From Acanthopleura granulata (Eukaryota; Mollusca; Polyplacophora; Chitonida; Chitonidae): a stretch of DNA of 64,000 nt. Of the stretch, positions 1-64,000 are shown in pieces. The notes beneath the pieces are model-generated. The model ran no database searches. It worked only from the letters and a program-made list of their open reading frames with translations, and was not told where the DNA came from. The position numbers and the translations under genes were made by a program. Where the stretch lies: assembly GCA_016165875.1 (NCBI GenBank), contig JABBOT010000002.1:29890040-29954039 (forward strand). Reading direction: 5' to 3'. Each line of letters opens with the position of its first letter. Within the stretch, counting starts at the first letter, position 1.

Positions 1-240
1 TCAGCTGCCAGGCCACGCTGCAAAAGTTATGCATCTTAATAATCAAAGCAAATAAGGGACTAATGTAATACATAGTTTACTCCAGCTTCCTTTAACAATT
101 TTAACTCACTAGAAGTAGCCTTAAATGCTCTCCGGCTATCTGAGCTTCAGGGGTCTGGGCGGTCCCTGAGTTATCACCTATTTGGTCGTCATATTAATTG
201 TGCAGCTCCAAGCTCTCAGCCCAAATTATATGTTATGTTC
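1..240 (+). repeat. Diverged dispersed repeat, copy 1
   Basis: This segment aligns by eye with 2930-3150. Both contain AAATGCTCTCCGGCTATCTG (124 and 3031) and similar flanks, such as GTTATG followed by an ATAAT-rich stretch upstream. Identity outside the shared core is modest, so this is an old duplication or two copies of an unknown element. Confidence 0.4.
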
Positions 241-2929
241 CGCCACTTCTGAACATTAGTATTTATCATGAGTCTAGTTAATTCTGGACTGATTTTGTTC
301 AAATAACGACTTGTCTTTCCGCTAAAAGGCGGTCAGATTGCGTCTTCAGACATGTAAAACTGCCAGATTTCTTGGAAGGACTTGCACTGCTTATATGTAA
401 AACTGTGAAAAGTATCCATGTAGATGAAGTCTGAGACATTTAGGTATTCACATGCAAACTATGCATTATATTGAGTAATACTGCAGGTACATGTCTGTTA
501 TATTAGGCGGGAAAGGTTTTATAAATTCGGTTTAACAGGATTTGTAAAACGACAACCCTTTCAGGTGATATTGACGAAGGTTTCCTAAATGTGTTGGAAA
601 ATGTGTCATATGATGTGCATTTGGAATACATCTGGAATACATGTTTAAACTTTCATTTGTCACATGTTGAGAGAGACGTTTTGAAGTATTCCCCTAACTT
701 CATTTGAGTACAAATTATTTGCATATCAATTGCATACTGGCCTTTTAGATTCATTTAGACAGAATTATTACTTATAACTTGAACTAACGGCTCTCAAGGA
801 ATTGACGGCTTTGTTCTTTACTTTCCTTTAAAGGTGTTTGGAAGACAAAATGATTAAGCTTGGATGTAGAAGTGACATTAGTATCAGAATCAGCTGTCAG
901 AATGCACAAAACTGAGTTCCGTGTTACAGTGTAGCAGTTTTCATTTAACTTGTATTCTTGGAATCAAGTAAAGTGATATTTTCACGGGTGTGCTGAGTCA
1001 GATACCGACTTACGACCTTGACTGAAAATTTGAAAAGTTATATGACGACAGTGGCTGCTGTCTTGTGGTTGAAAACAGACTATTTTAAATCTCAGAACGA
1101 AGTCATATATCTGTTGGAAAGATGTTAAGAAACTTTTGTCACAGTGTTTCGGGAAGTAACCACTAAAATGGCTTTGAATTTTCCTTTAGACATGTCCTGA
1201 GTGGCCGGAGCCAATTTTTGGAACTAGAAACTGCGATATAACCACAAACCAGAAAGTGTAATCCTTAATAAGAGGACTGTTAAGTCCTGTTCAGCTTATC
1301 TGTTTAAATGTTCGGGAAACTGAATGTTTTTGCTAATTGCAAATTTACGTTTTCGGTAATACAATGTATTTTTACAAATTCACTCAATTTTACAAATCCC
1401 GACAATTATTTTACAATGTGTATATTGACTTATAATTGCTAATCTTTGTGTTGTGGTCTTCTCCAATATGAAAGCCATTTCTACTCACCTGTACTCGTTA
1501 CCACATAATTATCACCTGGTTGAAGGTTCAGACGCTTCATTTAACCTTCAAGAAAGTCCCGTTATGGGGGTCCCAAAATCTGCATTTCCAACGAGGTAAA
1601 TTTACGAAAAATGATGTCATTTATGTCATTTATTATTCTTTAGGATCTTGTCGTAACATAAACTGATCGAAGAAGTAGACGGATAAGCATAATGCTTGGA
1701 TTTGTGTCGTGAATAACCTCAGATGTGTGACATACACAACTTTCCCCGGTAACACAGCATATAATTCTTCGCCTTACAGGTCACGTCAGAATATCACCGA
1801 TGTTTGAGGCGTGGGAATCACTACAAGATTCTGTTTCTTTTGGGCTGAGTCCTGAGGCTTATCGCAACGCATGGGTAGCACCCAGGTCTTGCGTGACGCA
1901 CGCGTCAAGGCGATTATCTCCTGATGACATGGTCGTGCATGTGGGGGCTATTGTCTTCTAGGTCTGTGATCTCGTTGTATCTTCCTCCGCTTTATCTCTT
2001 CCGAGGCGACGCTGACATAAACCAGCATGATAAATGTACTGGGCTATCCTCACAAGCTATTCTCTTGAATACTTCAGCTGTATAATTTGGTATTCCTCTG
2101 CTTGTGCGACAACGATTGGCCACGTACTGGGGACTTAGAAACATCCCTGTCTTAACCGTAGGTCATGAACTTATGTTGCTTTAACTTGATTTAAACTCTC
2201 CATTTGCCATTTTTGAGACATTTTATCTAACTACAGCCAGCTCCAATAAAAATATCTTTTCTGTGGGATAGCGCCCTCAAGGCCGTATTCTTCTCAGGTG
2301 CATTCATTATGGCAGTCACTGTTTGAGTCGAAATACATTGTAAACACAATTCAGTGTGAAAACCTAAGCACACTATTTTTTGCAATCACTTGCCAAGATT
2401 TGTATACACACCACGTAAGATGACTATGTTTTGTAAATCATATTTATTTAGTTTATCTGGTGATATATTTGTGTTTGGAATTGTAAAGATCATCTTTAAT
2501 TTATATATAAAATTTTCATTGCTTTTTCTATTTCGTTCCTCCCGCTCTGTATTATCTATGAGCACGTGCTGCTGCTACACCGTTGTCTGCCATAATGGCC
2601 ATTTAAAAAAGTCAGTGAGCCAAAGAAGTTTCTTATCTGTTGTACACAATGTGCTTCAGGTTTGACTGTGACACGCCACTGTTCAATATCAGACGCCGGT
2701 CGTCCTATTCGGCGTATTTATTACAGTTTATGGGTCAAGTTTCGAACACCGATTATCAGTAAAGTGTCCAATTCCCAGTTCAGGCTATAAACCAGAAATT
2801 TTCAAAGGACCAGAGTACAAAAAAATAAAAAACCACCAGGACAAAACAAATAAACCTGTGCTATTTTATCAGAAATTCTCAAAAACGCCTTTCTTGCAGG
2901 TTATTGGAAAGGTCCTCTTCGGTTGTGAT

Positions 2930-3150
2930 AGTATACCTCAGTTGGCATTGCAAGCAAACGTTATGAAACTTGATAATTAAAACATCATGAGAAAGGAGTA
3001 ATATTATACGTGGGCAACAGAAATCGCCTAAAATGCTCTCCGGCTATCTGAAATTCACTAGCTGAAATGCCACAGCCTTAATACCTGTGTCTGAGATGTA
3101 TTGCGGCAGTGACAGACTTCAAAATGCTCTCAAGCTAAATTATTCAATTA
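2930..3150 (+). repeat. Diverged dispersed repeat, copy 2
   Basis: This is the second copy of the element at 1-240, sharing the ATGCTCTCCGGCTATCTG core in the same orientation. No terminal repeats or target duplications are visible. Confidence 0.4.
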
Positions 3151-3484
3151 AAATCTAAAATTGTTAAAATTTAGATGGTGGAGGTACGGCAGAGGTAACT
3201 CTTCCTGGGAAATGAACATGCTTGACACAGTGCATCGTTGTTGTTGTAGAGACTGGCCTGTCTTTGTGGGAGAATTTACGGTAAACTGTTCGATTTTTGT
3301 GCGATGATTAATGAGCATTAGAAAAAGGAACATACGCTGAAGTCGAAACTGGGTGACTATATGTCATAAGTCACTGTCTTACAACATACTTTCAGCAGTT
3401 TTGTGCCAGAAGTCTTCGTTTCGAAGACTAGCACATGGTGGAAGGTGTAACCTAAGATATTACATGAGGTTATTTTATCATTGT

Positions 3485-3741
3485 AAGGTTCAGTGGGTAA
3501 GCGCGCTAGCGCAGTACATTGACCCAGAAGCCCAACATCAATGGTGTCGCTGTGAGTTCAAGTCCAGCTCATGCTGGCTTCCTCTCTGGCCGTTCGTGGG
3601 AAGGTCTGTCAGCAACCTGCAGATTGTCGTGGGTTTCCCCCGGGCTCTGTCCGGTTTTCTCCCACCATAATGCTGGCCGCCGTCGTATAAGTGAAATATT
3701 CTTGAGTACGGCGTAAAACACCAATAAAATAAATAAATAAA
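3485..3741 (+). mobile_element. tRNA-headed SINE, full length
   Basis: The element has a tRNA-like head with an A-box-like region (GGTAAGCGCGCTAGCGCAG) and a B-box-like region (GAGTTCAAGTCC). The body is shared with other copies in this window, followed by the motif GAGTACGGCGTAAAACACC and an AAAT-type tail. It is flanked by an 11-bp perfect target duplication, TTTATCATTGT (3474-3484 and 3742-3752), which marks a fairly young LINE-mobilised insertion. I recognise the 3' module from mollusc SINEs. Overlapping short open frames are not genes. Confidence 0.88.
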
Positions 3742-3752
3742 TTTATCATTGT

Positions 3753-5730
3753 GGCCATAGCTGGTCATGAGAATGAGAGAATAGACGTCATTTTGGAGAT
3801 ATGTTCAGTCATCGGTTTCTTCTAAATATCCCCATGCAAAGGTGTAGAGTGCACCCTGTAACATCGCTGTTTTCAGTGGGCAGAGATTCCATGGCTTGCA
3901 TGTTAGCTCAGCTTTAAATATACACAGGAATGATACACAGGTTTGATAAATATTGTACAAGCAAAATCGCTATCTGTGTGAGAAGAGTATACGGGAAAGA
4001 GCCACTGACATGACACATACTACGTTTTAGAGTACTGAGTTTAAAATGCATGTTGGTTGACAAACTGAACACCCTTTTAATATTAAGTTTCAGTCCATAA
4101 TTGCATAATTACATTTTAGGTTTTAAATTTGACTCTAAAACGCATGACGTCACCAGCTCTACAGGTCAAGGCTCCTCACGACGGCATTCGCTCAGTGAGT
4201 GGTGGAAGTTGCATTTCGTGACCAAAATAAACCGATTGAATGGAGAATATTTAAAGTATAAAAACAGTATATATGTATTCTGCTACATCGAAGTTTCATC
4301 AGATAATGTTCTTTTCATATTCGGGAATACTGTGTCAGTGGCACTTCAAAAGAAAAAACAACAAATGAAATAACCTTAGTTATTTGGGAAGATACAGATT
4401 CATACCGCCATAGCCTTTTTTCTGATGTGCGTTGTTATTCTATAAATACACTTTTAATCTTAAATTCTTACAATGCTTGTTATAGAACAACCAGAAGCAG
4501 GACGTCACGTCTCTCGAACCCACACACTTATGACGAAAAGAGACTGCGTTATACGTCAGCGGAAACAGGAACGTTCTCAAGTCGCAGAATGAACTCAGAT
4601 TACCCTGATTAGTTAAAAGTGAAAACAAGGCGCCAGTTTCTCATTGTGATCCTTTTTGCTCACTTTGAAATCCGATATCTCGGTTATGCAACATTACATA
4701 GACAAAAAGGTTACCTTTTTCACTGAATATCAGTATCGGCTGCTTTAACGATGCATATGTACCTTTGGTTCGGTGTTTTTACTTAATTTTAGTAATTAAG
4801 TAAACTTTAGTCCTTCGCCGCAAGAATACAATTTTAACGCAAAACAGTTAAAAGATCCACACGTACAAGAGCAGGTACAAAAGTATCTTGTTATGCTTTT
4901 GATACTTTCCTCAAAGATAACTTACATTTTGACATCATTTCATCGTTGATATCATGTTACTAACTGTGGGTACGAGAACACACGAAAAAATGTCATCGGC
5001 TGTGTGTATTATATGCTAAAAGCGTATTCCACAAGTTATATAGATTCGAAATAATTGATAATAAAGATGTCGTTTCAAATTTTGACATACAGCTGCTAAA
5101 CTGATTTAACTAATTCTGTGGAAAGACTAATTATCGCCGAGATTCAAGCGCCGATAACCACGCTGAGATGTGCTCAAATAAAGATGCTGTTCGCCTTGAC
5201 AAAAACATTGAAGATACCCTTTTTGTCGACCTTCACCCTAGTTCTTTGCGATCTCCTCAGTAAACTAGAACCTGATCGGTAAAGTGTGTAACTCCCAGAG
5301 TATAGCAGTCAGATAAGCCCGCGTCCTCATTTTTAAATCAGCACGCAGAAACGCCCCAACGCGTGATAAAAGGTTTATTTCGACTGAAGACCCTCTACTG
5401 TTCCAAACGGATTAATAAATGTAAGAACTTACGAGTTAAAGAACGGAACGATTACAAATGTTATGAAGTAGAAAACGAGTAGAGGTATCAGATGAAATCT
5501 TACCAGTCGATGAACGTTTACGGGTGCATGGAAAATCCTGCCAATTTTGTTTACGAACAATGAATAATTTACACGGCCGAAATACTATCATTTCCCTGCA
5601 ATACACAGGAATGAGATGTACATGAATGTCAGTGTATCACGCTGACGTACATGTATGTTAAACTGAGAATACAAACACATCCATAAGGTAATTGCAGTTT
5701 ACAAGCTACATCCCTCCACGTTTAAAAACC
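3753..5730. other. Gene-free stretch left of the Maverick
   Basis: The stretch is AT-rich with only short unrelated open frames. No repeat, RNA gene or exon signal is convincing. Confidence 0.5.
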
Positions 5731-5736
5731 AACGAC
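5731..5736 (+). repeat. Left target-site duplication of the Maverick
   Basis: AACGAC directly abuts the AGTAGT… terminus. The right side has AACGAT (15300-15305), so five of six bases match. A 6-bp duplication is the hallmark of Maverick/Polinton integration. Confidence 0.8.
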
Positions 5737-6175
5737 AGTAGTACATAATGTAGCTCACAGGTATTATTCCTATCTTTTAACCTGGGTGGCGCCGATGGGA
5801 CGGGTGGTTCCGGTCTGACGGTTATGACGTCATAAAGGTCGCGTGGTCGCGTGGGCTGGTGTGATGTAAGGAGTTTGGCAAAGGTGCCAGTGCAGGTCTT
5901 AAACACCTGGTGTGAAGGTGTTGTGTTTTTATCACGTGCACCGCAAAAGGTCTAACGTCAAAAGGTATAAAAGGCTGATTATTTAGAATTATTATATAAA
6001 TTAAATTTTATTAAATTATTATATAAATTAAATTTTATTAAATTATAGGTTGAAGTTTCACTATGATTTAATCGGATGGTTGGGCTGGGGTGAGGCTTGT
6101 GTTGGAATTAAAAAGGTTGTTTTAAGGATGAATGGAAGGGCTGAATTTTTGGTTTGTTATACATACATGGACAAT
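5737..6175 (+). repeat. Left terminal inverted repeat
   Basis: It pairs with 14897-15299 in reverse complement. Shared landmarks are the ATTATTCCTATCTTTTAA segment, the TGACGTCATAAAGGTCGCGTGG segment, ATCACGTGC, an AT-rich tract and CATACATGGACAAT at the inner border. The AT-rich tract at about 5985-6048 contains a direct duplication of roughly 31 bp. A short open frame inside the repeat is seen at both ends and is not a gene. Confidence 0.92.
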
Positions 6176-6235
6176 AGCACGTTTAGATGAGACAACTCAC
6201 GTGAAGCTTTCCATAACAAGTTAAAAGGTACTTTT

Positions 6236-7290
6236 TGCTCTGAACAAGGCTACCGTGCTTTGGAGAATGTGTGGGAATCACACGCAATGCAGACCATTCG
6301 TGATTTTCTGATTTGGTACAATAATCTTGACGTCACTCCATTCCTTGAAGCTTTGGGAAGGATCTCATGGTTTTATCAAACCATGCGTATAGATATATTT
6401 AAAGATTGTATTAGTACTCCTGGAGTGACTTTAAGTTACTTGTTTCAAAATCTGCCTACTTACTTTTCCTTAATAGGCGAGGTAGACAAAGATCTTTATC
6501 GATGCCTGAGATCAAACACTGTTCGGGGACCGAGCATTGTATTCCATTGCTATCATGAGAAGGGGGTGGGAAATTGTGCCAGGGTATTGTCGGTTTTGAT
6601 GGTAATGCGTTATAACTAGCCTGCTTATGCCTGCTGGACATTATATATATATATATAAGGGGGCGTAGGTTCGAATCCCGGTGCAGTCATTTAATTTTTT
6701 TACAATGTACATGCTTTATACTTATATATACGTATGCTTGTATCGTTGCAGTTCCGTGGATGCTACTGGCATTTCCACGGGTGTCATCTCAACTACACTT
6801 CAACAGGAGAGCTCCGTTACACAAAGCGCGGTCTTTCACCTGAAGAACTTCAGAACGAAACGAATGATCATCGAACATCTGAACTTTCAGGTCGTCGAAA
6901 CGTTTTTTTTTTCTTCATCAAAAGCGAATTGACCCTTCCCTTCAGGCATTTCTGCAACATTACTATACCCCTCCTCGGTCTCATCTTACTCAATTTATAA
7001 AATCAGTTATTGACCAGCATCTGTACGGGTTTGTGGAAAGTGACATTCCCCCAAGAATTATTATCAACTTTTGCTGAATGTCCGCCCGTATTTAAAAACC
7101 CTAGACGATATAGGTCCCATTATGAGAGAATATGCCAAGGCCAATAATATAATGACCCAACCCCGCCGCACATTGATTGTAAGTATGTATGGAACGAAAA
7201 TTCTCTTGGGCACACCTCTGCTCCATTTTGCAAGATGGAGTAAGAACGACTTACCTCGATCTTTAGACACATTTCAAAATATATTTTCAG
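6236..7290 (+). pseudogene. Maverick DNA polymerase B, broken fragments
   Basis: This is a remnant of the type-B (protein-primed family) DNA polymerase that replicates Mavericks. Three blocks are visible in order. The first (about 6236-6600) contains FLIWYNNLDVTPFLEA and GPSIVFHCYHEKG. The second (about 6734-6885) contains GCYWHFHGCHLN followed by a polar ELRYTKRG stretch. The third (about 6935-7290), in two frames, contains FIKSVIDQHLYGFVESDI, then DDIGPIMREYAKANNIMTQP and GTKILLGTPLLHF. These match the linker and palm-adjacent parts of the family. The blocks lie in different frames and are separated by a large deletion. I see neither the upstream exonuclease motifs nor a YxDTDS-type palm motif, so it cannot be active. 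A tRNA-like 3' half sits between the first two blocks. Confidence 0.85.
6655..6689 (+). other. tRNA-like 3' half 1 with T-run
   Basis: The perfect B-box GGTTCGAATCC (6668-6678) is preceded by AAGGGGGCGT, which resembles the long-arm/T-arm junction of eukaryotic leucine tRNAs. It is followed by an acceptor-like TGCAGTC, discriminator A, and a 7-T run (6695-6701) as a Pol III terminator would need. I cannot find a matching 5' acceptor strand, so this is a relic or a tRNA-like motif, not a functional tRNA gene. Confidence 0.5.
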
Positions 7291-7415
7291 ATTCCGACTA
7301 TTTTGTAAATAAAATGCAAATTAAAATGAAAAAAGAGTACATTTTTTGGGTGAGATATCATTTTTATTATTTTTTCCAACAATGTTTTACAATATTCATC
7401 AATATATATGCATAG

Positions 7416-7616
7416 TTCTAATCACCAAACACCCATCTGTTCAACGCTATACTAACATATTCATTACTATAAGCACGTTTGTATAATAGAGTTCCGTTTT
7501 TTTTTTGTTGTACAACAATAAACATGCAAGAACAAAAAACAAGTCCGATTAACTTGTGATTTCATTCGATTATGACTTATTACAATCCTCGCAAATGCAT
7601 ATATATATATAGATTT
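7416..7616. other. Spacer between convergent polymerase and protease genes
   Basis: This AT-rich gap lies between the convergent + polymerase relic and the - protease. AATAAA is present on + at about 7518. T-runs and an AT dinucleotide tract (about 7602-7611) are present. It is consistent with back-to-back 3' ends. Confidence 0.4.
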
Positions 7617-8107
7617 TTAAGCAGCAAAGAAAGGTGGATGAATACCGAACATTCTCCCTGACCAATCATAAGCCAAAAGATCATTGGTACAGTCCGCGGG
7701 TGGAGAATTAAATGTTTGTGTAATACAGGTCATTGTTCCTCCTCTACCTCGATGAAGACCAAAATACAAGCAATATTGACCGCACACAGCGGTGTTTAAG
7801 CATTGTACAGAGCGGTGATTCAATTGCCAAAGGTGCGTACCGTGACTTAGCCACGTCTCTACCTCCTTACGCCAGGGTGGCAGACCATAAGAGTGAAAAT
7901 AATCCCCAGACAAGTGACGTGTGGTTTCCTCATAATCTATGATCCAATGGATACCAGGTTTCGTACAGGGGTCAGTGTTTAAGATATATATATAGCAGGT
8001 TGATGTGTCATTCGTGCAGGTAAATCATTCCAAGGGAACACACCTTGGACCAAGTCGCGTGTATAAGGGTCCGTTTGAAGACATTGTAATAATTGTTGGC
8101 CGTTCAT
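7617..8107 (-). pseudogene. Adenovirus-type cysteine protease (PRO), one frameshift
   Basis: This is the C5-family (adenain-like) protease of Mavericks, which matures capsid proteins. Reading on -, the N-terminal part (8107 to about 7990) has the family pattern DPYTRDLVQGVFPWNDLP. After a frameshift in an AT dinucleotide tract (about 7977-7990) the next frame gives NTDPCTKPGIHWI with the catalytic His, then YFHSYGLPP, and CGQYCLYF with the catalytic Cys, ending near 7619. About 160 residues would be usual, so the length is near complete. The His and Cys are present and an acidic residue follows the His. The single length change in a microsatellite is the only clear break. It is one of the best preserved genes of the element. 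Confidence 0.87.
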
Positions 8108-8147
8108 GATGTCTTCCGTTAGGAGTATGAGATGACTGTCAAGGTTG

Positions 8148-8171
8148 TGAGTTCAAATCCTACGCCGGTCA
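8148..8171 (+). other. tRNA-like 3' half 2 with T-run
   Basis: TTGTGAGTTCAAATCC (B-box-like at about 8150-8160) is followed by acceptor-like GCCGGTC, discriminator A, and a 10-T run at 8179-8188. An upstream GGCCGTT (8098-8104) could pair imperfectly with the acceptor, and an ACTGTCAAGG stretch recalls an anticodon loop, but the arms do not fold properly. It sits just upstream of the protease start on the opposite strand. Confidence 0.42.
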
Positions 8172-8310
8172 ACGCCGATTTTTTTTTTAATCGGTGACAT
8201 CACACAGCACAGTGCGAGTCTTATCAATCTCAATGATATTTTGAAATTATCATTCGGAAAATCCGGAGTGAGTGGCTTGGCTGGTATCTGACGTCCGTTC
8301 ACGTGTAAGG

Positions 8311-9280
8311 CTATGTAGTTGTGTAACGGTGGTTGAAGTCAAAGGGATTTTCTACGTATTGCCCGCTAAGGGTATTTGCTTGTACACACCCTATGCCGAG
8401 AGGCTGAGGAAGAGTGCCTAACAATAGGTTTTGTTCGTTCACTGTGGTATGTCCTATACATACGTTGAAATACTTGGTGAAGACACGACGAATCGGGTAC
8501 TTGGCTGGGGCTTTCTCCAAAGCTTTCAAATGCCCTAGAAAAACACCTGGGGCGACTTTGATTTTCCGTATAAACATTGTCACTTCCTCAAGGACTATCT
8601 TGTAATCAGCCGCCTCCGCATTCTCCTTCTTCATGTTGGGCAGTTGACATAATTGCAAAGCTGTCTCCGCTTCGGGTCAGACATACTTGAACCGTGACAG
8701 TGTTTAACAAATAACGGTCTTGTAGAAACAAGTCGCAATGTAATCTCCCCATCAGATTAATCGACCGACTTCCAGCGGCCAAGGCCCTCCGTTTCTGAAA
8801 TCCATTGTTTTGATTTCCTTTAGTCTCCCTTTGTCCAGCAGTATCCTCATAGCACAGATTCCTTGTCAACTGAGTTTCTTTAGCATCCCTCCCATAGCTA
8901 AGTAAGGTTTCTATGTACGCTCGGTAAGGGTACATATTCGTTGATAGCATAATAAATTTATCATTGATAGCAACGTCTACTTGCTGCCACAGAGAATGCA
9001 GCCACAGATTAACGGGTGCCACGGCGACGTTCGCCGGCAAACCATCCCCATTACCTTTTCAATATTTTGGCTTTCACATACAAATACGAGTTAGCGAAGC
9101 CCAAGTACGTGTCCGGATTCCCGTTGCTAATATAAAATTCAACAGGCCAACCGTAATGCTGGCAATAGGGTTGTACATATCCCATCGTCCTTCCTGTGCA
9201 CTTCTTTGGGTCGGAGGTAAAGTCCACAAATCAAATTCACTGTTCACTGACGGGCAGGAATTTGGGTGCTGCAAAGCCAT
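8311..9280 (-). pseudogene. Maverick capsid-type protein (F54H12.2-like), frameshifted
   Basis: This resembles the widespread Maverick protein annotated in animals as 'F54H12.2-like', which I take to be the major (jelly-roll) capsid protein; that role is from memory of the family. On - the N-terminus starts near 9280 with SEFDLWTLPPTQRS. A middle block (9040-8650) has PVNLWLHSLWQQVDV, YPYRAYIETLLSYG and LMGRLHCDLFLQDRYL. The C-terminal block (about 8620-8311) has KYPIRRVFTKYFNV and LLLGTLPQPLGIGCV, ending in NPFDFNH. Order and spacing match a protein of about 320 residues. The frame changes near 9060-9160 and again near 8650, with stop codons between blocks, so no continuous product is possible. 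Confidence 0.85.
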
Positions 9281-9300
9281 GGTCAGGACAAATACAGGTG

Positions 9301-9819
9301 TTACGCAAAAATGTCTCTGGGGAGTCTGGCTAATCGCTTGCGGGCCGTGTAGATTCCAGCACGTCTATTACGCTGACTGATGGGGTGACGTGCAGTTGGG
9401 TGTTTTATAGACCCCCGGTGAGCTGGTTTACCCGGTGGACGTCGCCCGGCCCAGGTGCAGATACACCGAATGCGGTGGGCTTTCGCCGTGAGTGCACGTT
9501 TAGCAGTCCCTAACAGCTCTTTACCAACAGCCTTACTACTTTGTTTCAGCGCTTCCCGGGGTGACTTGCGGCGAAACAGCGTATCACCAAGAGCCCCCAG
9601 GGTCGTCCATAGCACTGCTTTCCACACGGTTTTAGTAATGGGTATCAGAGGTCCCTTGTTAACAGCACCAAGGACATTCCCTAACCCTCTGCACGGGAAC
9701 ACCACGAAAGACAGGGAAATTACCTCCGCCAGCTTGATTGCAGTAGTACGTGATGTAAGGTTGATCTGTATCTGACATCCTGTACGAGCAACTGGGAGAT
9801 CACAGGTTCGAATCCTCAT
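9301..9819 (-). CDS. Small basic Maverick structural-type protein
   Basis: An open frame of up to 173 codons runs from ATG at 9819. From about 9720 down it shows LGNVLGAVNKGPLIPITK, then TLGALGDTLFRRKSPREAL and VGKELLGTAKRAL, a Gly/Ala-rich amphipathic core followed by a strongly basic tail. I recognise this layout from the small late-type proteins of Mavericks, some compared with adenovirus minor core or cement proteins, but the exact role is unknown. The first 30 or so codons overlap the tRNA-like sequence on the other strand and look non-coding, so the true start is probably further in. It follows the capsid-type gene at only 21 bp on the same strand, as in a late cluster. Confidence 0.5.
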   Translation of the reverse strand: MRIRTCDLPVARTGCQIQINLTSRTTAIKLAEVISLSFVVFPCRGLGNVLGAVNKGPLIPITKTVWKAVLWTTLGALGDTLFRRKSPREALKQSSKAVGKELLGTAKRALTAKAHRIRCICTWAGRRPPGKPAHRGSIKHPTARHPISQRNRRAGIYTARKRLARLPRDIFA

Positions 9820-9826
9820 ATGGTCA
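9800..9826 (+). other. tRNA-like 3' half 3 with T-run
   Basis: The perfect B-box GGTTCGAATCC (9805-9815) is followed by an acceptor-like TATGGTC, discriminator A and a 7-T run (9828-9834). Upstream TGATGTAAGG at 9751-9760 resembles an A-box, and a TCTGAC lies where an arginine tRNA would have its anticodon stem. The 5' acceptor strand and clean arms are missing. It is probably a decayed tRNA-derived sequence of arginine type. Confidence 0.48.
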
Positions 9827-9869
9827 ATTTTTTTGTCACGTGTTAAAGAAGAGGTAAACTCCGCCACTC

Positions 9870-10643
9870 TCAAAAATGAACTGCTACCAACACTTTCCCA
9901 TGCTCAAATGGACCAGGTTGACCTGTGTCGTCCCTAATATCTATTTCAATGGTTGAAAAATCCTTCTTCAGTACAGGAACGTACTTGATATGTGAAAAGG
10001 ACTTGGTAACCTGATCTCCAGACGCTCCACGAACCCCTACCGCACGAAGCAGTGGAGCTAATACACGAGGTTCGAGCACATCCGAAGGGTGGGGACCATT
10101 CGCGTCGAGTGAGCTGAACCAAAGTGCATCTTTGATATCAGCGCCTTCTCAGGAATGAGATCGAAAATTTGGTATAGACGCGGACTAAAACCCACACTCT
10201 GGCGTGATTTAAATTCCAGTGTATATATTTCAGAACGTTTATTATACCCAAACACAATTTGATCGCTTTAGGCATAAGAGAAGCCTTAGTTCTAGCCATC
10301 AGTTGGGCGTTAAGGCCTGAGGTGATGGTTTCCGGTTAATAGCCTTTGGGTAGTAACTCGATCGTAACGAGAGATCTTCCGAGTGCACCGTAAACCAGAT
10401 CTCACCGGCTGCGACATTAGGCCACAATCGTGGGTACTGTATTTCCACCAGACCACATTCGCAATCACCTGTGAGATGAATCGGTCTAGGCAGTTGCGTA
10501 GTGTAATTGGCTAACGTATTATTTGAGAAATAGTTCAATAAGCTGTTGCTCGGTAACGTCACATGAAACATGCTGTTTATCTCACGTCTCAAAGTCAAAC
10601 TAACTCTATAGCATGAGAAACCCCGTTTTAGTAAGGAGACCAC
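9870..10643 (-). pseudogene. Maverick structural protein (penton-like candidate), frameshifted
   Basis: On - this begins near 10600 with FHVTLPSNSLLNYFSNNTLA, then RPIHLTGDCECGLVEIQYP. It continues in another frame with VEIYTLEFKSRQSVGFSPRL (about 10220), and ends near 9870 with EIDIRDDTGQPGPFEHGKVL. This N- and C-terminal signature is a conserved protein of animal Mavericks of roughly 300-400 residues, which I believe is a minor capsid/penton candidate. At least two frameshifts occur (about 10300 and 10080). The family assignment is strong; the functional name is an inference. Confidence 0.75.
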
Positions 10644-10748
10644 CGCAGAGGTTGGGTAATTTTTGAAATTTGAATTACCACGAGATGGGATCTTAGTTTG
10701 GGTGGGACTATTCCGTTGCCCCCGTTGCAGTCGTTCCCACCCAGCTCT

Positions 10749-11189
10749 TCATTTAGGATTTGATTTACGCTTCTTAGACCGGGAAATTGGAGTTGACCGC
10801 TTTGGTTTATGAGTTGTCAACATGCCTTCCGGCTGATGTCCCAAGTCCGTTTCTCCCTTCTTCTTTTCTCGTACGGGGAAGGCTGCCTGAGGGGGCAGGG
10901 GAAGGCTGCCTGAGGGGACAGGTGAGGGCGCAGGTAGGGTTGTAGGCGGCTTAGGCGGTGGCCGTGTGAGACTTTGCTGGTACTAGTTGTGAAATGTCAA
11001 GTAGCGTTGGAGGGCTTGTTCGTGCTGGTAAATTTTATCTTCATTTGACAATGCTCCACTCTTTAAAATTCTTTCCATATCTCCATCTAATATGTTAAGG
11101 AATTTGACAGTAGACGACAAAGGGTAAGGTGAAGTCGGCCAAAGCAATCTTTCCAAAAGACGAGGTTCAACTAGGGCCACTTTTTTCAT
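10749..11189 (-). pseudogene. Maverick Pro-rich protein with one in-frame TAG
   Basis: Reading from ATG at 11189, the first 68 codons (VEPRLLERLLWP … LQRYLTFHN) match a conserved Maverick protein whose N-terminus ends in a coiled QVLQRYL-type segment. A TAG at 10983-10985 interrupts it, yet the same frame stays open for about 78 more codons, giving a proline-rich stretch (RPPPKPPTTLPAPSPVPSG), a 21-bp near-tandem repeat, and a lysine/arginine-rich tail with nuclear-signal-like KPKRS and SRSKKRKS. Either the stop is a single inactivating change or the tail is a separate reading unit; the first is simpler. Confidence 0.65.
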
Positions 11190-11212
11190 ATGACACGTTT
11201 TTTTTCTTTTTC

Positions 11213-11540
11213 TTAACTTCCACCCCTAAACAATCCACCTATAAGAGAGGCAATAGCCGGAATGGCCATAAAGAGAGGTGATATTTCACCTTTCTGTGTA
11301 AAGGTCCGTTTGCGAGGAAGCGAAGCGCGCTTGTTTACTAGCGTACGTGGATGTGTCTCGTAACCGTGCATTCTGAGCTGGTGTAAATGGGATATTCCCA
11401 TTTAAAATGTTCTTACAAACCTCGCATACACAGCGGATAAATTCAGCAATAGGTCCGTGAAGAATTGTCTCCTTCACCTGCGGGTGACCATTGACCAGGT
11501 GTTTTAGCAAAGGTACAAAGCAACCCAATCGTGCTGACAT
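11213..11540 (-). pseudogene. Small conserved Maverick protein, frameshifted
   Basis: The first part (11540 to about 11340) reads CFVPLLKHLVNGHPQVKETI, then IRCVCEVCKNILNGNIPF, the N-terminal signature of a short Maverick protein. After a frameshift near 11330 the other frame continues with RKRTFTQKGEISPLFM and IPAIASLIGGLFRGG, the expected basic then hydrophobic glycine-rich end. The intact family member is about 110-130 residues; its function is not known to me, though the hydrophobic Gly-rich end suggests membrane or capsid-vertex contact. Confidence 0.65.
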
Positions 11541-11639
11541 CGTTGGTGTCTAATTATATAATGATGTGGTTATTGAAATGCCGGGAGTTTTATTGTATAT
11601 GCCTGAGACAGTTATTCACCCTGAAAGTTAATATTTTTA

Positions 11640-12360
11640 TGACTTGGACAGATAGACATACTGCACCTCATCCGGAAATATATGTGTACGCAAACGGAAA
11701 TGATCAGGTGTAGTTTGCTTGAAATCGACAAACAAATATCCGTAAGGTTCGGATGTGGCATCTTTAAAGGCCTCTTACAAGTACTGAGTTTTACCTGGGG
11801 CCATTTGTTTGCCGATGGTAGTAACTTGAGAGGAATCTCGGGATTTTTTTTCACATGACCTAATAATGAGCTTTTAAGCTAATGATTCTATGGTCTCTGC
11901 TTTTGTTACAGATTCTGCACAATGTAGATCACACTGATATTAAGATGATGATTTCCCTTGGTAAAGAGTGCTGTTACACGGTCGTCTGCTTCGGCCATTA
12001 AATCATCAACAATTACTAAAGCTCGTTCCTCCAGATTAAATGTTGTCGGGCTAGGTACTCCTTCTTGAAATTCAACATTTGGTAAGGTAGTGTACATGGG
12101 CTGCCATTTACCGTAACACCATACTACACGCTCGGGAGATGGATGAATAAGTTTGCTAGCGTGCTCTATAACACGTTTGACAAAGACCGATTTGCCACTT
12201 CCCGTTGGTGAGCTGACAAGACAGCTAAATGGGTGGCTCCATCGTACATCCATGGGTTTAGTGGGAAAGTCAAGTTGGAGGAAAATGGCTGAGACTGACG
12301 AGTTTGGGGCTGTTAAGTTACGGGGCTGTGTTGAAATGAATTCACCTGTACAGGTGCGGT
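11640..12360 (-). pseudogene. Maverick packaging ATPase (FtsK/HerA type), broken
   Basis: This is the genome-packaging ATPase of the A32/FtsK-HerA class. On -, a conserved N-terminal part leads to Walker A SSPTGSGKSVF (about 12215), a RVVWCYGKWQPMY segment, Walker B ALVIVDDLM (about 12000), and LFTKGNHHLNISVIYIVQNL. A stop at about 11903 follows immediately, and several more stops and shifts occur. The C-terminal signature EPYGYLFVDFKQTTPDHF then appears in another frame at about 11735-11680. Both nucleotide-binding motifs survive but the reading frame is lost after the sensor-like region. Confidence 0.87.
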
Positions 12361-12426
12361 AGTAAGTTCAATCATGCGCTTACTTTGCTCGGTAATATCG
12401 CTGGGCCAAACTTGCCTAGTAATATC

Positions 12427-12771
12427 TTAAATACTAGGTGATGTGCTCGGTCTTTGGTAGGCCCAAGACTGAGTAGGTACCGGAGAAGAAGGTATCGAGG
12501 TAATGTCAGTCGCCGCAAGCAGTCTATTTCGCCTGGTAAATACCGAGAGAAACTTATGCGTCTTATTCCTCAATAACTTGTCAAATAGCGTTTTGTTCAA
12601 TCGCTCTTGCAGGACGCGTAACAAATATTTGTCTTCGGTCAGTTGGGGTGTTAAATCAATTCCCAATCCGCCTATTAACAATCCGATATACAACACCACG
12701 ACACCAGCAATTACAGTGGTGCCTTTATTCTCGCGCAGGCTTCGCACGCAGTCATCTACACACTTAGGCAT
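12427..12771 (-). CDS. Small membrane protein of the Maverick
   Basis: A 114-codon open frame from ATG at 12771 has one clear membrane segment, TTVIAGVVVLYIGLLIGGLG (about residues 18-37), then a charged helical middle and a Ser/Pro-rich end. It lies between integrase and ATPase on the same strand. I do not recognise a named family; small single-span proteins are common at this place in Mavericks. It is the only apparently unbroken short gene besides the 9301-9819 frame. Confidence 0.5.
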   Translation of the reverse strand: MPKCVDDCVRSLRENKGTTVIAGVVVLYIGLLIGGLGIDLTPQLTEDKYLLRVLQERLNKTLFDKLLRNKTHKFLSVFTRRNRLLAATDITSIPSSPVPTQSWAYQRPSTSPSI

Positions 12772-12848
12772 CGCGAAAGGAGACTAAGCACAGGTAAGAT
12801 GAAGACCGTTTGTATATACGTTTCACATCTGTCGCTGGCACCCACGAA

Positions 12849-13870
12849 TTAAAAAACCGGCCAGTCTCGCCATTTCACCAAGTAATATGTTTTGCCATGT
12901 TCCTTTTTGCTGTGTAATCCAGTCTCCACTTGATAGCATGTATCAGGTGTAGTTTTCATGGGCAAGTTCTGACTCGTAAAACGTCCCCGAGAGTCTTCAA
13001 ATCGGCTACTGTATACACCACAGGTTCCCAAGGATGACGTGCTAAAACACGGAAAAATTTCTTGACTCCAGTTAGATAGGTAAGACTTCTCAAAAGTTCT
13101 CTTGACTTTACTAATCTGAACGAGATTTCCTATTTTATACCGATAAATTCTCCGACTGCACCAGGACTTCATACAGCTATATAATATAGTCCGAACTTCG
13201 TGTTGATTGTCAGCTGTAACGGTAATCGGAGCGGTGATACGCCCGATTGTAACTTCGTGTTAAGGCAGGTAAAACATCCAGGTAACGTCGAGTGTCATTA
13301 GCGGTGAAATGTATACACATGCGGGATAAAAACTCCCATGCTCCATTAAAAATGCCTGAAATGCTTTGTTAAGAAAGTCTTTCCCTTCGTCGGTTAGTAA
13401 AAATAATCGCTTTCGTCTAGACTTGAAAATCCATTTAAACGCTTCAATAAGATTAGCACCTGTCTTGGTAGGAACGTGAACTACCCAGGCATATTTAGAA
13501 AAAATATCGATGCTTGTGAGCAGGTAACGGTTGGTAGAATTATACCTGGCTAGTCTACTCATGTCAACCGAATCAGCTTGCCACTTACTGTCTATCCCGA
13601 CCACAATAACTCTATTACGAGCATAGTGTCGCTGAGCTGGACGATGAAGTGTATACGTTTCCTGTTCGGCTAACCAAGTCTTTACACCGTCACGTAACAC
13701 AGGTAGATCATGCTGACGTGCTGCCCGTAATAAAGCACCTACCCCGTTATACGCAGCTGGGCTCTGCGGGTCATAATATAGGTGTTCTATGACTTTAGGG
13801 ACGATATCCTGTGATTTTGTTTTGTTCGCTTTTTTCTTTGCCTTCGTATGGAATCGAACTCATTTTCTCC
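12849..13870 (-). pseudogene. Maverick rve integrase with chromodomain, internally deleted
   Basis: This is the retroviral-type (DDE) integrase that inserts Mavericks. On - the N-terminal region is open from about 13855 (YYDPQSPAAYNGVGALLRAA). The catalytic domain shows WQADSVDMSRLARYN with the first Asp and LLTDEGKDFLNKAF with the second Asp. The stretch that should hold the catalytic Glu is deleted: the sequence jumps from the 'FLMEHG' segment (about 13345) to the later TRRYLDVLP-type segment in another frame, and a further piece is missing before the C-terminal domain. The C-terminal part (13259-12849) has an SH3-like region and a chromodomain-type end, GKTYYLVKWRDWPVF. With the Glu region gone it cannot be catalytic. 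Confidence 0.88.
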
Positions 13871-13973
13871 GTCGGCAGTAAGCCATAATGAATAGGTACG
13901 TTTATTTTCTACCCAAGTAAGTCAGTCAGGCAGTGTTAGTTGACGATCTGAAGCCCCGTGAAAACGAACGGCT

Positions 13974-13983
13974 TTATATAGAA
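13974..13983 (-). promoter_or_regulatory. TATA-like box upstream of the integrase
   Basis: On - the sequence reads CTATATAAAG about 110 bp before the open integrase frame. An 18-bp near-palindrome (13994-14011, ACGTGCTC…GAGCACGT) lies just upstream and could be a protein-binding site. Placement fits a promoter; no experiment supports it. Confidence 0.4.
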
Positions 13984-14151
13984 AACTAAACGAACGTGCT
14001 CGTGAGCACGTGTTTTCAAATTTTGGAATAATTCTAGTAATATCACACGGTAATTTGTTTTTCTTTTTCAGTTTTTGGCATAATGCCAGCTCGTGCGGGA
14101 ATCCCTGCTGGGCTGGTCATGCGACGTCATGGTGTGTGAACGTCACGCCTG

Positions 14152-14514
14152 TTGGGGAGTTTGTCGTCTGCCACACGTAGCCGTTTGAGTGACAGACAGG
14201 CTATATATGCATTAGGTGCATATATAGTTTACGTTTTACATGTAGGCCTACCTATTTTCATACAGAGAGGGCGCTACACAACTCTGAATAACCTTATGTG
14301 GCCCAAAAGGCTGGAATATATGGCTCCCCTTATTAGCAAAGTCATGAAAAAGCAGTGTGAGGGTTGCTGTGTTAACCAGTCCAGCCAAACTCGCCATACA
14401 TGCCTCAGGGAGTGGCCGAGGTTTAAAAAGGAGCCAGAGCCGATGAAGTACTGGAGACGGGGAGGGCCAAACAAGCAGCTTGGCAAGAGTTCGGGGAGAT
14501 TTGCGGCCAGATGA
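14152..14514 (+). pseudogene. Zinc-finger-like Maverick protein fragment
   Basis: The open frame carries KKQCEGC, then NQSSQTRHTC within about 20 residues, a CxxC…HxC pattern that I know from a conserved but unnamed protein of Mavericks and related animal elements (the usual form has HPSQ…H…C). It lies alone on + near the right end, opposite the integrase. Upstream residues are not conserved and the usual acidic C-terminal part is not recognisable, so this is probably a truncated copy. A zinc-binding role is inferred from the cysteine/histidine spacing only. Confidence 0.45.
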
Positions 14515-14896
14515 AAAGTTATGAAGCAGGGTACCGGGCTGGCTGAACAGCAAGACAGCGCCGTGGCAGAAGTAACAGTATACGTGGGCGATGGAGAATG
14601 GCAAATGGCGACCGAACCATCATCGTCGTCGATGCATCAATGATTTTTTGTTCCCTGCGGAGTAAAAAATCCCCTCCAAAAGTTCTTTTTTCAGGACTAA
14701 CAGACCTTTCGAAAGTATCTTTCAAAATGTGAGTACAACCTACGTTTCATGCATGTATGTTCCGTTTTTTTCTACTTTGTGATTGTCTGAGCACGAAAAC
14801 TGGGCTTCCAATTCTATCGAAAGTGATCTGTCAAATCTGAGCACAAATCTGTTTTGTGTAATGTCTCGTAATTTTGTTTTTCTGTGATTGTCTGTA

Positions 14897-15299
14897 ATTG
14901 TCCATGTATGTATAATAAACCAAAAATCAGCCCTTCCATTCATTCTTAAAACAGCCATCCGATGAATTCATAATGAAACAAAATTTCAATCTATAATTTA
15001 ATATAATTTAATTTATATAATAATTTAATATAATTTAGTTTATATAATAATTTTAAATAATCAGCCTTTATACCTATTGACGTTATTATCACGTGCGGTG
15101 CACGTGATAAAAACACAACATTTTCACACTAGGTGTTCAACACCTGCACTCGCGCCTTGCCAACTTGGCACCTTGTCAAACTCCTTACATCACACCAGCC
15201 CACGGGACCACGCGACCTTTATGACGTCATAACCGTCCCATCGATACCACCCAGATTAAAAGATAGGAATAATACCTGTGAGCAACATTATATACTACT
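14897..15299 (-). repeat. Right terminal inverted repeat
   Basis: Reverse complement of 5737-6175 with scattered changes and indels. It contains a 25-bp near-perfect palindrome (15086-15110) centred on two CACGTG boxes, of which the left repeat keeps only one half. The terminus TACTACT is followed by the AACGAT duplication. Confidence 0.92.
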
Positions 15300-15305
15300 A
15301 ACGAT
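15300..15305 (+). repeat. Right target-site duplication of the Maverick
   Basis: AACGAT follows the ACTACT terminus and matches AACGAC at 5731-5736 in five of six bases. Confidence 0.8.
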
Positions 15306-15835
15306 ATCACGTTGTCGTTGTTGTAGCGCACAGAGACTGAAGACATACGAGTCATTTACTTTAAAAGGAATAAAAGACATGACAGAATATACTCATGTTT
15401 TAAAGCACAAATTACTTAACAAATTGATGCGAAGTACTTACTCTGTGCATATTGCATATCACCAGCAATTTAACCATGAGCACGGTGAATGATTCGTTGC
15501 GGGAGTAGCTATAGCAGCTGGCCAGAGAACCTACATCAGCACATAGGAAAGCTCTAGAATAAAACTTATGAGGTTTTATAAAACATGTAAAAAACATCTT
15601 CTAGGCTTCTAGGCTATATGAAGAAGTGTAATAATGCATGCAGCATCTGTGTATTTCACCCCCTCCCCCACACCACCCAAGAGAAAATTAGAATAGTTAG
15701 GCATAGTTAGATAATAATATGAAATTCCAGGAGGTTTTAATGAGCAAATCTTAATTTTATTGTAAGACTTTATCCTGCATTTACTATTAATAGTATCCAA
15801 TTTTTAAATCATAATAAATATTTATATTTCACAAT

Positions 15836-15979
15836 AAACCTTCGGATGGTCGTGGGTTTCCCCCGGACTCTGCCCGGTTTCCTCGCAAAATAATGCTGGC
15901 CGCCGTCGTATAAGTGAAATATTCTTGAGTACGGCGTAAAACACCAATAAATAAAATAAATAAATAAATAAATAAATTC
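15836..15979 (+). mobile_element. SINE, 5'-truncated
   Basis: The 3' part of the same SINE family (GGATGGTCGTGGGTTTCCCC … GAGTACGGCGTAAAACACC, AAAT tail) is flanked by an 8-bp duplication TTCACAAT (15828-15835, 15980-15987). The tRNA head is missing, as expected of incomplete reverse transcription. It appears to have landed beside or in the head of an older copy that continues at 15988. Confidence 0.82.
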
Positions 15980-15987
15980 TTCACAAT

Positions 15988-16218
15988 GACCCAGGAGCAT
16001 CTCATCAGTGTAAATGCAGTGAGTTCACGTTCAGCTCTGGCCGACGTAGGCCTACTTCCTCTCTAGTCAGAAGCAATAAAGTTTGTCTGCAACCTCCGAA
16101 GGGCTGTGGGTTTTCTCTGGACTATGTCCGGTTTCTTTCCACAATTACTGAATAATGGCCTTCGTCAATAAGTAAAATATTCCTGATTACGCTGTATAAT
16201 ACCTTTCAAATAATAAAT
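15988..16218 (+). mobile_element. Old diverged SINE copy
   Basis: The sequence follows the same order (GACCCAGGAGC, GAGTTCACGTTCAGCTC, CTGCAACCTCCG, a CCGGTTTCTTTCCAC stretch, TAATGGCC, TAAAATATTCCTGATTACG, AATAATAAA tail) with many substitutions. It is an old member of the family. Confidence 0.65.
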
Positions 16219-16314
16219 GTTTTTTTTAGATGTTTTCTTATTAAATTGTAATACGTTTAATATAATCGCTTTTTTAATAAAAAAAAACGCTCTTTTATTT
16301 TGACCTTCTCAGTT

Positions 16315-16634
16315 TTATATCAACTTTTTGCCCTATTCATGTCCCGCGTTTATGCTACAAACTATCATCAAAATGGCTATGTTTATCCGAAAGAAGAAAA
16401 ACACCTGTACAAATCTAGGTTACTTTGCTTTTCTTCAACAATGAACACTCGAAGTTATCCTCTTTATACGCCATTCAAAGAAATTTTCGACAAATTTCTT
16501 GTCTTGTTTTTTTCCCAACTAAATAAACTCGATTTACCTCTAAGTTTTCTTCTCACTGAAAATCCTTACCACTCTGTGCTTTGTCAACCTTATAATGTTG
16601 TAAATGCCACTACTGACTTACCAACAGGAGAAAG
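16315..16634 (+). other. Orphan candidate exon, unknown
   Basis: A 320-bp open segment is preceded by CTTCTCAG and followed by GTGAGG, so it looks like an internal exon. It encodes about 106 residues rich in Leu, Phe and Tyr with no family I recognise and no paralogue in the second receptor gene. It could be an exon of an unrecognised gene or a chance open frame in AT-rich DNA. Confidence 0.2.
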
Positions 16635-17814
16635 GTGAGGACTACAAGCAAGTCACTCAGCTTAACTTTGTTTTAACCATTGTCTTTTCTTTTACACTGC
16701 ATGCTATCAATTAAGGCTAATGAATAGAAGGTAAGACACGACTCTAGTACGATAGATAATGAACCAATTTGTTGTTAGAGCCAAAGTAACATATGTAAGG
16801 GCGGTTTAGCTGGGTAACGGAAATTGGTCCATGTATAATGCGACACATACACCGATCAATCGGCCGAATAACGTTTTAAAATAATTTGTTTTGAAAGGTT
16901 AGTTCCACGAATTGAATTTCACACGTTTTAATTTTAAAAAAAGAATGATATGTTTATCATTAGAATTTTCAGTGAGTTTCCTGGAGTTTTTACTTTTGTC
17001 CAAAAATGCCCTCAGAGTTCGTGAAAAGAGAAGTTTGTGTCGGCCCGAACTTACAGAGTGGGTAGCGTTGCCCGCAACAAACATTCTTTTTAATGTTTGT
17101 CTGACCGAGTCACTGGAATTTCCGAATTAGAGTTGAATTTAATGACTTAGTTACGTTGTGCTATACAATGGCAATGTGGCAATGGGGCTAAGTTGCCCAA
17201 ATTTCAGAAAACCTTTCAGGGATGCTGAAGCACACCGTGACAGTACACACTAAAACTGGAACTAATTCGGTAAATCGGTGACAATTTTGACCACCTCTGA
17301 AATTCCCTCACAGAACTTCGCATCCAGACCCCATATCTCAACTTTAGGTATTTGTCCTATTTTTCATTCGGCTAGACAAATGGATAAATACCACCGTGTG
17401 AATAATTCCTATCACACACCATAAAGCCACCCCAAAACCTTATGGCAGAAGTTACGTAAATCATTCGTCGGCAGTGGTTTATGACAGTGTATTGACACAG
17501 TGGCTTGCACATACGTCCAAACCCCCGTCACAAAGGCTCTTTTCTTCCTAGTATTCTGACTGGCCTGAAATGATAAGTGTTCTGTATCATCGACACAACT
17601 GCATATTTGCACAACTGGTTGTGTCTACATTACTAGCTCTGTTTTCCCTACACATCCCTCTGTAGTCTGTCTTAAAAGCTGCATGTGTTATGATCATATT
17701 CAACATTTTTACCTTTACTTGGACTGGTACATTGTGATGAGGGTCAATCCAGCAAGTACCACAGTCTCCAATATTTCAGGTTTAGATATAACACTCTAGG
17801 GCTGAACTCGGGTG

Positions 17815-18800
17815 TCCTTCTTACAGGACGTACGCCCTAACATCCTGGTCTTCGCAGAGCCCTGAGGAAATGAAGCTTTAGCATCTTGGGCGTCAAAAAG
17901 CGTTACGGGCGGACACTCTACTCAACATTTAATTTTCACAGAGCGTTACGGGCGTACGCTCTACTGAACATTTTAATCATCACAGAGTGTGTCGGGCGAG
18001 TGCTCTACTGAACATCTTGGTCGTCAAAGAGCGTTACGGGCGGACGCTGTCCTGAACATCTTAATCATCACAGAGCGTAACTGGCGGATGCTCTATTGAA
18101 CATCTTGGTAATCACAGAGCGTTACAGGTGGGCGCTTTGCTGAACATCTCGGTATTCACGGAGCGTTAGGAGACAGACTTTCAAACATATTGGTCTTCAA
18201 ACAGCCTTACGGCACACATGCATTATGATCTTGTTCATGACAGATTCTTTCGGAACAGACTTCCTAACATGTTGGTCATCAACAGAGCGCTAAATGACGG
18301 ACGCTCAAACAACTTCGTCGTGACAGATCCTTACAGAACGAAAGCTCTAAATCTGAACATTATAGGAGCATTACGGGAAGGGACATTCTGGCACTTTGGT
18401 CATCATACAGCGTTACGGGATAGATTCTTGAACATCCTGATCATCACAAATCGTTACCTGACTGACTCCTTGGCATATTGTTCTTCGAAAAGCAATGCGG
18501 GGCGTAAGCTCCAACATTTTGGTCATCATAGACCGTTGCGGAACGCACGGTATAACATCTTGATCACAGGAGATGCAACAGAACGAGATCCCTAACATCT
18601 AGGTGATTTCAGGGCGTTACGGGACGGATGCTCTAAAAAGGAGTTCATCGTAGATCATTACGAGACGCACGCTCTATCGTCTTCAATTTTGCAGAGAGTT
18701 ACGGGTTAACATCGTAACACCGTTATGGAACGGACGCCTTAACACCTTGGTCTTCGCAAAATGGTCACGAAACGGACGTCCTAACATCTTGGTCATTATC
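17815..18800 (+). repeat. Degenerate minisatellite, unit about 44 bp
   Basis: About 20 head-to-tail units follow a pattern of GAGCGTTACGGGCGGACGCT, then CTACTGAACATCTTGGTC, then ATCACA. Units are clearest at 17890-18170 (about 44 bp each) and increasingly diverged towards 18800, with insertions and deletions. Open frames across it are a by-product. It lies about 2.3 kb upstream of the first recognised iGluR-A exon. Confidence 0.85.
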
Positions 18801-21144
18801 CCATTAGCGGGGCCGATGTAATGGAATTGCAGCATATTTCTATAAGTGTATATGTCAGTGTGTCCGCCTTTTGTTGAAGTAATTTCTGAACTTAATCTTC
18901 CACCGTTAATTTCCCACTGTAAATGTTGGTATAGCTCTTCAAGCTTACCGTTTTTCACTGTTCACCTGCGAGATAATGCGTGAAAAGCCAATCGCGCAGT
19001 TTATTCCTCTTGTAAACGCTAGATAGTATTCACATATTCTCGTCCACGTAGAACGGACATGACTACGCTGAGGACATATGGCACTATATTTTCTTGGATT
19101 ATTACCCGTAATGTTTTGTTTATCCAAACTCTCCGCATACAGCTTCTGTCACTTACTGAAACACACTTCGATAACTGCTAGGACAAGCGTATATCAGATT
19201 CTGTTTACATTTGTTCACAAACACAAATAGTAACATTAATGGAAACCACTAGTGGGAATGACATATATAGTTTTCTAGATTATTACCGGTGCTGTTTCAT
19301 GAATCCACACTCTCCCCCAAGGCTCCGTGTTCCTGCCGCTTAGTGAGACGCTTGGATAACTGTTTTGACAAAGGCTCCAAACGACCAGATTACAGTACGC
19401 AGAACCTCCGGCAGGTAGGTTTAAATGTTGTCTACTCTGATACTACCTTGTGTTCAGCAAATATTGATACTGAATCCTTTAAAATGCCCTTTGTTAAGTG
19501 TATTATATAACTTGTTTATGTTTATAAATTAAACAACTTGCAATATTGGGAATGCCAGTGAGGTCTACAAGATTAATATACCGGTGCACCTGTTTCGGAA
19601 TATAATTTAAGTAGGATAAGCAGTGAAAGATATTAGCTATGAAATACCCATAATAACTTTCAGACAGTTATTTACAGGAAAACCTGGCGAGTAGTAAAGT
19701 AGCAGAACCTTGCTCTACACTAATATGACGTTGAAAAACAATAATGAAACCCTTTGTGCCTTCCTCATTGTTTTTATTTACGCTTTTTCATTTGTGCTGT
19801 ACATAGTTTTGTTCCAAGGGAGTGATGTCCACAAAACCATTTTCTTTGATCTCCGACGACCCGAAAGACTTGTATAGTCCCTTTGACATTGCTGGTGCGT
19901 TTTTACAAATAAAGTCTTCTCCTATCCCTTTCAGACAGCAGCTGTGAACCTCTTCGCTTGTGCTTAATTCAAGACACGCCAATGTTTAGCTGGAGGAATT
20001 TCATCTATGTAAGCGTGTTGCTGCTGTTACGGTTGCTACACGCTCGAAACGCTGTATCTGCTCGGTCGAGGGTTTCTATAGGTATGGTACCGTAGTACTA
20101 TGAGCAAACACAAATGTACAAATACATCAGATTGTGCCAACAGAATATTCCTTATGGCGAACCAGTCTTTTTCAGTTTGTAGCTTCTTGAATAGACGTAT
20201 ACTGAAATATTATTAATTATTAATAATTAATAGTTTTTATGTAAATTCTTTAGTAAGAAATCTTCAAGTCATAGTTTAATGCTCCCGTGCAATACGCTTT
20301 CAAACTTCAGTTCTCCTTTCTTACATGTAATAAAACATTTTGGAAAAGGTATTGGGCCGTTATCCAGGATAAACTCGATGAAAAAACTGAAGAGATCAAA
20401 AGGCTAAACTCTTCCCCAAAGCATGCTGGTACCTTCGTAACACCCTTCACAAAATCACATTTACAACAAAAATTTACTCTTTTATAAATGAAAGTAGCTT
20501 GTCATAAAATCAGCACACGTGAAATAATACATTTATACGCCATTTCTGTGTACACGAGTAATCAAATCAGACATGTTTAAGATTATAGTTGTTGTAAAAT
20601 AGTTTTGCGCCTAGCACAATTATATCCATATTTTGTCAATTTGAATCATTTCTCGTCTCCCTAAGTAACCAGTTTTGTTCGAAATTTCTGCCTTAAATAT
20701 TCATACTTTATAGGAGTGCCGCAGCATAAAAGTGAGTTTTATTTTTGTTTAACATCTGTGAGCTTGATATGCCTCCTCAATTCATTGCCCATGTCTTTGG
20801 ACACTCTTTGGACACTGAAGTTGGACATGATTGTAAGACTCTGCGTGATATTATGGGTGGTTTCTGTGCCCTTAAACATGATCGCTGTCGTAAAAGTTTC
20901 ACTATATCGTTTCTAGTTCATCGTCTATGAACGTCCTGCTATTTGGACGTACCTGACAAACCTCCTGACTTCCTGTAACAAAACACAACACCCATGCTTC
21001 ACTGTCCAGTTGATCAGCTCAGTTTGTTACGATGGCATTATGTGTACACTAAATTACACAACGGAGTCATTCGCCAAGAAGCTGAAGGTTGCTGAAAAAT
21101 TACCAACAAGTAGTGGTGATTTCTTTATCGTTCATGGTGTACAG
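18801..21144. other. Stretch that should contain the iGluR-A 5' exons
   Basis: By phase, the exon at 21145 needs an upstream exon ending after the first base of a codon. I could not identify a signal-peptide exon here. Some short open pieces occur (19289-19385 ending in a GTAGGT donor; 20745-20930) but their phases or content do not fit. Confidence 0.35.
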
Positions 21145-24100
21145 TGTTGGATGTCAGTCTTGACCATGGCTCTCTTTTACGAGCCGTTGACGAAGCTTTG
21201 GACAGCCGGCGACATGTGTGGTCACTACACTGGACAACTCTCAACTCTACAAGTCCACGTCATGCAGCTAAAACAGGTCAGTATGTGATGATGAATGTCA
21301 ATGTGGATCTCATACATATTCTGCTACAAAATTTAAAGTAGGTTATACCAAAGATAACATTCTTTAGGTGTCACTTTTAGCATAGAAATGATGGTAGCGG
21401 AAGACGCTGGTCGAAACGAAGACCGAGAGATACGTTGTACTATTTCCCTTGCTCTATTCCAGAATCCACTTTCCATGGCATCAGCAGACAAAGGTGAGCC
21501 CACTGAGGGCAGTAATCATCACACATCCATACTGGTTTTTCCAGTTTCATTATTTGCCAAGTATGGCCGATAGTAATGACACCAATACCCATTATATATA
21601 TATAGACAACCGAGTGCAATCCAATCGCAATATACACACGAGGACATGATCAGTGAATGTGCAACTTTGACAATTTACAATCCAAACCAAATTAAAACCA
21701 ATCCTTGACTAAATTTTCTAATATTTACAGAAAATGGCGCGCACTTTCGTTGCCCATTATATTATTTTACAATAATGCACGTTTGGATGATGTGAACGGG
21801 TTGGGAAAAAAGGTTGTATTCCAAAATGAGGGCGGATGACTGGTAGTTTAACCTGAACTGCAGCTCCATTTCAAAAGCAAAATAAATTAACTATAAACCA
21901 TGCAACGCAGGCTTTTATTTGCGATCCAGGCAGAGAGCTTGGCATACTGGCCGAAAGTAAACAACGGGTTAGCCTGAGGAAAAAGATGAGAGAACTTCCG
22001 GTGAGATCTGCAGTGCTTTTAGCCGGGACATTCCCCTAAATGCCAACACAATTTCAAAGCACACATAAATACGTAGATGCAGAAGTAAAACTCTTATTGC
22101 ATTAATGTGATTTCGTATCAAGCTCATTACGGAGAACGATCTGAGAACAAATCAAGTGTTTGTTGGTTCCAATGGCAAATGCCGCCTTTCTTGAAGACGG
22201 TAAGTCAGGCTGAGGTAATGTAATCCGGGACACTGTAAGGTTGTGGGCTCAGGAAAGAATACAACTCATGCCTTGAGCTTGCGTGGGATCTTTATATGGG
22301 TAAATAATTTCCTGTAACGACACAGTCATTTTTCAGATTTCGAACAATAAATGAATTACATGTAAGAATATCTTTCAATTGTTATTTCCTTCTTATCACT
22401 TGAATACTAGCAGGTAAACATATTACAACTGTTATACAAGCTACACATTCGATTATTTCTCGTGATGTGACCTGAATGCACTAGAGGTAACATAGGGAAA
22501 TGTCACAATCTTTTCTCATATAATCTTATAGTTACGTTTACATAACACCAATGTGTTAAAGACCCTGGCAAGAGAGTAACCCAACTTGCTCTTTCATTTT
22601 CCAATTGAGATATGTAACTCCAAGAAAACTGAAAAGTTTTGAAATGCTAAATTTTAATAACAACATAGCCAAGTGAACATGTGGTTTGATGCAAACATGA
22701 TGGTTGAATACAAACGATAAATGAGTTGCATGAACGTACGCCTACCCTTTGGTACTGCTGGAGTACCAAGGCGTACACCAACTGAGGTTCACAGGGCATA
22801 ACGATATCACTCACAGTGCGTCAAATAATAGACCGAAACGTCGACGGTCACCCTGTACATCAATGGTTCATGTCTACAACCACATGAAATTACCCTAATA
22901 CAATAATGTGACGCAGAATGCACATTATATACTACTAATTATGAAAAACAATGAAAATAACGCTAGCTTCAACATATTTGCAAAATACTGTTTTATCTTG
23001 TATCCCGTCACATGAAAATCATAACATCATGTGATATGAAAGACATTTTCATGCTACTAACTTTAACTTCACGCTAAAGTCATTACATCAGACCGTAAGA
23101 CAAACCATATTGGCTCGATCGTCGATCGTGACAAAAGCAAACAAACAAACAAAAAAAAACAGTCTATCGTGACTACTGCGAAATATCACCTAAACAGCTG
23201 GTGTTACCGACTATATACACCCTTCATTCAACAAAGTGATCTCATTATGAAATCGCAAAGAACAAAAAACAAACGGGTGCCGGTGATAACAATTTCTGTA
23301 CGCCAGTTACAACAACAACCTTTGAATTATGATTAGCCGAACAAAATCGTCAAAATTTACTGTTGCAGGGCTGGCGTGCATCTAACTGCCACAAATCTAC
23401 ACAGCCAGACCTTCACAAAGAGCTGTACATCTGAAGAAAAACTTTTTACTTACATGAAGAATCCGTAAACTTAAACAAATTAGGTTCGATCGCCGCTGAC
23501 CTGGCTATCAGACAGTGACTTCGCTGAGCAAAGTACGAGCCAATTTTAGTCTGGTTTGCAGACTCAACAGTACAACGAATCCCTGTCAAAAAGACACATT
23601 TTCTAGTGAATAATACAAATATTTATGTTCTTTTAGCTAGCTCACACTGAGCATCACGCTTCGGATGATTCCGGTTGACTTCGGGAAAAGTAACCTCGGG
23701 TACTACATGACTTCACAGTATTCTCAACTCATCTCCAAACAATTACAAAAAAAACACTGTACTCATCTATGAGAGAATGGCATTCAAACCTGCGCCTTAC
23801 CTCGACTAATGAGCTGGAGTGTATTAATCAACGAATTATATGTGAAATGCTAAAACTTAATTTTTTGAATACCGAGGCTATCACTGACGTCTTCGAATTT
23901 GTTTCTGAGAATCGGATCTTGCGTCCTTTACAATGGGAAAGCGTGAGATGGCGCTAGTATAGAGCATGACGTCGAGCTATTACCGTGTAGTCAAAAACTG
24001 ACTGATGCGCAATGTCTACAATGTTACAATTTGTGATCGTCTACTGTGACGTCGTTCTGTCTTTAATGTGATGTCGTTATGATGAGCTGGGAATGGATCA

Positions 24101-27100
24101 TCTGACGTCGATAAAATTGTGTCAGGGTCCTGCTATATTTGGGGTTCGCTATTATTCCCTTTTTGGACTCAAATATACAATTAGACTTCAAAGTCAATTT
24201 CCTATTCGCAATATCTTCGCAAGGCTTGTGGGATCAGTATCGTAGACGAAAGGTATTATGTAGCTCTAATGCCGCTTTAAAAACTTAGTTGTTGTTTGCA
24301 GTTTGGAATCTGCTAAATGCTGATACACAAGTTCTGGTAACGGTGCTAAGATGTTCCCAGAGGAGGATTGTGTCCGCCATGACAGAAACGTGCCAGATTC
24401 CCCACCTGTCGGTTGACCTTGACTCTTGCCCTTCCCACACACCTGAGAAGTTCACCCTTCATCTGACACAGGGCTACAACAACATCGCCGCAGCACTGAT
24501 CGGTATTTTGAAATCAACCGGTCAACATTCCATATCCATTGACATGAGCAATAAATTCGGTAATCGCTGTTTTTTGCACAGAATTATTTCGCTAGACTCA
24601 AGTAATAGGTGAAAGTTCTATGGAAATCAGGAAATGTATAAATAAATTAAGAAAAATCAATCTTTTCCTCCGTGAAAATCGTGAAATGATTTGAAATATT
24701 ACATGCTACTTCAAGTGGTTTGTATAAGCAACCATGATAAGTTCACTTGTGGTGTATCAAACGCTTTGAAGCTTTGAACATAAGGTGAATGTCTCAATAT
24801 TTTCAGTCCATTTCTCTGTGTTATCTAGCGTTTTTGACGAATTCATGCAGTGGCCTTTCCTTGAGGTGTAATACATCCAGTACTTGCTGTTTTTAGTTAA
24901 TCATTGTTGTTAGTCAAGAATTTGAAGTGATGTTTTTACTATTTTCTTCTCAGATCTCATTCCATTACAAGCTCTTTTGGTTCAGTTGTCGTCTCTGGGA
25001 GGTAAGGTTGTTTTCGTGAACACACAAGGAAATAACCGGAATCAGTTGAAATCTTTGCAGAGAGGCATCATTATTACTGTGAAGAATAATCTACAGGCAA
25101 CAAATGTAAGTACTGTGTCTATTGAAAACGTTCGTTTTCTTGGAAAATTATCGTTCTCCTGTTTGGTAGCTGCGCTGTATGCGCTGAAAATGTTTTTCTC
25201 TGTCATCTCTTTGATTCGTGAAAAGATGTTACATTGTACTATGCCACTCTCATTGGTTCTTTCTTGGTTGTTATGTAATGTTAAATACTGGCTGTTAAAG
25301 ATGTTTATAGCACTAGTTATTTCGACCCTGTTCTTTTATATGCCAACCCTGACACTTACCACGCAGATATGAATGAAAAATTCTTGAGTATGTCGTTAAT
25401 CAGTAGTGAAATAAATAAAAAAATAAATCAATAATCTATTATATGTACCATCAAATCTGTGGAATGAGGATGTTCCAGTGTCCAAGCAGTGGACAGGCGT
25501 GATGCTAACTGGACACCTCCCGGAGCCCTGTGCTAGACAACTGCCTGCAAATCACAGCGACGTCTTGCTTCTTGATATCAGACCAAAGGGGCTAGTTGAT
25601 TCTGACGAAATGTGTGTCTCAAGAAATTCAACGGTATTATATTTACCCTTTTCCTTGTGTGTTTACTGTTTTACACTTTCAGATAGCAGTATACCAAATA
25701 CACATTGTGTCACTGTTTACCCCCTAGTGCCTCAATGTCAATGTCATCTTGTCCACGGTCTTCATTTCACTTTTTGTGCACATCATTTTTCGGTAGAGAG
25801 TTTTCCGCTTAGTCCTATTATGATTAAGCGTGTAGAAATCTTTTGATGTTTTATGTTAATTTCTTCTGAACAGTTTCAGGTGAAGTAGTTTGATCACAAG
25901 TATGTTAGAGAAATGTTCTTGGGTTCCCGTGTAACCTGACATGAAAGGCGTTACTCCATTATCATTCATTCATTCTGAGTGCTGGATTAAACTCTATTCA
26001 TAGAAAGCATATAGATGGATTTTAAATTAAATATCAAAAGTGCGAAAGATTAAGATATAACATGTAATGAAAATACGGGAATATCTAATATTCAACCTTT
26101 CGTTTTGCTGCCTTCATACTGTGTAACAATACAAAACAATACAATAGAATGTGTGATCTACAAGTTTTTTTGTTTTGTTTTGTTTTATTACTTTTCTACT
26201 TCCGTTTCCACTGATGAGCTTCACAAAGTAGAGTATTGAGGCAATTCCAACAGATGACCCAAGGCGATACATGATTCAACATTTCAAGAGAATGGTTAAC
26301 ATGAAACCGAAATATTGAATAATGTATCGCCTTGCGTCATTTGTTGGAGTTACCACAGTACTCTACCTAATGAAGTGGAAATGAAAGTAGAAAAGTAATC
26401 AAAGCAAATGTCTACAATTTCAGATTTTACAAGTACTAGTTGCCAAAGCGGCTCTGATGGTCGTAACAACAGCTGACCGTGAAGAAGATAAGGACAATAT
26501 GAAGGGTTCTTCTGAGTTCTGTTCAAAACAACAACAACGACCGTACAGCGGTAGCAATTCATCATTGTTGGAGGAGCTGAAAGCGGTGAGAATGCAAGCA
26601 AGAGGAAGTTTATTTGTGTATTTGCTCTACAAATTTGATCTCCATTATGATTGACGGTTGGTATAAGAATGCTTGTTTCGACGTCTGGATTTTTCGGCGC
26701 CGCTTTATCGTTTATCTCGCTGCTAATTGCTTTGCCATGACATATGAAAAGGGTTTATTGTGCCATTATAGCATTGTGGTAATACTCAATCCGTGCACTA
26801 TTTCCTAGATCTGCAGGGCCGATGTCTCTAACCTTTGTGGTCGTCAGACCAGGTCAATGGAATACAACATTTTTGACGTTAGTGATTGTTCCCGGCAAGG
26901 AGTCCCCATAGGTGAATGGACCAAGAGAAAAGGGTTGACTCTACACCCACAATCACCGAGTCTTGCGAACAGTCTGTTTCTTAACAAGTTGGCCGACTTC
27001 GGCGGAATCAGATTACGAGTTGGGGTACATCCGGTATGTCAACACATCACCTTTCATATTTGATTAAAACAGGATAATTTAGAAGGGTTTGGATTAAACA

Positions 27101-30100
27101 GTAGTCCATGTGGCGTTCGTGTCGTTTAACGTAAAGGTTGTTCCATGTGGCCAAGGGGTGTATAATATTTATTTTTTTTATTTATTTGATTGGGATTTGA
27201 TTGTATGATAGGGATAAACAAACCGGTCCACTCTACATTACAAAATAAAGAAAGACCTGTACTATTTATGATCCCCAGAGTCCTGAGGAACGAAGGGAAG
27301 CTACACACTAAGGACGGAAACTCCGGGGTACATAATCAGAAAGGAAACTCCTACGGCTTCGTGCTACATAATCACAAAGGAAACTCCCATGGAAACGGAT
27401 TATATAATCACAGAGGAAACTCTCCCGGCAGCTCACTAGGTCTGCTGCCTCTACAGTTTGTAACTTGAGAGTCATCCTTGTTCTAAAAACCTTACTGCGT
27501 GCAAAGAAGCCTGACTGTCATGAATTGAACCAGTCTCTGACGCGTTTCCTTTATTATGAAGTCCTTAAAAGTCCTGGGCCGTGGAAGTTTCCTTCCTTGT
27601 GATGTACTTCGGAGGTTCCCTTAACTACTCACACGACCGGGCTTGACACTGCCGTTCGTATTCCTCTTATTAGTAACATGGGGGAGAGGGGGTGGTACGT
27701 GGTTCGTAGTTTTGAGTCGTTCACAGAGTACGCATTCGCGTTTGGTATAATAGGCTGTTGACATGGGACGTTTTATCCGCGCGATTTATGGGTTGGAAAT
27801 GCGTTTCTCACAATGCAATCTAACTACAACCTCTTGTACAAGCTGTCGATGGCAAACACATGCATTTACAGTGCCACACCACAGATCACCTATCCGTGGC
27901 CAATGAAGTCTTGTGGCTGAATAAAGCTTCTGGTAAATAGCCTGCGGCTTTTTCGGAAGAGAAGTAATCTGCACATAGACATATGCCAGGCTTGCTCGGC
28001 TGAAGTCTGACTACTACAAGTTGTTAAAAAAGCAGTAGAAGTAAAATATGATAAAAAAAAATTAAAAATATATGATATCAAGCTAAATATGGAGTCCTTA
28101 CATCCATATCCATACGTCTAAAATACTGATCTTCCTGAACACATGGGAAAACATATAAATAAACGTAAAATAACTATAACATGTATTTTGTTTTCAAGGA
28201 TACTCCCCCCCATGTGAGTCGAAAGTCATCCAGTAACTCATCACTCCACGGCATAGTAATTGATATGTTGGATGACTTGGCCGAAGTCCTTAATTTCAAG
28301 TAAGTAATTGAATATTTCATCTCTTATATAGTGCGCCCTATAGACTCCCTCGGTTTTGACAAATGCTGCGTTTCAGCCCTGCCCTTGGTGGTTTGGCTAT
28401 AGCCTTATGTCACTAATCTGCCAGTAAATGAGTTTCCTTAACCACTGTCGATAAGGCCGTGTATTTGTTTGCAGATACACACTAGTGGAGCCGGAAGATG
28501 GTTGGTTTGGTACAAAACTGTCGAACGACTCGTGGTCTGGGATTGTCGGCATGGTCGTAAGAGGAGTAAGTTGCAATTGCTGTGATAAAACGAAATAAAA
28601 AAACAGTAACTTAATGTGTGCTTTTGTCTTAAACGATACCTTGTTGGTTGTCTTCCTTTACACAAACCCTCTATTTGCTTTGTTTCTTTGGGGTTCGACG
28701 TATCTTTCAGCATCATTAAAAGTATATGACAACCGTTTTTGTATGTACTAGGCAGGTTTCTCTCGTAAAGAAGCACTGTAAATTTCAAAGTTCATGTCGA
28801 CTAACGAGATGTCACAGAAAAATGTTGATGGGAGCATTAAACCCGCGAAGGAGAAAACCGATTGAACCACGGACGCTCTCAGTGAACTGGCCCTCTGTTT
28901 TTGTCGCATAATTTTGTGTATTGAAGCAAGCTGGTGAATATTAAAGCTTCTGTCTGAGTACGTCTAGAGAGTAACACATTCTTTCTCCTCTTGGACAATT
29001 ATTCTAATTCTATAGTCACAGTTGGCGTTGTTGTATACATATCAAGTAATGTTTAGCGTCAAAAAAGTGGCCATTGCATATCATTAAATGCCAGTGCCAA
29101 AGTATCATACTTGTTTTATCCCACGTGCAGGAGGTAGATTTCGCTGCGGGTCCATTCTCCATAACTAAAGAGAGGTCAGAAGTAGTAGATTTCATAACGC
29201 CCTTTATGCACGACAGCTTTGGGATTTTGACCCCAAGACCTAAGGAAGCAACAAAGTTGTTCCAAGTGTTCCAATCATTTGACAAGTTCATCTGGATTGC
29301 ACTTCTTCTCTGCGTTTTGCTGGCCTGTGTCATGTTTGTCACCATCGCGTTGGTAACGACTGCTCACCTAAATGGCGGAAAAAACAAACATGAATTGCTA
29401 GAGATGAGTGTCCAGGAGAACGTCTTACTGATAATAAGTTCCTACTTTGAACAAGGTTTGTATATGTACTTGCTGATATATCATTGTCAGTTGTTATAAT
29501 CCAATATTCATTTTCCAACACCTTTTCACGTAGTACTAAATACTTCTTCTGTTGATGGAATTCAAAATTGTTCGTCTTGTTAATATAAATCAAGTGTTTT
29601 ACGCCATTTTGCTCTGCAAACGTCTAAAACAGTGACGATTTTACATCGTACTTTATTAAACCTGGCGATATTTCTCGAGAACTAAGCCTACATACTGAAG
29701 GGCAGCATGAACTGGATGGTACCGCGATGGTGTGAGTCACCTGCATTACTGAGTTGCGCAAGAGCGCTAACCACTTGGTGGTAAAGTATTTATTTGATTG
29801 GTGTTTTACGCCGTACTCAAGAATATTTCACTTATACGACGGCGACCAGCATTATGGTGGGAGGAAACCGGGCAGAGCCCGGAGGAAACCCACGACCATC
29901 CGCAGGTTGCTGGCAGACCTACCCACGTTCGGCCGGAGAGGAAGCTAGCATGAGCTGGTCTTGAACTCACTGCGACCGCATTGGTGGGAAGCTTCGGCTC
30001 ATTGTGGTGCGATAGCGCGCTAACCGACTGAGCCACGGCTGCCCCTGATGGTAAAGTAAGCAGTTAATCTAATGTAAAACTTATTTTTTGTGTTGTCTTT

Positions 30101-32968
30101 TTCGATATAGCATAAATTAATCATTTTCGTGATTTTTCCACTGGTTTGAAATCCGCCCTTTCACTTACCGTACTGCTATTGTCGTGATAATCTGGCAAAA
30201 TAACCGTAGATAAATAACTTGCTTGAGTTACTATGCATGAGTTACTATTCTATACGTTAGGCCCCACATTTCACCCGAGTTCGGTGTCCGCCCGGTGTTT
30301 CCTGAGCTTCTGGTTTATCTTCACGATCCTCACGATGACGATGTACACGGCTCACCTAGCGGCCGTGTTAACTGTGTCCACACCCCTCCGGCCCATCAAC
30401 TCTCTACGGGATCTTGTGGATCAGAGGGACATGAGAATAGTTATCCGGGAGGGTGGAAGTACCTATAGCTTATTCACGGTAGGTAACTTGCATGTATGAT
30501 TATATGAGTAGCAAACGCCAATAGAAAGCACTCCGGTAAAATCCGTCCCAGCGATTCAAAGTGTATGATGGAAGCCGCTCTGGAAAGCCACTGAGGACAA
30601 ATGACCAAATGAACAAATGTCTGAGAAACATTGTTTTATAATCCCGATAATATTCTGAATGGAATGTAAGCATCCAAAATGTGAATTAATATTTCAAATG
30701 TTCCTTTAACCGGGATTGGTAGGGGCCAGTTCATTAAACTATGTATGTGTTCTGCATGATTAATGGACGAAGTTGTGCCATGCCGGTAAGGCTCGAATCA
30801 GATTCTGAAGCCACTCTCCTAAATTGAATTTGTACCCCAAGTACACAGAATGTAATAAAATTGAACATCTACACTGTTTTATACTACTGGTACACAACCG
30901 TGTGTACCACCGATACACATGTTTTGTTTGCGGGATTTTTTTTCACGCGCAACATTTGCAAATCTCTAGACTAGTAGGCCTACACAAAAAATCAAGATTA
31001 TCAATTTTGTTACAGTTTATATATCTGTGCCACGCGGTCATTTCCAGAGAAAAGGTTAGGTTATTCTGTAGCCCCTGCAGACCCCATAACAATGTGAGCC
31101 CATTTTCACGAAACCCTCTTAACATTACGAGCACGTAACCATGGCAACCATCACTATGGGCATTACTTAGCCAGGGTAGTTAAGTGTTCGTAACGTAAAG
31201 TGGGCTTCGTGCGAGTGGGGCCTGATCTAATCTCGATGGAAACAAACTCTACATATAGGGTCAAATGTTAAGTCTTTGGGAAGATGCCGAAAAAGATCAA
31301 AATTAACAGATGGTATGTACAACATGTCTCTCTCAGAAAAAAATATATTGACAGTTTCCTTCGGAAAATACTGGGATGTGTGCGGAAGATTGAATAATGC
31401 ACATTTCACTTGCCCTTAATACAGAACAATACTTACGCTTCGTGAACTCAAAGCCTCTGGTTTTCGTTTATTGTTCAGATCTATTTATTCTGTTTATTTT
31501 CCTTTCAGCAATCAGAGAAACCTCTACACAAGGCAGTCGCATCACGATTCAAAGCAGTGACAGATTTCACTGATGCCATTAGGGATGTTCGAGATGGGAA
31601 AACGTCTATACTGGCCGACAGAAGTATCCTGGAGTACATGGCTTCCCACAGTTGTGGAGAAGCAAGGGTTGCCAACGAACAAATCCTTGAATATTCTTCG
31701 GGATTTATTGTTCCTCGACATTCTGCATATAAGGAAGCCATAGATTTAAAGTACGTTACTAAGTACAAGTACGGTTTAATTATTTAACTATGTAATTTTG
31801 TGCAATTGCATGGTCTTAGTTTGATACTTTCAATTTTCACTGAATTATCTTTAATTGGATAGCAATATTCCAAAAGACCCAGCATATAGCGTGTACAGAT
31901 CTCGCTCTATAGCATTCGTTAGATACTGCGATTTCCATTAATGTCACAAGTTTATTATGAGTGTCGTTGACATTACTGCAAACGCCTTCTGTTGAATTTT
32001 AGTAATGTTACAAAGAGTGCATTTTTCTGGCAAGTTTAAATATGGATGGAGTTTCCAGAATCTCTCGTGCCCTGCTCGTAATTCCGTATATCTAGGGATC
32101 TAAGCCCTACATTCATACAAAATTTAAACTTTTTCATATATACATAGTATATTGCTTTAGGTTGCAACAAAGAAAGGTTTTATAAATCCTTTACAGAGAC
32201 AAATGTACAAAAGATACTGTACAAATACAATTACTTGGTGTAGATTTTCAATATTGACACACCATCAAATCACACACACTCACTTTAGCTGTAACTTTAC
32301 ATAATTCCGATGTGTATTTGTTAGATGTTTATACCTTAACATCACATTAACTAAAGAAAACATGAGACGATGTTGCAGTTTCACAGCACCTTACTTACGT
32401 AACTCCGCAATTGGCTATATATTCTATACATTCTGTCAAATGAGATTTGTTCGTCTGCATGAAATGCTTTGTAGGTCAAATTAACATCAACTTTATTGTT
32501 AAAATTCACAATTTGTTATTACACTGTAAAGTTGAAGGTGATCGCTAAATAAGATATATAACAACTGTTATCAAATCGCAATTATGATCCATGTTTTGAT
32601 CAACGGCAGCTTAACAACTATCATATACAGTACACGGTTTAGATAAAGATTTAATCCACTTACCTAGAAGAAAATACTTCTCCTTTTAGAATTTGCCTTT
32701 GGTGAATTGTTATTAAAAATTTGATCTATATGTATGTTTAAGGATACAGAAAATGGTGGAGTCAGGTTTGATTCAGAGACTAGAGCGGAAGTGGCAGAGA
32801 CCTTCATTGAACTGTACAACTACTGATTCGTCTGGCAAAGTCCGTCCACTAACACTGGAGTCCCTTGGCGGTGTATTTATTGTCTTAGGCGTTGTTACAC
32901 TCGTGGCGCTGTGTAGTTTACTATTGGAGCAGACCATGCACCGGTGTCGACCTTGTTATACTCGATAA
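21145..32968 (+). CDS. Ionotropic glutamate receptor A (iGluR-A)
   Basis: A spliced gene for a ligand-gated cation channel subunit of the plasma membrane. Exons by eye: 21145-21276, 24302-24559, 24954-25105, 25490-25633, 26424-26585 (amino-terminal domain); 26809-27033, 28199-28299, 28475-28565 (S1 ligand half); 29131-29455 (end of S1, M1, pore loop); 30261-30478 (M3); 31509-31750 (S2); 32743-32968 (M4, stop TAA). Phases join throughout, giving about 758 codons; the first exon(s) with signal peptide are not found. Hallmarks: PFSITKERSEVVDF with the carboxylate-binding Arg, M1 KFIWIALLLCVLLACVMF, pore loop ending YFEQG, M3 MYTAHLAAVLT (for the usual SYTANLAAFLT), S2 ILADRSILEY with Asp at the ligand-amine position, and M4 VFIVLGVVTLVALCSLLLE. 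The Asp resembles GluN and GluD rather than AMPA/kainate types. It is the paralogue of the gene at 36.1-47.9 kb; subfamily not resolved. Confidence 0.9.
26187..26399. mobile_element. Fold-back element in an iGluR-A intron
   Basis: Two arms of about 100 bp (26187-26290 and about 26295-26399) are imperfect reverse complements. The outer ends read ATTACTTTTCTAC and GTAGAAAAGTAAT, and inner parts read CCCAAGGCGATACATGATTC against its counterpart. There is almost no spacer and no coding capacity. The right end stops only 24 bp before the exon at 26424. Confidence 0.75.
27303..27437 (+). repeat. Short tandem repeat, 36-bp unit
   Basis: Three full units and one shortened unit share ATAATCA, then AAAGGAAACTC, then a variable end. 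They lie in an iGluR-A intron. The unit is a multiple of three, so an open frame runs through it, but no splice signals link it to the gene. Confidence 0.6.
29789..30048 (-). mobile_element. Full-length SINE in an iGluR-A intron
   Basis: Complete element on -: tRNA-like head (GTGGCTCAGTCGGTTAGCGC at the right end), body and tail module TTACGCCGTACTCAAGAATA at the left. It has a perfect 10-bp duplication, TGGTAAAGTA, at 29779-29788 and 30049-30058. It lies in the intron before the M3 exon. Confidence 0.92.
30261..30478 (+). other. iGluR-A M3/pore exon (conversion tract)
   Basis: This 218-bp exon encodes the loop after the pore, M3 and the start of S2 (PINSLRDLVDQRDMRIVIRE). Against the exon at 46434-46651 I count 13 mismatches by eye, with 124 consecutive identical bases (30335-30458). 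Adjacent exons differ at roughly half their residues, and flanking intron sequence is unrelated. Confidence 0.85.
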
Positions 32969-33300
32969 TGGAGAATTCAAAATTGGTATTATATGGAAAC
33001 TCACCATATCTGATACCTCAGAATTAGTTGTGACCGTCAAAAACTTACCCAAAATAATTCGTTAACATGATAATTATTGTGATTTTTTCGGGCATGATAT
33101 GAGATGAAAGGACAAGTATAGATTTTGTCGAACGTATTAATTTTAATTACATTAATGAAAATGAGAAGAGGTAGTTGTAACGTGTGTTTAATAGTTGTGC
33201 TCTACTTTACCCATAGATATTTGCAGCGATGCTTAGCAACCCCAAAGGTGCTACATGCTCACAACAAGAAGAGCAGAGGAAGTGTTCCCTTTCACTTGAT

Positions 33301-33463
33301 TTATTTATTTATTTATTGATGTTTCACGCCTCCCACAAGAAGTTTTCACTTATACGACGGTGGCCAGCAGGAAGCCAACAAGAGCTGAACTTGAACTCAC
33401 AGCGACCGCATTGGTGGGAGGTTCTCGGGTTATTGTGCTGCGATAGCGCGCTAACCGACTGAG
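33301..33463 (-). mobile_element. SINE with internal deletion
   Basis: Head and tail modules of the SINE family are present but most of the middle is missing. It is flanked by a perfect 13-bp duplication, CCTTTCACTTGAT (33288-33300 and 33464-33476). It lies just downstream of iGluR-A. Confidence 0.88.
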
Positions 33464-33476
33464 CCTTTCACTTGAT

Positions 33477-35583
33477 ATTAACTTCAAACCTTGCAGATTA
33501 AAAAAAGTACTTTTTCAGGTTCGGTGACCTTACTGTGCTCAAAAATTTAATTTTACTAGCCATTGTCCATTGATTTATATTCAGTTATTGATAGCATGAA
33601 ATATTTGATACAAACAATGTTATATAATATCTTTACGTTATGTACATTACTTCCATATATGTGAGTATTTATCTCTTAAGCATCATGCACTGTGTGTATT
33701 TTCTTTTCACAGAGTGTATATGACAGTTTGTGATACTTTTTATGTGTGGAAAAGGTTGCTAGTTTCGGAAGAGTGTAAGGCAGTTATCGCGCAGTACTTC
33801 CAGGGTCCAGTCTTTAATACATTTTATCTTTTCATTATCCTAACCGGCTCAACTTTATTCCCTCTGTCTTAAGCAGTGTATACGTCATGACCTGCACTGA
33901 AAGCCAGAAGTCTTTCCTCAAGCATCTATATGTATGTATGGAATTGTGAACAGGTTGTCTCTGTTGGAAAGAAATATAAGTGTTGTGAGCATGTTTACAT
34001 AAGGCCAGAAAGTTCAATACACTAGATTATGACAGAGTGGTGAGTTTACAGCAGTACAGTCTTTATCTCGACGGACCACAGTGAAAATATATTTGTTGAG
34101 ATTTTCGTAACGAGAGTTATTAGACCTGGGTACCGTTTAACGTTGTCAATTTGAACTTCGGTTTTGCTGTTTTACCGTCACATTTTTCAAGAGTGTGTTT
34201 CGCCACACACTATTTTGTGCTGGAGACTTGTTTCTGATCTTGCATTCCTCATCGTCTCTTTCTGTTGTGAAGTACTTACATCCCAGTTTCCACTAGGAGG
34301 GGCGTTGCCCTGGAGATCACTCTATGTCCAGCCTGAAGACTGGATTTTCTAACGCCCGGTGGGAAATCACCGCTAACCAGTTGCCCTGAGAAGTATGTCT
34401 CTCGCAGGGAAATCTGATACAAACCGTTGTTGGTTTATTGTGTGAACGATTAACACTTGGATACCAGTGATACTTTCATGTGAAGAATTCACAAAAACTG
34501 TGGATTTAATTGTCTGTGTGAACTGAGACTTGCCTTCTGGACACCTAGTGTCTCGACCGTGTCATTATTTGTGACCTACTTTAATCTCCGTCAGAAACTT
34601 TATTTTGTTATTGTCTGTATTGTTATTTGTATATAAACTGTAGTATTTAGACCGGTTTGTTCAATTGTATGTATTGAATCTATCTAAGTGTCTTCACTTT
34701 TCTTTCTTTGATCTTGTGTAAAGCTCTTCGCTGTCCGGGATCTGAGTAAACCGTTTGTTTCCTGTTTTTCCTGTCAGAATATAGATTCCCTTACACTAAC
34801 AATTTGACAAACTATATGTACTTTCACAAAACTCTTCGCCTTTGCATGTCTTTCATCTCCAGGATCCACTTACGCTATAAGCAAAAACACACATGCGTAC
34901 AAGACAATAATAGCTTCAAACTTACAGAAGCGATGATGACAGTGCTCTGGAGATATCCTGTCAGCGGCTTTCATTATTCACAACATCCCCACCTCACCCT
35001 AAAAAAAGAGCTCAGCCTCACGTAATCCATATGTACCTTGCACTCGTGAAACGTGATAGGCGCATTCTTGAAACCAAGGATCATAATGGTTAGTTACGAC
35101 TGACACACACAACCATTAAGAAATAAACACCATCAAACCGAGCTTTTTATCCAGTCTTACAGTGAACTTTAAACGTGTTCAATAGCTATTTGTTTATCCA
35201 AGAAATCAACCCTTTCAAATAATTTTGTTCAACAGCGTGGTAGATTACACGAAAATACATTTGAAACCAAATAGTGCTGACATGGCGTATTGGTATGAAA
35301 AGGCTTAAAAATATCATGATCACGCAGGCAACGATTGCTTTATCTACCTGAAGGTGTCAGCGAAGTCCTTTTAAATTCGACAATGGGGAATTTCGAAATT
35401 TTAGGAATCCGGACTGTGACTAAAAATCGCATGGGCAACAAACATGCAGAAAGTATTAGGTTGTTGACAAAGTTACAACATCAGGTGGAAAGTTGACTGT
35501 GACGAACTCTACAATAGGTAACTGTATCCTGCGCAGGTTTTCACACCTTGCTATGCGTTATTCATTTGTACGAGGTATTTCAT
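33477..35583. other. Gene-free stretch between the receptors
   Basis: No exon of either receptor is visible. The part from about 33700 to 34800 has a composition like the untranslated end of a retroelement, with a TATA-like TGTATATAAACT at about 34628, but I find no paired terminal repeats or reading frames, so it stays unassigned. Confidence 0.35.
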
Positions 35584-35587
35584 TTAA

Positions 35588-36070
35588 AGGGAAAAACCAC
35601 ACAAAATGACGTTATGGTGAATGAATAGGGCATTAAAAACTGTGCATGAAAATACCTTCATTGAATTTGTTAGATTTAGATCACTAAATTAAATGTAGTC
35701 AAATGTTTTGATTGTATGATGGGTTTTATAAACCACATTCATAATGTGGTTCATCAGTGACGTCACAAAACTTTCCCTGACCCTCTCTGAATGAAGTTCT
35801 TGTGAAGTGTGCTCCTGTACTGTTTGCATGTGTATGAAAAAGTGAACATAGCACTAAATTTCTGCTCTAGGGTCAGAGAAAAGTCGATGTGATGTCACTG
35901 GTGAACCACGTCATCAATATGGTCCAAAAAAACCCACCATACAATTAAAACATTTGACTGCACTTAATCTGGCGAAGAAAAATCTTTAAAATTCAGCGAA
36001 GTTACTGTTAGGTACAGCTTTTAATGATCTTATCATTCATCATATCTTCATTATTGTGTGGTCTTTCCCT
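35588..36070. mobile_element. TTAA-flanked MITE with long inverted repeats
   Basis: A 483-bp non-coding element starts AGGGAAAAACCACAC and ends GTGTGGTCTTTCCCT. The inverted repeats extend about 190 bp with scattered mismatches (for example AGTCAAATGTTTTGATTGTA against its counterpart). It is flanked by TTAA on both sides (35584-35587, 36071-36074). The TTAA target suggests mobilisation by a piggyBac-like transposase; TA-targeting families cannot be excluded. Confidence 0.85.
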
Positions 36071-36077
36071 TTAATAG

Positions 36078-39000
36078 TGGTTTCCACTACATTGTTTCAA
36101 AGTAGTTTCTCCACTTCAGAAAAGAGATTAGACCTACCCGTCCATACATGTCCAGATGACAAAATGGATGTCAAACAAAGCTGCTCTTCTATTCTGGGGA
36201 GTAAGTATTTACTTAGAATCTGGCGTCAGCCTCTTCTGGGCTTTGTCCACAGGTCAGCGGTCAGCTTACCACCCGCAAATGGAAACTGTTCTGTGCTTGA
36301 AGTGGAAGTCAAACTAAGCGAATTTGTAGAAACCAAACTAGACTTTATATATCGTATTCGTGATCCCTAGAGACCACTTATATATGGCCGACAAAGCACA
36401 TCTCACTCATAAACAGTTTTAAGGCGGTAGGTGAAGTCTTTTGTGGGGCAATCGGTAGGTTAAGTTTGTTTTTGTCCAAGGGGGCGTTGCACTGAAATAT
36501 TTAATATTTGACTTTTCGTGACATAAGCTATAAAATCTATTAAGTGAGTAATATATGACGAAACCAGTATAAATGAAACAGTATTAAAATGGCAAACGAA
36601 TATCTTAGTGAGCTAGCTGTCTATTTTCCCACACAAACACTTGGATAACTTAGTAAACCTGTTAAATTCTACAGCTGAGCGAGGTTTCCGTACGTTTCGT
36701 TCATGTGGCCAATGTTTAACTTTCTTGAAAGGTTGTGCTGAAAATAAGGAAGCCTCTTCAGCAAGCTCTGCATTTATTAGCACGTTTAATAACGAGGTAG
36801 AAAACAATAAACGAAAAACATTAATAACGAAAAAAGTGCTAGCGCGTTAATCGACTTTTGAATATCGTATACAACGTGCTAACAGGATAGTCGATATTCC
36901 GATAACAAAAATAAAAAAAGTTTAGGTCCTAATAAGGAAATACGTACCAGCTCCATTGTAACTGTCAATCAATCAATCAATCAATCAATGCATCAATTAT
37001 TCGAGACCTGAATAAGGAGGAAATGCTAGCACGTTATTCGACATTCCAATAACGAATTCACGGAAAACGAAAGTGGTGCTAACTTCAACCTCTCGCACTG
37101 ATCATGTTATGATGGCTTCATGTGCAGATGCTCTGCTGTTCTTATATGTACAACTTATATCGATACGACTCATATCGATCAGGTATGTTTGATTTTGCTA
37201 ATCCTTTGTAACAGTTGCTTTCAACATTTTGTTTGGTCATACCGCAACGGTGCTTCTTTGTAGCAGGATGGACACATGCGCAGTGACGACATTTGTATAC
37301 TGCCAACACCATGTCAACCACACCACATATAACGCCCCAACGAATCACATTATACAGTAAGTAGGCCGACCAGTACATGACCTGTTCCTCTTGTGCTGAG
37401 TAGTTAACGAGATAGTGAGAAGATTACCGATGTTAAAGTGTCAGGTACGACTCGAGTTGGTAATCTCATCAATCTCATCAACCTGCATCATTTTGGATTC
37501 AATATGTTTATAGTGAGAACTGTTGGTTGTTGGGACCACACTATATTGCATTTGTGGAATACGAATTGCCCATTTTTGTTTCATGGGGAAAACTTAGACT
37601 GTTCCCTTATACACCTAGGCCTTGTTTAATTCATTTCGGCTGCTTCTTTAAGTCAGGAGGTTTGTTAGGTATCTATTGAAGGTCGGTGGTTTCCTCAGTT
37701 AACGTATCTGACTGCCATCAAGTGAAAACTTCATGATCTCGGCGTTAAACACCAATCAATCAATCGATCAATCAGTCAATCAATGAATTCATATGTGTTT
37801 TTGAATATTTGATCATTTTTGATGTGACTTTGCGACAACTTGTACATATTACAGGGTCTTTTAGGATTTTTGACTGGATACGCTCGCTTTTAGACTGTTG
37901 TGAAGAGCTCATCGAGTCCAGTACTGGCTGTATGATGTCGTATCCAAAAGTCCTGTTATTGCTTACATCTTTACTGAAGAGCATGACTGTCACACCACAC
38001 CAGAACGTTAATACAATTGGTGAGTTTCAAGTATTACCTAATTTACTTACTGAAATCAGTATCTAGAGCAGGACTTACACTTTTAATTGAGATATACTTG
38101 CTTAAAGTTTCTCCTTTGATCCAAAGTGGTACTATGGAACGGGCCTTGTTTCCTTGTTCGCGTGAAGAGTGGGTGTCTGTCGATCTCTTTATCCTCTGAT
38201 ATTCATTTGTCTTCATGTAATGTGTGAGTTTCTCAACGAATATGTATGAATCTCCAAAAACCGTATTTTTGTTTGAATGCCATCAAGGTCAAAGTTGACA
38301 GATATCCTTGTACATGGTATAAATTCTTGTGGGCCCTCTCGGTTCAACCCGGATATTGATTATTTTGCCGTGTGAGTATAAGACATTGGGCTAAGAGCTT
38401 GTTATAAAACTCTGACGTGCAGGAATTGAGACAATGTTTCCATTTTTTTCATCTTATCGTGGCTGTTTAAAGACAACGTAATTTCCATATTCTCTCTGGC
38501 AATGAGAAATAGACGATGAGAAAGACTTTGCATTTTCTTCATATGTACAAACAGATGATATGCTAAACAAAGGGGTAGGAGTTGTACCAATTACCGCTGG
38601 TTTGCACAATGCAGTTTTAAAACTGCACGACTATCAAAGAATTTCGTGAACTTCCACGAACAAATATTAACATGAGACAAATTTTGAACTGTAGGTCCCA
38701 TGTTCGCCTTATCAAGAATTGACGAAGATGACAATTTTGCTCATGCAATCACACGAAAGGTTTTTCTTTTTCTTGATCACCTTACCAAGTACGCTTCTTG
38801 GTTTTAGGCCCTATATTTGGGATTGTTAATAAGTGTAGTAATCGAGCGTTAATAATCTTAGTATGCGCTCAAATTCATTAAAGATATGCTGATTAAGCTC
38901 GCTCCCAGTTCATCTTTGAGCTAACAAGGAAGTCATCACTAGTGTTTCATCACTGTCCGTGAGATTTATGTAATACGATTAGTTCTGAAATTCGTCCATG

Positions 39001-42000
39001 AAAATGCAAAGTGGGGCCCCGCCAAAGGAACAGTCGTGGACAGTAACAGTTTGTTTAGCAGAGTTTATTTATCCCCTCTAAGGATAATACACTCTAACTG
39101 CGGATAATGTGTGTATACAGGCCAGGAGTACATTCGAAGCTAATGACTAAATCCGGAGAAGCTAATGAGTGGTGTGATATTTAAGAGAGACTACAAATTG
39201 ACTACCCCTAAAACAAACGTGCTTTATAGTCTTAACACAGAGGGATTTCAGATAACTGTTGACCTTGACCTTCAAATCTCCTGCACATGGGTTTTTCTGA
39301 AATTCGAAAATTCTCGTCTAGGAATAACTCATTCTCCACAAATAAATCCAAATAGCGAGTACACTATCTGTCTATCTTACAAAAAAAATCAAAGCAACGA
39401 TGATATATTAACTCTAGAAACTCAGTACCGGTATATAATGCACACAGAGTAAGATTTCGCTGCGCAAATAACATTCTCGTCAGGTACAGTGAAGAAGAGT
39501 GTTAAGTCCATCAGCATGGGAACAGGACAGGGTAGTGTGATAGCTTGATCGGGGCTACTAGCAGTTCACAGCTCATGTGTGTTAAAAAAAAGGAAAAACA
39601 GGCTTTCAAAATGGAAAGATAAAAACCCACAGGGAAAGAAAAGCTTTCTAGAGTTGCGGAACATCTTTATTTTGTGCAATTAAACCACTATAATTCAAAC
39701 TGAGCACATTTTCTCATGAACAGTCCAATTGATTAAAATGCGACGACTTATATAATACTACACACAGATGAATGTTTAGGCGTGCAATATCATGATTTGT
39801 TAGTATGAGATAGGTGATATTCAACTCGTCCTACGACCTCGCTGAATATCACCTATCTCGAGCTAACAAATCGTGATACTGCACGCCTTAACATGCCTTA
39901 TCTGTTTTATTATACCGAAAAAGTTCAACACAGTTTTTTCTTAATGTTGAGTAGTTCATTTAACGTAACGAGAAGATTGCAGTATTGCATCTTCCGTGAT
40001 ACATTAAATTCACTGTTGGCCAGGAAATGGTTACAATCAAAATATTTACTTTGCAAGCAACAAGAGACAACAGCTTACTTTTTAGCACGTGTGTATGTTT
40101 ACGGGAGGCGAATTGTGTCTAAATCTTCCTCGGTTGGCACTTTAAATCGTTTCGGACCAGCTGCGTGACACTCAGCCGAGGCTGCCATCAAGGAGACGAC
40201 TGGAGCAGAGGACACTGTTCCGAAGAAGGCACGTGCAGGTGCAACGTCACTACGCAAACGTGCAATATTAGCCCGAGATCGTTCACTATCATAAAAGAGC
40301 AAACATCACATGATAGAGTTTATACCAATCAAATCAGACAATCTATAGGTGAGGTCTAATAATGTTATTTCTTGCTTTTGTTAAAACTTGTTATTTGAAT
40401 TCCCTTAATCGTTATTATTTCATATGTAATTAAGCATTATTCGCTGTTTGGACCATTGTGCAGCATTGTGTCTGTTCCTAATTACCTCACAATTATGCTA
40501 TTCGAATGGCTATATTGCAACTGTTAAGATATGTAGCCTATTGGTTTTCATCAATGAATTGTAATTCATCTAAATATAGGCTTCCGGTTTTTAAAATGAC
40601 ATGTACTGTAAACCTACTGATCTTTATTCAGTTCTAACGACCTGTTCTCAGGTGTAATACTGGACGTTAATCTAGACCAGAAGTCTCTGTCACGAGCCGT
40701 GGACAAAGTTATCTGCACATGTTATCCCTTGGTCTCGTGTGACTCTCACAGAGGAATCACGTGGATAACACTAAACTCCAGAAGTCCGCGCCATGCAGCC
40801 AATACAGGTTAGTTCAGTAACCGACACAGTGACATACTATAAAGACATGGATTACACCCTTAGACAATGACTGGCCACACCCTCATCATGATTTTCCTGA
40901 AATATCGTTGGTGTGACGTAACGCAATCATTATCTATTTCAGCATATTGAAAGAACCTCAAAGATATCTAACTATAGGAAGGGGAGCTAATACCGAGGTA
41001 TATTTTTGAGCCAAGCGAAATTTATATCTGTTCACATTTATCATTCCATGTCTTTTCCAGTATATGGAATGATAAATGACGGCATCGAAGTTTTTATCAC
41101 CATACTAAGGTGCCCACAGAAGAGAACCGTGTCCGCCATGACAGAGAGCTTTCAATTACCTCATCTCTCTTTCAACCTTGACCTTTGTCCATCTAACGGT
41201 CCTGAGGAGTTCACGCTTCATCTGACCCAGATGTATAACAACATGGCGGCCGTTCTGGTTGACATCGTCTTGGCAGTAGATCTAACACAGATAACACTGG
41301 ACTTCCAAACTGTATTCCGTAATGTATTAATTTACTGCTTTATTTACGACCACGTAACAAATCACATATGAAAAAAAGAGTCTGAAAAAATGACAACTGC
41401 CGTAATTTCTTAATTGGAGGTTTTGCATTTTGCGTTTCCGTTATATACACAAATGACATTTTCAATATGATGGGCAATTTAAACATTGATATATCCCACC
41501 AATGGCTTCTCAGAATTTCAGCGAATTAGTGCCAATAGAACCAAAACATTCAAACAATACAAATTCATCGACCATTCTCTCGTTTTAACAAACATAGTAT
41601 CTTAGGAAAGCGTATCATGCATCTTAATATGGCTTTCATTGTAGCAAGAACGCTTTCGCCATCTGACATTCATGTTTATGCTTTCAAGACCCGAAGAATA
41701 TATGTACATTCCCTGAACAGATCCTGTTCTCAATCAATATGTCCTGGTGCATCTTGGCTCGGCTGGAATTCGAGCTGTTTTGTCGAAACCTGTGGAGCAT
41801 CCTGAAGAGCCGTTATCAAGAAATGAAGGAATGTATATCATCATGGCATACAGTTATGATACTAAAACGGTGAGTTCATGAAACGAATATTATTTATGGC
41901 TTTTTTCGCTATGGCGAATACATGGTTAAGGTGGCATACAAATGTGTGCGATGTGTCGTTTCCACTGTTCAGATCTGACAGCATGGAATTAGGACAGACA

Positions 42001-45000
42001 GTCTTTTATTTAAGTCGTAGTCACATGAAAAGGTTTGTGGATTTTTGTAAGACATATAAAATAGCGTTTGTCACATTGATATTCGATCAGTTCGACGGGT
42101 CCATTCGAGGAATCACATCTACGTGAATGGGGCCATATACACCGATTCTCGCTTGAATCTACAGACGTCACTTGTAAAGGCGTTCTTCCGTTTCACTGGT
42201 GTGTTTATGTAAACATTATTCCGCCTATTTCGTCAGGCAGGCGATAGTAGTTTCAATCCCAAACAGAGAACACTTGTGATTACGGACCGTCTGTCCAGAG
42301 ACCAGCCCAAGCAACCTCAACACCACAATAACGTTGTGCATCTAGAGATCCGGTCCAAACGGACGCCATCTGGGTCTTGTCAAAACGAAACTAACACAGA
42401 CTTACATCTTACGGTAAGACTTGGCTGGTAATATTTTACATTATATTATTCATATTATATATATATATACATAACGTAAGCTATGCCGTCTTATACCTAT
42501 ACATTTTAATCACACTTACTTTGGCATAACATGCACTTTATGTTCTACCTGAAAGAAGTGCCATCTTGGAACTTAGAGAATGCTTACTTCTAAATACAAG
42601 GTATTAAGATTCACACAGTTGTCTTTTAGTCCTGAATCCTGTGCCTTTCAGCTTTTACAGAAGATAATAACAGAAACTTTGGGGATGCTGTTTGAAACAT
42701 TTGTCAGAATGAACGACAGGACAGATGGTAGCTTTTGTGTGTATCACACCCAACGGCATTCTCTAACGAAGAATGATCTGGTTAAGCAGTACAAAATGGT
42801 AAGGTTAGAATCAAGCACATACACATATAGCTTTCATGAAACGTCTGATGAACTTAGGAATACCCTTTTTTCCAGATCGGATGGGAAATAACCAATTTTC
42901 TTTTTTCTAACCAATATCCCAGTTTGCCGTCGAGTTGCAATTTTAGTCACACCCTTGCCTTGCGAAATCATTTAAAGGTATACCTAGTATCAGCTGGCAA
43001 ACATATTTCATTCTGTCTGTACATTGGTAAGAATTAATCAATACTGATTGGAATATATATATAGGACGAATACATTCATTCGCTATGTTATAATGATTAA
43101 CATGCATTCTCTCGTTATGTTGCACTCAGTAGATCTGTGGAGATGGAACACTGTGGTAGCTATTCCAATCATTAATTTTTACTTATAATAATAATTAGAA
43201 TGCATTATCTCGCTACGTTACACTCACCAGATCTGCGGTGCTGGAGATGCTAACATTTGCGGTTACTTGTCTGAGCGGACTGAATATGAAATATTTGACA
43301 TCACTGGAGACCCTGACCGAACCAGTTCTGTGGGAGAGTGGACAGGAGAGAAAAGATTAATTGTCCATTCTACACCACAAAGTCTCGCGAAGAAATTTCT
43401 GTGGAACAAAATGTCTGATTTTGGAGGGATCACGTTAAAGGTTGCCGTAGATAAGGTATATGCTTTGGTTTATTTTCCACTGAACACATCTCCCTTGTTG
43501 CTCCATGAGTAAGCAAACATCCAAATTTCCATAAACAACGTTCAGACATGCAACATAAGCTGAAATTATAAAGATTCCACTTCGATTCCCTGCAAAATAA
43601 ATTTAAGCTGTACAACATTTAAGAAATCATTTTCCTCAGGTATAACGTGAACTCTGTTTAATATGTTGCTGTTTTCTATACTCTCGGTGATTGTGCTCGT
43701 AATTATTCATTATTCATATTATTATTTGGTTACAAATTAATAATTCACTGGATCAAATGCGATTAATCCTTCTCTTGTGATTTAATTTGATTTCCTCCAT
43801 CCTCGATGTGTGTTTTCAGGACAGCCCACCTTTCGTCAGCAGAGACCAGACTGGTAACAAATCCCATCATGGCAGTGCGATCGACATTCTGGACGAGTTG
43901 GCGTCTATTCACAATTTCACGTGCGTCATACTTGTATCATTCAAACCGGTAAACTCAGGCATTTGCTGATTTACCGATGTTAACGCTTGTTTGATCATTG
44001 TAAGTAGACTCTGACGGGCGAAGTATAGCTGAAGCGTGTAGATATAGGCTTGATTTCGTTGGAATCAAACAGGATCATGTTCTAAACGAGGAAGCAATTT
44101 GACTCAACAAGTGTAAAAGCGATCCTCAGTATTTTTCAGGCTCTGATATCGCATAATGATTAACCCCCGTGCAAAATTACCATGTCTCCTTCTGATTGTA
44201 CTCTCAAAATGAAAGCAGCGAGGCAACTATATACAAATCTCTAATGTGTTACTTGAAAACCACTCAATTGTTCAGTGCATGCCTAAGTGTTGCATTCCAC
44301 CTCCCCCTAGGCCTCATAGGATGTACTTAAAGCCTTTCAGTGTCCTGTGATCAAAAGTGATATTATGTCACAGGCACAGAAAACGGTGGTCTGTAAAGGA
44401 ACTCTTGCTTCATTCTATAAAATTTAAGGGTAAAGTTCACTGGTGTTATCAACAAGCTTAAGTGAAAAAAGACAGTGAGTCAACTCTGTAATACGAAATA
44501 AGACCCTAATGATGAAAAATCAACATTCTGTGCTTAGCTACATATATATTTTGATGACTGTAAAGTCCCCGATGCTTGCCGTTCAGGAATTCCGAAGTGC
44601 AATAATTGTTTTCGAGTATTAATATTACCGACTAACAGGAAACTGAATTGGAGAACGATGGCCAGAAGAACACAGAATCATGAACTAAACGCAAGTCAGT
44701 TCATAGTGCATGTGATGCACAGTTACAGTGGAAAACCCTATTAACAATGATAATTGGTGTTAAAATAACAGAATAAAGTATGAGGTGTTATGATTTTCAG
44801 CCCCATATCTGTTTGTTTTTAGATCCCTTTCATAGTGACTGATCATTGTCCCACAGAAGAAACAACATTGGTTAAAACGTGTTAAGTGTTTTACTGTAAT
44901 ACAACGATTATGCTTATCATCATTTATAGTTTATCACGGAATGTAAACACATACATGGTCTAACATCATCTATTACACTCCACACATGATGGATGCTGTT

Positions 45001-47934
45001 GGTTTACAGGTATGAACTGCTTGAATCCCCAGATGGGAAATACCGCGTGAAAATGCCTAATGGCTCGTGGTGTGGGATGGTTGGCATGGTTTCCAGGAGG
45101 GTAAGAAACTGCTTAGTATATAGAAGGAACAGCTTTTTTGACATAGTTTGGAAAGATCAGTTGACGCTTTCTTGTAACGGAAACATGCACATCTTCGCAA
45201 ACCCATTTCACTCTGGGTTATTGTTGAGAGCAACGTTTTAGTTTGCACTTCACTGACTTGCCCATAATAATGTCGATACACCACGCTTTTCAGACTTGCA
45301 CCCACCTTTCTTTCATTCCGTTCCATTCACTTCTCCTATAGTTCTTATGGACTTGACATGAATTTGAACAGTGCTGGATATTGCTGTAATGGTGTAGACT
45401 GTTAGGCGAAAACAAGTAAATTATTCATCTAATGATGTCTATAAGCCGTTTCTCAAAAAGTAGTGGAAAGAATGTAGTAGTTTCAGAGAACTTCTTGATT
45501 TGCAATTCCTGCTACATTCCGTCAGTTGTGGTGGGCTTGAATTCCATTCCGATGTGGATCTTGAATGAGACTTAAATTTGACATTAACATACTTCTATAC
45601 TTCTTTGTCTGATGCTCAGCATGTGAAAATGAGACAGAACTTGGTCCGTGATAACTAGCTGGGTCGAGTGTCATGTCTGTATGTTGTCCTGGGCGTGTAG
45701 ATGATGCAGTTCTGGTCGGATTTCACATTTCTGTTGGTGATCAGAATCCTTTACAAGGGGATTATCTGTAGAGAGTTTTGTTCTTCCACGTAGGAAGCAG
45801 ACCTGGGTGTGAGTTCATTCACCTTGGATCCAGAGAGGATGGAAGCCGTGGAGTTCACGACCCCCTTCAGGCAGGACTCCCATGGAATTCTGACTCCAAA
45901 ACCGAAAGGAACATATAAAATGTTCCAAGTGTTCGAATCATTTAACGGGTTCATCTGGCTCGCCCTGTTGTTCCATGTTCTGCTAGCCTGCTTTGTTTTG
46001 GCCTTCATAGGATCGAGAACTGATTTCGTCACGACAAGCACTGGCGAAAGGAAACATCTATTGCACAAAAGCATCGTCGATAATGTCACTTTGATCTTAA
46101 GCTCATTTACTGAACAAGGTTAGTATATTTCTATCTATGTATTTTAATTTATTCATGACTGGTAGTTGACGCCGTGAGCAGGAGATTTTCTCCTTGTTTG
46201 CAATTGCTAAACGTTTGTTGGAGAACAGTCATTGTGAGCTCAGTAGTAAATAAGTCATAGTATACGCTCGACACCTCATATCCGGCCATGCCTGCCGTTT
46301 TCCCTTTCCTAAAGACTTTACTCCTCAGCCTAAACACCAGATTCTAAAAGAAAACTTGTTCAGTGTGGCGTGAAACGCCAAATAAATACATATATTTATA
46401 GTTTTTTGTCATATTCTTATTTTCTTTTCCCAGGCCCCACATTTCACCCGAGGTCGGTGTCCTCTAGATGTTTCCTGAGCTTCTGGTTTGTTTTCACGAT
46501 CCTCACCATGACGATGTACACGGCTCACCTAGCGGCCGTGTTAACTGTGTCCACACCCCTCCGGCCCATCAACTCTCTACGGGATCTTGTGGATCAGAGG
46601 GACATGAGAATAGTTATCCGGGAGGGTGGAACTACCTGGAACTTATTCGCGGTTAGTAAGTTACACGGGAGCTTTTGTCTGCGGAATACGCCAACTTTTA
46701 ATCATGTCATATCCACATTTCCACCAGCTTGTACAGTCTACCTTTTATTGTCTTCCTATAAGACAAGATCGATTACTGCTATGCTCTAGAGGTCCTGAGG
46801 GGACTTTGTTAAGGCTACGACCTCATGCTTATGGGTGCACCCCCCCCCCTTAAAACTTTCTCTCCTCACCAAGTAGCTTCAGTACTCCACCGCAAGTCAA
46901 CAAACCATTCCTCGCACCTTCACAATATGGACGGTTCTCTGTCGCTGCTACAGAAGGGCCCTCCAATAAAATGGTCACTGCAGGTAGTGTTACCCACATA
47001 TAGATAAACCCTAACTAGATCGTTCAATCTGGAAACAAGAAAACAGTCATTTGAACATCTTGTTCATGTCATTGGTGCACATTTAAAAGGTATATTCTAA
47101 CTGGTCAAAACATCTCTTTAGTTCTGGTGCTTCATTGGTGGAATGTACTTGAACTGAAGTCCAACTACCTACCAAAGATGCCAGAGTTAGTCCTGACGGC
47201 ATGAAAGGATGACTTTTGATACAGAAAGAATGTATACTTCGTCGCCAAGTGTTGCCGTGGCTTCTCGCTGAGAAAGGGCCTCATACGAGATAAAGGTGTG
47301 GTAACAGCGTGGTGTTTCATACTTTAGTCGGTAAATCATTTAGATTTTCAGATTTCCTTGCTTTTCTTGCAGCAATCACAGGCAGCTCCATATAAGGTTG
47401 TAGCTTCACGGATGGAGGCAAAAATGAGTTCATTGGCAGATATTATTCGAGAAGCCAAAGGAGGGAACCTCTGCTTCCTGGCTGACAGAACACTACTAGA
47501 GTACCTAGCCTCTCAGAGTTGTGGAAACGTGAGGGTTGCCGAAGAAAGCATTCTTGGATTTTCGGCCGGATTTATTGTTCCCCACCAGTCTACGTACAAA
47601 GAAGCGATAGACACCAGGTGTGTAGGCATTTGAATTTCGGACAAAAGTTACTTTTAATGATCTTACCAGCAGGTTAATTGTGACTAAAGTGTAATATTCT
47701 TTGGTTTTGCGTTACAGCATTCAGAAAATGGTGGAGTCCGGTTTGATAGAGAAACTAGAGAGGAAATGGGCAAGTCCTCCAGCGGTCTGTGCAGGTAAAC
47801 ATTCAAAGGGCTCTGTTCGTCCGCTGACACTAGTCTCAGTTGAAGGTATATTTGTCATCTACGAGGTTATTTCTTTTGGGGCAATGTGTGTCCTCTTCGT
47901 GGAACTTGCTGTACTTCAAAGCTGCACTCGATGA
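36078..47934 (+). CDS. Ionotropic glutamate receptor B (iGluR-B)
   Basis: Tandem paralogue of iGluR-A. Exons by eye: 36078-36200 (likely N-terminal, less certain), 37855-38019 (candidate, phase-compatible), 40652-40807, 41061-41318, 41721-41869, 42267-42413, 42652-42798 (amino-terminal domain); 43231-43455, 43820-43920, 45010-45100 (S1); 45794-46118 (S1 end, M1, pore loop); 46434-46651 (M3); 47373-47617 (S2); 47718-47934 (M4, stop TGA). About 855 codons. Exon lengths equal those of A for 258, 225, 101, 91, 325 and 218 bp. Motifs: LESPDGKYRVKMPNGSWCGM, SSFTLDPERMEAVEF with the ligand Arg, FIWLALLFHVLLACFVL (M1), TEQG at the pore, MYTAHLAAVLT (M3), FLADRTLLEY with Asp. No in-frame ATG is seen upstream of a hydrophobic, signal-like start, so another 5' exon may exist. 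AATAAA at 48210-48215 is a plausible poly(A) signal. Confidence 0.88.
36785..37085 (+). repeat. Irregular short repeats in an iGluR-B intron
   Basis: Variants of GTGCTAGCACGTTAATCGA followed by ATTCC and ATAACGAA recur three to four times at uneven spacing. They are interrupted by a TCAA tetranucleotide run (36966-36990). Confidence 0.45.
37640..37788 (+). mobile_element. Second SINE type, 3' part with ATCA tail
   Basis: The segment ends GGCGTTAAACACCAATCAAT followed by an ATCA-type run. The body differs from the GAGTACGGCGTAAAACACC family but shares the C-rich AAACACCAAT end, which suggests a shared LINE partner. The head is not recognisable. Confidence 0.55.
37855..38019 (+). other. Candidate second exon of iGluR-B
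   Basis: A 165-bp open segment has a TATTACAG acceptor and GTGAGT donor. It enters and leaves after the first codon base, exactly the phase of the exons on either side, and encodes a helical sequence (DWIRSLLDCCEELIESS). No counterpart was found in iGluR-A, so it may be skipped or spurious. Confidence 0.45.
39778..39888. repeat. Perfectly centred hairpin repeat
   Basis: Two 46-bp arms (39778-39823 and 39843-39888) pair with about five mismatches around a 19-bp loop. The inner arm contains GAGATAGGTGATATTCA and its complement. It lies in an iGluR-B intron. I have the impression of similar hairpins in mollusc genomes but cannot name a family. Confidence 0.85.
46352..46402 (+). mobile_element. 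SINE tail remnant before the iGluR-B M3 exon
   Basis: GTGGCGTGAAACGCCAAATAAATA resembles the SINE tail module; the rest of the element is lost or too diverged. Confidence 0.4.
46434..46651 (+). other. iGluR-B M3/pore exon (conversion tract)
   Basis: Near-identical partner of 30261-30478. The identical block is 46508-46631. The acceptor is TTTTCCCAG and the donor GTTAGT, both with unrelated intron flanks. Confidence 0.85.
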
Positions 47935-48209
47935 AATGTATATTCATACACCTTACAGTTGTATAATTTATACATCGCCTGCAGGTCTTCGTGTTAACCA
48001 TGTCCTGGACAATAAGCCATAAGCCAACTGTCGTAAAATATAAAATGAAAATAACGAGTCTTTATGACTCTTTCGTTGACCTTATGTCGGTATTGCATAA
48101 CTCCATGTCTTTTTCTTGTACAGTCTTACATGTTTAGATGAGCTCGGGTATTTTTCGTTTTCTCCCTAAATTTAACAACTATATTTTTATCTGACCTATC
48201 ACTTCTCAG

Positions 48210-48215
48210 AATAAA
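48210..48215 (+). terminator. Candidate poly(A) signal of iGluR-B
   Basis: AATAAA lies 276 bp after the stop codon on the coding strand. It is the nearest canonical signal I noticed; cleavage has not been tested. Confidence 0.35.
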
Positions 48216-50100
48216 CCGATATATCAACTCATTTTTGTCACCATACAGAAGTTGTGTTTTTTCGTTATCTCAACTGATTGTCCTTGCGATTGGTGGTGGA
48301 CATTAATATTTGCTGCCGTTTCCAGCCTTTGTGGGTAGGCCTACAGGTCCCATTAACGTTTATATGCGTTAGCTTTGACAACAACAACTTGTGCTGGCTT
48401 GCTTACACATGGCCGCAATACCGTCATGTTGTGAAGATGTCCCAGTGAAGAACCTTGACGCAGGACACCAGACAAGGCATTCTAACCTGTCACATTTCAC
48501 ACCTGCGGACACCACGGACAGTCCATTGCACATTTGCCATATGTGTAGAATAAGTAACATTTCAAAAGTCGCACTGGCTCAATCGCAACCTTGGGCAGGC
48601 AATGAGATACAGGCAATGATTTCCCGCCAAGTGGCGACTCGGAGACAAGGTTGAATGGACCGTTGTTCTCTTGTAAAACAGGAAACCTACGTTAACCACT
48701 TTCTCAACAAATCACCGCGAAAGCAGAAATGAAATGTAGACTACCAAGCTCATGCCTGAGTAAATTAACGTAGGAATCAAGGTTTGTCGTTTTCCATATT
48801 CCCCTGGCTTGCCTGTTTTAGAGTCTTGCTGCATATGGAAATACACGGTTAAAATGTAAAAGACAACATAGAGAATAATAACCAGAGCAGCGGTCACATG
48901 GTCACACGGTACCGGTGAAATCCTGCCTCGTCATCTTACCTCAGTTAGGGTTTATTCTAAGTGTTCACGTTGGAGGGTAAGATGTAACAACTTACACTGC
49001 CCCCCCCCCCACACACACAAACACACACCATGGCTTAAGCAGAATAGGGTGCCCCAAAAAATGCAGTGATGCTAAAAGCGATATACTAGACGTCACTGGT
49101 CTAGAATTATTCAAAATGCTGCTTTTCCATCACGTTTAATACATGCCTATTTGCACCAAACCCTGTTGACGTTAAGAGCACGTAACTATCGCGACATAAT
49201 CTATGATACTGCTTGCCATGGCAGTTTCGTTAACAGGTCTTTCTGCAACAGGGTCTAGGTTCCAGGGATGCTTAGTTCACAAGCAGAATGTCGGTTTATG
49301 CAGGAAATACAATGTAAAAGACTAAAGCAGAGAGAGAGTAAAACGAGAGCAGAGGCGATCGTGTGATGGTTGGCATATGGTCTCAAGTTACCGATGATCG
49401 TCCGTCCCCTTGGACCTGGGCAACAACCACAACTGCAACTACAACTGCAACACTCATGGCGTCATGTATTGTCCCCAATGCCGGCGACATGTCAATCGTC
49501 GCCGAGAAAATAGAACCAATTCTATATTCAAGGATCTGGTCTGATGTGTTCGCGCCATGACGGCGGCAGGAAGGACACTACAATTCTACTTTTTCGACCT
49601 TCTAGCTGAGGATGCAGCTGTAGGGCCTTACGGGTGTTAGTTGGGGCTTGTGGATGGTTGAACACGAAGCAAAATAGAGAATCCTTTGCCTCCCCCTTGC
49701 CTCTCTCGGACAATGTAACCTTGCGAAATTCTCACTTATCAATCACGTCATCTGTCATCGTATACGAGTAAAATATGAATGAACACTAATTAAGTCAGGG
49801 GAGTGATCTGCCAAAGAATTAAGAAATCCAAAATCTCTTGTGTAACAACCAAGATCGTGGTCTTTCTTACTCAATTTACCACCAGATGACATTGTGTTAT
49901 GTATTTAAAGGAATAAAACACCTTTAAATATAGCATCATCTAAAAGATCGGTTCCGGCCATTCCAGACATGTTCTTCATTATTTTCTTGGATATAGACAG
50001 GTCGGACGATGGACTTTTTGCACTATATTGAACAGCTTGTAGCACAGTGACGTTACAGATTCTTCTTGGCTGCTAACGTCCTGTCATTGCTATACATGCA
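48216..50100. other. Gene-free intergenic stretch
   Basis: No exons are recognised. A C-run followed by CA repeats lies at about 49001-49030. The part at about 49150-49250 (AAACCCTGTTGACGTTAAGA, GCACGTAAC) resembles 31090-31230 and is probably a small repeat family. Confidence 0.45.
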
Positions 50101-50104
50101 CTTA

Positions 50105-50300
50105 TTCATTTGACTGGAGTGAATGAGTGAGTGCTTGGGGTTTAACGTTGTACTTTACAATGTTTTAGTCATCTGGCGACGAGGAGTCCTTCTGGTGTGT
50201 GCATATAGTATGTCTTCCCGTGGCAGGGCGAGCTCATGCCGCCACAGTGCTGCCACCACTGGAACATCATGCCGAAGACATCAGACATGACTCCCCCCGC
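50105..50300 (+). repeat. Probable dispersed repeat (GAGTGCTTGGGGTTTAACG type)
   Basis: TGAGTGAGTGCTTGGGGTTT, CATCTGGCGACGAGGAGTCC and CATGCCGAAGACATCAGACA form a pattern I associate with an abundant repeat in marine invertebrate genomes. Only one copy is visible here, so the call rests on recognition. Confidence 0.4.
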
Positions 50301-52489
50301 CCCACTCCGTATTTTTTATGTGTATCTTAATGAAAGATAGTCTCTCCCTTTAAAGGAGAAGAAAACATAAAAATGATACCAAAATCAGATGAAAGAGCGT
50401 CGAAACTTATTTGCAAATATGATTCTTAATATTTTGGGGATTTTTTTTTTCTATTAGAAAATGGTATTTGAAAATATTTTGCATGGTGGGTATTTGGGGC
50501 CAACTTTTGGTATTTATCGTTGTTGCATAATAATGTTCTGACTAAGGATGTGAAGCGTGTCTAATAAATTTATTTGAATGTAAATTTGTTGTTTATTTCC
50601 AAACATATACATTTATCCTGAATTATGATAATATTTATGAACATATTAAGATATAAATATGATCCAAATTCAGGTTGTATGCATTTGTTAGCTTAAAGGG
50701 ACAAATTCTAGTGCCAAAATATTTATTAAACATGTGCTACATCTTCATTTACAACATTATTACACAAAGACTATAAATACCAAGAAAAGGGTCACAAATA
50801 AATCCTGCAATTTTTATCGTATGTAAATATACAAGCGGCCAGAATTATGGCTGAGACCACAGCACCGTGTCACCACCTGCCAAACCTGCCGATCTGGAGC
50901 TATATTTTGTACATCCAAGGGGGTGCCATATAAACTTCACCTTACAAACACCATAAATTCATCCAACGCTTACATGCTACATATAAAACCTTATCAGAGG
51001 ATGGCGCATTTCGTGAAACCTATAAATAGCAATGCCTTCATAATAGTATTCATCAACATGCACAGAACCAAATTTAGGCTGTTATCCAACAGCGTTGCCG
51101 GGGTCCACATGATCACATATTTACCACATCTTGTAGTCCATTAATAACTTCATGGTGATAAAAAATGAGAAAAAAAGAACTGAAAACATCAAGGAAAAAC
51201 GAACTGGATTTGAATCTGTGACTACCAAGTATCATATACAATGGGCACTGAAAACCAGCGTGGAATCGGTTCAGCTTTGATCTTTTGCCCATAGGCCGTA
51301 ACAAGACATAAAGAATACAGTGTAGCAAGGATGCACTCAACGATGTTCAGCTTTACACCTATAACGGTTTTTTATCTGGTGACCTCTAAATGTGGGGCAA
51401 TTTTGCTTTTTTGCACTTTGTAGAGTACATATCTGGCCCTTTGCACTCCGTAATTTTCAGCATTACAGCTGTAACAATTTTCTGTCACGTGACCTGCAAA
51501 TATGGGGAAAATTGCAATATTTCAAAATCTGATCGCAATTTGCGTCAAGTGTACATCGCAAGCAATAAAATAAGATCAGATTCGTGATCAGAAAGTCGCA
51601 CATCAGGTAGCATTCTCAAAACATTAAATTCAAAAACTTTTGGTCACGTGATAACTTTGGTAATCGGTGCATTTCCAGTTTTCAAGATATGAAAATGATT
51701 TTTGCACACGTAAGTTGCCCCGATGTATTCTAAATTTCAACTCCATCAGATAAACCCTTCTTGAAAAAATGACGTCAACGCATTCTACTCATGGCAATAT
51801 GGCATCCAAAGTAGGCCAGGTTGAAAAATGAAAGTTGCTAGGAGAAAATTTCTATGTAAAATTGACATGAAATAGACTGAATTTGAACCTCAGTGTGCTA
51901 GGGCTGGTCCGCAGTTTGTAATAATTTTATGATACTGGAAAATAAGACAGAAAGACACGAGCAGGATTTAACTGTATTTGAACCTGAGAATAAACAGTGC
52001 TGTAAGATACCAGGACTCATCTGGGGAGATATTGTGCCTTTGATCTACTGTTCCCAGCGCCACACAGAATTAGAATACCCCGCTCAAGCCAGCCAAACCA
52101 CAAAGGTGGTTTAGAGGTTACGCAATTTTTACCAAATTTGAAGGGTCAATTACACCCTAATTTGCATAAGATTCTCAAAGATTTGAAGAAACTGAGTAGG
52201 GCCATCCACCTGGACGACAAATGAAATTTCATTCAAGCTTCATCCGCTTCGGAGAAAATTTTTACAGCTGAACAATGAAATTCAAAATGGCTGCTAAATC
52301 ACGTGACTGGCTAATGGCTACTCAACTTCAAAAGTTGCTTCATGTGTTTGTTATCAAGGCTGCAAAATTTGGTTTCTTTATCTTTAGCAGTTTTGGAGAT
52401 GTTGCAATTTTACGACCAATCTAAAAATTATAATAATAATCCAAAACACTTCAAGAGGTGTCCCACAGGGAACCTGTGAGGGCCTCTCT
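50301..52489. other. Gene-free AT-rich stretch
   Basis: Only short unrelated open frames are present, and no repeat structure that I can define. Confidence 0.45.
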
Positions 52490-52665
52490 TTATATTTATT
52501 TATCTGATTGGTGTTTTAGGACGTATTAAAGAATATTTCACTTATACCAGCATTATGGTGGGACGCAACCAGGCAGTGACCGAGAGGAAACACGGATCTT
52601 CCCACGTACGGTCGGAGAGAAAGCCAGCAGGAGCTGGACAAGAACTCATAGCACTGATGAGGGGC
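52490..52665 (-). mobile_element. SINE, diverged and head-truncated
   Basis: The - strand copy runs from an ATTTATTTATCTGATTGGTG tail through GAATATTTCACTTAT and CCAGCATTATGGTGGGA to a damaged head at AAGAACTCATAGCACTG. It lies beyond the likely 3' end of CCDC6. Confidence 0.75.
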
Positions 52666-52761
52666 ATCTGGGCAAAATCAATTTATAACAATATTTCGTG
52701 ATATCAAAAGTGAAATGAGAAAATGTTGTGGAACTAGAAAATATTAAAAGCTCTCAATACT

Positions 52762-55299
52762 TTTATTAATGTGTCACGAGACAACTGCATGCAGCTATAA
52801 AGCCATAATGGAAATGTCATAGAACATAAAGCGCTGACTTTATAAGTTATATACAGAAGGTCTTTTTGCACTGATGCACGGTTCCAAATTTCCCACCCAC
52901 TGCCCGTAATTACCACCAAGTCAGATCAACCATCTACAAATTAATAATTCTACTGTACTTTAGCCTGGTACAGAGTTCAATTATGGCTAAGTACATAAAA
53001 CCAAAAGAAAACAGAAGTGTAGACGAAAGAGAGGCTTTCTAAAGCTCAGTATACCTTTAAGAACAACCTACAATAAATGCAAATCCATGTACACCACTGC
53101 ACGCCTTGGCAGTTACAAGCAGATTGGATACATTGGCAATATATACACACAAATGAAATTTTGATTTCAAACAGTCTGTTAACTGGTATTATTTCCTTTA
53201 GTGTGAATGCCAACATAAATTTCACATTACAGGAATTCTGAAGAATTCATACAAGTTATACATTTGACACCTGAATGTGATAAAATGGTGATAAACACAG
53301 ATTATAACGCTTTCAAAAAACTTACTCCATTAATCACCTAGTCTGCTTTGTAAATCACTTACTACATTTAAGTTACAAGTACCATGGTTTGTAGGATTGT
53401 TCTGCTGAAAACTGTACCATTATGCTTAACTGAAGTTTCAACCACAGAATTGCCTAAACTCACTGAATATTTCCACACAAAACAAAACTCACAAAATTAC
53501 ACCATTCCTCTTAAACTAAGCATCAGACAGTCAGATTTGTGGAATTCCCCTATATACTATTACATTAAGGGGCACTGTGCTTGAAAAGGTAGTGTACATT
53601 TAGCAGGCCCAAAAAGACGAACGTTATATACCTATATACATGTATATCACACCAGCTTCTCTTACTTAGCATCATACAAAGCACAAATAAGTCACATAAA
53701 TTCAGCAATCAACAATTATATCACAAATAGTAACAATTAATAAGCACTCCCGATGTTGGCAAAGTTCTTTCAAAGCTTCCATTTGCTGTATGCTCTTCAG
53801 CCACTTGTAAACTTCACCAAAGTTAACCCAAATATCTTATTTTACTCTACAAATTATGTTTACTTGTCAACTTTAATTCAAACCAAAAAAGAAAAAAAGT
53901 TTCTGCACAAAATCATTCTAGGAGATAAAATCACCATTCTGTCAAATACTCCACAATAGAGAAAGCTGCATATTACTTTCCCAGAAATTCCACACAATAT
54001 TACACAGCTTTCTCTACAATTTCCAACAAATGGGTTGTCTATCATCCATAACCTAGATATTGCTCTTATTTCATTACATGAATTTGGGGAAAAGATAATT
54101 TCCAACACACGTATAACATGGATACCTTGAGTGAGGAGTACCAAGAAATTTCTTTGTACTGATTGTAGTGAAATACAATACAATTATCCAACTTCATGCC
54201 TGGAGTAGCCAGTCAAAGCCACATCAGTCCTGAACAAATGATTATGGCTCCACTTCGCATCAGCAATGTTTCAATCATATCATGGCAACACCAGTTCTGA
54301 AGAGTGAGTTTATGCTAACTGATTAGGACTATAAAATATCCGATTTAGTGTCAAAGTTAAAAGAGTAATCAAGAGGTTAAGAACAACAGAACATAACCAA
54401 TAACTAACAATGAAACATGGAGACTTCAAATCTGTGGTTTGCTGCATTGCAAGACAAGAAGAGACAGTCAAGGGGAGGTAACTCGTCAGCGGCCATGATC
54501 AGGAAGTCTTCTACCATGAACAAAACCAAAATGAAATTATTCGTCAACAAAACAGATCAAATAAATTAAATAACAAAGAAAAAGGAAAAACAACATAAAA
54601 TAGAACATGAAATGCAACAGCCGAGCTAATTAAGTAACAAAACAGATCACGACAAGAACGCTTGACTCACACTGAAGTTTTGCCCAAGTAGTCACACTCA
54701 ACAATGTTTAAGTGTTCAATAAGGTCTGCCTAATTCCATCTACAATACCTCTGGTGCTTCACCTAATCATTCCCTCTTTAAGAATTGCTCAACCGAATGA
54801 ATACTGTACCAATACTTGGCCTGTATGGTTGGAAACATCAGGATACCTCTCAGATGACTTGACGAAAAATACACCACTCACTGTAATTTTGACGGCCAGA
54901 TTATCGTATGTAAACAATACCTAATGTTACAACGTAAGTTAGGTCAATCCATGCCTCTTCATTGAAACAAATGCCAAGGGTTTAATACAAAAAAATGTTA
55001 CAACACAAATGGGCTGACATTCAGTCTACAGCATGGATTCCATGTCTGAAACACAATGACCCTGTACAGACTGAATAGTGCTCTACAATGCAGCATACTG
55101 TCCTAACAGACAGGCCAGCATGGTATGTGTGAGACTGTGATAAGCTAGGAGCTAGGAAAACTCTTCTCTAGGCAGCTTGTCTACACGTGACCATGAAGCA
55201 GATTTACAGCCAGGAAGGGGAAAGTCGCCGAAAGCATCCCCCGCACCTGTCATATCATTGGCGAGCAGAGATCGGATTATCTCCCCTGTTCCCCACACG
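52762..55299 (-). other. Probable CCDC6 3' UTR and downstream
   Basis: This is AT-rich sequence following the CCDC6 stop on -. AATAAA on - at 52762-52767 is a possible poly(A) signal, which would give a UTR of about 2.5 kb. No coding exon is visible. Confidence 0.3.
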
Positions 55300-62277
<6,978 letters not shown>

Positions 62278-64000
62278 CTACAAAAAACAAAAGGTTCAGA
62301 TTCACAGCCACTGATGCAAATATTTAACCTATTCACGTACATGTGTATACGATAATGACCATTGCTCACACCGTGTGGCTCTCCACTGACACGACTGTCC
62401 TCACTGTCCTGTAACCAAACCTCCTTTTAGTCCACTGAAACTTTACAGTGTTATGTCCTGCATTTCACCTGAAGTCTTTCTGATGCTATATGTATCTGTT
62501 TTGAATAGTTCATGAATACTGGCCAGTAGATTGACAAATATCTGGATATTTCTGCCATAAGCATGGTTGCTCAACTTCTGGTCAGAGCCCCCGGCAAAAG
62601 CCAGTAAATAGATTGCAGTTCCCCTAAATATGTTCAGGAGATTAATCAGGATGGCAGCTATTTTGAAATCATGTGGGTACTACATATCCTGTGGACTTTC
62701 TCAGGAAAAATGATACTTGGTTGGATTACCATGTTGATTACAAATCCCGTGAAATGATATGATGTACAGCTGCTCCAGCATGCATTCAGAGGTGACCAGA
62801 TTTCACTAGAAGTGTCATTTTATTTACCTTGCAATTTGTTACCCCACTTATCTGAATGTTAGAGTCTCTGGCCAGAGGTTTATCAGCCATTGTTACAGTG
62901 TATATCTAAGTATTTCTCAATCTAGTGTATTCACTACTTGCACTGCACCATTTGGTGCTCTTTGTGGTGTTTGGTCTACTGTCAGCAGGTAATATCTCAG
63001 CTTACTGAATAAGGCCTTGTGCACTAATGATACATCTTAACAGGGGTCCATTCCAAAATTGCTGGGTATTTCCCTGTTTGCACTTGTGGCCTACCTGTCG
63101 TTCTCTACCATAAGTTTTTGCTATCGACAATCCCTAGCCGAGGGCAATGCAGTTTTGCTGGAACACAATCGGGTTCTGTTATGCTCAATTCCATCACATG
63201 TAGACCACAAACTAGATAAAATTTTGACGAGGAAGCCATGTTGCCTTTTCAACCCTTTGCATGCATGTGGAGGGCGGAGCAGATGTTCTTCTCCACAAGA
63301 GATTTTCTGTCCTCTGTCCTCCACAGCAGACAATTATTATCTGTCAAAAAGAGTCTTTAGCATGGTGAAATGCTTTGAGAAGGAAAACAAGACTGCCTGT
63401 CTCCAACTATACCAGGCTTATGGATTACAAATGACTAGTTTGAGCAAAACAGTAGGAATGAGATTCCAAAAAAAAAAGTGAAATGCCCTTGGCTAGGGGT
63501 TGCCAAATCTTGAGAAAATGTTGGATAGGAAACACTACTGGGGTCTGGCCATAAATGCAGATAGGAAATTAATGGTCCTGGAACCCTGGTGAGTCATGCT
63601 GTTCATGTTCCTATCTGGTTGCACGACTATGCCCTAATTCCTATATTCCTATGTACAAAATACATGACTGCACCCTGGTTCCTATGTTCCTATCTATAAA
63701 TTGCATTCTCAATAAGGCAAGTGTTTTCGTATTGAAATTTCCTTGCGAGTCATCAACCAGGTGCACTATACCAACCTGGTTACCAACACTAAAGAACTCA
63801 AATAAAAACGACTGCCAAGCCCTTGAGCCAGGAAGATCTATTTCATTCTTCAAGTGATCGGCCTTTCATATCGAGCATGACTTCACATGACTTCACATGA
63901 CTGTACAGATAATACACATTTCTGTCAGCTTACTTCAGCTTACTTCACTATCTACAAAATCCAAATATCTAAGCAAGAATTGATGCTGTGCCATTGCACA
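62278..64000 (-). other. Part of CCDC6 intron 1
   Basis: No exon 1 is visible. A 140-codon open frame on + (63059-63481) starts at TTG and shows no family. Short direct repeats such as TGACTTCACA (about 63880-63900) and CAGCTTACTT (about 63927-63948) occur near the edge. Confidence 0.5.

Follow-up and report, generated by a model that had tools for sequence, protein, structure and literature searches.

Results

A cluster of predicted ionotropic glutamate receptor genes

Ten predicted ionotropic glutamate receptor (iGluR) genes that contain an M3 exon, together with a fragment retaining only an S2 exon (g728), lie on both strands within ~230 kb of contig C2 in Acanthopleura granulata. The genes were named by position: g710, g750, g789, g811, g820, g838, g850, g874, gA and gB. 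The region analysed consists of the window, i.e., the whole 64,000-nucleotide stretch C2:29890040-29954039, joined to positions 29680001-29890000. A whole-genome DNA search (606,523,666 bases, 87 contigs) with the gA M3 exon as a query gave at least nine matches, gA included, all of them at C2:29.71-29.94 Mb and on both strands, and the same search revealed no further copy of this exon to the right of the window. The encoded proteins contain the ligand-gated channel domain (Pfam Lig_chan, PF00060, 2.3e-13), and their profile matches GluD1 (6.7e-68) across S1-M1-M3-S2-M4, as well as AMPA and kainate receptors. By domain content and S1/S2 architecture the cluster genes are assigned to the iGluRs, with glutamate as the putative gating ligand.

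No stops interrupt the seven analysed stretches of gA and gB. The M3 exons of g838 and g850 do not differ from each other, and a common stop interrupts the M1 exon of both genes; g820 has a frame break in the M3 exon. The first ~160 bp of the M3 exon, encoding the M3 gate helix and the linker, are common to nine of the ten genes, g820 being the exception with a non-homogenised M3; g838 and g850 carry the same core block at the DNA level. This block includes the gating motif, which reads MYTAHLAAVL here, with N in g750 and R in g710. The canonical SYTANLAAF motif, well conserved in most metazoan iGluR sequences with named exceptions according to the motif survey in PMC6307864, does not occur in the cluster, where MYTAHLAAVL and its variants take its place.

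Pairwise tables (21 pairs) were computed for seven of the ten M3-bearing genes, leaving out g820, g838, g850 and the fragment g728. The g838 gene entered the GC3, identity-matrix, tree, and identical-residue-run and reading-frame comparisons; g850 entered the GC3, ATD identity-matrix, and identical-residue-run and reading-frame comparisons; and g820 entered the GC3 comparison and its own silent-mismatch comparison with the seven genes. The first S1 piece of g789 starts with a stop under the guessed exon border; this codon was masked, and g789 is absent from one profile. The coordinates of the gA and gB features are listed in Table 1.

Table 1. Features of gA and gB (positions within the window)
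Feature	Position	Strand	Evidence
gA ATD exon codons 16-60, candidate second conversion island, weaker than the core; in common with g710/g750/g789/g811 but not with gB	24340..24474	+	silent mismatch
gA S1 exon piece L1	28196..28300	+	
gA S1 exon piece L2	28473..28565	+	
gA M1 and M2 pore loop exon (analysed stretch), not homogenised	29131..29457	+	48% aa, dS 1.33 to gB; Pfam, GluD1 alignment
gA M3 exon: M3 helix, M3-S2 linker, start of S2	30261..30478 (218 bp)	+	AG/GT borders; 205/218 to gB; Lig_chan
gA codons 1-52, homogenised core	30263..30418	+	silent mismatch 0.04-0.36, all 21 pairs of 7 genes
gA 124-bp stretch matching gB at every base, minimal A-B conversion tract	30335..30458	+	silent-run permutation p=5e-5
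gA codons 53-72, presumed ligand-contact segment, common to gB only	30419..30478	+	A-B silent differences 0/15
gA S2 exon (analysed stretch), not homogenised	31512..31751	+	52% aa, dS 1.12 to gB
gA M4 exon (analysed stretch), not homogenised	32741..32956	+	48% aa, dS 1.01 to gB
gB ATD exon (analysed stretch), not homogenised	41054..41293	+	silent-site comparison
gB S1 exon piece L1	43817..43927	+	
gB S1 exon piece L2	45008..45097	+	
gB M1 and M2 pore loop exon (analysed stretch)	45794..46120	+	comparison with gA
gB M3 exon	46434..46651 (218 bp)	+	AG/GT borders
gB codons 1-52, homogenised core, with variants of g838/g850 in its first part	46436..46591	+	silent-site and variant comparison
gB 124-bp run identical to gA	46508..46631	+	exon alignment
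gB S2 exon (analysed stretch)	47376..47618	+	comparison with gA
gB M4 exon (analysed stretch)	47716..47931	+	comparison with gA

Silent identity of the gA and gB M3 exons

An earlier note on the window reported that the M3 exons of gA and gB differ at about 13 positions and share 124 consecutive identical bases, that the neighbouring exons encode proteins only about half identical, and that the introns abutting M3 are unrelated; from these features it proposed gene conversion limited to the M3/pore exon of two tandem receptors. The counts are exact (13 differences, 205/218 identical, AG before and GT after), protein identity is 54% in the ATD, 48% in M1, 52% in S2, 48% in M4, and 34/65 residues in the two S1 pieces, and in a blastn comparison of the cluster against itself (E<=1e-8) gA and gB are similar at exons only. 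Their M3 match (30259-30492) covers the entire exon and continues 14 bp beyond the donor site.

Silent divergence follows the same partition. For A-B, dS (NG86) falls to 0.13 over M3 codons 1-52 and to 0.00 over codons 53-72; the values for the other exons are 1.72 (ATD), 1.33 (M1), 1.12 (S2) and 1.01 (M4). Fourfold-degenerate sites differ at 1/30 positions in M3 codons 1-52 versus 48/92 in the other exons (p=3e-7), and among all degenerate codons with identical amino acids the M3 core has 2/46 differences versus 80/157 in S1, M1, S2 and M4 (p=7e-10). The longest run of silent identity, which ends in S2 codon 7, has a permutation p=5e-5, the minimum attainable with 20,000 shuffles. The A-B tract is at least 124 bp long and reaches into the ligand-contact end of the exon. 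Since M3 silent divergence is far below that of the neighbouring exons, gene conversion is supported as the best reading for this pair; recent duplication of A and B as whole genes was ruled out by the diverged flanks. The designation of the exon needs an amendment: it does encode M3, but in the GluD1 alignment the M2 pore loop ends the preceding, non-homogenised exon, and “pore exon” is therefore better named “gate exon”.

Extent of the homogenised core across the cluster

The homogenised block is not confined to two receptors, as nine M3 exons carry it, and a single A-B event was rejected as the full story because the core is homogenised in other genes. Homogenisation of the whole M3 exon holds for the A-B pair alone, whereas for all nine copies it is restricted to the first ~160 bp. 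Around M3, the blastn match of gA to each of seven further genes is confined to the opening 163-174 bp of the exon, beginning at the exon or a few bases before it, and between the introns of cluster genes no other match was detected by self-blastn apart from interspersed repeats. In codons 53-72 the DNA of gA is 91.7% identical to gB versus 46.7-56.7% to the other six copies in the matrix. These codons align with a lower-lobe segment of GluD1 that we take to contact the ligand. The block common to the nine copies ends before this segment, and the border between gate and sensor thus lies inside a single exon.

Silent sites of the M3 core are homogenised among the seven genes in both orientations and independently of duplication age: old and young pairs alike have a silent mismatch of 0.04-0.36 in the core, versus 0.51-0.68 in the other exons for between-clade pairs. 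A sliding profile over the concatenated ATD, S1 (two pieces), M1/M2, M3, S2 and M4 codons (7 genes, 15 between-clade pairs) drops to 0.12-0.21 in seven windows spanning M3 codons 3-47, returns to 0.51 in codons 53-67 and, the ATD exon aside, is mostly 0.5-0.7 elsewhere. Apart from part of the ATD exon, the neighbouring exons are highly diverged silently between clades. M3 codons 1-52 contain fewer fourfold differences than the other exons at p<0.05 in 17 of the 21 pairs, including all 15 between-clade pairs; with all degenerate codons, p<=0.018 in 15/15 between-clade pairs and p<0.05 in 1/6 within-clade pairs, and within the young clade g710/g750/g789 the silent mismatch of the M3 core is not significantly below that of the flank. 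Permutation of codon order gave p<0.05 for the longest silent-identity run in 13/21 pairs, all 13 runs being located in M3, and four runs survive Bonferroni correction (g710-gA, g750-gA, g750-gB and gA-gB); the pairs share genes and sequences, and these tests are not independent. Pairs with more diverged flanks do not have a higher M3 mismatch (21 pairs, slope -0.09, Spearman p=0.22), which is expected if conversion keeps resetting M3. The g811 gene is homogenised only in part, with 17/52 core residues different from gA. GC3 is highest in the core (0.68); non-homogenised pieces L1 (0.64) and L2 (0.60) come near this value, so that biased conversion is no strong argument here.

A probable mosaic exon, trees of core and flank, and a candidate island in the ATD exon

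The gB M3 exon looks like a mosaic. Within its first 74 bases eight polymorphic sites differ from gA, and four of these eight agree with g838/g850, including variants at bases 20 and 59 found in no other copy, whereas bases 75-198 equal gA. The broken g838 has an M1 exon 91.2% like that of g874, but its core is nearer g789 (90.4%), gA and gB (both 89.1%) and g750 (88.5%) than g874 (86.5%), g710 being not nearer (85.3%). Judged from these identities, this suggests that g838 took part in conversion, either before or after its break.

A DNA tree of the flanks (M1 and the M3 tail, 8 genes, IQ-TREE), to be read with a warning of long branches meeting, recovers, with starred support, the groups g710/g750/g789/g811, g838/g874 and gA/gB; a gA+g789 group (AU p=1.3e-6) and the five-gene group seen in the core tree (p 0.003) are both rejected. 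The core tree is a star without resolved branching, gA being on its shortest terminal branch; given the short tract, it does not reject the tested flank groupings, g838+g874 included (AU p 0.09-0.49).

Conversion seems mostly, although not strictly, limited to the M3 exon, because gA appears to contain a second, weaker tract in its ATD exon. In ATD codons 16-60 the silent mismatch of gA with g710, g750, g789 and g811 is 0.21-0.33 (p 4e-5 to 1e-3), versus 0.64-0.67 for the same pairs in the other exons; the corresponding values are 0.38 for gA-g874 (p=0.017) and 0.50 for gA-gB. The run test alone gives no support to this island (gA-g789 run p=0.28). It looks like the trace of a conversion that was older or separate, with gA as either recipient or donor.

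Comparison with Liolophura and Mytilus

The nearest proteins are two from the chiton Liolophura sinensis (P0001 and P0002), which belongs to the same subfamily, Acanthopleurinae. A wider protein search, in which the best 7996 candidates by common words were scored, returned these two, four Mytilus proteins and one barnacle protein; an M3-centred search returned P0002 only, P0001 being beyond its length window. P0001 is the Liolophura counterpart of gA (72/107 in the M1 exon) and P0002 that of g874 (84/110). The cross-species comparison thus involves two Liolophura proteins, at the protein level, over 52 core columns.

Outside the core the orthologue is nearer, with 64/192 differences for gA-P0001 and 94/192 for gA-g789. 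In the core, P0001 differs from gA at 8/52 residues, versus 2/52 for g789, 3/52 for gB, 3/52 for g750 and 4/52 for g710. With gA as the focus this core-versus-flank reversal gives p=0.017 for g789, 0.042 for gB, 0.026 for g750 and 0.053 for g710, and it is absent for g811 (17/52, p=0.78) and g874 (9/52, p=0.31). The core of gA is accordingly species-specific at the protein level against three of six paralogues (p<0.05); with g874/P0002 as the focus, two of five tests reach p<0.05. Columns in which five paralogues agree and P0001 differs number 4 in the core and 9 in the flank, and those uniting gA and P0001 against the other four number 0 and 27, respectively (species versus orthology type, p=0.008). 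Among four-protein patterns (gA, P0001 versus g874, P0002) the core has one of the orthology and one of the species type, and S1 and M1 have 38 and 0. The two Liolophura paralogues themselves agree at 45/52 core and 84/192 outside residues (p=0.17 in comparison with P0001-gA). A Mytilus control is without the pattern, the core differing at 8/52 and 9/52 residues between paralogues and 1/52 and 1/52 between orthologues.

In these protein alignments, within-species paralogues appear nearer than orthologues in the core and more distant outside it for gA with gB, g789 and g750. The earlier note had named an identical block inherited by descent in orthologues as the finding that would speak against conversion; as far as proteins tell, the gA core is nearer gB, g789 and g750 than its Liolophura orthologue, which does not agree with descent.

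Discussion

The best explanation, to which we assign a probability of roughly 0.87, is recurrent non-allelic (ectopic) gene conversion across the tandem iGluR cluster, productive almost only in the M3 exon. Repair would copy one M3 exon onto another; at the 5' end the tract would stop at the unrelated introns, where homology ends, and at the 3' end it would stop at the diverged ligand segment, owing to either divergence or selection. Selection would then retain conversions of the gate and remove those overwriting ligand-binding sequence, so that a single cassette would serve as the gate throughout the cluster and the sensors would diversify.

Strong selection at the protein level alone fits the M3 amino-acid identity, which is the highest in the seven-gene profile, but it is hardly credible: in runs of at least 10 identical residues the silent mismatch is 43/75 in M4 and 6/10 in M1 versus 58/369 in M3 (10/40 in the ATD, the remaining exons having no such runs), and the A-B dS contrast of 0.13 with 1.0-1.7 is left unexplained. 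Protein constraint by itself was ruled out by these silently diverged M4 and M1 runs, and codon bias by the silent mismatch of 0.69 that codon usage predicts for the core residues. Purifying selection acting on the nucleotides themselves, through a splicing signal, RNA structure, an editing duplex or an overlapping frame, would likewise give low, age-independent silent divergence, and the +1 frame of gA is indeed open through most of the exon. This +1 frame meets a stop at codon 11 in gB, however, and in all nine copies every alternative frame is interrupted somewhere in the exon, which rules out an overlapping reading frame; RNA structure was ruled out by the folding of the gA exon, which is no better than that of shuffled sequences (z=0.42). 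The A-B identity moreover extends into codons 53-66, which vary freely in other genes, and the gA core is less like that of its Liolophura orthologue than those of three Acanthopleura paralogues. The g820 gene keeps the motif HLAAVLTV but uses other codons than gA for 6/8 of its residues; against the seven genes its M3 exon has a silent mismatch of 0.66-0.74. Because all eight residues are kept, much of this change probably took place under protein constraint; g820 is broken, and part of it may postdate the break. Taken together, these observations make nucleotide constraint without conversion very unlikely.

Similar paralogous exons can be mis-polished, and reads of one M3 exon could have been used to correct another, the assembly being described as a nanopore-Illumina hybrid in its report (PMC7850002). 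Such an artefact is very unlikely indeed: in the eight-gene core matrix (28 pairs) 5-23% of bases still differ within a pair, more than read swapping would leave, and in the independent Liolophura assembly two divergent paralogues show the same agreement in the core (45/52, against 84/192 outside). If conversion is accepted, its template could have been cDNA (retro-mediated conversion) instead of DNA, which would account for a tract that begins at the exon border and leaves the introns untouched. From a spliced template the neighbouring exons could be copied too, yet they are non-homogenised, and the missing intron homology accounts for the border by itself, so this variant is extremely unlikely. 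Transport of the exon by a transposon was rejected as well: a ~250-bp repeat upstream of the gA exon (29787-30048) recurs throughout the cluster at varying positions with respect to M3, and beside the gB M3 exon none was detected at E<=1e-8.

We can only guess that the gate is the part shared for the sake of subunit compatibility in tetramers. A fuller version, which we regard as doubtful although possible, is a gate cassette system in which selection favours interchangeable subunits in mixed tetramers, the broken g838 and g850 serve as templates or recipients, conversions of the ligand-contact end are purged, and an island of ~160 bp suffices until the silent sites of its neighbours are near saturation.

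Regional conversion in tandem receptor genes is already known from the clustered protocadherins of vertebrates, as described for fugu (PMC1852091) and for the work of Noonan et al. 2004 as given in a review (PMC3966226). As presented in these accounts, the likeness comprises tandem receptor genes with one part silently homogenised in a lineage-specific manner and the rest diverse; the selection thought to bar conversion elsewhere is also counted as a likeness, and raised GC3 is described for fugu. Unlike the protocadherin tracts, which are part of large (~2.4 kb) cell-adhesion exons, the chiton tract takes up ~160 bp of a small exon, encodes an ion-channel gate, lies between unrelated introns and is shared by genes in both orientations. 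The human antigen genes RHD and RHCE, as outlined in the same review (PMC3966226), similarly have some exons converted and fixed differences clustered in an exon selected for new function, but they are two genes still similar overall, whereas the chiton cluster consists of ten old genes that are highly diverged silently elsewhere. With the metazoan iGluRs treated in PMC6307864 the chiton genes share the gating-motif block, although their motif departs from the canonical form; the term gene conversion is absent from the main text of that article. It is also absent among the matches listed for the chiton literature, and we found no report of conversion in the gate of a receptor or ion channel in the titles and abstract openings of the literature searched, which covered few subscription journals.

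One ion-channel exon appears to evolve in part as a sequence shared family-wide, with a sharp gate/sensor border inside it. If the gate exon is copied between genes and the ligand-sensing parts are left to drift, the gate and the sensor within a protein would follow different evolutionary rules. The cluster provides natural material for testing how short an island of homology can be and still sustain conversion, and whether conversion keeps co-assembling subunits compatible. For tandem iGluR genes, trees built from the conserved M3 region can mislead.

Gating motif and decayed members of the receptor cluster

In gA and its paralogues, the gating motif SYTANLAAF is replaced by MYTAHLAAVL, the histidine of which is asparagine in g750 and arginine in g710; histidine also occupies this position in both (2/2) proteins of the related chiton Liolophura sinensis. 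The M3 exon of g820, where a frame break has eliminated the middle of the motif, was bypassed by homogenisation. The adjacent receptor copies g838 and g850, spaced by ~12.3 kb, possess identical M3 exons and have a TAG of the M1 exon in common; their sequences point to a likely recent duplication of a pseudogene. For g728, the cluster search detected no M3 exon alongside the S2 exon, and this locus is probably a gene fragment.

Features of the cluster (bare coordinates, window; G000:C2, positions on contig JABBOT010000002.1)
Feature	Position	Remark
gA gating motif (M3 exon)	30341-30370	MYTAHLAAVL; N in g750, R in g710
g838 M3 exon	G000:C2:29838126-29838343	
g850 M3 exon	G000:C2:29850447-29850664	
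g820 M3 exon	G000:C2:29820230-29820449	frame break
g728 S2 exon	G000:C2:29728326-29728442	solitary, additional receptor
Interspersed repeat, ~250 bp	29787-30048	immediately 5' of gA M3 exon
Tandem repeat, 44-bp units, 5.7 copies	17882-18168	upstream of gA
Second island, in gA ATD exon	24340-24474	low silent divergence

Repeats and a second island

Numerous partial and full copies of the interspersed repeat, with similarity of up to about 93%, are scattered across the cluster in both orientations. Separately, a second stretch with low silent divergence was observed in the gA ATD exon; this island is common to g710, g750, g789, and g811, to the exclusion of gB.
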